NCBI GenBank assembly: GCA_950295325.1
Contig: OX485803.1
Coordinates: forward strand, 72,183,554-72,247,553
DNA length: 64,000 nucleotides
Reading direction: 5' to 3'
Source of the DNA: Polytrichum commune
Lineage: Eukaryota; Streptophyta; Polytrichopsida; Polytrichales; Polytrichaceae
Numbering within the stretch: position 1 is the first letter of the stretch; each line of letters opens with the position of its first letter. The position numbers and the translations under genes are program-made. The notes below the pieces were generated by a model. That model searched no databases. It saw only the letters and a program-made list of their open reading frames with translations, and was not told the DNA's origin. This document shows, one piece after another, positions 1-64,000 of this stretch.

Positions 1-318
1 GTGAATATATGTGTGAGTGTAATATAAGAATGTTAGTGTGGATATGAGAAATAATCCAAAGGTTAGGGTTTGGAATGTGTATCCTAATGTCTTCACCAAA
101 TGCATTGACAAAGGTATGTGTATATTTGTATGAATGAAAATGTGTGTGTGTGTGTGAATATATATATATAAGTGTAATGATAAGATTGTTAGTGTAGATA
201 TGAGAAATAATCCAAATGTTAGGGTTTGGAATGTGTAACCTAATGTCTTCACCAAATGCATTGACAAAGGTATATGTATATTTGTATGAATGAAAATGTG
301 TGTGTGTGTGTGTGTGTG
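1..318. repeat. Tandem duplication, 156-bp unit
   Basis: Two diverged head-to-tail copies; the marker GATATGAGAAATAATCC occurs at 41 and again at 197. Both copies include a GTTAGGGTTTGGAATGTG stretch and end in a TG-rich run. No coding function is seen. Confidence 0.85.
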
Positions 319-321
319 TGG
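297..321. repeat. (TG)n microsatellite
   Basis: Uninterrupted TG dinucleotides at the end of the second 156-bp copy. A shorter run sits at the matching place of the first copy (about 140-156). Confidence 0.9.
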
Positions 322-1096
322 ACCTAAACCAAAGCATATACGTCTGAGTGAAGACGAGAAATTAACTTTGGAGGCCGGTGCAATGCTGCAGAAAGGTTAC
401 GTTCTCACGAAGGGGGGTTGCATTATTCTGAGTGTTTATGCTAAGTTATATTTTAATGTAAATATAACTCCACATGGTGAAGTATCACTGTAGCCAGTAT
501 ACAATAATGGCCATTGTCGTATTTTTTTACTACCCGTAGTCACTAACGCTTACTACGTATAGTTATTGGCCTGCAACATAGTTGTCCTATATTACTAGAA
601 GCAGTAATGTGATAGCCATAAAGCCGTGGAATGTTTAGACATTAGAGATGGATTTCAAGAGATATACATTTATGTAAGAAGTGGTGCATACTAAGAACCA
701 GCTGTAGGAAATTCTAAACTAGGAAATTCTAAAACTTTCGGCCATGTTCGGTAGAACTAACATTAATGTCCTTCTCTACATTAGTTTATAATGCATTAAT
801 CAATGTAAGGCTAAAATGGTTGAATAAACATTGCATAGAAATTGAGGTCTAGCCCATCAAAAACATTACTACACATAGTAAACATTACTGCACATAGTAA
901 GCATTACTGCACATAGTAAATACTACTGGACATGTCATAGTAAACATTACTTGACATAGTAAAAAAAAACTGACATAACAAAGTAGATATGACGACAATA
1001 TAACTTTAGTACTTTGGATTGAATATTTCTTTGATCTGCAAATATCAACACCAGCAAAATAGTGTGATTCGTGCTCAAAATTTGGAACAGTAACAT
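322..1096. other. Spacer, no gene seen
   Basis: AT-rich, without a convincing coding frame. It holds the short repeats listed at 863-965 and many scattered copies of the short motifs TAGTAA and TACGTA. Confidence 0.6.
863..965. repeat. About 20-bp tandem repeat, 5 imperfect copies
   Basis: The unit resembles ACATTACTGCACATAGTAA. It is repeated five times with small changes; the fourth copy carries extra bases. Confidence 0.8.
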
Positions 1097-1399
1097 ATGT
1101 ACGTGAGAATTGTGCAGACTACGGGGGACTTAGTTTACCTGCGTGGCTATGATTCTCCGGATTCGAAAGCGAAAACCATTGGGAAGGGTGTAGTTCAAAA
1201 TATAGCAGGTGGGATGCTGCATGGGAAGGTGATTGGCAATGGTTATGTATCATTGGCCGTCACGGAGTCACTTGAAGACGACTATCCTTTGCTCGAACCT
1301 CTCACTGGAGACGACCCTCCAGTGACTACTATTGGCAAAGCGAAGGGCCATTACATTCTTTGGTCAAGCGAATGTATAAATTTATGTGCGGCTACGTGA
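1097..1399 (+). CDS. Possible En/Spm (Tnp1-like) transposon-associated domain, fragment
   Basis: An open frame of 100 codons from an ATG. It reads as a small beta-rich domain: GDLVYLRGYDSPDSKA, then KGVVQNIAGGMLHGK, then a closing TIGKAKGHYILWSSECI. The order (value/constant motif, then a TIG-x-A-x-G-x-x-I-x-W-x-S block near the end) recalls the plant Tnp1/En/Spm-like transposase domain found in proteins carried by CACTA elements. I see no TNPD-type transposase and no CACTA ends nearby, so this would be a stray exon or remnant. The frame could extend upstream through a splice site, because a GTGCAG lies just inside the start. Family assignment is from recall of the pattern only. Confidence 0.35.
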   Translation: MYVRIVQTTGDLVYLRGYDSPDSKAKTIGKGVVQNIAGGMLHGKVIGNGYVSLAVTESLEDDYPLLEPLTGDDPPVTTIGKAKGHYILWSSECINLCAAT

Positions 1400-2489
1400 G
1401 TGTGGAGTGGATTTGTAGACCTAGGTTGATTTGCAGACATTTGGAATTCAGTGTTTACCATTGTTAGAAGCAATTTGTGAAACATTCATGACACTATTGG
1501 ATGAATATGATTTGGTTTTTGAACTAAATGATCATATTTGCGATGATCCTCGTATGATAAATATCAATATATTGTTAATGCCATAAATTTATGACTATGT
1601 TGAGTCAACCGCATGTTACTAGTTGCAGTAAACGCGCACAGTTGCAGCCTAATCATGCCACTTAGCGCAGTCGATATTCACTGCAGTACCAGTAATATAC
1701 ACTAAAGACATGTGAAGACCACATAACCTCACAACGTACAACAAAACACCAGAATTTGTTGTCTACATTACGTTACATAGTAATATAGATATCACGACTT
1801 CAAGTAAAAAATATATGCCAACTAAATATGTATTCACTCTTGGTAGTCACAGACATTTACTACGTACAGTTACACATACACTTGGCAATATCATGTATAC
1901 TTCACTGCTAGTAATACACAAAAAAAACATTCGTGAACCACATGACCTAACAACGTAGATCATAAACCACTGGTTGAGGTAAACATCACTCCAGACAGTG
2001 ATGTTTACATGACGACGTGAAGTAAGAAAATATGCAGTTGTTGTATGTATTTACTACCTAAAGTCAAAGAAGCTAACTACGCAACGTTATTGACTACCCA
2101 CTTGGTTGTCCGCGATTACTGTATGTATACGCATTTTTCATTGTATTACTTTGTTCAGTGAAGTAAACAAAACCTTACATGACTAGTGCCCGTGATATTG
2201 TATCACTTCGTTGAGTTATATGGACGTGTGTCGTATCTTACTTATATTGCCAAAATATAGTGAAATAGGACATGACTCTATGAAGTAAGGCACGCGTCGC
2301 AAGTCTAACTTCACTGCCATTGGGAACGTATCCATTGGGAACGTCCTGTCTGATATTCCTTTACTGCTTGTCCGGAGCGACTGGTCGTTTTCCACGTCAG
2401 TAAAGTCCTGGTTTTCTCACTTGTATGAGTTGGAAAACCCAGTTGTAAAAGACGTGTTTTGTAGTAGTGTTGGAAGGTTGGAAGGAAAA
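1400..2489. other. Spacer, no gene seen
   Basis: AT-rich, with repeated short TACGTA, CAGTAGT and GTAAACA words but no sustained reading frame. It may be remains of the same element as the small ORF at 1097. Confidence 0.55.
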
Positions 2490-3151
2490 TATACGAACGC
2501 ACATTCGTGTATCATTGATACATTTTAGTACCTACGACTACCTATAAGTAGGTCAACGTGGATCTATGTCTAATGATCTACTTACGAACGCACGTTCGTA
2601 AACCACTCGCATCACAAGAACTTAGGTGCGCCTGTATCTCGAAAGAAATATATACGAACGCACGTTCGTATATCATTGACAATTTTCATGCCTCTGACTA
2701 CATATAAGTAAATCAACGTGGAGTATGTCTAATGCTCTATTTACGAACGCACGTTCGTAAACCAATCACATTACACGAACTTAGGCGCCCTATATCTTGA
2801 AGGAAATATATACGAACGCACGTTCGTATATCATTGACAATTTTCATGCCTCTGACTACATATAAGTAAATCAACATGGAGTATGTCTAATGCTCTACTT
2901 ACGAACGCACGTTCGTAAACCATTCACATCACACGAACTTAGGTGCCCCTGTATCTCGAAGGAAATATATACGAACGCACGTTCGTATATCATTGACAAC
3001 TTTCATGCCTCTGACTACATATAAGTAAATCAGCGTGGAGTATGTCTAATGCTCGGTTTACGAACGCACGTTCGTAAACCACTCACATCACGTGTCTGAG
3101 CCTCTTGTGCATATGCTACCAACTCATCTTTACGAACTTGCGTTCGTAAAG
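2490..3151. repeat. Tandem array of 159-bp units, each with two palindromes
   Basis: Four units start near 2490, 2651, 2809 and 2968 (spacing 161, 158, 159). Each unit holds two copies of the palindrome TACGAACG-CA-CGTTCGTA. The first is flanked by TATA on both sides (2490, 2651, 2809, 2968); the second is flanked by TT/AA (2582, 2740, 2899, 3058), about 90 bp later. A ninth copy with TT in its centre arm lies at 3130-3151. The centre dinucleotide is CA in the eight array copies. The first copy has decayed (CATTCGTG). Confidence 0.93.
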
Positions 3152-4069
3152 GTCCGGTATTTGCGGCGGTATATACGGGTATGTGCAGACTATAGTGTAC
3201 CTGGGAGGTATAGGGTGGGCGCACAAGAAAATGGCTTGAGCTCGTTCCAGTCAGGTCTGTGGAGCGCATACTTGGATGTGCCGCAGAAAAGAGCTCTGAT
3301 GTGGGGGGAAAAGCTTTAAGTATCTTCCCCCTGATGGTTCAAAATCCCTTGGATGCTATTTAAAAAGAGGATTCCCGCCGCCTACTTTGACCTAACAATA
3401 TGTCATTCCATCCATGCGGATATATATAAATAGCATTATGTATGGAGCATGTCTTGCATGCACGCAACATATTGTAAATATGTCAATCGGTCGCACACCT
3501 TAGTTGTTACCAAGGTCTCACGAGAATATATGTCTATATAATTTTTATATTATATTATATTATATATACACATATATATAATATTAGATACATAATGTCT
3601 ATATAGGTTGATGGTTAACATTGAGTTTTAAATGATTTGTGACTAAGGTGTGAAGTCCAAGTTAATTGACGATTGATTATACCTAATAAAGTGATGAAGG
3701 GTTTAGGGTAATACATATTCACACATACAATGAGGTAAGAGTGGCTAAGAACATATTGTGGAAACCCCTAAAATTGTAGGTATCATATGATTCACATTAA
3801 AAAAATGCCCGTAATATGGTCATCAAGTGCATGAATACCAATAAAAAGTCGCTTAATCCATTATGGCTTGTACTAGGTAGATTGATGACATTTTGAACCA
3901 ATCTTACCCAGTATATGTAGGTAAGGTCTTCATTCAAATGTAACACTAGGTTTGAAAATAATGAATTAAAATGGCATGATTGGAAATGATCAATCACTTT
4001 GGAACGGTGCATACGATAATGATAAGAATTGAAATCATACCTACGTGAAGTCACACTTACAATTATTAA
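3152..4069. other. Spacer, no gene seen
   Basis: AT-rich and without coding signal. It contains a (TATAT)n-rich patch near 3540-3580. Confidence 0.6.
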
Positions 4070-4300
4070 TATGTGTTTGACGTCCTATGGGAAATAAAAT
4101 TTCCCCCACCTCTTGTAAAGGTTTAGGATAGCCCTCGCCACAATCTGAAATTGAGTCCTTTATCCGATAAATATTTATTTAAGGAACCATTGAACACCTT
4201 GAAAGATATATTGTCCATGAAAATTTTATATTTTAAAACACCATATACACATCCTTGCGGGTGGATTCTTCATTTGAATCCACCCCCTACACTCGAGGCT
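4070..4300. repeat. Dispersed repeat, intact copy (empty site for the 5.2-kb element)
   Basis: This stretch matches 5063-5234 continued by 6978-7010, with many substitutions. Shared landmarks are TTTCCCCCAC, GAACCATTGAACA, TTCATGAAAA/CCATGAAAA, AAAACACC and GGTGGATTCTTCAT. Here AAAACACC runs directly into the downstream part, whereas the second copy is interrupted exactly there by the element at 5235-6972. Confidence 0.8.
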
Positions 4301-5062
4301 CGCCAAACATCGGACCATATTATGAACTAATATAAGTTTAAATGCAATTTATCATTGGTGAAATTAAAAGTTGATGGCACTAGTATTCGTTTGTTAGTTC
4401 AAGTCGACAACTAATTAAATGACTTCACCTCCTATTGGAAATTCATTTATCCTCCACCATGGTGTGGAAATGGATAACTAATTTGGAATGGTGCATACAT
4501 TAGTATGCACTTACAATTATCTGTTTATATTATTTGCATCCTACAAGAAGTATGTGCATGACCATAGCTTAAACTGTTGATTTAAACCAAAGTCTTAAAC
4601 CATTCATGTTATAATAAGATTAAGTATGCATTGTGTGATCAAATTGCACTCAAAACTATATACTAAGGTGAAAGGGCTAGCATTCTAAATTTCCCTCTTC
4701 ACCTATTAAGCCAATGTTTTATCTCAAAATGACAATTACTCGCATGAGTCTAGATTATTATAGTTGCTATGAACCACATAAAGCAATTTCCAATTGAACC
4801 AACATTGGTTTACCATTTTGACATGATGCCCATAGACCACAACATGGCCTTATATAAGAAAGGTTGGTAAGATAAAAAGATGTAGGGTTTAGGGGTTAGG
4901 GTTTAGGGTTTGGGGTTAGCGTATAGGGTTTGTGAAAGTTATCTAGGTGGTTTGTGGGCTTAGGATTTATATCGTTAGTGATACTTAGTGTACTATGCGT
5001 TCGTATTTAGAGTATCTAACACTAAATATCATATTAAGGGTGGGTCAAGCTAACACCTCATG
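4301..5062. other. Spacer with telomere-like patch, no gene seen
   Basis: No coding frame stands out. The only notable content is the telomere-like patch at 4885-4932. Confidence 0.6.
4885..4932 (+). repeat. Interstitial telomere-like repeat (TTTAGGG)n, degenerate
   Basis: A run of TAGGGTTT-type heptamers (TAGGGTTTAGGGGTTAGGG and on) with one-base slips. This is the plant telomere unit; here it is short, impure and surrounded by ordinary spacer, so it is an internal remnant and not a chromosome end. Confidence 0.75.
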
Positions 5063-5234
5063 AAATTAATGACAACGTATTGAAAATTGAATTTTCCCCC
5101 ACTTCTTGAGGAGAATCAGATAGCCCCTCTCCACAATTTAAAATGCGTCCTTTATGTATGTCATATTTGTTTGAAGAACCATTGAACAACTTTAAGGATG
5201 TGTGGTTCATGAAAACTCTATCTTGCAAAACACC
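5063..5234. repeat. Dispersed repeat, second copy, left part
   Basis: Partner of 4070-4262. It ends in ACACC at 5230-5234, the 5-bp target duplication of the element that follows; the repeat resumes at 6978 after the second ACACC (6973-6977). Confidence 0.8.
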
Positions 5235-6972
5235 TGTGAGCCCAAAATGGTGCCCACATGTGGTGATTAACTCTTCGAAACCAATTTTAGTTTGACTTTC
5301 ATGTGTTATGATTATTCACAAAACATAAAAAGAGTGAAGTGTGGTTTGGATTTAAGTTTAGGCTTTAGAATGTGTTGTGTGATTATTTCAAGGTTGAATT
5401 CAATAAGAGTATGCCTTGATAATGTGAGTAGGGGGTAAGGTGAAGCAAGGTGAGCTCCGCGGGTTAAATGCCCACTTTTGGATCCACCTTGGTAGTTTAG
5501 GAAGAAGGAAGCTTGGTGGATGGGGATTAGTCCCTACTTTGGAGGAGAAGGTTAAAGGATTGTGATTGGGGGTGCTAATCCTCTCACCCTATCCTCACCT
5601 CTCTCTCCCTCTCTCCCTCTCTCCCTCTTTGCTACTTAAGGTGTTTTCTCTCTCATTTTCCTCTCTCTCCATCAAGCGCTCTCAAGGGAGCAAGCTCTTA
5701 GGAGCTTGAGCCACATGTGTGGGTTATTAGTTTTTAGTGAAGTTAATTAGTTAAGCTCTCTCTCAAGTTCTCTCAAGGGAGCGAGCTCTTAGAGCTTGAG
5801 GCTTTATGTGTGGAGTAGCTAGTTCTTAGTGAAGTTAGGAAGTTAACCCCCATCATAAGGAGGGGAAGTTTAGAATCATTAGACTACACCTATGGGTGAT
5901 TGTTAATTTGGCTAAATTAGTGGGACATGTTAGTCATTAGTTAGGGGACTAGGGGAATGCTTGATTAGACACTAGGTTAGAGGAGTGTGGTTATAATGAT
6001 TTTGGAACATCAGCCTAGTAGCTAAGGGCTGCCCAAACCACAGTCTGCTGGAAATACAGCTGCTGGGACTACAGCTTGTCGGGACTACAGTCTGTTGGAA
6101 ATACAGCTGCTGGACTACAGCTTGCCGGGACTACAGTCTGTTGGAAATACAGTTGCTGGACTACAGCTTGCCGGGACTACAGTCTGCTGGAAATACAGTT
6201 GCTGGACTACAGCTTGCCGGGACTACAGTCTGCTGGAAATACACCTGCTGGATTACATTTCTACTGGTCAACACCGAAGGTGCTCCAAATGCAGTGGCTG
6301 GTGGCAGCTAAGGGTTCTCAACTATGAAGCTGGTGGAGGAGCAGCTAAGGTGGCTGGGAGATTAAAGAGGGGCTTAATTAAGTGGCAGATGGTCCAGCTG
6401 GGGTTAAGTTGGGACCAAAGAGCCACCATGGTGGTTAGCTAGTTAGGGAAGGGAAGGAATTGAATTAGGTGCTATAACCACCAATTGTTGGAAGTTAATG
6501 GGGCTAAAGACACTTAGTAGTTGGCCCAATTTATAAACCAATAGATAGGGGGGTAGTCACATTAACCTAAGTAGGGGCATGAGTGGTGACAAGCAGTTGA
6601 ATTGAGAGGCGGTTACAGAGAATAGCGTTTTTCAACGCTTACATCTTTTTAACCAACTAAATCAATTACGCAAGTGATGGAGGATGTCAAGGACCCTTGT
6701 CCCCAACCCATGACGGAGGTCAAGGTAAAGAGGACGAGGGGAATATCCTTGAGGGCGTGCGTGGCCAAGGCCGCGGGTTGGACTCTTGAGACAGCCAACA
6801 CTACCCCAAGCCAAGAGGCTAATGTTAATAAAGCACAATGATTCAAATCCACATGCACTCTCTTGAACATGAGGGTCACTTCGCATTTGTTTTTAAGTTC
6901 TAGGCAACACATGTGATCCTCAAAGCCATCACCCGGACTAGGACGCTTAAGGGTGGTGGGTTTGGCCTCACA
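5235..6972 (-). mobile_element. TG...CA element, copy A (solo LTR or non-autonomous element), 1738 bp
   Basis: It begins TGTGAGCCCAAAAT and ends TTTGGCCTCACA, so the outer 12 bases are near-perfect inverted ends. It is flanked by direct repeats ACACC (5230-5234, 6973-6977), and the paralogous empty site at about 4230 has ACACC once. The right end is clearly related, in opposite orientation, to the left end of the element at 59192-60554: both contain TCCTAGTCCGGGTGA about 35 bp from the end. The interior has CT-rich tracts, a 46-bp tandem repeat and no protein-coding frame. TG...CA ends with a 5-bp duplication are typical of a long terminal repeat left by LTR-LTR recombination; a non-autonomous DNA transposon is the alternative. 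The strand is set relative to the copy at 59192. Confidence 0.8.
6035..6265. repeat. 46-bp tandem repeat inside copy A
   Basis: GGGACTACAGTCTG recurs at 6081, 6127, 6173 and 6219, so the unit is 46 bp. It includes CTGGAAATACAG and CTACAGCTTGCCGG. Open frames across it come from the missing stops of the repeat and are not taken as genes. Confidence 0.9.
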
Positions 6973-7484
6973 ACACCATCTACACATTGGGGTGGATTCT
7001 TCATCGAAAACCTACTAAATGACATGCATTGTGTTGTACAAATTAACTGAACATACTTTTCTAAAATATGTTTACAAGGAATCCAACTGTAGAGGTATTA
7101 AGGGGAATGTAAAATTCATGTTCCCGAACTAAGCTCCCACCATTTCGTATTTCTTATTTCCTAAACCCTCATGCATCCATCTCCCCATGCTATTCCCTCA
7201 TCCCCCCCATGTCCCTCCCCATCCCCATCCCCCACCCCCATCCCCATCATCCCCATCCCCATCCTCATCCCCTCCCCTCCCCCTCCCCTCCCCCCTCCCA
7301 GCCCTGGCCAGTGGCCGCCGCCATGAAACCCTAGCGGTGCCGGGTACCTCCCCGCGCCTCTTCCTTTCCTCCTCATTTGTCATTTGGACCAGAGGAGGAG
7401 GGGAGAGCTTAGGTGTGGCGAAGCCCTTGCCATTTGTGGCGCCGCATATTATATGTTTTCTTTGACTCGCATTGTCAGAAGCTT
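6973..7484. other. Spacer with C-rich minisatellite
   Basis: After the repeat resumption (6978-7010) no gene is seen. From 7195 to 7300 there is a strand-biased run of CCCCATC/CCTCCC units; frames through it (His/Pro or Gly/Asp rich) are low-complexity artefacts. Confidence 0.65.
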
Positions 7485-7752
7485 GAGAGTAGGATCGCTT
7501 GAGAGGGTGAGAGTTTTAGAAAGCTTGAGAGGTTGAGAGTTTTAGAAATCTTGAGAGGTTGAGAGTTTTAGAAAGCTTGAGAGGTTTAGAAAGCTTAAGA
7601 GGTTGAGAGTTTTAGAAATCTTGAGAAGTTGAGAGTTTTAGAAAGCTTGAGAGGTTGAGAGTTTTAGAAATCTTGAGAGGTTTACAGTTTTAGAAAGCTT
7701 GAGAGGTGGAGTGTTTCAAAAAGCTTGAGAGTTCCAGAAAACTTGAGTTTTA
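7485..7752. repeat. About 26-bp minisatellite
   Basis: The unit resembles AGGTTGAGAGTTTTAGAAA followed by GCTTGAG or TCTTGAG. About ten copies with substitutions and small deletions. Confidence 0.88.
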
Positions 7753-8263
7753 AGGGCTTGTGAGTTGTGTGTACATCAGAATATTTGTAGGATTTGTATA
7801 TAAGTTCTGAAGGCTTGAGAGTGTGAGAAAGGAGCGAGGGTAGAAGATTGCATTTGAAAGTGAAGTCAGTGCATTTGTGAGGTTTCTGGTTTCTGAGTAG
7901 CAGGCAGCAGGTTTTGTGTGTGCAACAATTCAATGTGAGTACAACTTTCCTTTTCAAAACACTTCTTTGCAATATGAAATTCTTCTTTGTTGAATTACAT
8001 GTGTTTTGTTTTATGCATTATGAGCTTTGGCATGTTTTGTATGAATTAGGACTTTCCTCTTCATTATGAATTCCCAATCATTGAATCTGAAATTTTGTTG
8101 TGATTCCATATTGGACTTTGTGTTTCATCATTCTGATCAAGTGTTGCAGGCAGAAATCCAACCCATGTTGATTGCAACATTCATAAACCCATACATACGT
8201 ATTCGTATGTATACGTATATGTTTATGTACGGACAAAGCATTTATTATCATACCCACACATGA
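7753..8263. other. Spacer upstream of the palindrome cluster
   Basis: No convincing gene. It could include the promoter and first non-coding exon of the gene whose coding part starts at 8701, but no core promoter is recognised. Confidence 0.5.
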
Positions 8264-8672
8264 CCACATTTACGAACGATCGTTTGTAAATGTGGCGTGT
8301 ATACATCTAATACACCAACCCCTCTACTTTTACGAACGTGCGTTCGTAAAATACGCACTCACCCTATACATTTGCTAATGTGCGTTCGTAATTGACTAAA
8401 TAAGGAACATCATGTAATTGCGAACGTCCGTTCGTAAGTACACAGTAATCACACATCAATATCCTAAATTTACGAACGGTCGTTTGTAAACAGGGATGCA
8501 AACATACCCAGGATTTACGAACGTGCGTTCGTAAATCCACAAAGAGGCATGGACATAAATATGTACATCCAATAACTAATAAAAAAATTATTCTCAAAAA
8601 CGATCCCCGTACCTTTTGATTGCACCATATGAACATCAAAGCAAGCAGAAATACGAACGCGCGTTCGTAAAT
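8264..8672. repeat. Cluster of seven palindromes upstream of the 8.7-kb gene
   Basis: Copies of TACGAACG-NN-CGTTCGTA and decayed forms at 8264-8295 (centre AT), 8328-8353 (TG), 8371-8395 (left arm decayed), 8415-8442 (TC), 8468-8490 (GT), 8511-8538 (TG) and 8649-8672 (CG). Spacing is irregular. Several have arms that extend beyond the shared core with copy-specific bases: 8264-8295 is a 32-bp palindrome with one mismatched pair, and 8511-8538 is a perfect 13-bp-arm palindrome. Three copies show CGTTTG in place of CGTTCG or similar, as expected from CpG decay. Confidence 0.93.
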
Positions 8673-8700
8673 GCCATTCTGAAAGTGTCTTATATTGCAG

Positions 8701-11700
8701 ATGGCTAGACCAGGCAGGAGCGCAATTGAGATGTTCGCATTACAGTTGGATCGCCTTCCGGAGTCAGTGACAGATGACAATGGCAACGACAACTACGTCC
8801 CCAAAGATGACTTCATCGGGGAGTGGACGGCGCTCCCCGAGAAAAGTGATGACGGATTGTTCGTCCTTAGGTTCACATACGAGTTGGAGACAAGGCCAGA
8901 CCAGCCTGAGCAGTGGGTGCAGATGAAGACCTGGGGGATAGAGTCTATAGAGGCACATGGTGATTTTGTCATTTTGGAAATGAAGAACAAAAAAGACAAC
9001 ATCAACCTCCTGCTCGACTTCAGGAGACACCCTTTCTCCCATACATACGCACAGAATAATATTGTAGAGGATGCAAAGCATTTTGACCTGATTAACCTCT
9101 TCACGAAGTACAGCCTCGGCCAGCATTGGACTGCCAGGAAGCTCACTGCACTAGCCCTGAACATTTCCAAGTATAACAGTGCCGTCGTCGAGGCTAACAA
9201 GAAGAAAAAGAGTCCAAAAAAACCTACTGCATCCGGAGCAGGAGGTTCCAGAAGTGCGCCGCGGCCAGTGCCAACTGGTAGCAGATTGACAGAAGGGCCA
9301 AGCAGACACTCCACGCCATCTAAAAGAACTAGGGACGACATGGAGAAGTATGGTGTAACGGAGACCGCGGAGGTCAACTCGCCGCCTGTCATGCCGACTC
9401 CTTTGAAAAAGGGAGAAAACCCTGATGCTGCAAAGGCGACTCGTATCCTTTGAGACTTCAACAATTACTCGAAGGATTGCTGGCCCATGGGACGGCACTT
9501 CACCTTCAACGTGGACTGCTTCAGATGCGAGAAATCCCCGAACAAGTGGGTGGTGAGGTCACGTGAAAGCGGGGGTGTGAAGTGGCAAATAAATAACTTG
9601 ATGAACAATGTGAAGTGGGATAGGCAAACAATGTGTGTTATGCCAAAATGTTTCACTTCCCGTCCCACGGAAAAGGATTGGGCATGAATCCAGAACGGGG
9701 AGTTCTGGATTATTGATGGACAGCACAGCTTGGAGGCTTTGCAAATCATTCTAAAGGACGATAACTTCCAGCATGAGCTCAAGGGGGACCTGCGCTACTG
9801 GAAAGCGTTCCTGGTCTGGTCTGACGACTGGGACAAGGTCCGGAAAATTTCGACATTTCTGAATTCCGGAAATAAAATCAAGGCGTTTGAAGCGTCGTGG
9901 GCAGCGAACATAGTGGCTGCAAGAGACGTGTGGGTTGCACATGGGTGCCCACCAAAGGAGAGGGAGAATGCGAAAAACCAGTCTCCACAATGGAAGGTAA
10001 GTTTACGAACGAGCGTTCGTAATTCTCATGTTCATTTTCAACATTCTTCATCATTATATTTACGAACGTGCGTTCGTATTTAGATGCCCACTGACATTAT
10101 TTTCTTCTAATGCAGGCGTTTTGCGATGCGATGGTAGATAAATTCTCTTCCATCGACATGAAGTCCACGTCAACGAAGTCGGTGCTGGAGCTGAAGGGTG
10201 AGCTCCGGCTTATTTGTTGTAACATAGACACCTGGGATTTGTGGACCCAGTTTTTTGATGCTCACAGTGCGGGGGATCTCGTCAACTCCGACACTGAAGA
10301 AAAATATAACAAGGAGAAGAGTGGGGAAGCCCCTCCGCTGCTGAGGGAATTTTTCAGGCCGCTTCAGGGGTTGACAGAGTCCGAATTGCAGAGATGTGCA
10401 GTGCATGCTCTTGGGAACACCATCGGGAGAACAATCCCCTACCCGAAGATTTTTTTGAAGAGGCCAAAGCACAGGCCCGGAACGTACGCCATCAAGGAGT
10501 GGTGCGAGCATCGCAAATTGAAGACTAACGCAATGAGGGAGTTGGGCGCACTCGTCCCGGAGTACAAACTCTTCCAGGCCGACGGAGACATCAACTGGGC
10601 TGGATGGAAAGAGTTCAAGGTCGGCTACAACATCAACGGCTCTTCCATGCGTAGTCTAGTTAAGGAGCACGCCTCCGTTTTAAAACTGAAGGGGAACAAG
10701 CGGACCAAGAAAATAGAGACAGATCCCTAAGAGGTGGAGTTGTATATAAAGTTTTTGGAGAGGAAGCGGAGGGCCACATTCGAGGGAGTGGCCAGATTTT
10801 GTTTGGTAACCACCGGGCTGGAGAGGATCACATTTTCTAAGTGGGATGGCACCATCAGCAAGGCCGAGGTGAGGGAGGACCGCAGGGGTTGCCCATTTGC
10901 CCTGATTGATTTCAGGGGGATCCCAGGAGGTGCGAGGCAAGGGGGAAAGGATTTGCCCTTCTATAACCCTTTCATGGCAAAGTTTCAAGACTACAAATCG
11001 CCTACCATGAGGGAGCCTCACGTATGGCTTTGGATAGTTGAACAAGAGAAGCTATCCATTGTGACGGAGTTGTACGAAAATACCATCAAGTTTGAATACA
11101 ACATCTACCATAGCACCTACGTGCCCACAAAAATAGAAGGGATCATGGCCATCAACGAGGCCAGGGGCAACAAGCAAGTGGGAGCTATCAGCCTGATCTT
11201 CTTGACATACAATGCACTCATGCATGGGAGAGCGCCTGTGAAGGCAAACAATACTTTCAAGAAGATATACAGTATTCCTCACCCCCCTCCCAAGGAACTG
11301 TTGCAGGAGACACTGTACACTATTTTCCCCGCGTTGGAGCTCAGGTTGGAGTTCTACGTGTCAGTGTTGCAGAGCTTGGCAATCAGTGGAGAGACTGTCT
11401 ACAACATCTTTGGAGGCAGCAAGTTCATGTACGCGGCCATGGTAAGCTCTCCTTCGATTTACGAACGCTCGTTTGTAATGTTCATTGAGCTAGATGTTAA
11501 TAGTTGCCAATGTTTTTCTGTGGGTTGATCTTCATGTTTTTGTTTACGAACGCGCGTTCGTATATGCTGACATGATTGCAATCGTTGCTACAGATGTTGG
11601 GGTTGTGCGTGAATAGCTACATTGACGCCCAGGACGAGGAGGAATACCAAGTCCACAGGGTGAAGGCTTCCACAATGGACCTGCACGACATGGGTGTCCC

Positions 11701-13194
11701 AAGGAGGATTTTAGCATGCCCGTCGACAAAGGCATGCCGGGCATGGAGATAGACGATGACGAGCCCGCCCCTTCCGTGGACGTAGACGTGGACGCCATCC
11801 TGCAGTCCTTCAACATCGCTCCTTTACGGATTTTGGCGCCAACGGGTCATCCTTCTGACCCCCAAGGGACACCGGGGGGCTATACAGGATCGTCGGCTGG
11901 GACCACCCAGGATGTCCTCCCCTCTAGAGTGTCTGGTGCGGAACCCTTCGGCACGCCTGGAGGCTGCTCGACTTCAGTATCTCCTAGGCCCGTCGTCGTT
12001 CCGAGGATGGAGACCCTCGACCTCCTCGACCAACGCTCGCGTCCATCCTTGGACCTCTTCCGGAACACGAGGAGGAGGATGAAGAAGACGCCGTACGTGG
12101 AGTTGCCTGAGGGAGCAATCATCGAGGTGTCCGACAAGGACGAGGGCGACATGGACATCATGGCGGAGCTGGGGGTCGATTACGACAAGAACAAGCGGGT
12201 GAAGGAGGAGGCACTGACTATTGCCGAGCTGAATGCCAAGCTAGAGCAAAAAATGAAGGAGGAAATGGTGGTTGCGGCAGAGGAGAGTGCAAGAAATATG
12301 GCCCGCATGCAGGAGGCGCTGCGGGAGTCCGCAGCAAAGACGGACGCCATATTTGAGATGCTCAGAAATATGCAGAGCTTCTCGGTGCCAGCACAACAGC
12401 CTTACCCCTTCCCCAGAGGATACCCCTCCCATACCCCCCCTCCAGGCCTGTTCCCCGGAGGACCGTTGCACCCACCAGCACCACACCCAACGCCAGCTGG
12501 GAGTCCTCCGCCCCCTCAATTGACTGCCACCCCCGTCAACTCGCACGATGCGATAAGGGCTGCCATACGCGAGGACGAAGATTTACGAACGCGCGTTCGT
12601 GAATCTTCAGGTCCGGCAATCCTAACCCCTCTCCCTCCAAGGGTAGGACTGGCCTCAGTCACTGCCACCGCCTCTTTGACAGTGGTCCCGAGGGTAGTGC
12701 ATAGGCAGGGCGATGAATCTGCGCAACACACTGACATGGTCATTGTGGAGGAAACGCAGGGGAGCCCCAATGACGCTGGAGCTGTCCAAGGAATGGACGT
12801 TGAGAGCCCTGACTTGGAACGGCATCCATCCGCGGAGATGGAGGATGTCCGCATGGACACTCTCGACCTGGGCGGAGACGACGACGACGACGACGCGGAC
12901 CACATTATGCAGACCCAGGCGTCACAGTCAGAGCGTGCCACAGATGCCATGGAGACAGAGGCGGCTGGCCAAATGGGGATTACGAACGCGCGTTCGTTAA
13001 TTGAAGAGGAGGGAACTGCTCGGTCCAGCGCCACTGCCCCTCCCCCCGATGACGAGGTAACTCTCCTCTGAGAATACCACTCATTTGATGAACGCGTGTT
13101 CGTAACCACTAACCCATGCGCGTTGTGTTCTTGGCAGTTCCTGTCCATCAGCATCACGAGGCGTGCGAGGACCCTTCTCTACGTGGACCCTTAG
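8701..13194 (+). pseudogene. Multi-exon gene with DGQH/ParB-like motif, in-frame stops
   Basis: Four exons fit: 8701-9996, 10116-11441, 11594-13056 and 13138-13194 (TAG). Introns 9997-10115, 11442-11593 and 13057-13137 have GTAAG/GTAAC donors and CAG acceptors. TATTGCAG lies just before the ATG, so an upstream exon may exist. The frame would give about 1380 aa. Visible parts: a Lys-rich linker (KKKKSPKKP, near residue 166); WIIDGQHSLEALQII (near 337), which recalls the DGQHR/ParB-type motif; a helical Glu/Lys/Met-rich stretch (genomic 12200-12370), then Pro-rich and acidic tails. In-frame stops are TGA 9451, TGA 9685 and TAA 10728, all one C-to-T from Arg or Gln codons; a one-base frame shift lies between about 11600 and 11712. 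Function unknown. Either a recently dead member of a repeated family or a gene needing sequence correction. The block is markedly GC-richer than its surroundings. Confidence 0.6.
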
Positions 13195-13505
13195 CCTGAT
13201 AAATTTTGTAGAACACGGCATGTATTTGCCATAGGAAATTGTGAAAAATTATCACGTGAGACAAATTGTAAATATTCACGGAATTAATATATGAGCAGAT
13301 GATCTCTGCGTCGCATCTCCCAAACTTATTGTATCGTATCGCATCTTGTATTATGTATGTTCATGCGCATCATTACACTTTCACGCCCACTTTCACCCTC
13401 CTTCACGAACGAGCGTTCGTACATGTGCTTCTATCCGTGCTCACGAACGAGCGTTCGTAAATGATGCGCCACCCCAGCCTTCATTCACGAACGCTCGTTC
13501 GCAAG
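10001..13505. repeat. Ten palindromes in introns, exons and 3' flank of the gene
   Basis: Copies at 10002-10022 and 10059-10080 (intron 1), 11456-11478 and 11541-11562 (intron 2), 12577-12608 and 12978-12999 (exon 3, in frame), 13088-13105 (intron 3, decayed), and 13403-13422, 13443-13462 and 13483-13502 (3' flank, TTCACGAACG form). Centre dinucleotides vary: AG, TG, CT, CG, CG, GT, AG, AG, CT. In the two exon copies the palindrome is read in different frames, giving LRTRVRE and TNARS. Confidence 0.93.
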
Positions 13506-13618
13506 TCTGCACTTGACCACATTCTCCTTGCACTATTTTCCTTGCATAATCGTCTTTTCCTTAATGCAATGTTATTTATTGGATCATAGAATTAAACTAG
13601 TCGAGTTGTTAATCACAG
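13195..13618. other. Spacer or intron between two coding blocks
   Basis: Holds three palindromes and ends in the acceptor-like AATCACAG before 13619. It may be 3' UTR plus spacer, or an intron if the blocks on either side belong to one transcription unit. Confidence 0.5.
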
Positions 13619-14386
13619 GATCCCCCGGAGATAGGCCGGAAACCCTCGACCAGTGGACGTCTTACCCGAAACAAACCGTTCGTCGTGTTCGACCTGAACG
13701 GGGTGTTGTGTCACACCGAACACATCCCCCGGGTCTCCACGCGTCCCTTCCGTCACCCCGACGAAAGGGACTACGACGGAGAGCTCGACACTCTCATTAA
13801 CCGCAAGGCTGTTCGCGCCCGTCCCGGCCTGCGTGACTTCCTTCGAGAGGTGCTCGATGTAGCTCACGTCATTGTGTGGAGCTCCATGGTCATGGAGAAC
13901 ACCGAGCCAATCGTCGACTTCCTCTTCCGCGATCTTCCGAGCCCTTGCCTCATCCTCGGCAAAGAGGATTGCGATGAATTGCTTGACGAAAAGGGTATGC
14001 CGGTTCCAAAGTTCGGCGGTCGTGGTGGAGGATAACAATTCCTCAAGGTCCTGAGGTCAAGACTGTGGCGGGGCATCCCCCGGCTGCAGGGGGTACCCCA
14101 CGGGTGGTGGCCGACCCCCGAGAACACCGTCCTCGTCGACGACAGCCCCACCAAAAGCGTCTTGAACCCCCCGGGGAACGTCATCTTCCCCGCCACTTGG
14201 ACCGGCGATAGGAACGACGCGTTTTTGGTCGATACGCTAGCGCCTTACCTTAGAAGGTTTGTTGTCCACGCCGGTAGCATACCATTTTTTGTTAGGTCCA
14301 ACCCCATAGGCAATGTGGGTTTAAGCCCCCGTGATAATGTATTCAAGAGCATCATGAGGCTCGCCAAACTCAATAAATTGATTTGA
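13619..14386 (+). pseudogene. FCP1/NIF-like (HAD) phosphatase-domain protein, one in-frame stop
   Basis: The open frame after an AATCACAG acceptor reads KPFVVFDLNGVLCHTE, then a long domain, then ENTVLVDDSPTKSV, and ends at TGA 14384. This is the FCP1-homology (NLI-interacting factor) fold of the HAD superfamily: nucleophile Asp in DLNGV, then W-S-S-M in place of the second motif, then the VDDSP motif with the acidic pair. The usual DxDxT/V has its second Asp replaced by Asn, so classic phosphatase activity is doubtful. A TAA at 14033-14035 interrupts the same frame just before QFLKVLRSRLWRG; CAA to TAA would explain it. About 250 aa in all. It follows the 8.7-kb gene on the same strand and shares its GC-rich base use, so the two may travel or be transcribed together (inference). 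Confidence 0.65.
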
Positions 14387-14498
14387 AATGCCTCCATGTC
14401 TTTGCTTTGTATCATGTGGTTCACATTTACTAATGCTTGCTTCGTTTTTGGATGTCTTTTGTTGTTGTGATTGTTGTTGTTGTTGTTCTTGCCCATAG

Positions 14499-15433
14499 TT
14501 TGCCCCCATATGCGACGCCCCTGTGGTCGACAGCCCTTCCCGTCCCCTCTCGCCCCCTGCCTCCCCTTCCCGCGACGTCACGGACTTCCAAATGCCATCC
14601 CTCTACCAGTTCTCGGCGGTCGACGCGGCCTCAGCCGTGGATTACTCCCGCGACGTCGGCGTCGTCAACAGCCCGCCCCCCGCACTTGTCGCCCGCGCCT
14701 ACGCCCCGTCGCCCTCCCCCCTCTCCAAGGAGAAACGGACGCTCGTTCGTTTGGGGCACCTCTCGCCCTCTAGGGACGAAGGCGTCGCTCGTCGCGGGCC
14801 GAGCCGGCGTCTCCGCATGGACTCCACCCCCGCCGACCCCGTTCCTCCCCCCGCAACGTCCTCCGCGATCGTGGGCCCTCCACGCCTCGACTCCCCCCCA
14901 CCTTTCAACAGTGCAATAGTCGACGCCCCACTCGTTCCCCCCGTTCCCCGCATGGACGTCCCCAAAGCCAAGGTGCCCTCCTCAACCCTAAACCCCTTTC
15001 CCGCTTTTGCTTTCCTTGTCTTCCGTGTGCATGCCGTTCTCTTTACGAGCGCCCATCCCAAACCGCCCTCATTATTTTCCCCACTCCATTCCCATTCTTA
15101 TCTTCCTATGACGTTGTTTCGCAGGTGGCTACCCGCTCGCTTGGTGCCCGGCCCTCCTCCACGTCCTCCTTGGATAGGCACGCCCTCAAGGCCGCATCTT
15201 CCGAGTCCGATCGTTGTCTGGCCCTCCGGAGAAGCGCAAGACGTTCCCTTTCGCAAACGCCCTCATATTCTACTTATAATACCACCTCGTACAATTTGGG
15301 AGTGCGTCCTGAAACATGCAAGAACAACACATATTCCTGTCCAGGCAACACACAAGGATACAGTCGTGGGCCTGAGATTTTTAGAGCCATGGAGGCCGCC
15401 AAAAACAAGGACTTAGCCGCAAAAAAAAAATAG
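14499..15433 (+). CDS. Pro/Ser-rich unknown protein, two exons visible
   Basis: Two in-phase blocks: 14499-14972 after a T-rich tract ending CCCATAG, and 15125-15433 after TTTCGCAG. The intron starts GTGCCC, so the donor is weak. The first block is rich in Pro, Ser, Ala and Arg; the second begins VATRSLGARPSS and ends in a Lys-rich KDLAAKKK before TAG. No domain is recognised. It could be the 3' part of the FCP1-like gene just upstream, since both are phase 0 and close, or a separate gene. A worn copy of the palindrome (ACGGACG-CT-CGTTCGT) sits in the coding frame at 14735-14752. Confidence 0.4.
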
Positions 15434-16179
15434 TGGGTCGGACTAGTGTGACTAGAAGCGTACTAGTGGGACGGACTCCCTAAATGGGCTTAGGTGTAGA
15501 ACATATTTAAGTGCTTACTTTCTATGCTATTCCAAGTTAGTCAAGACATTGATGGTATTTCCATTATAATTGTATTTCAATCCCAATTAATTCATTCAAC
15601 TTCCATTCATTCTTCACATCTTCCCTTCCATTCATAACGAGTTGTCATTTCATACACAACTATTTTCATGTATGCCTCACATTTTTGTTCACTTCCATGC
15701 CTTTATGTATAATAATAGTAGCATACCATTATACATATGGGATTTTTAGTCGTCATTACTGGTCCAATTTTGAAATGTGCATCCTTATATAGTCTCATAA
15801 TCAACAAAAAATCTCCAAATACCGAATATAGTGTTAATTATAAATTTTACCTTAAACGAATTAAATTGACCTTTTTTTTTTAATCTCAAATGGTTTTTTA
15901 AAGTTTGGATAGTCACCTCCCCGAGCTCTAGAGTATGCTGCAACTTACCACACCAGGGTGGGAACATATTTTTGTGTGAGAATGGATTTATATACAATAA
16001 ATTTGAAAAGGTAATTTTGTTACAATTCTTAATGTTGATGAGTCCACACACTGCAAGGCCCTGACATGTAAGTGAAATCACCCTTTCATCCATTTTTTTT
16101 GGTGTTTTTCTACTTCATGCCCAATTATAGCAATATTTCCAAATTTTTCATTGACCGAATCCAATTGTTGACCTTGTAG
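15434..16179. other. Spacer, no gene seen
   Basis: AT-rich, with no sustained frame. It ends in TGACCTTGTAG, a possible splice acceptor for the coding-like block that follows. Confidence 0.6.
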
Positions 16180-16680
16180 GTGGCAAGTTCAGGCAGTGTG
16201 GGTTCAGGATCCTCCACCTCATATGCTCAACCACATGTTGTGAACTACAGGTTGTCAAGTATACCTCTTGGGCCGCCTAATCCCCGCATTAGATATCCCA
16301 GGACATAACAAACACAACAAACGGTAGATGGCAATCCGCAATTAACTGGTTTGCGGGGGGTTGAAACCCTCCATGAGGGCTACACCTATGTGATTTGTGG
16401 CACTGCAAACGTTTACCCTGCAGACACAAACCCAATATGGTCCTTAAGCGACACCTTGGTTGTATCTCCACCTCCCAAGGTTGTGGCTCAGTTCCCTAGA
16501 GACCTTGTAGACACATCCAAGGAGGCATGGGCGAAGCTAATAAAATGGTGGCCCACTGAGGCTTGCATGGAGGAAGTTGCGGACATGGCCGGCCGTAGGT
16601 CACCTGTGCAGAACGCGAGCAAGATGGGGCGCAATTCCTTGGTCAAGAGAATGGACGAGGAGGTGAGGCAGAGAATCTGA
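16180..16680 (+). pseudogene. Unknown coding remnant
   Basis: One frame stays open from just after TTGTAG at 16180 to TGA at 16678, broken only by TAA at 16306 (a CAA-to-TAA change would explain it). It starts VASSGSVGSGSSTS and later reads EGYTYVICGTANVYPADTN and EAWAKLIKWWPTEACMEEV. I do not recognise the family. The length, codon-like order and acceptor site suggest an old exon. It may belong with the remnant at 17407. Confidence 0.35.
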
Positions 16681-16957
16681 TTTTTGTCCGATTCAATCTT
16701 GAAATCAAAGAATTTGTTATTCACGACTGCACCCCCATAAAGAATGATGTTGGTTGATGTTGAGCTTTATGAACATTCAACCATGTAAATCATTTTTTCA
16801 ACCATCCTAAACACAATATTCATTAAAATGAGAGTTTTCCAGTGAATTGAGAGTACATAAAGCAAACTATTAATCCAAGAATGAAATGAAAACCACTGGA
16901 AAGTTGTAGAGTACAAGTAAAAAAATAACATTTGATTTTCCGCCGTAAATTCCACCA
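16681..16957. other. AT-rich spacer before the MITE
   Basis: No gene seen. Partial matches to the MITE end (ATTAAAATGAGAGT at about 16822) suggest a second, damaged copy or a sliding duplication. Confidence 0.5.
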
Positions 16958-17237
16958 TAGTTTCCATTAAAATGAGAGTATGTTAAGCTGGGAAATCGAC
17001 TCATTTAGTTCGACTCAACCTAAATTGACAACATATTGTCCTCATTTAGGTCAACTCAACCTAAATTGACTAACATATTGTCCTCATTTAGGTCGACTCA
17101 ACCTAAATTGACTAACATAATTATCCTCATTTAGGTCGACTCAACCTAAATTGACAATATATTGTCCTCATTTAGGTCGACTCAACCTACATGAGTCGAT
17201 TTCCCAGCTTAACATACTCTCATTTTAATGGAAACTA
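16958..17237. mobile_element. MITE/foldback element with 47-bp perfect inverted ends
   Basis: The left end TAGTTTCCATTAAAATG... is the exact reverse complement of the right end for 47 bases (16958-17004 and 17191-17237). TA at each outer edge would fit a TA target duplication as in Tc1/mariner-type MITEs, in which case the element proper starts at GTTTCC. The middle is a 43-46-bp tandem repeat (about four units), each unit with its own small inverted repeat TTTAGGT...ACCTAAA around GTCGAC-like bases. No coding capacity. Confidence 0.9.
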
Positions 17238-17406
17238 CACGTGTGAAGTATAATCTAGTATTTATCAACCTAACATGACTTTTAGGTGTCCAAATGGCCA
17301 ATATTATTTTGAGAGGATCCCACTCTCTCAAAATATTGAATATCGTGTTCCTTAGTTGGGTTTTAATCACTTTTTCAATCTCACTGTGCAATTAACATAC
17401 ATAGAT

Positions 17407-17812
17407 TTGAGTGCAGCCCGATGGTAGGCGGAAGGTTCTCATAGCGCAGGATTGCGACCAATGTTCATCGTATGGGACAAGAGACTCCGAAGACGAGAGG
17501 AAACTGGAACCATCAACAACACAATCAATAAATGCATTGACAAACGCGAACAAAACTTTAACTACCTCTATTGTGGCGATGGATGCAGTGCAAGTATCCA
17601 TTGTCGAATAGTTGATGTCCCTCGAATCGCGATTGTCAAAATGCAATTTGACATGACATGGGTGCGCGATGACATGCGAGGGGTGCACAATGTGATGGAG
17701 AAGGTTGCAGACCATGTATATGAGTTGAGAGGTGGAGTAGCTGCGGGAGCAAATATCAGCCAACGCTTCTCCGAGGAAGTCATGCAAAACGACTCCAAAT
17801 GCGGAGGAGCAT
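17407..17812 (+). pseudogene. Unknown coding remnant
   Basis: Two overlapping frames carry coding-like sequence: DGRRKVLIAQDCDQC and on, then, after a one-base shift near 17580, ASIHCRIVDVPRIAIVKMQ up to the stop at 17812. The second half looks helical (MEKVADHVYELRGGVAAG). I do not recognise a family. It could be a later exon of the gene behind 16180-16680, with the MITE in its intron. Confidence 0.3.
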
Positions 17813-20083
17813 GACAAAGCACCTACAGCGAGCACCAACCATGGTAAGCAAGTTTACCTTGATAATGACAAGCTTAGCCACAATTTTGTTCGCGATGAAC
17901 CTGCTAGTTCCATTCGAGAGACCCAACTTCACACTTTGCGCAGTGTGAACTCAACATCCACATACATGACGTTGGGTTTGAACCATTCAACCTTCATATT
18001 CATTTGTGCTCAATGTTTATTTTATATCATCAAAAAATGTCCTCCTATTGAAATGAGGATATCTACACACATAGATTGGATGTTACTTGAATCTACCTGC
18101 ATAGAGGATCACACTGGATTGTGGATGCTATATGCAATGGACGGTTTAGAATCGCACACGTAGCAGAGAAAACTGTTGGATGTGTTGAAGGTGGGAGAAT
18201 GACAGTGTGACAATGACATGGCAAAGACCAATCATCCTCCATGTTGTTGGAATCGTCAAGGAATAAGTAGTGACAACTACAATGTTATTGCGATTGTATT
18301 CATTGTATGTTTATTTATTTGCCATTTCTCGCAAAAGTTGCGTCCCATTTACCTCTGATATGGCCAGCCAATAGATCCCAATGGCCTGGCCGAATGCTTT
18401 GCATTTAATTTCATGGAAATCATTATCACCTTGTAGGAAGTGCTTGGGAAGTCCAAGTATTTTGCCTTGTTGAAATGCATCTCCTTTTGTATATTGGTTG
18501 ACATAAGATCTGGTGATAGGTATTGTGCGTGGTATTGTGAGCACCGAGATGCTTGCGGCACAAAAACTCCTTGACTTGAGCAACGGAACTCTACTTGGAG
18601 GCAAGTGGTCTACCCTAAATGTATGCATTGCTCTAAAGTTCAGTATGGCCAACTGCTTGTAGCAATAGACCTATGCAAACATGGAAAAAATGCATTTGAA
18701 TTATCCTCCAAACTAAATATGGATTTTGGTTGGGAGTAGGATTTTTGCATAGATCATCTATGTTATGTCAACTTCAGGTTGTTGTTGCATGCGTGGAGGT
18801 TGTCTAAAGGTTCAAACAAAGAACAATATATATTAGGTCGTTGAGGGTGTAACTCAGTTTGTCATGACAAGAGGTGCTGAATGGGTTTGCCTTCCAATCC
18901 ACTGGAAAAGGTTGCATTCCATTCAAACCCAAACACCACCTCCGGGCATGCACGGTAATTAAAAGCAAATATTGATTTTGTGTGGAAGATCACCAATGTA
19001 ACATATATGGGACCGTCTCATGCTAAAGAGCCCCATTGTCGCGCACCTCTCCATGAGGAGTGCCCGCAACACCATGGGCACAAGGGGGACCCCGGAGTGA
19101 CACCCGGGACTTGTGGCGCCATTGGTGAGAGGGCCCAAGTACTCTTAGTGTGGGTGAGGGCCCCGGGCGTTGAGAACGCCTCTCACCCACGGGGACTAAG
19201 AGTCATGAGGGTAAGGCCATAAGCTATGAGTAGCTTATGGCTGTGGAATTCTAGAATGCTAAGGAACACCTCAATCGGAGGTGCTAGCTAGGAGATATGG
19301 CAATGTGAGTGGGGCGCTGTCCCGGGACAGCACCCTGGGACAGCAGTGACCTGGGAGTGGTGCCCGAGACTGCCAAGGTTTGAAGAGCCATAACTTCCTC
19401 AATACTTTCCCGAATGGGGCAAGTGAGGGATCCATCGGCATCTACGCAAAGAGTAGGTGACAATAGAGTGGTCGCTTGAGAGCATCAGACATCATATGTA
19501 GAAGTTATGGTGGTCTGAAGCTGCTGGGAGGTTCTAGCCCCAACGGCTAAGGGAAAATGTCCACTTGGCCCCAACCCTTGTAGAGAGACAAAAGGATACT
19601 TGATGGTGGGGTAGGGGCCCCACCCAAAGTCCTAGAGGCTTATATGGGTGAGGCGGCTTAGCCGACCGACCCCCCCGGAGCATACTTGGCAATGTGCTCC
19701 GGGTAGTTGTAGTGTTGTTTTGGCAACACGATGATCAACTCAAGAGTGGACTTCCATGGATGGAAGTCCACCTTAGCCATTGGCTACCTACTAAGGGGAG
19801 AGTCCCGAATGCATGTGTAGGAGGGTTTGGTGACCAAGCCATGAGCTTGAAGGTCCGCGGTTTTGGGAGCTAACCATGCATGTGCGTGGGATGTGCAGGT
19901 TAGCGCTCGTGACACTTGCTAGGTTGGAAAGGCGGTCAAGCTAAGTGAAGGAAAACTAGCAAGGGTTGCGACACCCATTGTGTTGGCCAATAGTTATAAT
20001 GTGCAAATGATATATCCAGCCAGGCTTGGTTTGTCAATTGTCCTCATAAAGATATCCAATCCTCTTTCATTGTGGACTAACTA
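17813..20083. other. Spacer, including a GC-rich non-coding block 19000-19990
   Basis: No gene recognised. From about 19000 to 19990 base composition jumps to GC-rich with repeated words (GGGACAGCA, CACCCGGGAC, GTGAGGGCCCC) and no long frame, as in an LTR or other transposon non-coding region, but I could not find paired ends. Confidence 0.45.
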
Positions 20084-20390
20084 CAGTAATCTCCCGCTTA
20101 AGTACGCACTTTGAACCGGAGCCGTTGGTGCGCACTTAGTTGGTAGGTGCGTACTTTACTCATATCGCTTTCTAGACCCTCTGATTTGATGAATCGCAAC
20201 GGGAAACGGACGAAACCTGAGGCAACCCACTTAACCGAAATCCAGCTTATCGAGACATATGATGAATTTGAAAGTGCCACCGACTTCAAAGGCTCTGAAG
20301 CTCTACACAACACTGTCCTCGACATTGACGACCAATTTCTTTGCTTTGGTGTTCAAACGGAAGCTGGACAAATGTATGATGAATTGTGAT
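20084..20390 (+). mobile_element. Possible pogo/Tigger-type transposon end
   Basis: CAGTAATCTCCCGCTTAAGT after TA resembles the terminal repeats of plant pogo-like elements, and a short acidic frame (20147-20389, ending TEAGQMYDEL) follows. The matching right end was not found. Tentative. Confidence 0.22.
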
Positions 20391-23300
20391 GATCGTTTGA
20401 AACATTTCAGCAAAATGTTAACAAAGTGACATTGAATGTCAAGCATAAAATCATGGATTCACGGCAAAAGATTTTGCATGATATGGTCAAACAATCTGCA
20501 AAACCTATTAGGTGGGCCTCGAATTCTAGGGAGCGGGTGATCATTGGACTCCATATCTTCTCTCCAGTAGCCCGCACATAAGCTCATAGATCCTATCTAT
20601 TCCAATGCAGGTCTCCAAGTTCATGTGGTAGCATCTTAAGAGATCACATGCTTCATCCAAGTCAGTGCAAGTGAACAACACTTTGGAAAAATGTGAACCA
20701 TATATGTAGCGACAAACCTTCATTGTGTTCATATCTTTAGAAAACCATTTTCACATTTTTGGAAAGACAAAAACAATCTTTACATCAAAGGTGTTCCATG
20801 ATGAGGGATTGGTTCAAGGAGATTCGCGCATCGACCAACATCCAAAGGTAGTACACGAAGAAACTTGTATCGTGGGGGCGTGGCAAGGTAATTATTTCCT
20901 ACTTGAGTTAATTTTTGGTAGATTGAACTATAACCAATGAACAAACAAGAACATCTTTACACTATGATTTTTTTCGGATTGACAAGTTGTCTCCTTGCTT
21001 GCACCCACTGGCTTGACTGATTCTATGTTTTTGCATGAATCAGATGCAACATCAGGACGGTGGGGTGGCGCTCAAGTGGGGAAATCCATCAAACGACCAC
21101 ATTGTAGTTGGAGATGAAGAGGGAAGCTTGGGCGATAGAGCCCCTCCAACAAGACAGACGTAGATCAGGAGTAGAAGGGTATCATCCAAGTAGGAATATA
21201 TTTGTAAATACAACGCACAATGTTGTTGTCATGAAATAAACACTATTGCAAATTATATTCCTATATACTATCAATATATTGTGTGGTTTGTATTAAAACA
21301 ATCAATACATAACTGGTGAATGCCGTGGGTTGTTCTTTTGCAAAATTACTTAGGAAGTCTCAAGGTATCATATCATGTACATTTATATTTGCTTGAGAAC
21401 TACCGTGCCTCATGAATATGTACGATCCTAATTTAATAACCTCTCTTCCTCCTTTTGATTTGAATATAATTAATTGGAGTTAAACAATTTCAATCTTAAT
21501 TAATTTCACTCTCAATGTAAGGCTCATTGATAGTTAGGATAATTAAGATAAAAGAGGTTTTAGAGGTGTATTAATATCCTAAAGTTCCATCCATATCATT
21601 CAGAACCTCATCAAAGAATCCTTACCATTAATTGTTGATAACAAAAGAACTCTTCCGAAAACTTATATTCAGTTTCCCAAAGAAGGTAAAAAAATACATA
21701 ATTCATTCCATAAGTTTTGTAGTGCATAACTTCAATATTAATTCATTCATACATAACTTATGCCAATAATCCATTTGATATCCTTCATACATATATTATA
21801 CTATTTTCTTGATAAAATATAATAGTTTATATATGATATGAAAACATAGATCCTTAAGTCTCTCTTAAGTTCAAGTGTTGCTACTCAAAACATAATTTAG
21901 TTCCTCAATTGTATAATAAGTTTGATTATTTCATAACATCAATTTTTTCTTATACTTAAATACATCTCATTCTTACTTATTAGCATTATTTTTTGTAAAT
22001 ACTTAATTAATATGTCCAATTGGGAAGTGAATCATAATTATTATTTAAGAAGAGAAGAATAGACTTGAATTTCTCTTCAACAATACTTTGTTCAAAGTTT
22101 CATTAATTAAGTCGTTGATGAGAATCTCTTCAACATTACTTAACACTTCAAAGTTCTGTTAACTCTTCGAAACCTTGAATGTGTGATCTCACTCTTATAC
22201 TACTCTCTTGAGTGTTTGGTCAATAGAAACTATTCTCCTCTCAACAATATCTATTCAAATGTTGCAATATCCAACAACTTCACAAAGTAATTAAGAGCAA
22301 GAGAAGTTCCAATAGAAGAAAATTGTAAGTATATTCATATAAGTGTCGTAAAGAGAGAAGATACAAGATAAGCTCAAGTATTTTTGACACTCAATCTTAA
22401 GATAATTTCGTTGCTATGAAATGAGGTGTTGTTTCCTAAAAATGTTCCTCTTTATATAGTTTTTTTCTTTCTTTCTAAAATCTACATTTATATGATTTGT
22501 ATCTTCATTCTATGTGTATCTTCTCTCATCTTTATCATTCATATATAAGAGTTTTTCTCAAACGGTTACAACCGTTAAGCCCTTAGTAAGTTCATAATTC
22601 TAAATATCTACCTTCATCTTTATGATGGTTACATATTCTAAATTCCGTAATAATGTCGATTTACCAATAAATATTTTTGATCAAAATTGGTAATTACCAT
22701 TCCTCAAGATATAGTTGAGGTGGTTCCAAAAATTAATTATCTTGTCAAAAACTATCTTTATACTAGATTTTATCCTTATGAATTGTTCAATTTAAGAAAA
22801 ATCCTAATTTTTCTCTATCTACCCAATGACCATAGATTACCTACTCTACCACTGCACGTCTTTTTCTTAATTCCACGGCGGTTTCTAATTCCATAGTTCC
22901 TCCGACTCCTTGGTTAGTGGCCCTTAGAACCGCGCATCTTCCGCCCAATGCCGTGGTTGCTCCTAATTCCCGTGGTTGGTCTGTTCCGGCCTTGCATTCG
23001 TTCCTAGCTTAGTTTCTTTGTGTTTGCCATTTCGGTGTCTCCCTCCTTGGTTGCTACTGTGGCCAATCTATACTTCATCTCAACAATGACGAATACCATA
23101 AACGATGATTATGTACATACTTTGGACCATATATGATATTCAAAGTGTACACAATAAATACCAAAGAATTCACTGTGGATAGCCAAATCCTGAAATATGC
23201 AAACTCCTATATATACTTGCTTGCAACAACCAAAACACAACAAATAAAGCTAGCCAAAACTTAATTAAAAAAAACAGAGCCAAAATTTATCTAGACCCCA

Positions 23301-24554
23301 ATATTCTGGCGTGATTAATGTTGGGAGAAAAATGTTAACAACTTGACTTTAGCAATTAATTGTGGAACATGCGACACACTTTTAACACCCTGCACCAGCC
23401 TAAACCAGGACATGGTTTTGACATCATCTCCATCAAAAAATAGGATTGGTTCAAGAAGACACCACCTCCACACTGGCTGCGACCTCCTAACCACTCTACG
23501 ACATGTGTGGTGGTTGCTTAAAACTGTCAATTCACTATCCTTTTTTTGTGTAGGAAAGGGCCCTGCTTCGTACTAATGAGGGGATTGTTTGCAATCAATT
23601 TTCGTTATTGTCGAAATCCACTAACAATAACTCATAACTTGAAGGCCACATAGATCCTCCCAACTATGTTGACTATTTGAGCCTAGAATGTTTAAATTTT
23701 TTTGAGCACATGGTCCAATCTCTTAAAACATGTCTTTATGGTGCCCATTCTTAGATCTTCACCTAACCACCCCACCGTTCAAATATTGGTATCCGATTAC
23801 GATAAGTAACTGAATTAGGCCTTCTTACCTGACGTAAGTTATTAGATTCTTCAATATTTCCAGGAAACTTGAGAGTAGTGCCTGCATGTATAGTCTTGAT
23901 CACACGTAAAGGTTACATGTCTTGCAAGCAGGTTCTCCTAAAATCGGAATCTGTAGTCGTTAGATGGTAAATCCAGCCAAACTGTGCACATTTGTGAAGT
24001 GATGCGACGAAATGATAATCACTTCCTTCGCGGGTCACTTCTAAGATATGGTGTAAATGACATCTGGAAATCTCCGTGGGATAAGCCGAAGTGCAGTTGG
24101 ATCCGCTGGGTAAATACTTTGCACCATTTCTGAAGTATTGGCAGAAAATGTAAACTGAGGGTCAGGTTTAGGGTTTTCTTGTTGTGTTGTGCACCTAATC
24201 TACAAAGGAGTGAGATGACCATCGATCGAAGGATTGACTGTATACATGGACTAGAAAACATGCATCTTATGATCCCTCTCGAATTACTGTTTACATGAAG
24301 GATTTGTGATTCATGCATGCCGTAGAGAGAAGAATGGCTTGGCTTTTCAGACATGGAGAACCTCCAAGAGTTGCACCAGATGCAGTTTCGAAATATGGGT
24401 GTTGCTAGGAGGTGCCATGGAGCTTTTGTCCAAGGTTTATATGCCGAACTTCCTTTTGAAATGGGTGCAATGGGATTGAAATTGATCACATGTAGTGGAA
24501 TTATGTATTGTCGCAAGAAATTCGATGATTGAGTGGGATTGAGTGAGGTATAGG
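20391..24554. other. Long spacer, no clear gene
   Basis: 21200-22700 is strongly AT-rich. One possible terminal exon is seen at 21045-21163 (after CATGAATCAG; frame ends VVGDEEGSLGDRAPPTRQT and TAG), which may be the end of the decayed gene of 16-18 kb. Nothing else stands out. The promoter and 5' UTR of the CHIP gene should lie in the last few hundred bases. Confidence 0.5.
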
Positions 24555-27500
24555 ATGGCCAGGGAGGTAGCTACGACCGAGAAACAAGCAGAACTCTTAA
24601 AGGACCAGGGGAACAAATTTTTCAAGAAAGATCGCCTTGCTGCAGCTATTGAAGCTTACACTGAGGTACCTCTTCGATGCTCACATTCCAAAAATTCTAT
24701 TTCACTTGGAATAGGATGGCAGGGATTATTATCCAATCAGAGTACCATTATGATCTCTGTTGCTCACCATGGAGTTAACATATTTTAAGGATGTGGCTTG
24801 CCTCCCTCCCTGTTGTTCTACATAGAACTCCAAATTGTGTACAAGCCCGTCATTGTAAGTTTTTATACCTAAAATTGGTCACATTCTACTTGAGAGCATT
24901 TTTTAATATACCCAAAATTCTTCATACCGACAAACCTTGAGGGAAGGGATGTTGGTCAGGCAATCACTTTGTGTCCAAATGTGCCAGTGTATTGGACCAA
25001 CCGCGCTCTTTGTCATCGGAAACGCAAGTGAGGCCCCTAACGCTTCCCATCTCAAAGGAGAAAACTGTTCTTTGGCACCAATGACATTCCCTTGTGCTAG
25101 AAACCGCTGCTTGTCTTTATGAAATTTTAGATTGAATCAGTTGTACAAGTATAATGTGCAAAATCCTTGTCAATATTGCATACAAGGCCCCCCCCCCCCC
25201 CCAAAAAAAAAACCGAGACTAATTCGTAAAAGCATAAGCAATGAATAAGCTCCTCTCAAGCATTATGATGTGATTGATAAGCTGAGTCCACAAAACTGGG
25301 TTTACGTTGAGGTGTCGAAGTCTGCCTTGATCTCTTAGTGACTTTCTTGTGGTAAGGGTATTGGTTGATGCAGTGATTGGCCACATGTCGAACAGGATTG
25401 CAAGAAAGCTCTGGAGCTGGACAATACCTCTGTCAAGGTAACGCACAAAGCAACTTGTTAAGCTCAGTCAGGAAATTTTGTGATATACGTGTGTGTAACA
25501 TCCAATTCCCATATGCTACCACATCATTTAAATTAATTTTGTACACCAATACATATATCCACCAAAAGTCAAGCTGGTAGTACACTTCCATCAGAGTGTG
25601 ACTATCGTATAATATCGATTTACAAGAAGTATCGAACTCACGTCTTGACCTGAGGGACTTCTCAATCAAGGTGGGGTCTTAGAGGTGGCCAGGTTTTCCA
25701 TGATGTTCAGTTGACTTTATGATCAGCGCCAGGTTTTGATATATATGAATCTGCTGTTTTGATGTTCTCTTAAGGCACACTACATGCTCGGGTTGGCGCT
25801 GCTGCAAAGGGAGGAGTATAGTGAGGCTGTCAAGCAGCTTGAGAAGGTGGGCTTGCAGCTTAAGAATCTATGTGTTTGCAAATGGATCTATTGAATGATC
25901 TAAGAAACCTCGAAAAATTCCAAAGCCTTGCAATTCCTCATGGAGCACCATGAAAATTAAGTGATCAAGACTCAGACTGATGAACCCCTTCTCATGACGT
26001 TGTCCACACGCTGCTTGATTTCTCAAAAAAACAAGACGTCTGCTATGCAGACCAGCAGAAATAGAGTGGATTCTACTCTCTTGTCAACGGGACCTATATT
26101 TATTATTAAATTTCTGCTTCTTGCTCAGCAGCAGAAGCTATCCAATATAAATTTTGTGATGCTTTGTAGACTTCAAAGAATCTAAAATTGACCTCTTTAG
26201 AGGTCCTGTTTAAAGGTCATTTCATTATGCTTTTTGGATCGTCTTGGAAAACAATTATGCAAAAGGAAGCTCTCATGTGAGACTTCCAAGCATTCAGTGA
26301 CTGAATCTTGTCCTCCGCTTCCACCTGAGTGAAGTTTCTGTGACTGATAGGAAAAATGAGAGACCAGTATGATTATGGGCTTTGGCGTTCAGTAAATCTC
26401 TTCCTTTACAGGCATTGGATCTTGGGAGAGGAGGAATGCCTGGGAACTACATGGTGGAAGAGATCTGGCAAGAACTTGCAAAAGCTCGCTATACAATATG
26501 GGAGCATGCAGCCATGGTTCGTCATCAGCAGCAACCTGACTTGAAGTGCGTATATGTATCATAGCTCACCCTTCATGATTTTCATATTCAAGGGCTTCTA
26601 AAAAATAACTATAGCAATTGTGTAAAATGATTGTAAATCAATTCTAGACACCAATTTTTTGCTAACTATCAAAAAGCCATTATCTGATATAAACTAGAAA
26701 GACCACAGACCATCAACTATTGGCTGGGTAAACTGATCACTGTTAATATTGACTCACAACAGAGTGACGCTGTTGAGCTCAAAATTAATCACAGCTGGTT
26801 AAATTGCAAAAGCTTAAGATTCAAATCTACATTAACATCTGTGTGTTGTGATGAATATTCTTACAGGCCTCATTTTGTTTCTTTGTACTAGATGTCCAGT
26901 AGCATCAGAGGTCACAATAGCTATGGAAGTTGCTGACACTTGCAAATGAGTAGTTGCTTTGAGATGTAAATAGCATGTAAGTTGACATGGAGGCTGGAAC
27001 AGCAAGTTTTCACAAGACCTAGTCTCCACATGTGAACCAACTTCATTGTATGTTTGGTGAACCTCGTTACCTTTTTCTTGGTTTCAGGGAGTATTGTGAG
27101 TCACTAATGAAGGAAAGATATGAGAAAAGGGTCAGGCAGATAAAAGATTCTGCAGAGTCTTCCTGCATGGATGATGGCAACAACACAATTTATATCGATG
27201 ACAATGAAGACAACCACATGCAAGATGAGTCGTTGTTCCAAAAGAAAGACACAGAAATCAATGATCAGAGGCGCATTGCACTCCTTTCTCAACTAAGTGA
27301 AGATCACCAAGAACGGCTTCGAGTACTATCAGAAGTTTTCCTAAAAGCATCCAAGAATGACAGGCCTGTTGAGGTATGTTCTATTTCAGTCTGGTTTTTG
27401 ATTGCTGTCTATAGAGAATATAACTCTAAAAGCCTGTAAGAATATGTATCTATCTATCTATCTCTCTTTATTCTTCTTTTACGGTTTGTTGGTTTATACC

Positions 27501-28741
27501 TTTATATATAAGTGTTTGTTTGAACATCTATACTTCCAAGGATACTTTTTCTGTTATCTTCAATCAATTGGGGGATGGACGCTCTGTGGAAAGTACCTCA
27601 AACTATTTATCTCTTTCGTTGTGCATATATCTATAGTGGAGGTACAAGTATACTGTTCTCAACTAATGATCTATGGGCAGTGTACATGTGAATTTGCAAA
27701 TATATGTTCCAAATACAGTTACCGAAGATTATGTTATCAAACAAATGCAATGGCTATCGTTTGGCAGGTACCTGATTATTTGTGCTGCAAGATAACTATG
27801 GATATTTTCAGAGATCCAGTCATCACTCCAAGTGGTGTGACATACGAGAGAGCAGTACTCTACGAGCATCTACAGAAGGTTGGTGTGTTACGTACCCTAT
27901 ATGAACCCTTGACAATACAGGAATAGAACACAAGGGTAGCAACTATCAATCTCAATGCATTATCAAATAACTTCCAAGGTTAACAACATCATGGTTTGTC
28001 ATAAGCTCGAACCACCCAACCATGGGAGAGACACACAAGGTCCTCTCTCCTCCCCTGAGCTTCTCTTTATGCCAGAGGCACTGCTTCTACAAAGTCCTCC
28101 AATCATATTTCTATCTTTAGTTCTATCTTGGCTACTGTAGTGAAACATTTCCGCTGCTAGACATCATGAGTCTACTCATCTTCTTTCATCATCTATCAGT
28201 GGATAAAGAATGTTCACTTTAGAGCAATCTCCTCCAAGTCATGCCAATCTTGTTATTTACTTCAACCTGCATCAAAATAACAACTTTCGCACTGGCAATT
28301 TAGAACCAGATAATCACATGACACAGTGTAGACTGTCAAAACACCTAGCTATGTACATAGTCTGACTTTATACATGAAAAGTGAAATCTCAACGTATATC
28401 TGTTCCAAATCCATTTTAGACGCCACCTCTACTAACCCAGCAGCCCAACTTTGAGTCCTGGAAATGTGAAACATTTTCTACTGGCATCTCAAATGGCCAA
28501 ATATGGTGTAAATATGAAGTGAAGATTGAACAGCAGCACAGAAATTGTAATAAGCAAAGAATTCTAGCAACTGAGCCTTCAATAATATGTTGAAGTGATA
28601 TTGTTAATCCTTCAGGTCGGAAAATTTGATCCACTGACCCGTGCGACACTCTACCCAGAGCAACTTGTTCCTAACTTGGCTCTCAAGGAGGCAGTCCAAG
28701 CATTTCTTGCAGAGCATGGTTGGGCATACAAGCCATCCTAA
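24555..28741 (+). CDS. CHIP: CHIP-type TPR/U-box E3 ubiquitin-protein ligase, 8 exons
   Basis: Exons: 24555-24665, 24960-25027, 25374-25437, 25775-25846, 26412-26545, 27088-27373, 27768-27878, 28616-28741 (TAA). All introns are GT-AG and the phases join without a break to 323 aa. Residues 1-110 hold three TPR repeats ([52 protein letters not shown]), the part that in this family binds Hsp70/Hsp90 C-termini. A helical, acidic linker follows. The U-box (about 246-318; [21 protein letters not shown] and [16 protein letters not shown]) recruits the E2. The known role is ubiquitination of chaperone-bound misfolded proteins in the cytosol. It is longer than the roughly 275-280 aa usual in plants because exon 6 carries an extra acidic stretch ([15 protein letters not shown]). 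The start fits the family. Intron 6 has a (TATC)n run. Confidence 0.95.
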
Positions 28742-31700
28742 TAGATGACAGAGAGCAATGCAAATCACCCAACTCGGTCTCAAAATTGTAAATTGAGCCC
28801 TCACTTTATCGTTTCTCCAGCGTGGAATCATGCTAGAAAATCCTGGCTTGTGATTCTGTGAAGACACCTCAACAAAAGGCAAACATATACCACATTTGAG
28901 CCCCAAAAATTCCAGTGGTAATTAAGTTATTGAAGTTGTCAGAAATGGTGCACATAGCATTTTGGCTGACATTTGTGCCACACCCACCTCTTGGACAACA
29001 TGTTAACCAAGAAATCAACTTAGTGGCCGTGGCTTGCCCAACCATCAAAGGTGAAAGAGGGTTTCAGGAAAGCCACCTCTCGTAAAGGACAGGATTTATG
29101 TGCACTCTGTCACAGGAGTGACGATCCCGCTACTGTTGCTTTGGTAAGGACTCGAAGACAGTCGAAGGGTCAGGTGGCTTTCAGTGCAAGGATGATGAAC
29201 AATGTGCACTAGGATCTGGCACTTAGGTCAGTAACATGATTTTCTTTCAGTTTCCCAGGAACGGCAAATTTGCAGTTACTAAATCAATTTGCAAATTATG
29301 ATAAAGTTCTTGATTATTAGACTGATTACGAGATTGGAGTTCTACACTGATATGTGCAATTAGGTTGACCCCACAAATAGGTTGACCCAAAAATAAATCT
29401 TACAACCAGCATGAGCGCCACAAGGTTATCACCCTCAATCTCTTGAAAGGATTAAGTACCTCTACAAGAGTGACAAATTATTCCGAACTTATCAGTCCGT
29501 CGTTTATACATAACATTCACATACTAATGCTACCCACAATATTCTAAGTGATGCAAGTGCTGAATGAAATACTTCAAGGTGCTCTACCTATTTGTTTGGG
29601 AGGCAGAGACATTAAAGTTTATTGCCTCTTAACAGTAGACAAGTTCTTGAGGGAATACTAGCATTTGCACTCTGAAAGGAGAGCATGGAAACCACAACCT
29701 ACCTCCACCTACAGATTATTGCAAAGTTGGACATTACCAAGTTGTATATGATTAATGACGACATCAAGGTGGCATTGGGATGGGTGGACAACCCACACAC
29801 GTGGGTCACATTGTTCACATGAAGGTGTTAAAACAATAGGTTTGGTGCTCACAAAATTGGCATTCTTGCAATAAGCATTTCTAGAGCATAGGGACTGGAA
29901 CTTGAACTTATAAGAAAGAAAGTTAACACAAATGAATACAATAAGCACAATGCTATAGCTACCATGAATATGATTGTTCTCATGCACGTCAACATTTTTG
30001 ATACCGTATTTACAGGCAAAGGCATAACACTACCGACGATATTTTAGGATATTTTAGGATAATTGGGTTATCCCAATGCACTGCAACACTATATACAGAT
30101 GAGGTGAACAAACTCAATTTGTGTATATGATCAAGCACGAATCCATCAATGTATCGTGTAACTTAACTCTCTCCCACATGCAAATGTCAACAGGTAATTT
30201 CTTCCTCAAGAACTTGTTCATTGCTCCAAGGCAATGGACATCAATATTCACGTGTCCACAGAAATAATAGTATTGACTAGAATGTCCATCATTGAGATCT
30301 CTATCTCGACATCCCTAGATCTCGCACGTAATGTGCTTTGGCATTTTGATGTGTGTTTTGGAATCATGACAAGTACTTGGGGGCACTCTCTCTTAGAATA
30401 AGTACCGGTATACACATGCAATAACATAGTATTTTATGGGAGGGCTATTTACCTACTAGAATGATTACAAGGCATAAAAAATAATGGTAAATTGATGTGA
30501 TTATTAGCATCTTATGGGTAATTCTAAATTGTCAAGTGATTGATATAATGGTAGAAATAGTATGTGTATGTTAAAAAAAATCCCCAATCCCCAAAGTCCT
30601 TGAAGTGTATTATAAATTATACAGCCCAATGAGCTTAAGCTCTTTTGAATATAAAGAAAAATTAAACCTTGATGGAGAAGCCATTGGGGGTGATGATTGC
30701 ACGAGTGATTTCATCCATCCCTCGATTCTTCACAAAAAAATCAACAACTATTCATTCATTCCCCAAAATTGCAATGCAATGTATATGGCTTTCATATCTA
30801 GCTCCTTATTTCCGTGGTATTTTATATATACCACTTAGAAAATTTATGATATTATGTCAAATGATATATTACATATAGTAATGTTTCAAACACCTAGGGA
30901 ACCCTAGACCATATGTAATTATTTTACAAATTTTGCCCACAATTTAAATATTAGATCATATATTTAATCACACATAGTTCTTATTTTTTCGCCCAACCCT
31001 CCCTCCCCCCCCCCCCCCCCCATGCCAACGACAAGTACTTGCCATGTGCACTGCGACAACTTCTCATATGAAAGGCTATTTACTTGGCTCAATTTCTTTT
31101 TGCTCAAGTTTTTATATTTGTGATTCCTATGAAATGCAACCTTTGGAAGGATACTTGTATGGGATCATCATTATTTAAATGAAATCGTCTATTTCCCTAA
31201 TATGTTGTGTATTAGTTGAATGCAAAATTTTCAAGGTTTTTATTAGATATACATGTAAAAAGAAGATTTATTGAATATGAAGTTGTGATTGGATTATGCT
31301 AGACCCACATAGCGAAGAGCTTGATCCACATATGTAATTGGAGACAAAATTTCCATACATATTGTTTTGATGCAATAGATGGTGGTTGTGCCTACGATAG
31401 AAGATGTTATGCCCATGCCCATGCTTGGTAACACATGTAGGCAACGTAAGAATGGCCATGCATATCATATTCAACTTTAAGCCTGTCAATGTCAACTATT
31501 GACATGTTTATATCAAGTTCGTATTATCTACGTTAGACAATCATAAAACATTTTATGAATAGGTAAAAGTAGCCCGCATGTGAAAGAACTCTTCATTTTT
31601 CTTGTTTTTTTTGAAAAATTGTCATTTTTTAATATTATTATTATTATAATTACCAAACACATCAATAACACGAGTTTTGAAATATACTCATAAGTTAATT

Positions 31701-33087
31701 ATGTCAAACTGGATGACACACATCAAAATGCCAAGTATTTGTTATGAATTCCATGACACACATCAAAATTAGATGGGTCATGGAATCATGACAAGACTTT
31801 TACATGGTGGGGTCTTACTCTAGGCTATGCTAAGTGAGTGGTATCTATTGATTAGGTTTTTATACAACAAGAGGGACATGGGATTGATCTATACTAGAAG
31901 GAGCTTTGCTTTTAGAAAGAGAACTTCATTATGCAGTTAATCAATGTTATGGGGATTATGATGTTTTGTGATTATGATCATGTGGATTATGATAATCCTT
32001 AGAAAATCAATATTCAATGGAAAACACCAATGAAGACACTAAAGATGACAATTATAAATTTGGGAATAGTGCCTTCAACCAATTCATTGCAATTTAAAGA
32101 GCATGATAGTGTTGGTCTTGATTCTTTGTGATTTGGTTTCTAGTGAGTCTCTTTTGCGCACATCCCCTTGTTAGAATTTAATATCGTGATTGTATTTCTC
32201 AACATGATGAAAATTCACTGCATTTGGGTTCAGCTTTATATATACACAATTTGCTTATGGTATTATGCTCTAAGATGGTTTTTAAAGTAACTAAGCATAA
32301 AATTGTGAACTTTGACATGTCTCTTAATTTACTTCACATATGCGTTCATTAAACAACATTTCATGATTTTATTATGGAGTTATTGAAAAACGGAACAAGT
32401 TCCACATAGTTCAATCAAAGCTTCGTTCATATTTTCCTGATCAAAACAAAAACAAGGTTTGGCTCATTTTGTGATGGATTTCTTGGCAGAGTGAAGGGAT
32501 TGAAAGCTATAAGCTTCGAGAGAGCGCTTGGAAGTAGGGTTGGGTGATTTAGAAGCATGTGGTGATTTGCTCAGAGAGCTTCAAGAACATTGTCAATTTC
32601 TCATACTCTACAAATTTGAAATACCCTTCGCAGCTTGGTGCAATGGGACACATGAGTTGATGGGTTTTAGAACATCATAGTTGCAAAATTGTCTAAACAT
32701 AAGCCACATTTATTTTTTAGACAGACTTGTAAGTTGTGAAAACATGTGGCACACATGGATTTTGTCGTGCTCTCTTTCATTATCTTGGTGTGCATTGTTT
32801 GGCAATGATTAGGTTTTTTATATAGCTTTTTGTGTAATATATTCGTTGTATTTCATGCTCTGAATGTGCATATGGGTAGTAAGCGCCATAGCCTTTTGAG
32901 AAGAGGCTTTTCTTCTGTGGTTTTGACCTAAAGGAAAATCTTCTGTTGTGCAACTAGTATGAGATTGCAACTTGAACTTTGATATTAAAATAAAAGGTAT
33001 TAAAATGCAAATTGCAGGATGTCTTAATGAAACACAAATTATGGCCTTATCAACTAAAATGAGCTAATTGGTCTGCTCAATTTAATG
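28742..33087. other. Long spacer, no gene seen
   Basis: AT-rich, with no frame showing coding character on either strand. A C-rich homopolymer lies near 31005-31021. The CHIP 3' UTR and poly(A) site should be at the left edge. Confidence 0.6.
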
Positions 33088-33098
33088 TAGGGAACGTG

Positions 33099-35100
33099 TG
33101 ACCATAAATGGCAAGGAATCGGTTACGCACACCCTCATAATACAACAGACCTACAACAAGCTATTCACTGGGCGCGCATAGCGGCCCAAAATGATCCATA
33201 TACAATCACTATACTTATATCTCCGGATACTAATTGGTACCAAAACTCCAACCCATACACAGGCCCATTCCCAGACACACACGTCATTGCCCATTTCGCC
33301 GCTGATACGATCACGTATGAAGAACCCACAATACCCCCGAGCTCAATATCACAAGAAAAGAACCATCTACCATGCAAATATTTTGTATCCATCACCAAAA
33401 CAATAACATAGGCACCTACGAACAAATGAAATTAATAAACGACACAGCAAATAACTTCCAAATACTACAAAGTCACACACAAACTGCACCACCCACCCCT
33501 CCAAACATCACCGTTAATCCTAGTAAAAAATGGGCCAAATCAAACTACCCAAATACAATCCCACACAATAATACCCCTACCCCACAACTTCCAAACTACC
33601 AAACTAACTTACCGCTAAAATTCCACCCCCAATTTAGCTACTACACAGACGGATCCTTTATAAAACCCAAAGAAATTGCCCCTGGGGTATGGAGAAGAGA
33701 AAAAGCTGGATACGGTATCTATAGCTCCAAAGGCTTAAATATCGCCAAAAGACTCCATGGGCATCAAAACATACTACGTGCAAAAATGATGGCTATACAC
33801 AAAACACTAAGAATCATCAATACAAAATTCCCTAATGAACCCGCATTCATATTCACAGACAGTCTAAACGTATTATACCTACTCAACACACAAATTAAAC
33901 ACCCCACTCTCCATAATAGTCACCCCGACCAAACCACACTCAACTCCATGGTAAAAATCCTCCAAGACCGTACACAGCCAATCACACTATACAAAGTCAG
34001 AGCACACGTCAACATTGACGGTAATGAAAAAGCGGATAAACTAGCAAAAGACGGGTTAAAATTAGAACACAGAATTGCCATCCACCCATACGAACATGCC
34101 CACGCCATCCCGTACTATTACCAAAAGGGCGTCTGGGCCTCGATGGCAGACGTTCCCAGACAAAGGCCCAATAAGATTCTTAGAAAAACAAATTAAAAAA
34201 TATGATAGGGAAACCAATATAGCAATCATGGCCACACAAACCCCCAACACGTGTAAATGGACAGAAAATATAGACATTGACAAAGAACTGTCCAACGAAT
34301 TCTGGACAAATCCCTTAATCACAGACAAACAAAAATCCTGCCTTATTAAATTCCGCACAGGAACATACATGGGTAATGCTAGAAAACAAATGTTCTTCGG
34401 TCACCAGAGGTACCCCTCTATCACATGCCCTATATGCAATTCAAACGATCCAGACACTTGGCTACATGTTCTATTGAAATGCAACCAACAACATATACAC
34501 TCACTACGAATTAAAAGACATAACAAAGCAGTCGGAGAAATTAGGAAGCTTCTAATCTCGTCCGAAAAATCCCGATGTTTTACTCTCATGAATGCCGGTA
34601 CCTTCAATAATAACCCCCAAGAAAATACAGTCCCCAATTGGCTACTGACCTGCACATGTAACACACAAAGATGTCATTGCAACGCAAGATTTCGACCTGA
34701 TATACTCTACGTTAAAGGATTACCATATCAAAATGACCCTCCCATTGACATTGACCCTAACCTCACCATACAATTTATTGAATTCACATATTGTAACGAC
34801 AGATTTTCCCCAGAAACAATAGAAGCAAAAAACAACAAATACAAACCTTTGATTGATAGTATCGCTTCCAGAGGATGGAAAATCGAACCACTTATTGTCA
34901 TCACAGCTGGGGCCCGAGCTACGGCCCACATCCCATCTATGAAAATACTAGAAGAAAATCTCAAAATACCCTTGGTTACCATCAAAAATACCTTTAAAAA
35001 CATTAATACCATTGCAATACAATATGCCATGTCCATCCTCCTCCATAAGAGGAGAATTGAAAACCACCAACCGCTCCCCCAAAACTTAGACCCTCCATAA
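33099..35100 (+). pseudogene. LINE ORF2 C-terminal part: RNase H and CCHC region
   Basis: Three frames join into one protein end. The first (from HKWQGIGYAHPHN to about 33365) is unrecognised. After a one-base shift, 33372-34150 carries RNase H: YYTDGSF, then RAKMMAI, then FTDSLNV, then HVNIDGNEKAD. After another shift near 34140, the frame to TAA 35098 carries a zinc-finger-like CPICNSNDPDTWLHVLLKC. The catalytic Glu of RNase H (normally RAE) is Lys here, a GAA-to-AAA change. The reverse transcriptase is absent because of the 5' truncation. Dead copy. Confidence 0.8.
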
Positions 35101-35240
35101 AACCCAAAAAACTTATATAATATTTAGTATCTATTTACAGCTCAGAATGAGGGATTGGTGCCGGTTGGTTGGTACAAATTTCCTGCCTTTTACTCACTTG
35201 CAGCACCAAGTCACGCGTTACATTTTAGACGATCATACGG

Positions 35241-35310
35241 ACTCGACTGAAATCGAACCCGGAACGTCTTAACTCAAACATCCTCCCACAACCAACCGAG
35301 GAATCATGAC
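35241..35310 (-). other. tRNA-like (SINE-type) promoter boxes in the LINE 3' region
   Basis: On the minus strand CTCGGTTGGTTGTGGGAG resembles a Pol III A box and GGGTTCGATTTC a B box, at tRNA-like spacing. It could be a tRNA-derived SINE or a tRNA-like 3' tail of the LINE. No tRNA fold was confirmed. Confidence 0.3.
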
Positions 35311-35557
35311 TTGGCGTTCACTCTCATAACAAAAACACTAATTATACCTAAAAGGCACGCACCGCCGTGGGCCATGATCGGCCCACGTTATTTGTTTCTC
35401 GGTTACTATAGTGTCCATCCTCGAAAGAGGAGAGTAGTTTTGTCCCAGCTTCCCCATGTCCTATGGGCATCGGGTTGCTGGCATTACGAACGGACACTCT
35501 ATTCACGCCGGCCCCTAAAAGGGACCGGAGTTTCTATCTATCTATCTAGGGAACGTG

Positions 35558-35800
35558 ATGGGAACGTAATGATTGCTAGTTGGTACGAGAGAATACCCGT
35601 TGAGGGTTCTTAATACACTCAACCATTCCAATACACCCACACATGTTTATAAAACCATGCAAATAATCAATTGTAATATGGAAGATCTCATCAATTGTGA
35701 CAAAAGGATTATCTCATAATGGCCCAATTGGCTCATTTTAGTTGGTAAGGCCATAAATTGCTCGATGTAGAATGGACTAGACAAGAAAAAATTCATTTAC
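35558..35800. other. Short spacer
   Basis: Nothing recognised between the LINE and the AT-rich plastid-derived block; the left limit of that block is uncertain. Confidence 0.4.
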
Positions 35801-36570
35801 AAACTCTTCGAGCTAAAATTGATTATTTTTATTATCTAGCTCAAACTATTTATAAAGTATTATGAATAAAATTATGAATATTTTTAAATGAAAATAAGTA
35901 ATATTTTAATTTTGTGAAATATTGATATCATTTTTGTTTATTATTATTTTAAAATTTTACATACAATCTAATTAATTTTTTTTAAAGTTGCTATGCTTAG
36001 TGTGCGACTCATTTAGCTTGATGCTTTTAAGTCATAATAAAAAACCTAAAAAACGTGATGTCTAGTTTATATTAGAAACCAACTCAATAGTTTATTTTGA
36101 AAATGATTCAATAAACTAATTAATAAATAATATTTCTATTCATTTAAAATATTTTTCATAAAAAAATAATTATGAAAATTTATCTTATAATAAAAAACCA
36201 TTCCATATTATTAAATCATATGGTTAAAAAAAACTTTAAAAAAATTAATACACTATAACATCAAAATCAAATTTTCCACAATAATTGAAAATTGAAAATT
36301 GAAGAAATTTACATATAAAATACTAAGAAATTTGACTATATAACAACAAAAATAAAAATCCATCGTAAAATGAATTATTAAATTCTACACAAGGATGGCA
36401 AAATAAAACTTATTTTTATTTTTGTTTAAAATTAAATTATTAATTAAATTATTATATTGTATTTTAAATAATATAATATAGGTGTAATTGTATTTATTAT
36501 AAATTAAATTATAAAAGCTTTGTATTAATTTTTTCTATATTAATTTTTTTAAATTAAAATTTTATTCACA

Positions 36571-36609
36571 AGGAGCCGGATGAAAAAAAACTTGCAAGTT
36601 TGATTTTGT
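36571..36609 (+). other. Group II intron domain V remnant (rpl16 intron 3' end)
   Basis: GAGCCGGATGAAAA followed by CTTGCAAG and TTTGATTTTG keeps the shape of plastid domain V (GAGCCG...CGGTTC), shortly before rpl16 exon 2. Confidence 0.55.
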
Positions 36610-36659
36610 AGTAGAGATTAAATTTAAAAAATCGACTACAATCCGAATAGAACAAAATT

Positions 36660-36862
36660 TCGTAAACAACATAGAGGAAGAATGAAGGGAATAACTACCA
36701 GAGTTAATTATGTTTGTTTTCGTAAGTTTGCTCTTCATGCACTAGAACTAGCTTAGATTATATATAAACAAATAGAAGTAGGACGATGCGCAATTACTTG
36801 TTATGCCTTTCGAGGAGGGAAACTATGGATATGTACATTTCCATATAAACCTATTATTATAC
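36660..36862 (+). pseudogene. rpl16: Plastid rpl16 exon 2 fragment
   Basis: Reads [16 protein letters not shown], then [10 protein letters not shown], a stop, then [20 protein letters not shown], the conserved core of ribosomal protein L16. Changes from the usual sequence (Trp to stop, Arg to Cys twice, Pro to Leu) are all C-to-T type. It ends abruptly where rpoC1 sequence begins on the other strand. Confidence 0.85.
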
Positions 36863-37195
36863 AACCTATTTGATATCTTTCAACTTGAGATTCAATAAAT
36901 TTAACTCCACATTGTTCACAAAATTTTGAATATTTTTCAATTGTTGATATAAAATACAAGCACAAATTTCACTTTTCATAGGGCCAAAAATTATTTCAAA
37001 AAATAATCCATTTTTTTCAAGTTTATACGCTTTATAATGTAAAGTATACAATTTATTTACTTATCCAACTAATTTTTCATTAGGTAAAATTATTTAAGCC
37101 CAACTCCGAATTTTTTCAAGAGAAGCTACCAAAAAATTAACAATTTTTTTAATGGAAAAACCATTTTTTATATTCACTTTAATTTCGAGATGATC
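36863..37195 (-). pseudogene. rpoC1: Plastid rpoC1 5' fragment
   Basis: Minus strand: ASLEKIRSWA, stop, IILPNEKLVG, stop, then [32 protein letters not shown]. This matches the N-terminus of the plastid RNA polymerase beta-prime subunit (usual order IRSWAERxLPNGEIVGQV, YTLHYKTxKPEKNGLF, FGPIKSGICAC). The zinc-binding cysteines downstream are damaged. Stops fit CAA-to-TAA changes. Confidence 0.83.
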
Positions 37196-38454
37196 TTTAT
37201 GTAATTACTTATAATTTTTAGGAATAAAACGAATCTAAAAATAAATAAATTTAAATTTAAAAATTTCCATATTAAAATGTTTAATTTGTAAAACACGGTA
37301 CACCTATGGACAATGATGACACGGGGTCTACACTACCAAGGTCACCGCTAATTCCTCCGGACACTCCTACCTCGCCGACTCTACCCCGATGCAATCCTTC
37401 ACGCGCTACCAGGAGACTGCCCTCGCATTTTGACCTCTTCGATATGGGAGGTTCGGACTCATCAGACGATGCAGACATCGTGGAGACCACTGGCCCCATC
37501 AGTGATAAGATATCTGAATGGGAGGCTTAGAATGACCCTCAATGGCAAGCAACTCGACGTGAGGAATTTGATGCTCTCATTCAAAATCTCACCTGGGAAT
37601 TAGTGGATCGACCCCTTGGCCAACACGTTTTGCACTCTAAGTGGGTCTACAAGGCAAAATCAGAGATTAATCCAACTAGAGTACGCCTCAAGGCTCGTCT
37701 CATTGCACGTGGACTTGAGCAAAAGTTTGGAATCGATTGTAATGAGACGTTCGCACCCATAGTTCGCTGGTCTACACTTCGGGCAATGATTGCTCTATCT
37801 GTCACCTTAGGATGGGAGCTCAATTACATGGATGTGATTACCGCTTTCCTCAACGACAAGTTTAAGGAACGCATCTACATGGCACAACCTCCTAGGTTTG
37901 CTATATCCGGCCATGAGGATAAAGTCTGCCAATTGAATTGGTCGCTTTACGGCTTGAAACAATCTCCTCGACAGTGGTATAAGGAGATTGACAATCATTT
38001 GAGGAATTTTGGATGGACTCGCAATGAGCTCGACCCCAATCTGTACTTTTTAAGACATGATGACACTATCACAGTTCTGATGTTCTACGTTGACGATTTG
38101 CTTATCTTCGGCAGTAGCCAGGAGAGAGTTGCTGAAATCAAAGTGCAACTCGGTCAAAAATATAAGATGAAGGATTTAGGGCTCGTAAACCGTTACCTCG
38201 GCATTGACTTTGTGCGCACAACCGACGGCAAGGTCTTCACAACTACACCATGGAGCTTCTCAAGGAGTGCAACATTGAGCCACGGATGGTCGAAACCATT
38301 CCCTTACCAGTAGGGCTTGTACTGGAGGCGGATACCCACACGACATTAGTCGACGTTTCAGCCTACTGTCATATTGTTGGTAAATTGATCTTCTTATGTC
38401 ACACTCGCCCTGACATTTCCTATGCTGTAGGCATCATGAGTCGTTACATGCACT

Positions 38455-38659
38455 TGTAGAAACCTTGAGCACAAATGCTCATCAAGGAACTAAGACAGAA
38501 ACACTGTCTGGAACTATCTGGTTCAATTGAAGTGAGAGAAGTTCTCAGTATTTGTACAGAAGGTCAAATCCTATTAAAAGAGGCTAACCCTAAGTATCTA
38601 ATCTAAGCTAACCTAAAATATGACTAAATTGACAGCCTTGTGGGCAGTGGGTTCCAACA
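38455..38659 (-). repeat. 3' LTR of the young Copia
   Basis: Minus strand starts TGTTGGAACCCACTG and ends GGTTTCTACA, with TG...CA ends. By eye identical to 43920-44124. Confidence 0.97.
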
Positions 38660-38668
38660 CCCCCTCTT
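38660..38668 (-). other. Polypurine tract
   Basis: Minus strand AAGAGGGGG directly before the 3' LTR; primes plus-strand DNA synthesis in LTR elements. Confidence 0.8.
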
Positions 38669-38728
38669 GCACACAAGGTACTTAGGACGATTGTACAAGT
38701 GTCAGCCAATCCAGAAGCGTGAGAGAAG

Positions 38729-39454
38729 ATGGATTTGCGGCTGAGAGAAGTAACATGGTTGCGCCTGCTCTCGTTGTTGTTGTGGACCATCCTTATGATG
38801 CTGAAGCGTGGGATTACTCAGCTGATCGAGAGAATCGAGGAGAGGGTCTTCGAGAGGAGTGCACATCCTGTGAGCGAGAGAAATCAAGAGGGAGAGATAG
38901 AGGAAAGGACACTACTTCCCCCTCTGAGCGATGAATTGGTGCTTGGACGGATTTGGCCTTTCCTTCACCGAAGGGTGGACATCTCGCTCCTGTGGAGATT
39001 GAGAAGAGTGAACCGTGCCTGGAGAGGAAAGGTAGCTGGGTCGTTGGAATGGGCGGCGTTAGAGGTGGTCAGAGTGGATACGCCAGGTTTGACCCGGTAC
39101 CTCGAGGAGCGGCAGGAGCGACGTCCTCCACTACGAGAGAGAGTTGAAGATGAGTTGCGGGCGATTACCGTGTTGTTTTCGGAGAATCTTGCAGAGCTTT
39201 CTTCACAGTCGGCGTTCCTGCGGGTGGAGATTGGTGCAAGCAGAGCTGATGCAGGAACTTGTAGTTCGACAGGGGATAGGGTCGAGTTCGACCGTTCAAA
39301 TCTGGAAATTGGATGCCCTTGTTGTGGAGAAATGTACCACTATAGTGGAAGTGAGAGTGAACAGGGTGAGGAGGTAGGGTTGAATGAGTCGTGGAGTTCT
39401 ACCTCCGAGAGCTCACTGAGAGTGTTCTTTCCTCGTCATACGGTGAGGGTCTGA
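38729..39454 (+). CDS. Antisense ORF in the young Copia, F-box-like protein, 241 aa
   Basis: An ATG-started open frame on the strand opposite to pol, between pol and the 3' LTR; it overlaps the last 19 bp of pol tail to tail. The N-terminus (MDLRLREVTWLRLLSLLLW) is hydrophobic. Residues about 68-110 (PPLSDELVLGRIWPFLHRR, DISLLWRLRRVNRAWRGK) resemble an F-box: L-P/S-D-E-L-x-x-x-I-W-P, then L-x-x-L-R-R-V-x-R-x-W. A CPCC motif and an acidic Ser/Glu tail follow. F-box proteins link substrates to SCF ubiquitin ligases; whether this one does so is unknown. An intact 241-codon frame in a young element suggests a real, captured gene, but it could also be chance openness in a GC-rich region. Confidence 0.6.
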   Translation: MDLRLREVTWLRLLSLLLWTILMMLKRGITQLIERIEERVFERSAHPVSERNQEGEIEERTLLPPLSDELVLGRIWPFLHRRVDISLLWRLRRVNRAWRGKVAGSLEWAALEVVRVDTPGLTRYLEERQERRPPLRERVEDELRAITVLFSENLAELSSQSAFLRVEIGASRADAGTCSSTGDRVEFDRSNLEIGCPCCGEMYHYSGSESEQGEEVGLNESWSSTSESSLRVFFPRHTVRV

Positions 39455-42400
39455 GAGTTGATATGGCTGCGAAGGTGAAGTCTCTTGCGGCAGCCTTCAA
39501 ACTTAGTTCTTCCGAGAGATTTTGTGAGGATGTCAGCGGGTTGTTCCTGAGAGGGAATGAACTCAACTTTGATGATGTTTTCTTCAACTTTCTGTCTAGT
39601 AAAGTGGAAGTCGATTTCGAAATGCTTGGACCTCTCATGAAACACTGGATTGTAACTGAGCTTGATGCTGCTCTGATTGTCGCAATAGAGATGAGTCGGC
39701 TTGTTGTCAAGAATTTTTAGCTCTCCTAGAAGTCTTCGAATCCATACAGCTTCGCATGAGCACTGAGCGAGAGCTCTGTACTCGGATTCGCATGACGATC
39801 TTGAGGTGCTTGACTGTTTCTTGGAATTCCAGGAAACAGGAGAGTTCCCAATAAAGAAGATGTATGCACCCACAGATATTCTGTCGTCGATGTCTTGGCC
39901 GTAGTCGGCGTCGGTATACCCGTGAAGGTAATTCTCCTCCCCTTGTTTGAAAAACAAGCCTACATCGGGATATCGACGCACGTATCGAAGAATGTGTTTG
40001 GCCGCTTGTAGGTGAGCTTCGCGAGGTTCCTGCATGAACCGGCTGACCACACTCACTGCATGTGTTATGTCAGGTCGGGTTTTGGTTAGGAAGAGTAATT
40101 TACCGACGAGCATCCTATAGATTGTTGCATCAACAGGGGGAGTATCGGAAATCCTAGACAAGACTAGACCCTCGGGAAGAGGAGTGTACGCTGGAGTGCA
40201 GTTGTCCATACTGAAGAGAGTGAGAATACTGAGGGCGTATTCGGTCTGATGCATGTGGAGGCCCGTGGGAACTTTGTCGAATTGCACTCCGAGGTACCTG
40301 TGGAGGGAACCAAGATCGTTGGTCTTGAAAGTGCGTTGTAGGTGATGCTTCAATTGAGTGATGAGTCGGATATCGCTCCCGGTGATGAGGATGTCATCGA
40401 CGTATACTAAGAGAGCGATGGTTTGATTGTGGATATGAGCAAAGTAGAGGTTGGGATCGGCATGGGATTGAATTAGCTTCCAGGCGAGGAGAGCAGTATG
40501 AAGTTGGGCATACCAGGCACGAGGACTTTGCCGCAGTCCATAGAGAGACTTGTGTAATTTGCAGACGAGGTGTTCGGCTCCTCTTCGAATAAATCCAGGG
40601 GGCTGATGCATGTAGACTTCCTCTGTCAGAATTCCATTGAGGAAGGCGGTTAGCACATCGAGTTGATGTATAGGCCAGTTGAGATGTGTGGCTATGGCAA
40701 GAAGGATTCGAATGGTCTCCCATCTGACCACAGGTGCGAAAGTGTCAAAGTAATCAACGCCATTTTTCTGCTCGAAACCCCTGGCAACCAACCGGGCTTT
40801 GTATCGGGGAGGAGTGCCGTTGCTGCTTGTCTTTACTTTGAAGACCCATTTGGAGGTAATGGCTTGCTTGTGAGGAGGGAGAGCAACCAGCGTCCAGGTG
40901 TTGTTGCGATTGATGGAGTCAATTTCCTCTTGCATGGCCGCCTGCCAAAGAGGGTTGGTATGGGCTTGTTTGAAGGTGAGCTCAGACATGAAGTCAGGTG
41001 GAGTTTCTGAGGAGGTGAGCTCGATATTGGCGGCGAAGTCGTGAAGATGACGCGGGAAACGGCGAATCCTGTCGGAGCGGCGAGGAATGATGTGTTCCGT
41101 CGGTGCTGTACTGGGAAGTGATGACCCTGGGAGGTGATCCGTAGAAGCGCTCTCCGGAGATGCAGGCAAGTTGGGGAAGGAAGCAGCTTCGGAGGCAGAT
41201 GGAGTGTTGTCGGTTGCAGGAGTTTGTGGATTGTCGGAGTCTGGTGGAGTGTTGAGAGGCAGTAGTTGAGTGTCGGAGAGCAGATGTTGAGTTTCTTGGG
41301 AAACAAGGAATGGTAGGTTTTCTAAGTGGGTGGGTGCGGGTGTAGAATCGCTGGGAGGGGAAGAGAGGCAATCGGGTTGCTGAGTGAGGTCAACCTGGCT
41401 GTCTTCGTCGATGAAGAGGTCCCTGGAGATGAAGATTTTCTTTGTGGAGGGGCGATAACATCTATAGGCTTTTGCCGCCTCGTCAAAACTAAGTAGTATG
41501 CATTTTTCAGCACGGGGATCTAACTTAGTTTTTGAGGGTTTCGAGACATGAGCGAATACAGGAGATCCAAAAATGCGGAGGTGAGCGATAGTTGGTTTCT
41601 TACCAAGGAAGAGTTCGTTTGGTGTTTTATCGGGGTAGCGTTTCGTTGATCGAAGATTTAGTATGTCGCCCGCGGCCTTCACTGCTTCTGCCCATAGGTG
41701 TCCCGGTAATCCTTTATCCAGGAGCAGACATCTGGTGATGTCTAGTAGAGAGCGATTTCGCCTCTCTGCAATGCCATTTCTTTGTGGTGTGTAAGGGGGA
41801 GTCAATTCATGAGCAATCCCTTTTAGGGAACAAAAGGCTGAGAAGGCCTTTGAAGTGTACTCTCCCCCGTTGTCGGTGCGGAGAGCTCGAACGGTTTGTC
41901 CGGTGGAGTTCTCGACCGAGCGGATGAAGTGCTGGAACTTGTCAAGTACCTGACTCTTTTGGGATATGAAATATACCCAAATTTTTCGGGAGAAGTCATC
42001 TGTGAAGGTAACGAAATATTTCGCTCCTCCGGTGGAGCAGATCCTGAACGGTCCACAGACGTCGGAGTGGATTAGTTCGAGGATTTTTGATGCTTGGAAG
42101 GTGGCGATTTTGGGTAATTTCGTCCTTGTATGTTTGCCGAATTTGCATCCTTCACAGGTCTGTTTGGGAATCTGTATATGTGGCAGACCCTTGACTGCTT
42201 CGGAGGCGATCATCCTTTGCATGCCTCTTGCATGAAAGTGACCAAGCCTCTTGTGCCATAGCACAGCTTGGGAGCGCAGATGGAGAGAGTTAACTTCGGG
42301 TTTGGAGTTGAAAGAGTGACCCTGTATTCTGTAGAGCCCTCTGCCGTTTTCTCTTTGGGCGAAGGCTTCAACCCGTGAAGTGGCATTGTCGAGCACAAAA

Positions 42401-43851
42401 CACCCTGTGTTTTTGAAGATGAGGGTCTTGTGTTGATCTGTTAGGGATCCAACACTGAGCAAGTTTTTAGTAATACCCGGCGTGTAAAGCACAGAAGAAA
42501 TGGTTTTTATTTTGCCAGATTGAGCTTGTATTTCTACATTGCCGACTCCAGTCACATTGTGACTATGACCTCCTGCAGACCGAATCTGAGATCCGCTAAC
42601 TGGACGAATTGCGGAAAACACACTAGAGTCACCTGAAACGTGGTGAGTAGCACCCGAATCGAGGTACCAGGAAGAGTTGTTCTGTGGTGTCTCTAGCATG
42701 TTTAATTCAACTAAGCATGCATCTACTACCTGGTCGGCTAGGAGATCTTCAGTGTCTTCTTCGAAGTCCTCTTGCTGCTCTTCAATGTTGTGTGCCTGTC
42801 CGTTGATGGTGCGGTGCCGTCTCTCTATCACCCTGTGTTCGTAATCTTTTATGCGATCTAAAATGGATTTGAGATCGCATTCTCTCTCAAAGTGTCCCTC
42901 TGCTCCGCAGAAGTTGCACTGATTATTCCTAGGTCTCTCAGATCCCCTAGGTTTAAATCTTGGTTGATAGGAGCCTGCACTGTTTGTACCTCTTGCGGTA
43001 TGTCCGAAGCTTGTGGCTGGTCCCTGGGATCTCGGTGTCGAAGATCCTCCCTGAGTCGTTGAGTTCGGGAATCTGGGATTGGATGTTCCTCCGGTGTCGA
43101 AATGCCTTCGAGGGTGATGTCTGGTGTTCGGTGCAGGGTGGCCGAACCTAGTACCATGCGGGGGTCTTCTCGAATTGTTGCGGTGTATGAATAGGGCCTC
43201 TCCTTCTTCCTGTTGCTGTCTTTCCATCTTGATGAAGGTTTCTTCGGATATCAGCTTGGCCTCCAGTTGTTCATATGTCGGAAGTTTTTGGGCTGCGGTT
43301 TGCATCCTCTTGAAGATCTCGTACTCTTTTGGCAGGTTCTTCAAGGTGTAGTAAACAATGATGTCCTCCGGAATGACTACCTCAACTTCTTCGAGGAGAT
43401 TCGCTACTTCTTTGATTTCTGTGAGATGTGCATCCATAGACACAGATTCAGTTTTGCGAAGCGCAAAGAATTTCTCTATTAGCATGACACGTCTAGGTCC
43501 GCTATCCGATTCGTATCTTGTCTTGAGTCCCGTCCAACATTCGTAAGGGTCGTTGTATCTCCGAAGGATTTTGAGAGCGTTGTTTTTGGCATTACTGTTG
43601 ATAATGCTCAAAACTTGTTGTCTGGCTGTCCTCTCCTCCTCGCCCATGATCTTACTCGGAGCTGTGATGCAGTAGTGGAAACGTCCGTACTTCAGCAGCA
43701 AGTTCTTGATTCGATAAGCCCAGACTCCAAAATTTGCTCCTCCTTCCAAGTGGTAGTTTTCGGGTAAGCTGGTATCCCCGGTCATGGTAAGATGCCGTCT
43801 AGGTCCATCGCTTAACAGACTACTCTCGGTCTCTAGACTAATGGTAGTCAT
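39436..43851 (-). CDS. Copia gag-pol polyprotein, 1471 aa, intact
   Basis: One uninterrupted frame. The order is the classic Copia one: gag (UBN2-type, residues 30-230), CCHC knuckle CNFCGAEGHFEREC (about 310), aspartic protease WYLDSGATHHVSG (about 395), GAG-pre-integrase HHCC zinc finger (LWHKRLGHFH...CEGCKFGKH, 530-590), integrase core with D-D-E (HSDVCGPF, RTDNGGEY, GIAERRNRSLLD), reverse transcriptase (SKWVFKVKTS, FAPVVRWETIRILLA, LDVLTAFLNG, LLVYVDDILITGS near 1150) and RNase H (HGYTDADYGQD, SSCESEYRALAQCS, LYCDNQSSIKL, PADILTKSL). All catalytic motifs are present. The start lies about 70 bp inside the primer-binding site. Confidence 0.97.
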   Translation of the reverse strand: MTTISLETESSLLSDGPRRHLTMTGDTSLPENYHLEGGANFGVWAYRIKNLLLKYGRFHYCITAPSKIMGEEERTARQQVLSIINSNAKNNALKILRRYNDPYECWTGLKTRYESDSGPRRVMLIEKFFALRKTESVSMDAHLTEIKEVANLLEEVEVVIPEDIIVYYTLKNLPKEYEIFKRMQTAAQKLPTYEQLEAKLISEETFIKMERQQQEEGEALFIHRNNSRRPPHGTRFGHPAPNTRHHPRRHFDTGGTSNPRFPNSTTQGGSSTPRSQGPATSFGHTARGTNSAGSYQPRFKPRGSERPRNNQCNFCGAEGHFERECDLKSILDRIKDYEHRVIERRHRTINGQAHNIEEQQEDFEEDTEDLLADQVVDACLVELNMLETPQNNSSWYLDSGATHHVSGDSSVFSAIRPVSGSQIRSAGGHSHNVTGVGNVEIQAQSGKIKTISSVLYTPGITKNLLSVGSLTDQHKTLIFKNTGCFVLDNATSRVEAFAQRENGRGLYRIQGHSFNSKPEVNSLHLRSQAVLWHKRLGHFHARGMQRMIASEAVKGLPHIQIPKQTCEGCKFGKHTRTKLPKIATFQASKILELIHSDVCGPFRICSTGGAKYFVTFTDDFSRKIWVYFISQKSQVLDKFQHFIRSVENSTGQTVRALRTDNGGEYTSKAFSAFCSLKGIAHELTPPYTPQRNGIAERRNRSLLDITRCLLLDKGLPGHLWAEAVKAAGDILNLRSTKRYPDKTPNELFLGKKPTIAHLRIFGSPVFAHVSKPSKTKLDPRAEKCILLSFDEAAKAYRCYRPSTKKIFISRDLFIDEDSQVDLTQQPDCLSSPPSDSTPAPTHLENLPFLVSQETQHLLSDTQLLPLNTPPDSDNPQTPATDNTPSASEAASFPNLPASPESASTDHLPGSSLPSTAPTEHIIPRRSDRIRRFPRHLHDFAANIELTSSETPPDFMSELTFKQAHTNPLWQAAMQEEIDSINRNNTWTLVALPPHKQAITSKWVFKVKTSSNGTPPRYKARLVARGFEQKNGVDYFDTFAPVVRWETIRILLAIATHLNWPIHQLDVLTAFLNGILTEEVYMHQPPGFIRRGAEHLVCKLHKSLYGLRQSPRAWYAQLHTALLAWKLIQSHADPNLYFAHIHNQTIALLVYVDDILITGSDIRLITQLKHHLQRTFKTNDLGSLHRYLGVQFDKVPTGLHMHQTEYALSILTLFSMDNCTPAYTPLPEGLVLSRISDTPPVDATIYRMLVGKLLFLTKTRPDITHAVSVVSRFMQEPREAHLQAAKHILRYVRRYPDVGLFFKQGEENYLHGYTDADYGQDIDDRISVGAYIFFIGNSPVSWNSKKQSSTSRSSCESEYRALAQCSCEAVWIRRLLGELKILDNKPTHLYCDNQSSIKLSYNPVFHERSKHFEIDFHFTRQKVEENIIKVEFIPSQEQPADILTKSLGRTKFEGCRKRLHLRSHINSQTLTV

Positions 43852-43905
43852 GAGGATGATCGGTATCTACTCAATGCTATCGAGACTATCTAAGGCCCTC
43901 GTGAC

Positions 43906-43919
43906 CTGCTCTGATACCA
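43906..43919 (-). other. Primer-binding site (initiator Met tRNA)
   Basis: Minus strand TGGTATCAGAGC follows the 5' LTR directly and is complementary to the 3' end of plant initiator tRNA-Met, the usual Copia primer. Confidence 0.92.
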
Positions 43920-44124
43920 TGTAGAAACCTTGAGCACAAATGCTCATCAAGGAACTAAGACAGAAACACTGTCTGGAACTATCTGGTTCAATTGAAGTGA
44001 GAGAAGTTCTCAGTATTTGTACAGAAGGTCAAATCCTATTAAAAGAGGCTAACCCTAAGTATCTAATCTAAGCTAACCTAAAATATGACTAAATTGACAG
44101 CCTTGTGGGCAGTGGGTTCCAACA
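43920..44124 (-). repeat. 5' LTR of the young Copia
   Basis: 205 bp, identical by eye to the other LTR. It would carry the promoter and poly(A) signals. Confidence 0.97.
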
Positions 44125-44814
44125 GCACTCACCGCAAGCTGCTCACTGGAGTGCCCTCCAACACATTCTTCGTTATTTGAATTACACTCCAGATCTAGGC
44201 ATTCTATTTGATCCCTCTGGCGAGAGCACTTTCCACGGGTTTACTGACCCTGATTACCTGAGTTGCAAAAATACTAGACGCTCGGTTGGCTCGTGCATAT
44301 TTAAGCTCGCAGGTGGACTTGTTTCCTGGGCTAGCAAGCAACAACCAACTGTGAGTGACAGCACCACCGAAGCTAAGTACAAGGCGCTCTCGGAGGTAGC
44401 TAAAGAGGGCGTCTACATCCGCAGACTATTCAACGAGTTAAAAGTTCTCAATTTACTCAAGATTCCCATCTCCTGCCAGGACGAACAGGTGCATCGCGAC
44501 CTTGCTTCTGCGTCTACACCAACTTTGGCCGACCTGCACTTGTCCTGTGATAACCAGGGTGCCCTTAAATTAGCCAAGAACCCACAGTTTCATGCTAAGA
44601 CGAAGCATATAGAGGGCAAACACCACTTTGTTCGTGAAAGTGTGCTAGAGGGGAAAATTCAACTCAAGTACGTGAACACAGACGATAATCCAGCAGACCT
44701 TCTAACCAAGCCGTTACCCAAGCACAAGTTTGAAAAGCATAGATACTTTATTGGCCTTCGCTCTTTGCAAGATGTACAACATGGGCAAATCAACTGAAAC
44801 AACACATATTCTAG

Positions 44815-45129
44815 CTACATCGACCTTCCATTCCGACACTGGTCAGGAGGGAATCTCCACACCGCTACAACTACTCCGTTGCTGCCAAATTGTTTAATGT
44901 CTTCGTCAAATCCAACTACCAATTGATGCTCCCGGATGAACATCAAGGCATGCTGTAGCTCACTAAACTTTTGATGGTTGTTACCAGACACCTTATGCAC
45001 TTGCTGGTAAACTTGTGCCCACAAAGGATAAATTCCTAGCACCCTTCCTACAGCCACTCCGTAAAAGTGACCGTTCAGAGCACTCTCATTCAATTCTCTC
45101 CAGCGAACTGCAACGACTGCATCAGCCAT
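44815..45129 (-). CDS. Antisense ORF with RNase H1 N-terminal (viroplasmin-type) domain, 104 aa
   Basis: ATG-started frame on the strand opposite to the outer Copia pol, between pol and the polypurine tract. HFYGVAVGRVLGIYPLWAQV, then QVHKVSGNNHQKFSEL, then ALMFIREH follows the pattern of the small hybrid-binding domain seen at the N-terminus of eukaryotic RNase H1 (Cauli_VI/viroplasmin family): FYAVxxGRxxGIYxxWxExxxQVxGFSGxxxKxFxxxxEAxxFI. Several usual aromatic and Lys residues are changed. It is probably a captured host exon. The second antisense ORF in a Copia 3' region in this window. Confidence 0.55.
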   Translation of the reverse strand: MADAVVAVRWRELNESALNGHFYGVAVGRVLGIYPLWAQVYQQVHKVSGNNHQKFSELQHALMFIREHQLVVGFDEDIKQFGSNGVVVAVWRFPPDQCRNGRSM

Positions 45130-45496
45130 CTCAGCCTGTTCTACTACAATGGCTTCCGACTACTCAACATCAACACGAACAGCCGCTCTTGGTCTCATCA
45201 GCCCTACAGATTTCCCTTCATGTCGCTCACTGCTCTCGCTCAGCACCGACTCCCTTGTATGATCTCCTTGAGAACTTGTACCTGGTGCGTCGCTTAGTCT
45301 TTGCCGAGGCCATCCCATCCGCAATAATGGACTAGATAAACCGGTGATGGCAGCTAAACGTGCAGAAACGCGTTCAACAACAAACTGACAACTTCCACAG
45401 ATGATTGCCACTACGTCCAGCACACCACACACACAAGCTACGATCAAACACACACTGACTCGAGCGACTGTCATGCCGGAAGCACCGGTGTTTCCC

Positions 45497-45507
45497 TCGA
45501 GAGGGGG
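45497..45507 (+). other. Polypurine tract of the outer Copia
   Basis: TCGAGAGGGGG directly before a TG-starting stretch, about 700 bp after pol. Confidence 0.7.
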
Positions 45508-45826
45508 TGTTGTTCGAAGTTACTTTACGAGGGACATCACGGCATCCACTTAGGCTAAGCAGATAGGAAGAGAGGAGATCTCTCTTGTCTTGTAGTCCAC
45601 ATAAATAGGTAGACATCTTGGCGGTCCAATTTAGGGGTTCCACCACGACCACTTGATTTCATTTCTGTTTTGTATTTAGGCGTTTGCCTCCCGCTAATTA
45701 AACAAGTCCGGTTCTTAAGTCCAACAACACTATGAACGCAGAAGCCTGTCGACGGTGAGCGAAGTCTGGGAAGGTAGAAGATTATATATTCATGTTGCGT
45801 TCTACAATCTCGAGAGTTATCTAACA
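45508..45826 (+). repeat. Probable 3' LTR of the outer Copia
   Basis: Starts TGTTGTTCGAAG and may end ATCTAACA. The 5' LTR is not in the window, so the right edge is a guess based on a CA end. Confidence 0.5.
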
Positions 45827-45975
45827 CTTGTGGATGCACCTTTGTAGAGCGGTGGTTCAAGAAAAAAATATCAGCCGGTTCAGTGCATGTTGGAACAATA
45901 AAGCCATTCTTGAACTTTTAGTTTGTCGGCAAAGTTGCATGATAGACATGCACCTTTTAGCAAACAACTAGTTAT

Positions 45976-46822
45976 ATGAATGTCCCTGTGCATGAGCGAC
46001 TTTTTACTCCACCTTCCACACCACGAGCTTTTGAGGTTGCAACTCATTGCCATCATCTTTCGGCTTCAAGGCTCTGTAGTGCTCCAAAATCTTGTACTAG
46101 CCAGTGCTTAAAAAGTGATATGAGTGTTTGTCCCTGTACAGGAGAAACATACTACTGCACCTTCTTCTACACGAATTGTCAAGGGAGCAGTAACTCACTG
46201 CCATCATGTATCGGCCTCAAGGCTGTGTAGTGTTGCAAAGCCTCGTATCAGCCAGCGCTTAGACAGTGGCACAGATGTCCTGGAGGGTAGCAGAGCTTCA
46301 TCACCTTCCACACATATTGTTTCAAGAATCTTCAATTCACCTTACACACGTATTTCCAGAATCATCACTACACCTTCGGCACATGTTTCTAAGGGAGCAA
46401 GTCACTGCCATCATTTGACAGCTTCAAGGCTATGTGGTGCGGCAAAGTCTCGAATCAGGGAATGCATAGACATTCACAAAGATGAGAGTAAGGTGCCTTC
46501 TTCACCTTCTGCGGGTGTTTCTAAGGGATCAAGTCACTGCCATCATCTATCTGCTTCAAGGCTGTGTAGTGATGCAAAGTCTCGTATCAGCCGTTGCTTA
46601 GACAGTGATATTAGAGATGTCCCAGAGGGAAGCAGTGCTTCATCACCTTCCACACGTATTTCCAGAATCATCAATTCACCTTCGACACGTGTTGCTACGG
46701 GAGCCAGTCACTGTCATCATCTGACAACTTCAAGGTTGTGTGGCACTGCAAAGTCTCAAATTAGCCCCCGCTTGGACGGTAACAAAGATGTTCAAAATTC
46801 AATTTCAAGTGTTTCTAAATAG
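45976..46822 (+). repeat. Coding-like tandem repeat with CHH...C motif, unknown
   Basis: An open frame (46124-46822, and a partial frame from 45976) holds repeats of a roughly 45-70-residue unit: SHCHHLSASRLCSDAKSRIS, then a Ser/Pro/Thr/Arg-rich linker. The CHH-x-SASRLC block occurs near 46044, 46194, 46407, 46536 and 46707. Cys and His positions are kept while the linkers vary in length, which hints at selection on protein or simply recent duplication. No known family; the HCHH...C...C pattern might bind metal. The frame ends at TAG. Confidence 0.4.
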
Positions 46823-47186
46823 GGAACAAGTCACTACCATCAGCTACCAGCTTCAAGACTGTGTAGTCCTGGAAATTGTTCTATCAGCAGTTGAGCAGTT
46901 TCCACTTGCAAGATTTCTTTGGCAGATTAATGATGACACATTGTAACTCTCTCAAGGGATCTGAACAAGACATTTAAGGCAGATACAACATAAGAGGTTC
47001 AAAATAGGGAACAAGTCACTACCATCAGCTACCAGCTTCAAGGGTGTGTAGTCCTGGAAAGTGTTTTATCAGCAGGTGAGCAGTTACCACTTGCAAAATT
47101 TCTTTGGCAGATTAATGATGACACATTGTAACTCATTCAAGGGAACTGAACGAGACATTTAAGGCAGATACAACATAAGAGGTGTT
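46817..47186. repeat. 185-bp tandem duplication
   Basis: GGGAACAAGTCACTACCATC occurs at 46822 and 47007; the copies differ at a few positions. The start of each copy resembles the CACTGCCATCAT part of the preceding protein-like repeat, so this is probably the decayed end of the same array. Confidence 0.88.
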
Positions 47187-48684
47187 GTCAATCATAAGAT
47201 GAAGGACCACTTTGACTACTCATGGCCATTAGCTTTAGAATACTTCGCAGAAAGGATCACACCTACAAGACTTTGGAAAGTACATGCGAAGGTATCATGG
47301 GCGTTACAGTGTTCCAACCTGTATTAGCTCATGTGAGTCATGGACTGGAAGGCAAGCATGTCAAGGGCTTCAACTACTGTTCTTGTATGTTCTTGTTTAG
47401 GCTTTGAACTATGTAGTGCAAATGAACACAAAAACAGTGTGAAACATAACTGATTGAATTATGTTTAAAATGCCTTACATTGAAGCACAAATGTACTTGA
47501 ACATGAAGTTCATCCAAAAGCAAGTGTTATGGAAGGTTTTGGTGAATTTCTCCATTGACAAAATCTGAGAAATCCACGAGCCGCTAGGGGCCAAAGGCCT
47601 ACCGCTGGTGGGAGAAGAAGTCCACAAGAAAGTTGGCACGTAGGAAGTTGATAAATTTCAACCGAGTAACCGAGTAACCGAGTAACCGAGTAAAACCTGC
47701 ATACCTTATGTTGCAAATTAATTGACTGAAATTGCAAACATGTTGTCTGCCTTCATCGAATTCCTCTCTACAAAGACTATTTGCCTTAGACAATCGCACT
47801 AAAGACTATTTCAACTGCTAAACCAACAATCACGTCAAACTACAACACTCAATCAATGCCTACCAAACATAGGGTTGCAATTTAAATCTTTTTTTTCTAT
47901 GTTGTATTCTTGCAAGACTTAAGAGGTTGACTCAGGGATTGAATCAATGTTGATTGAATATGAATTAGTAGCTGAATGTTGACTTAGCACTGGAAAAGGT
48001 TTGATGTTGACTCAACATTAAACCGATGGTCACTTGCATTGCATTTTGAGATGGTGCTCTTAAGGATAACACAAAATCTATTCCACTTTTCAAAGCTTCT
48101 GAATTCCAAATCCATACCTAAAGCATCATAAAGATTTAGAAAAACTTGTAAAAAAAAGAGTGCCAAAAAGTCTTAACAGGAGCATACCACAACAAATCAC
48201 AAAATGCAGGCACACATACAACACTACCTCCACCCCAAAAATTGAAATTTAAGAGATGATTTTGACACATGGAGTGCAGAATTTTGCTATATGAGTTGAA
48301 TCGATGTTGAATAAATCATTAGCTCAATGATAAGTGAGAAAAGACATTAAACTCTCAAGGGTCTCAACATCGAACCCTGGTCATTTGTCATTGTGAGATG
48401 GTGCCCTCAAGGATAACACAATCTTTCCACTTTCCAAAGATTCTGAATTCCAATCCATAGCTGAAGCATCACATTTAGAATAAGCCATAGATAGATAGTA
48501 CCAAAAAGCCTCAACAGGAGCAAATCACAACAAAATTTCAAAATGCAGGGGCACCGAACACTGCCTCGACTCCAGATTTAAGAGATGATTTCAATACATG
48601 GAGTGCAGAATTTCGGTATACATCCAAAATCTTTGTGAGCGGATCAAACGAGGTCGCAAAAGATGCTCAAAATTTGGGATGTAC
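47187..48684. repeat. Spacer with a roughly 330-bp direct duplication and a 9-bp repeat
   Basis: 48000-48290 and 48345-48620 are diverged direct copies (landmarks GAGATGGTG, AAGGATAACACAA, TTCTGAATTCCAA, AAATGCAGG, GAGTGCAGAATTT). 47660-47693 holds a 9-bp CCGAGTAAC repeat. No gene is seen. If the exon at 48685-48777 belongs to a gene, its other exons should be here, but I cannot find them. Confidence 0.6.
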
Positions 48685-48777
48685 CTTGAGGTGGACGTAG
48701 CCATCGCTGTGGAATTTTGAGGTTTCTTCTTTGGTGAGAATGTAGTGATTGCCCTGACGCCTGCCTCCATCCGCCAT
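48685..48777 (-). CDS. Possible first exon of a phytanoyl-CoA dioxygenase-like protein
   Basis: Minus strand ATG at 48777 reads MADGGRRQGNHYILTKEETS and KFHSDGYVHLK, then a GTACAT donor. L-T-x-E-x-x-x-x-F-x-x-D-G-Y-V-x-L is the standard start of PhyH-family Fe(II)/2-oxoglutarate dioxygenases. The frame is also open upstream to 48993 (Arg/Ser-rich, could be a targeting peptide). No further exon is seen downstream before the mobile DNA, so the gene is either cut or has very long introns. Moderate to low confidence. Confidence 0.4.
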
Positions 48778-51494
48778 AGCCTCGATTTTACGTCCAAAAC
48801 AATCTAACGATTCACAAGAAACGAGGACAGGACGCATTACTCTAGAGGTAGACTCAACTGCGAGAGGGTCCCAATCCGCATGGGAAGAAATAGACGCAGA
48901 CGCACGACAAGGAGAACGCCTGGATCTGGAAGTTTCTCCGCCCAAACTGTCGGTTTGGTGGATTGTGGTGGCTTGGTTGTGGTCTCTCCGCATGGAAATT
49001 TTTACATCGGTGGTTCAAGAAAAAAACATCAAATCCGACGATCGTGAAAGCACAGACAGCGTGGCCTCACGAGAAGGCATAAGCCGCTTTCATCGCCCAT
49101 AGACTTCTTCTCGACAAAAGTACCGTCAACTATCTATACCCAACTGGTCTCAAGAAATGTGAAATCCTCATCATAGATACTCAGTGGGTATGAGAAAAGG
49201 ACGATACAAGACCAACATTGGTCTAGACTATATTGAGAGACTTGATTTCTTTGTTCTAGGTCAAGATGTACAGAAAACTGCCAACTTGGAATTTGGTCAT
49301 GAACCCAATTGGCTTCTACGTGGAGGAGGGTGAGCGAATACTCATATATAGGGATATGGAGACAATGCCTGCACAAGTATATCTAGGTGAGTCACAGTAG
49401 TTTTGTAGGAATTTGATCCTACCATATTCAAATCTTGTAGTGATTGAAATGATTGTTGCCCTTTTTGCAGTTGTATCCAGTGTATGTTGATGTTTTGAGG
49501 ATAGATTTATGGTTTTTGGCACAGGGGATAATGCAAAAGGTTTCTCTAATTACAACCAAACAACACTCAAAAGTATTGCAGGGCGGAGGAGGTAAATAGG
49601 TTCTTAATCCATTACTACTTAATTTCCCCATTCATTGTGTTGTGATTGAACCAAAATTATATACATGAAGAATGAAGTGTGTAGATGAGTAGGAGGAGTT
49701 CTACTTGGAGGTGGCTTCGTCGCCATATTTGCAGTAGCTTGCGTCATATGTTGATGTGCACAAGGAGATAACCACGAGTTCATTTGCAAGTTCAAATGAA
49801 CACCATTAAACCTAAATGTTTTATATAATTATTTTATCAAATAACTTTAATTATGATGTTATTTTCATTTTTAACGTAATTGAAACAACCTTAAATAAAT
49901 AAAGAACTAAATAATACATCATTATTTTTAATAGATAAATCATTATAAATTCATTCTTTAACCTTAAGTTTTTTACATTCTACAAACGAGTTACTGAACG
50001 GTCATTGGAGTTGCTTGTTGAGTTGTTCTGTTTCTTCTCCTTCACAACCATGGTTACCTACACAAAGAAGACTGTAACAATATTACCCGAAGTGAAAACA
50101 CAAACAATTCTAGTATAGCATATGTATTTTATTTTTGAAAAATTTAACCTTAAAATTAGCAAAAAATGTTGCAAATTAGTCTAGAGGGACCTACTTGAGA
50201 TGAATAAACCACAAACCTATGGAGGTCATGTTTTTATAAGACCTTCTTTATCTTGGTAATAGTGGTAGGGACCCAACTCAAAGAGGTGGACATGTAGCCC
50301 TAGCAAACTTGCAACCCACCCTCTAAAGCCCCATCCCACCCACCCGATGACCTCATTCAGAATTTGTTACCATATTCATGAGCTTATGTAGACATTGCAA
50401 ATCCCAACCACCTACAGCAATTGACAGCACCCTGTACAGTAGTTTTGCTTGTTAAAAATTATTGTCTGCTCATTGATCCATCCACTAAGGAGAAACGGTT
50501 GCAGGAAGTATGTGACCCCATTTGCGGGATTCCCAACTACACAGACAATTTTGAATGTTGGATTAAACCTGAACTTTTCAAATCCAGTTAGAGATTGCAA
50601 ATCATGCAGATTGGCATCTCTAGTTTCAAATTTCAAGTTCAGACCCAAAGTTATACGAGGTAAAAGTGAAGATCCTCATTCTTCAAATGACTACATAGCC
50701 CTGTCAATTATGTTAACAATTGCACTTAGACTGGTTTCTCTACTTGAGACAATAGTCCAATCAAATCATAACGCATGTCTTTCAATATGCATTCGTAACC
50801 ATAAGGCTCCCTATGTCCATAGAGGTATCCAAATTGATCACATAAGGCACACGTACCTTAAATGTAACACTACAGACAATCAACATCCTGAAAGAGCAAG
50901 CATAGATGTTTCATTGAAAGTGCATGACATTTAAAGGCTTGAAGCTTGCATTTCAGTATCCATCGACTATCGAGAGCCACCGATTCCTGTCTGATGCAGC
51001 TGATCTAGGTAGTTGATAAGCTCTACTACTGGTTATCCAAGGCCACCAGCTCTAGTCTGTAGTAAAAAGAGCAGTATCAGCTCTTTTCTTTAAGCCTTTA
51101 ACCCTGCATGCAAGGGACTACATGCAACAACATTGCCACAGGCACCAATGATCCTGCATCCTCCTAGGCAGGCTTTGTTAACCCACCACTGTTTTCGGAC
51201 ACACATATATGATGACGTCCTTAACCCCGCTTTGCTTCCTGCCATGTCAGCACAGGCACACATCAATATCCATTCCCAGGAAAACCGCCTTACTGGCTGG
51301 AAGGTTTGCAGTTTCAGTTGCTCCACGACAAAGGACCAAATCTGCTCCTGGCTGTCACAATTAGACAACGAACATAATGTTCAATGCCATAGGGGAAAAC
51401 ATGGTAGGATTCTGTAAATGCTTGGCCAGTTGACTGGCCATTACAAGTACTCTTCCTTGTTCCATGACTTCCAAATGATTGGTACACCATCCTC
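48778..51494. other. Spacer, no gene seen
   Basis: Mostly AT-rich (very much so at 49800-49990). No frame with coding character on either strand. The PurN-like 3' UTR would be at the right edge; a second stop in its frame lies at 51441-51443. Confidence 0.55.
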
Positions 51495-51885
51495 TCACCA
51501 GAATATGCGATCCTCACATAGCGCTGCCACTAATTCTGTATACATTTGGTGCTCCTGAGAATTCCAAAAGATACTTTGCGAGCAGGAGAGGATTTTCAAT
51601 AACACGTAATAAGTCGGAGCAGATGACAAAGCAACCCATCTTGAGCAGATTGCAGAAGAACTAGGTATGAAATTTCTTCTTTGGGGTGGGGGGTGGCCTG
51701 ATCAAATGCATGAAACTTTGTTAAACTAAATGAATGAGACATGTATGATGGCACATACCTCTTTCAGTATTTTGGCAGCCAAGTCAGAAGGCTTATCATC
51801 TATTAGCACACGCACACCTCTCTGTGCCAAAATTGGACCACTGTCAAACTTTTCATCTACAAAATGGATGGCTGCTCCAAAAAAT
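51495..51885 (-). pseudogene. Phosphoribosylglycinamide formyltransferase (PurN), last two exons
   Basis: Minus strand exons 51885-51759 and 51554-51495 join in phase: FFGAAIHFVDEKFDSGPIL, AQRGVRVLIDDKPSDLAAKI, LKE then EHQMYTELVAALCEDRIFW, TGA. This is the C-terminal part of the GAR formyltransferase domain (third step of purine synthesis, plastid in plants), including the Asp-bearing HFVDEKFDSGP loop. The TGA at 51497-51495 stands where relatives have Arg in a W-R-E-D-G motif, and EDGVPIIWKSWNKEEYL continues in frame to TAA at 51443, so the last 17 residues are cut off. The N-terminal exons with the catalytic Asn/His were not found in the 1.5 kb before CRL. Most likely a partial gene copy; a functional gene with a short tail and unrecognised exons is less likely. 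Confidence 0.7.
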
Positions 51886-52555
51886 CTGTGCCAAAAGCCA
51901 CATCCGTAGTCAGACAAGTCCTGTATTTATGTAGAATACAATCACAATTACACCTGCAATAGGATAATATGTGTTCACGAGGATCAAAAAAGGACTAAAT
52001 TAGAGAGCCACAGTTGGAAATGAAAACCCTAAATACAACAAGAAGCACAAATGCAATTCTCATCCAGCTATAAAGTATTGCCCTTTTTGCTATACAGATG
52101 CAGTAAAAAAAGGTCAAGTCAATAATGTGTTCGGGTCAGACTCTCAATTGTCGTCAAAGAATCAATCAGACAAACTGTAATACAAAGCATCAATTCCAAA
52201 CACATCCCACGACATCAGCAGGTATTTTCAGCATCTACATGGACTCTCTACTGGACTCTCTACATGAAACTCCCGCCAAACAATTGCTCCAAATTGAAGA
52301 CGACCGCCCTTCCATAGCATCCCACTTTACAAAGTTGCCTTTGCCAAAACCATACAAGGTGATTTGTTGACAAAAGATGGGGCCAAGTGCATATGGAGAT
52401 GGATACTTCTCAGCACGTGTGGAAGTTCATTCAATGTAAGCATACATTTATTTAAATTATATACTGAAAAATACTACTATTGTGAAAAATGAAAACTTGG
52501 AAAGGAAAAACATCCAAGGCTCAAGGATATCCACATAAGAACTTTTTCAAGTTCC
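51886..52555. other. Spacer between PurN remnant and tRNA
   Basis: No coding exon recognised; I looked here for the upstream PurN exons without success. Confidence 0.5.
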
Positions 52556-52560
52556 AAAAA
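52556..52560 (-). terminator. Pol III terminator of the tRNA gene
   Basis: TTTTT on the minus strand, 8 bp after the tRNA 3' end, preceded by a T-rich TTTCTTC. Confidence 0.75.
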
Positions 52561-52568
52561 GAAGAAAT

Positions 52569-52650
52569 TGCACCGGCCGGGAATCGAACCCGGGTCTGTA
52601 CCGTTCTGCTGACGTGGCAGGGTACTATTCTACCACTAGACCACCGGTGC
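52569..52650 (-). tRNA. tRNA-Gly(GCC) with an 11-nt intron
   Basis: Minus strand: acceptor arms GCACCGG and CCGGTGC pair fully, A is the discriminator, the A box is TGGTCTAGTGGTAG and the B box GGTTCGATTCC. The anticodon loop is CT-GCC-A, then CGTCAGCAGAA, then C with stem GTACC/GGTAC. Removing the 11 bases (52604-52614) restores the standard 71-nt plant tRNA-Gly(GCC). The insert lies between positions 37 and 38, exactly where nuclear tRNA introns are placed, so it should be removable by the tRNA splicing endonuclease. In flowering plants introns are known for tRNA-Tyr and elongator tRNA-Met, so one in tRNA-Gly is unusual. Confidence 0.93.
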
Positions 52651-53422
52651 GCAATCCACGAGACCCTTTCGAAGACAGCCTGGAACCTGACTCGGCTTAA
52701 CGAGCTAGCTACGAGCAAAGCTCATGAATTGTTGATGTCCACAGAGCCACTCGTTTTAGGTCTCATACCATATTACATTCCAGTACCCACGCTTGTGCAA
52801 GACACGACATGAACTCAAACTTAAAAACCAGTACAATACGTGAAGAGGCTTTCATGGCACCCCTAAAGTCTATTTCACAACTTATGCTTCCAAGAGTTGC
52901 ACTCTTTTGGTCAAGATCGGGAATCGTGCATACATTCATGTACTCACACCTGCTCTGATATTAATGAAACTGGGTTTGACTTTATGCAAGATGACACCAT
53001 CTGAAATGAATGCTTACAGCATAGATAAACATTGACTGCTCTGTAACAATGCACATTTGAGCTGATACATGTCACGATTGCAGAACAATTTGGCAAGAAA
53101 AGCTTTTGCCAATGTGCAGTCTACTCTTCATCAAAGCTCTGATGTGCAATCCACACAAAACTGGACTCCACAAAATCGACACAGACAAGACACTTGCTGC
53201 GGCTCTGAGGACCAGCTCCATATCACTGCATGAGACAACCGACAACTGCATCCAGCCTATCAATGACTCAGAAATCATGGCCTCTGACAACTTGGACTAG
53301 ATTAAGATTCAGCCAATACAATTCAACTCATTCATGTACATTAAAAATACCTTTGTTTGTTAGAATACAACCTTGCACAGATAAGAAACCTATCATTTGC
53401 CTTTGTTTATGCCATCCATTGC
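52651..53422. other. Spacer between tRNA and CRL
   Basis: No gene seen. Contains the CRL 3' UTR next to 53423. Confidence 0.55.
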
Positions 53423-56400
53423 TTAATCACTGGTAAGAGAGGCTGAGGGTGTATCATCATTTCTCTTGGCTGAGAAGGTGGAGGACAGGTCTAGCTGAGC
53501 TAAAGATCCATTCACATTCGAAGTATTTCTAGGCTTGAATTCATAGGGTCCTTGCCTCACTCCCCAAACCTGTGGTTGCATCACACAACCCAAAAGAATT
53601 GTCAGTAATGAACCCAAATCAGCCAAAGTGTCAGGTGCTTTCCTATATAATACTAACAAGCACTAAGCAAATGTCAGAGTTCATTTCTACAGTAGAATTT
53701 CAAGCACTGAGGAAACCATTTTCACCTGGTTGCCATCATCATCATAAGCACGATCCCAGCAGTGAACTTCTCCATTTTTGTAGATTGTGAGCTCTGAGGA
53801 ACACTTGGTAGCCCCATTCTGTGAAGAAAACACCAATCACACTCAGTTCGAGTTTCTTACAACCTTATCTATTATGAGTAACCTACAATAGTTTCTATAG
53901 AAAATTTCCATCCACGAGTTTGCATACCAATGCAATACAGCCACAATGATGGAAACTTCAGAAGGTCAAAGTTATGCATCCTTTGAGTTCTCAATTTGTG
54001 CATACATATATAGACATCAAAATTGCAGATTTAATAATATTTTCAAGTCATTGTGATTTTGAGATATTGCAATAATCTCGACAATCAATGTTCAATGTTA
54101 GGTTTGCTTCTGTAAGGTGCAGAGGCAAAACTAACATGGTTGAAAATATGTTGCTACATCAATACATGATCCAGCCATATGTAGACAATAATAACACAAG
54201 ATTCCACAGTGACCACTGAATAAATACATCACAAGGGGCTGTGATTAGATTACCCAAGAGTTAGGAAAACCTCCAGGAGGAGTAGAACCCTCATACAAGC
54301 AACGGCGTCCACGTTCACATTCAGAAAGGTAGACAGTGGTGAGGTGCTCCGCAATGTCCTGGAAGTCAGTCTTTTCATCAGAACAACATGTGACTTAAGC
54401 CCAACACTGGTAATTAAACCCTTTTCTACTCATTACTGGCATTGATCTCTATCTCATGATGATCTATGCAAAAGCTCAGCCTTGCCAATGGCTAAACAGA
54501 GACCTTCACTGTGAAAGATTACAAGTGGATCCAATGTTATTTTGGATTCAATGATTCCTTTCCTTGCAAAAACTAGACCTAGCTGTGGATTCCATAATGT
54601 ACACTATTCTCAAAGTAAGGAACGGTGTTAAGTTCCAGGCATGACCCGGACAAGAGATACTTACCCCAACTACCTCCTCAGGTTGTGGCCTCTGTGTTTT
54701 GGAGCGATCGCAAAAATTTCTGTACTCTTCAATATCTCGCACAGCATATGACCCAACCTACCAGCATACAAACCCATTACTATTTCTGTACATTTACACC
54801 AACAAGTCTAATGTAAGCTGATCAAAAATTTTAAAAACCTATGTAACCTCCCACTACAAAGCTTGGAAAAGTAAACCATAGCGGATTGACAAATGGTATA
54901 GGAACTAACCTCCACATCACATTTCATTTCCTTGGGGCAGGGCTTTACCATGTAGAACCTCTGTAAAACAGCATCATCCCAAGGTTATCCAAAACAAGCA
55001 TACAATAAGTCCGTCTCATCTTTGATGAGATAAGCCTTAATAACAAAGGCAGGTGAAGCCAAGTCAATATTAAGAAAAGACAAATACATCTATATGTTGA
55101 AGCTCACCATTACAATAGTTAGAGTCGTGGAATAAATACCTGTCGATAGGGCCTCTCAGGAGTCCTCCAAAAAGCCTGTTCATAGCCAAAGTCACGTGCT
55201 GTAAAGACTGAAGGAACGAATCCAAATAATTTACAATGTAGACCACACTATACATGTTAGCAAAACAAAACAGAACCCTTGACCTGATACGGTGTCGTGA
55301 AATTGTTGGGTGTCATGGTACCTGCTCGAAATACAAAACTTGTGCTCCATCTGCTAACACTGTGGCTGGGCAGGTGAGCAGCCTGGTTGCAGTAACAAAA
55401 CATCGGGCAGATTCATAGACTTACTTTAATAATGGTTGCAATTATGAAAGGAAAGTCCAGCAACCCGGCCTGGAAAGAGCTTGCCTAATAAGTACAATCT
55501 GGTTGATAAGTGATCCAAAACCCAAAAAGCTCAAAGAATTTACATTGCACAGTGAAAACAATACCTGAGGTTGAAATAGGTCATGGGGTCCTGAGCTGCT
55601 TGCTCTGTGGAAAACTGAGAGAATTCAAGGTCAAGATGCTGACCATAAGTTGAAGTAATAAAGCTTCAAACCACAATCTAATGCAATCATGTTTCATGCA
55701 TGGTGACCTTAGGATTAACCTGACAACAAGTTACATGCGAAGTGGTATCATCTACAATGGACTTGGATCAGGGCTTTCAACCCTAAATTACAGAGCATCA
55801 CCATGTTGGACCCTCTTGTCATTTTTAAGGTCACTGAAACTGAAAGAGATTTGAAGCAAAAGAAGGCAACCATGAAGGGAGTAATAGAAGCTTCCAACCA
55901 CTAACAAAGGCAATCGTGTTTGACACATGGTGACATTGTGATTAACCTGACAACAAGTTACATGTAAGGTGGTATCACCCACAACAGACCTGGATCAGGG
56001 GTTTCAACCCTAGATTACAAAGCATGGCCATGTTGGGCTCTCTTGTCATTTACATGGAGGATCAAGGTAATTGGAAACTGGAAACTGAAAGAAAATTCAA
56101 GGTAAAATAGCTAACCATTAGGTGCAAAGTGATGAAAGCTTCAAATCATGGATTAAGGCAATTATGTTTCATGTATGCCGACCTTGGCAAGAATCTTACA
56201 ACAAGTTACATGTGAGGTGGTATGATGGGCTTCAACCCTAATTTACACAGCACCGCCATGTTTGGGCTCTCTTGTCATTTATGTGGAGTCAAGGTAACTG
56301 AGAACTGGAAACTGAAAGATAAAAGAAGCCGACCATAAGGTGCAGTGATGGAACCTTCAAATCACAATCTAAGGCAATTATGTTTCATGTATCCTTGGGA

Positions 56401-57225
56401 AGAATCTGACAACAAGTTACATGTGAGGTTGAATGATAGGTTTCAACCCTAACTTACAGAACATGGCCATGTTGGGCGCTCTTGTCATTTACATGGAGGA
56501 TCAAGGTAACTGAGAACTGAAAACTGAAAGAGAACTCAAGGTAAAGAAGCCGACTATTAGGTGCAGCTTCAAACCAATATCTAAGGCAATTATGTTTCAC
56601 ACATGGTGACCTTGAGATTAACCTATCAACAAGTTACATGTGAGGTGATATCATCCACAATGGACCTGAATCAGGGGTTTCAACCCTATATTACAGAGCA
56701 CCGCCAAGGCAACTGAAAAACTAAAAGAGAGTTCAAGAAATAGATGCCGACCATAAGACGAAAAGCTTCAAATCACGATCATGGATCTGGCTTCATGTAT
56801 GGTGACCTTGGGAAGAATCTCACGACAAGTTCACATATGAGGTGATATGATAAGTTTCAACCCTTAATTACAGAGCATGGCCATGTTGGGCTCACCTTCT
56901 CACCGCTAAGAGACTGGGCCACAGTGCGGGCATGGTCCCAACGAGTGGTACTCTTGGTGAGCTTCTTGAGCAGAAACGCACCTCCCGCCAAACAAACAGC
57001 CTTGATTACCAACCCTCGCACAAACCGGCCCCCGTTGTTATTATTATTATTGTTGTTATTGCTGTTGTTGTTCTCACCACCACTACTTACACCTCCTGCT
57101 GATGCATGGCTCCTGCTGCTGATCCCCACAGCAGCCTCCCGTGACATAACCTCCACATCCGGTGTAAAAATTAGAGAGCCTCCATCAAAGCTTCCCGAAT
57201 TGCTGCGAGACACTGACCCCGACAT
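53423..57225 (-). CDS. CRL: CRUMPLED LEAF-type chromophore lyase (CpcT/CpeT family), 9 exons
   Basis: Exons (minus): 57225-56896, 55614-55565, 55382-55322, 55175-55140, 54960-54910, 54757-54665, 54358-54254, 53818-53726, 53569-53423. All introns are GT-AG and the phases join to 321 aa. The N-terminus is Ser/Asn-rich with an (AAT/AAC) Asn run, then a hydrophobic segment (LVIKAVCLAGGAFLLKKL) that anchors CRL in the plastid envelope. The CpeT-like domain follows: FSTEQAAQDPMTYFNLRLLT, VLYFEQAFWRTPERPYRQRF, YMVKPCPKEMKCDVEVGSYA, EEYRNFCDR, GRRCLYEGSTPPGGFPNSW, WDRAYDDDGNQVWGVRQGPY. In Arabidopsis loss of CRL disturbs plastid division and development. It is about 50 aa longer than the Arabidopsis protein because of the N-terminal Asn-rich part and the C-terminal tail. 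Appears intact. Confidence 0.95.
55640..56890. repeat. Six tandem repeats of 200-250 bp filling CRL intron 1
   Basis: CAACAAGTTACATG or close variants recur near 55724, 55951, 56199, 56410, 56627 and 56823. Each unit also carries TTTCAACCCT, ACAGAGCA, CCATGTTGG and GGCAATTATGTTTCA-like words. The intron has grown by duplication. Confidence 0.9.
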
Positions 57226-58355
57226 CCTTTTTTTCCTTTTCCTTCTTCACATCGGCTTTCCTTCCCAGGTGCTCTCACTCAAACTTTGTCCCAATAGTGG
57301 CACCAACAGGCTGTTCCAAACCCAACACTCAATGTCAATCAAAATTTTAAGAATCGTTATCCTTCAAAGCCACCTTCGCAAATCATCACAGAGCTCATGC
57401 CTAACATCCCCAAAAAAAACCTCTCTGAGACTCGATCCTTCCCTACTTAAGTTAACCCCAATTTTGTGAAACAACTACTACCATTACCCGACTATCTGTT
57501 CTTTGCGGCACCAGCAGGCTGTTCAATGTCACCCAATATTTTAAGAATCATCATCCTTCAAAACCACCTTTGCATTACATACAATCATCACATCACATCA
57601 CATCACAGAGCTCATAACTCGATCCTTCCCCTACTTGGCTTAACCCATTTTATTTTGCAACAACCAAGCACTACCATCACCCCTCTCCTTCCTCCATCTC
57701 CGACACCACATTTTGTCCAGGATTCTCAATGCAAAACACAAAACCTCGAAATCAGAGTCTCTGCGACAAGGCGAATCAATTCCATTACATTTTGGAAAAA
57801 AGCAAGGAAAAAGATGCTCCAAAGCTGTGGGTCTTAAAACAAGCATGCTCAGTGAGTAACCGTCCATGCGAAGGCTCAAAAACCAAGAAACCCACGCACA
57901 ATTCAATTTCCACTCACAACACGTCCGAAATAGAGACTCTTCATCACTCTTTGTGATTACAAATAAAGTTATGTCCCAAACTCAGATTGCGGAGATGCAG
58001 CTCAAGCATATGTTAAGCTAATTTGGAGTGAGATCAGAGAAGCCTACCACCCATCAAGGAGTATTTGCAGATGATTGCCAAGGCTCAATTTTTCTTCTTC
58101 GCCTTGGCTTGCCTCCCAAACTGGGAATGAATGAGAGAGAATGTGGCATCCCGGACTCTCTTCTGCCCAATTTTCTACGTGGCGAGTTCCGAAAGGTCAG
58201 TTCTAATTTATGATCCAGTTGGCATGGGTGCTCTTGTTTTCACTCTATTAAGGCATATGGCCGCCGCTGCCACATGACCGGCAGCGGCCACTGTCCTCCT
58301 GGCTAGGAGATTACCTGGTACTTGTAGGCCTGCCAACGGCAGGTGGAATTTTTTA
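57226..58355. other. Spacer upstream of CRL
   Basis: Expected to hold the CRL promoter and 5' UTR (57230-57500). A weak direct repeat (CTTCAAA/AGCCACCTT; CTCGATCCTTCCC) joins 57300-57450 and 57530-57650. A G+C-rich inverted repeat near 58260-58295 precedes the transposon. No gene seen. Confidence 0.5.
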
Positions 58356-59599
58356 AACTGCTCCTACCACACGGCAGGCCGTTGGCCACCGGCAGCAGAA
58401 GGTCCCGGGGAAGCTACCACAGAAGCTCACCGGCAGCTGCAGACTGCCTGCCTCCCAGCAGCAAACTCTGTGCATGTCTGCACAGAGACTCCAGCAGACT
58501 TCCCTTAGCCTAACCTCCAAGACCTCAATTTGTTGTACTTCATGTTGAAATATGCCACTTCTTCGGGTTCCCATAGAGGTTGCCATAATGGACACTGATG
58601 TCCAAAGGCTCATTATTCTCTTTTTTTTGCAATTCACATTGTTTTGCACGATAAAAAGTCTTGATAGGGATGAAGCTGTCATTTCGATGTGGCATTGGCA
58701 ACAAATGTGTTGCATGTCGATTATGTTGCAGGGATTCATACTCGACTCATTCAATGCGAGGGAGTTCAAGGGTCGAATGCAGATGGATGTTTCCACATTC
58801 GAGTTCTTGTGTTCCACTCTCGCGCCTTCATTGCAGAGACAAGATACCAACATGCGGTCCGCCGTACCAGTTCAAGTGAAGGTCGCGGTGTCCATCTCAA
58901 GATTGGCCACAGATAACTCCATGCAAAGCATTGCGGATTTGTATAGGATTGGTCTGTCAACAAGTCAATTGGCAGTTTCCTAATTCACCAATGTTGTGAG
59001 ATTGCTCCTCCTCAAAAAATACATTTGGTGGCCCTCCACCACTACTATGGACAAATTTGCTAGGGAATTTGAGAACATTCATCGAATACCGTATATGGTT
59101 GGTGCGGTGGACGGTTCACACATACCAATTGTGGCACCGCGGCTACATGCGGGAAATTATTACAATCGTAAGGGTTTTCACTCTATCCTACTGTGAGGCC
59201 AAACCACCCACCTTTAAGTGTCCTAGTCCGGGTGAGGGAATGGGAATCACATTCATGTTTACTTAACTCCCTCCTTCCAATTCGTAAAAATCCATCATAT
59301 TTCCTCATTAATCATTGCACACCAATCCATTCCACGATAATATTACAAGCGTTGACAAACGCTCTTCTCTATTATCACAATCCTCACCTCGTGTTCTACT
59401 ATCTTGCTAATGACCTAATTATCTAAGTAACATTAAGTAACAATTCAATCAACTAACTATCATTTAGTCCAATATAGTACAACGGTTTTTTCCCTTATTG
59501 TCAATAATGTTCCCCCTTAATCATCTACCTAAGTCACTAAGACCTAGCACTAAGCCTTGAAGTTGCCCTACTAAGTCACCTTACAAGTGTCGGCCGCCT

Positions 59600-60000
59600 C
59601 ACATATTAAACAGCAGCCTCAAAACAGTAGCTGCAGCTGCTAGTAACCTTGCAACATTAAAACAGTAGTTTGTAGCTACCCAGTAAGCTCTGCCACCTTA
59701 ACCCGTAAACAGCAGCCTCAACAGTAGTTGCCTCTGCCCAGTAAGCTTGCAACATTAAAACAGTAACCAGTAGCCTCAACAGTAGCTGCCTCTGCCCAGT
59801 AAGCTTGCAACCCTGACCCGTAAACAGCAGCCTCAAACAATAGTTGCAACTGCCCAGTAACCTTGCAACATTAAAACAGTAACCAACAGCCTCAAACAGT
59901 AGTTGTCTCTGCCCAGTAAGCTTGCAACATTAAAACAGTAACCAGCAGCCTCAAAACAGTAGCTACGACTGCCCAGTAACCTTGCAACCTTAATAATCTG
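59600..60000. repeat. About 60-bp tandem repeat inside copy B
   Basis: Units built from CAGCCTCAAACAGTAG, CTGCCCAGTAA and CTTGCAACATTAAAACAGTA, five to six imperfect copies. It occupies the place where copy A has an unrelated 46-bp repeat. Confidence 0.85.
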
Positions 60001-60099
60001 ATTTTTTTAGGCTTCTCCTAATCAAATCTATCTTCTAAACTACCCCTAATCTAATATATTATCTAAGTCTCCCTACTCAAATTTATTCTCTAACACACT

Positions 60100-60217
60100 A
60101 CCCACACACACACTCTCACTCACACTCTCACACACACTCTCACGCACACACCCACACACACACCCACCAAGAGAGAGAGAGAATGAGAGAGAGGAGGAAG
60201 GAAGGAAGGAAGGAAGG
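60100..60217. repeat. Simple-sequence tract (CA)n, (GA)n, (GGAA)n
   Basis: ACACACACTCTCAC-type run, followed by AGAGAGAG and four GGAA units. Copy A has a similar CT-rich tract (5588-5670) in the corresponding reverse position. Confidence 0.85.
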
Positions 60218-61308
60218 CACCCAAACCACAACCTCCTTAGTCTTCTCCTACTTAGTAGGACCTTATCATATCCATTAACTCCTTACTCCCTAAACCAACA
60301 AGAACACATTCTAATTCAAACAATTAACTCAAAGGCTCTTCCTCTTGCCTCCTCAAACACTACTCCTCTAATCAAAACACTCTCTAATGTCACTAAACCC
60401 CTAATTAACCACATCAAATGGCTTAAGGCCTAAACATAAATCCACACCAAGCCTCACTCTTTTTATATTTTTTATTGTTTTAATAACATTCCGATTGCAA
60501 TTCTAATCAAATTCTAAACATAAAACAAATATGAACAATCATTTTGGGCTCATACCTACTGCAAGGTGTTGTATCTAGCAAGTGTTTTTTTTGGGATTTT
60601 GACCTTGGTTGGGCTGGATCAATGCATGACGCTAACCTGTGGGGAAGAACCACGATTGGCCAATTCTGTGAGGCTGGAAAGCTTGCGCCTTACGCTTTGG
60701 TTGGGGATGCGGCCTACCTATGCCGCCCCTGGATGTTAGCCCCTTTTTAAGGGTCATAAAGACGGGTTAACTCGGGAAGAATACAATTGGAACTTCGTTC
60801 AAAGTTCCACCCGTATGTGTATTAAACGGGCATTTAGCATGCTCAAGGGTAGGTGGCGGATATTGTTAAAAATGATTGATGTGCACCTAAAAAACGTGTC
60901 TGAATTGGTGAGTACTTGTCTTGTGCTCCACAACATATGCATCATCCTAGGAGACAACTTTTAGAAATCGGAATGGTTGCAAGAGGCCTCGGACGAGGTG
61001 CACAATAGTTAGTCACTTGTGACACTTCCGGGGCCTGCGAGACAAGAGAAGCTTGCGGTGGCCAACCATGCCTTGCACATCCTCGCTGGAATTGAAGAAA
61101 ACTCTCGAGAAACATTGGAGTACATCAAACACGAGGCCGCAAGAAAATTCCGAATTTCAATGACAACTGGAGGCAAGATTGCAAAAGAGTTGTGTGCAAG
61201 GCGGAATGGCATTGCAAAGAGCTTGTGGATGGCTAAAACAAAGGTGTGCGTGGCCAAAGCGTTCCCCATGGACGTCGACTAGCGTAGCCTAGCCCACTAC
61301 ATGTCCAC

Positions 61309-63025
61309 CTATAGCTTGTTAACTAGTTTCTCCATGGTTTTTTGCATGCTCACTAATAAAGTCATTTTGATATCATCATTTGCCTTCAAACTATCCAACA
61401 TAATCTTGCTACTCTCTTTAAGCTCCCCCATGCATCGCTCCACAAACATGTATTCCTTCCGCTTAGGCTCCGGCGATTTCAATGAGCTCTCCCCGCTCTT
61501 TTGCTCCAGTGTGTTTGCCTCCGAGGTGACGGTGCACTTCATTCCATCTCCGTCCACAACACTGGCATGGGCATGTGACACGACATTAGCCTTGTCAAAC
61601 ATGAACTCGTCCACCAAGTGATACCATCGGCATTTCTCCGATCGTTGCGAACCTGACTTCAAATTCATTGTCTTGTCTTCTTTATAATCGTTATAGATTG
61701 TGCTCCACTTCTTTCTGCATGCCTCACTGTCCTTTGAAAAATCAGGGCACATTGACACAAGTTTTGTGTGAAGCTGTGACCAATTGTCCACACCTGAACA
61801 CAACACGGAAACTTGAGAGGGTATTCTAAAACATCAAGGAATGTAAACTTCAACGCCAGGAAAAAGAAAAAGAAAAAAAAAAAGAAAAAAAAAAAAGCCA
61901 GAAACAAAGAATCCAAGCCCTTGGCGCAGTCCGAAATGCAGCAATAGAAGCCATTAGTGCAGGCCCAAATTAATGTGATCTACAGAGAAAAAAACCAGCT
62001 GACTGTAAATCGGCAACTGACTGTAATAAAAATAAATAAACCAGAAGCAAACTGTAATCAGCTGCCTCTATACCACCACCAGCAGTCTCTGTAGTTCGGC
62101 AACAGTAAGTGTAATTCGGCAGACACCTGAAATTCTGCAGCAAACTGCAATTCTGTAATTGCAGCAGTCTGTAATTCCAGAGGTTACTGTAATTCGAGAC
62201 CCTACCAGCAGCTAAAGCAGACTGTAACAGATTGCAGTAGACTGCAATGCTGCTCCCTGGAGCACTGTTCGGCAAATTTACAGTCTGCTCCACAGACCTT
62301 AAATCAATTACAGATTGTTTTAGGGATTGTAAGCTAGGTTTAGATGTGGGGAAGGGCTTATTATCAAGTAACACTATATTCGTTTATTTGGGAATTTTTC
62401 AGCATTTTGAGACTATTACAAATATAAGAACATGGATGAAATCACACAAATATTGGAGAATGGTGTAAGATGAAAATACTTTGAAGCATGTTCTCATTTG
62501 TAGAATCCAATTAACAACTCATATAAAGAATTCATGACTTCACCTTGCTTGGGGGGCGTTGAGAAAGTGCTATGCATTTCTCCCTGGATTGCGATCAATT
62601 GGATGACCCAGTGATCCTTCCAATGCCCACCACTCTTCACAACGTCCACCTCCTCCTTGATGTCGTCCAATTGAATGATTTCGGGTTTTTTTTCGGGCAA
62701 CTCTTTGTTTTTTGGTCGATTTCGATTGCTCGGCAACACTTTCAGGCAAGTCGTGCTTGTGAGAGCCGGCCGTGAGGTCCACAGGTGCGTTGGGACTGCC
62801 GTGGGTTGCAAGTGGAAACCCCATCCCCGGGAGGGGAGGCATGAAGGATTGTGGAAAGAGAAAAGGCATTTGAACACCCGGGTGTGGAAAATCTCCAAAA
62901 AATGACGCAGGTGGAATGCTACTCCCCTGCGGACGGAATTCGAACCCCATCGGAGGAGGGTTCCCAGCGGATGCGTCGCTCGCATGCCCACCTCCGGCGT
63001 GCATCGGAGGTCCCTGTGAATCCAT
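61309..63025 (-). pseudogene. Harbinger ORF1, Myb/SANT-like DNA-binding protein
   Basis: Minus strand exon a 63025-62544 and exon b 61793-61309 (TAG), joined through a GTGAAG donor and a TTCAG acceptor. The N-terminus is Pro/Gly-rich (MDSQGPPMHAGGG, FPHPGVQMPFLFPQ), then a Lys-rich basic stretch. Then comes the SANT-type trihelix GHWKDHWVIQLIAIQGEM | VDNWSQLHTKLVSMCPDF | ACRKKWSTIYNDYKEDK with the spaced Trp residues of the family, and a helical C-terminus. In these elements ORF1 helps the transposase bind ends and enter the nucleus. A one-base shift in an A8 run near 62690 breaks exon a between the basic stretch and EIIQLDDIKEEVD. The intron holds CTGTAATTCGGCA-like repeats and an A-rich run. 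Confidence 0.8.
61794..62543. repeat. Intron of ORF1: A-rich run and CTGTAAT repeats
   Basis: 61857-61898 is almost all A with scattered G on the plus strand. 61990-62290 holds many short ACTGTAAT/GCAGCAG words resembling the repeats inside copies A and B. No exon was found. Confidence 0.55.
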
Positions 63026-63441
63026 GACTGCCCCGCACACGAACAACATAAAATTGTAAACATGAGCAAAGGTTGAGGAGCGCCTAAAAACATAAAAAAT
63101 TTAAAAACAACCAAAAACCAAAATTAAATAAAAAATTAAAAGGCTTAAGCACTAAACCTGGGCTTAAGGGTTGTTGTGGAGTGCAGGCAGGTGACGATCC
63201 GCTTTGGTGTGGAGTGCAGGCAAGAGAGAGTCGAAGGCCGTACTAGCACTGTTGTGGGGAGGGAGCCCCTGGAGGAGGGCGGGGCAGGAGGGGATGACGC
63301 GGGGAATCTACGTGGAGAGGCCTAAACCCGGAATCCCAGGGTTTCCAGGCAGAAGTACCTAGTACTTCCCCTGCCGCTGGAAACCCTGCCAGCTCACCAT
63401 CAGGAACCTGCCGCTCCCTCCCGTGTGGTAAGGGGGGGAGC

Positions 63442-64000
63442 AGGCCAGCCAATGACCGGCGCGGGTTCACTGCCGCTCCCGGTCGTGTGGCTTAGGCCTA
63501 AGGCCCTTCCCACACGAGAGGCACCGGAAGTTTCACAACTTCCTCCAACATGGCACCTTGCCCAAGAAAAGTCTCCTTTTCCTTGTTTTTCTCCTTATAT
63601 TGTGGATTTCCGGGCACTAGTGCCCGGTAGTTGCGAACTACATTTACTGTGCCATGTCACTCACCTTTATTGCCAAGTAGATCCCGAAGCAAGATCCAAA
63701 GCAAAATCCGAACCTAAAAAGTCATTGTTGCCACTCCCCATACTTCCTCTCATGTGGCAACCACTTGCTCATTTGAACCAATGCTATTCATCCAACTCAT
63801 TGCCGTTCCTCCCGTGTGGTTTGGGCCTAAGCTTAGGCTAATGGCATTTCCCAACTCCATAACTCAAGCTTATTACACAAATTTTGCCATTGGATTGGAT
63901 TGGGAATCGTCCCATAAGCTTAGCAATTGCAAATCGTGCGGATTATTGTTGGAGTTGAGATGCAAACGTTACAAGAGGCTAAGGTATGTAACCCTAAAGT
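63442..64000. other. Right edge, no gene recognised
   Basis: Copies of a CTCCCG-TGTGG motif at about 63480 and 63812, each followed by an inverted AGGCCTAAGC-like word (GCTTAGGCCTAAGGC, GGGCCTAAGCTTAGGC). One open frame (63425-63841) crosses them without recognisable content. This may be part of the Harbinger element's right end. Confidence 0.45.

Follow-up and report, generated by a model that had tools for sequence, protein, structure and literature searches.

The analysed stretch, hereafter the window, is 64,000 nucleotides long and includes the right portion of a DNA transposon copy; the complete element measures about 16.1 kb and has terminal inverted repeats (TIRs) and a target site duplication (TSD). 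The genes of the element encode a DUF7869 protein, a protein named gene A here and a NIF-phosphatase-like protein (gene B), with the DUF7869 gene divergent from gene A. Within the element recurs a palindrome with consensus ATTTACGAACG-NN-CGTTCGTAAAT, which has four CpGs. The features of the window copy are as follows.

2470..15835, + strand: right portion of the 16-kb TIR transposon copy, recognised by blastn against sister copies B, C, D and G and by a left-end match
2481..3091: block 1, tandem repeats of a 159-bp unit that holds two palindromes (mismatch search, repeat period)
3130..3149: final block 1 palindrome, with one change in its arms
8270..8670: seven palindromes upstream of gene A (8272, 8332, 8374 decayed, 8420, 8472, 8517, 8653)
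8701..9996, + strand: gene A exon 1, with in-frame stops at 9451 and 9685 and a DGQHS motif
9997..10115, + strand: gene A intron 1, palindromes at 10005 and 10062
10116..11441, + strand: gene A exon 2, in-frame stop at 10728
11442..11593, + strand: gene A intron 2, palindromes at 11461 and 11546
11594..13056, + strand: gene A exon 3, of acidic, low-complexity sequence, with frame breaks near 11700 and palindromes at 12585 and 12982 within the reading frame
13057..13137, + strand: gene A intron 3, decayed palindrome at 13088
13138..13194, + strand: gene A exon 4, tentative (splice signals)
13403..13504: three palindromes (13405, 13443, 13487) between genes A and B
13622..15413, + strand: gene B, NIF/CTD-phosphatase-like domain (stop at 14033 in the window copy), then a Ser/Pro-rich part; palindrome at 14735 inside
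15823..15835, - strand: right terminal inverted repeat CGAATATAGTGTT

The exact sequence ACGAACGNNCGTTCGT occurs at 17 sites in the window and at none across 100 shuffles. Allowing up to 2 mismatches yields 26 sites, against 0.02 expected, and the additional decayed site at 8374 presents 3 mismatches, scored in the 20-base form. The sites fall into two blocks, nine at 2493-3147 and 17-18 at 8272-14750, with zero palindromes at ≤2 mismatches elsewhere in the window. These values bear out the original prediction, which described a palindrome repeated in two blocks at these positions and no full copy elsewhere in the 64 kb. The surrounding sequence had also been described as unrelated, which is wrong for block 1: given that this block consists of 3.8 tandem copies of a 159-bp unit with two palindromes each, its sites are not independent and their flanks are related. 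The variation described for the centre dinucleotide does not hold there either, as eight of the nine block 1 centres are CA. The palindrome at 11461 has a C-to-T change without counterpart in the nearest copies.

Nor does the array end at 2490. It extends further left and is split by a CACTA-type-ended stretch from -3491 to 2469 (ends CACTACTACAAA and TTTGTAGTAGTG, duplication TTG), to the left of which two more exact palindromes lie outside the window, at -3767 and -3569. Since the CACTA-type stretch interrupts block 1, the possibility that this block is outside the element and adjoins a CACTA end was rejected. The left-end match for the window copy is found at C1:72175867, 7.7 kb beyond the window. 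The window copy is degenerate and broken by the CACTA-type insertion.

The TIRs of the element are 13 bp long, AACACTATATTCG on the left and CGAATATAGTGTT on the right, in copies G, H and E and in 20 further end pairs, which were selected by exact end matches. A 4-bp TSD is present in 15 of these 20 pairs, while lengths of 2, 3 and 5-9 bp were observed in none; it is also present in H and E and absent in G, for a total of 17 of the 23 copies checked. The duplicated sequences are mixed (CCTA, TGAA, AGTG and others). The TIR AACACTATATTCG contains CACTA, a likeness to CACTA (En/Spm) elements, yet the element differs from these in its conserved AA/TT outside CACTA, its 4-bp TSD beyond, and its palindromes, which are internal rather than subterminal. 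Given AA precedes CACTA and TT follows TAGTG in all 20 pairs, which had been chosen for ends of this kind, as well as in G, H and E, no duplication is possible directly beside CACTA, and the 3-bp TSD that adjoins CACTA in the CACTA superfamily was found neither in the 20 pairs nor in G, H and E.

The left end of the element yielded 1459 genome matches, two 16-kb copies are 99.4% identical, and 22 of the 150 scored exon-2 matches have one common bit score. The identity and the common score show that the element moved recently and many times, in agreement with the recent spread suggested in the original prediction.

Among the open reading frames of the element that were scanned, only DUF7869 (Pfam PF25273, E 4e-40) and NIF scored above the Pfam cut-off. 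The DUF7869 protein is probably the transposase, with a presumed catalytic role; against the PDB it presented no relative (best E 0.67). For gene A, all matches in Pfam, NCBIfam, PHROGs and the PDB were below threshold, and no DNA-binding domain was recognised in them. Its lowest Pfam E-value is that of a coiled-coil-like HAUS-augmin3 match in exon 3 (E 0.0011, sub-threshold), and the DGQHS motif of exon 1 presents a weak, sub-threshold similarity to GmrSD_N/DGQHR. By eye, one stretch of gene A resembles a degenerate DNA methyltransferase motif I (class-beta). AlphaFold models of exons 1 and 2 were unusable, with mean pLDDT of 33.2 and 31.5. An endogenous giant-virus origin, considered on account of the high CpG and the NIF phosphatase, was rejected, given that two gene A pieces retrieved no relative from viral contigs and the TIR/TSD structure marks a transposon. 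In viral contigs, TTACGAACGNNCGTTCGTAA was found in four, at one site each with no array, and residues 1-250 of gene A gave no match in a tblastn against phages.

In the whole genome, 5602 exact palindromes were counted, against 4 matches of the reversed control, so the possibility raised beforehand, of a frequency no higher than chance, fails. The 100 sites listed of these 5602 are all within the five fetched loci (B-F), each of which holds copies or relics similar to the window element. It had also been considered that the motif might be a known subterminal repeat of a described transposon: it is the repeat of a transposon, but an internal one. Searches of papers, as distinct from Repbase, returned no description of the palindrome. 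Searches with the palindrome strings gave no plant repeat by title among the matches listed, and those for DUF7869 and for a bryophyte transposon with an NLI interacting factor found no paper.

In copy G, the 16.1-kb element holds 31 sites (≤2 mismatches), and none was found in the 3.9 kb of flanking sequence that was read. Dense arrays precede gene A and occupy the interval between it and the divergent DUF7869 gene. Site density is 15.0/kb upstream of gene A, 16.5/kb in intron 1, 14.3/kb in intron 2 and 6.7/kb in the intergenic array, whereas exons 1 and 2 contain no site. The palindromes of a complete copy are mostly intergenic, upstream of gene A, and in its introns and 3' region, and the outermost 1.1 kb at each end is free of them. 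They are not strictly non-coding: exon 3 contains two sites and gene B one, and a further site falls where the DUF7869-gene open reading frame begins. Copy E is 9.5 kb long, with both TIRs, short NIF and DUF7869-gene remnants only, and 33 exact palindromes; no gene A match was found in it. Palindromes in a copy without gene A fit a cis signal used in trans.

The sites examined, including the 100 listed ones and the 31-to-0 distribution of copy G, belong to the element. Together with the preservation of the arms described below, this leads us to regard as reasonably probable that the palindrome is an internal, sequence-specific cis-acting DNA site, bound by a protein that is dimeric, probably encoded by the element, and involved in its regulation or protection. 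A candidate binder (the gene A product or the DUF7869 protein, from complete copies) would hold both arms as a symmetric dimer, leaving the 2-bp centre free. The predicted binder may coat the non-coding parts of the element and activate its genes or prevent silencing, as VANC does on VANDAL. The four CpGs per palindrome could make such binding methylation-sensitive, in which case sites within a copy would decay mainly via CpG transitions. A host factor might equally well be what binds.

Subterminal repeats of CACTA or hAT elements are used to assemble the transposition complex, and the palindromes might likewise be transposase binding sites for such assembly. The many copies, the equivalence of both orientations, and the retention in copy E without gene A are compatible with this. 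However, the sites are not subterminal: in copy G the nearest palindrome is 3.9 kb from the left TIR and 1.1 kb from the right TIR, and most are mid-element and in gene A introns. We hence consider this role unlikely. Binding by a host transcription factor, with the palindromes as promoter or enhancer elements of gene A and of the divergent DUF7869 gene, is also improbable. Although the dense arrays described above for copy G suit it, promoter elements would less readily be expected to occur twice in a short intron or within exon 3.

To compare constraint between the arms and their surroundings, the four intron sites were examined in all cross-lineage pairs of 29 related sequences from five lineages. 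Between lineages W and '84' (36 pairs), the arms are 97.9% identical, the centres 75.0%, and the remaining intron 48.8%; third positions of exon 2 agree at 259 of 442 in one W-'84' pair. Across the ten lineage comparisons, identity is 94.6-98.5% for the arms and 48.4-89.8% for the rest of the introns, and in the closest comparison, 92 vs 89, the arms (94.9%) are barely above the rest (89.8%). Each sequence departs from one common consensus at 0-3 of 56 arm letters. A version with one chosen sequence per lineage gives 56 of 56, a choice that excluded the copies bearing arm changes. Unchanged codons of exon 3 retain their third position at 11 of 12 inside palindromes vs 191 of 293 outside (one-sided p=0.047). 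Palindrome positions in introns 1 and 2 and in exon 3 are common to lineages. The arms, not the centre, are thus preserved in gene A introns while the surrounding sequence turns over, which upholds, for the four intron sites, the selection proposed beforehand.

CpG transitions account for 53 of the 81 distinct arm changes, from which we infer that the absence of methylation also proposed to explain the intact CpGs is not supported. These changes also bear on whether the palindromes act as RNA hairpins in element transcripts (processing, stability or small RNA production), which is very unlikely. The palindromes could fold, and those at 8272, 8517 and 12585 have longer complementary arms. In the window copy alone, G:U-preserving changes on the gene A strand are 9 vs 2, but this preference vanished once more copies were included: across 38 sequences, C-to-T changes at CpGs number 28 and G-to-A changes 25, and on the gene A strand 42 pairs are kept vs 43 broken, which disfavours the hairpin element of the original prediction. 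Four pair-keeping double changes were found, but all are at CpGs, and 3.3 are expected by random dealing (P of ≥4 0.42). Moreover, given one consensus is common to all five lineages, the arms do not drift by compensation. Finally, that each palindrome is a mobile mini-element spreading through host element and genome is highly improbable: the additional intron 2 palindrome that only lineage '84' carries, within a longer symmetric stretch ATGTTTACGAACGCTCGTTCGTAAACAT, would fit, but the other intron 1, intron 2 and exon 3 positions are shared as above, none of the listed sites is outside the five loci, and array growth accounts for much of the palindrome number. In the loci read, the supposed mini-transposons are passengers of the 16-kb TIR transposon.

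To our knowledge, transposons whose own protein reads an internal motif present in many repeats are few, VANDAL/VANC being the case in point. VANDALs are MULEs with 9-bp TSDs, against 4 bp in the present element. VANC proteins are described as anti-silencing proteins of these Arabidopsis elements (PMC5735166, PMC10398659), and VANC21 as binding a 9-bp motif in intronic, intergenic and terminal non-coding sequence, with VANC targets often in tandem repeats (PMC5735166). Both systems are DNA transposons in which a short motif recurs in non-coding sequence (intergenic, terminal and intronic), in part as tandem repeats that differ between lineages; in copy G the motif is indeed repeated in non-coding regions including introns. 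The VANC motifs given there, however, are of 8-9 bp (YAGTATTAY, AGTTGTCC, AGTTGTAC), whereas here a long symmetric palindrome with four CpGs is found.

According to PMC3627910, some Sola2 families have 12-13-bp TIRs, 4-bp TSDs and extra captured genes, and a table of PMC9033089 reports Sola1 in Physcomitrella. The present element shares the short TIR and 4-bp TSD with Sola, as compared by description rather than protein sequence, but the Sola2 TSDs described in PMC3627910 are AT-rich and those observed here mixed. The LexA SOS box of Streptomyces venezuelae, tCGAAC-N4-GNNCGa (PMC9380542), resembles the palindrome in its half-site CGAAC and its 4-bp spacing to GTTCG, in letters only; no LexA-like domain was found by Pfam in the open reading frames scanned.

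What distinguishes the present case is a long symmetric CpG-rich palindrome that keeps one consensus across lineages with otherwise diverged introns. The family is young, with more than 1000 recognisable left ends and about 5600 natural sites, which makes selfish recognition directly testable. There is a slim chance that the element has its own palindrome and protein system, unrelated to VANC, in which the large gene A protein (ParB/GmrSD-like DGQHS, methyltransferase-like stretch) would bind the CpG palindromes, load on them or spread from them like ParB from parS, read methylation, and keep thousands of element sites active. If true, a eukaryotic DNA transposon would have evolved, independently, a system of self-recognition that is aware of methylation.

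Allowing up to two mismatches, the palindrome ACGAACGNNCGTTCGT occurs 26 times in the window, against 0.02 expected, and its 17 exact copies compare with none in 100 shuffles. The sites are confined to 2493-3147 and 8272-14750, and the two-block layout of the original prediction was thereby borne out. Block 1 is a tandem array of a 159-bp unit carrying two palindromes per unit, and the claim of unrelated surroundings therefore fails for this block. Block 2 occupies a gene and its vicinity, within a CpG-richer stretch of the window (CpG observed/expected per 500 bp of 0.54-1.33 at 8001-15500, and of 0.08-0.48 at 5001-8000). The genome (407.8 Mb, 64 contigs), in which the window corresponds to C1:72183554-72247553, yielded 5602 exact copies versus 4 for the reversed control. 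The first 100 of these 5602 listed sites, for which genomic context was determined, fall in five stretches (33, 17, 27, 3 and 20 sites), all of which resemble the window element (blastn) or its proteins (tblastn).

The palindromes at these sites belong to a recent DNA transposon. Two copies, G and H, present 99.4% identity across 16.1 kb, have unrelated flanks, and share the termini AACACTATATTCG...CGAATATAGTGTT. When 20 further plus-strand end pairs spaced 15.7-16.6 kb were picked among the listed end matches (100 per end), a 4-bp target duplication was found in 15, and one of 2, 3 or 5-9 bp in none. It is also present in H (ACCT) and in E (CATA), a 9.5-kb derivative, and not in G, which gives 17 of 23 copies overall. 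The left end has 1459 genome matches with at most three mismatches and the right end 114 exact ones, versus none in either control. For exon 2 of the element's gene A there are 936 genome candidates; all 150 that were scored are strong, 18 of them containing a stop and 22 having one bit score in common. Gene A matches are located on contigs C1-C7.

In copy G, a complete copy, all 31 palindromes found with at most two mismatches lie inside the element, and the flanks that were read have none. Its features are as follows.

Features of copy G and their palindromes
Left part, minus strand: a pair of overlapping ORFs, of which the C-terminal one is DUF7869 (E 4e-40); 1 palindrome where the DUF7869-gene ORF starts
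Intergenic array: 9 palindromes
L054:7318-10000 (window about 3150-8150): roughly 3 kb separating the two genes; no palindromes, no closed ORF of at least 100 aa
After the DUF7869 ORFs, plus strand: gene A, exons set by splice signals; palindromes 10 upstream, 2 in intron 1, 2 in intron 2, 2 in exon 3, 4 in intron 3 and the 3' region
Gene B: NIF-type phosphatase domain (E 2.7e-16), then a Ser/Pro-rich part; 1 palindrome

No palindromes occur in gene A exons 1-2 or less than 1.1 kb from either end of copy G. The DUF7869 protein is, by inference, a putative transposase. Gene A received no confident family assignment: the DGQHS motif of the window's gene A gave weak, sub-cut-off matches to GmrSD_N (E 0.012-0.023) and DGQHR (0.045), and exon 1 in copy G matched nothing in Pfam at E values up to 1. 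The 3-kb intergenic stretch is partly alignable across lineages, at about 67-79%, and possibly represents a regulatory or non-coding segment of the element. Derivative E (L020-L021, C1:639070-648560) has both TIRs and 33 exact palindromes, which are grouped in arrays with a spacing that is often about 34 bp, GG being the most frequent centre; it has no gene A match.

A left-end match at C1:72175867, 7.7 kb beyond the window's left edge, is taken to belong to the window copy. That copy is degenerate: its frame breaks near 11700, and stops occur at 9451, 9685, 10728 and 14033. Its palindrome array is interrupted by a 5.96-kb stretch from -3491 to 2469 (window 1-2469 plus 3.5 kb leftward) which, characterised from its ends, has CACTA-type termini CACTACTACAAA and a TTG duplication. 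An insert at about 5234-6969 is missing in sister copy B; it adjoins a direct repeat (73%; 4078-4242 and 5070-5234). Elsewhere in the window are an open Ty1/copia polyprotein of 1471 aa (39439-43851, minus strand; gag, integrase and reverse transcriptase domains) and a tandem repeat at 17000-17189 (41-bp unit, 4.5 copies, 93% matches).

The palindrome arms are under constraint. In gene A introns 1 and 2, four palindromes stay in place over five lineages of element copies while the remainder turns over. All cross-lineage pairs of 29 sequences were compared, three of 32 being omitted as their introns gave no alignment. Between lineages W and '84' (36 pairs), identity is 97.9% in the arms, 75.0% in the centres and 48.8% in the rest; over the ten lineage comparisons, arms range from 94.6 to 98.5% and the rest of the introns from 48.4 to 89.8%, with the excess being small in the closest comparison, 92 versus 89 (94.9% versus 89.8%). 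With one chosen sequence per lineage, arms agree at 56/56 letters for W-'84' and at 54-56/56 over all ten. One arm consensus is common to all lineages, and individual copies differ from it at 0-3 of 56 letters. In exon 3, unchanged codons kept their third base in 11/12 cases inside palindromes versus 191/293 outside (one-sided p=0.047), which lends weak support to constraint.

The anticipated CpG decay does happen, in single copies: of 81 distinct arm changes over 38 sequences, 53 are CpG transitions (28 C-to-T, 25 G-to-A). The intact palindromes reflect youth together with constraint. A preserved RNA pairing was rejected, given that on the gene A strand 42 pairs are kept and 43 broken (distinct contexts being counted slightly differently here), and that pair-keeping double changes number 4, versus 3.3 expected at random.

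The bacterial LexA box, as given in PMC9380542, has the same half-site and spacing, a likeness of letters only. The nearest precedent in the sources consulted is VANC21. According to PMC5735166, this protein binds the motif YAGTATTAY within VANDAL21, both in its introns and in its intergenic and terminal non-coding regions, and causes methylation to be lost. The palindrome centre varies freely, consistent with a dimer contacting the arms only. The palindromes are best read as putative DNA sites of a symmetric, probably element-encoded protein, which would sit on them and may regulate the element or protect it, conceivably by anti-silencing.
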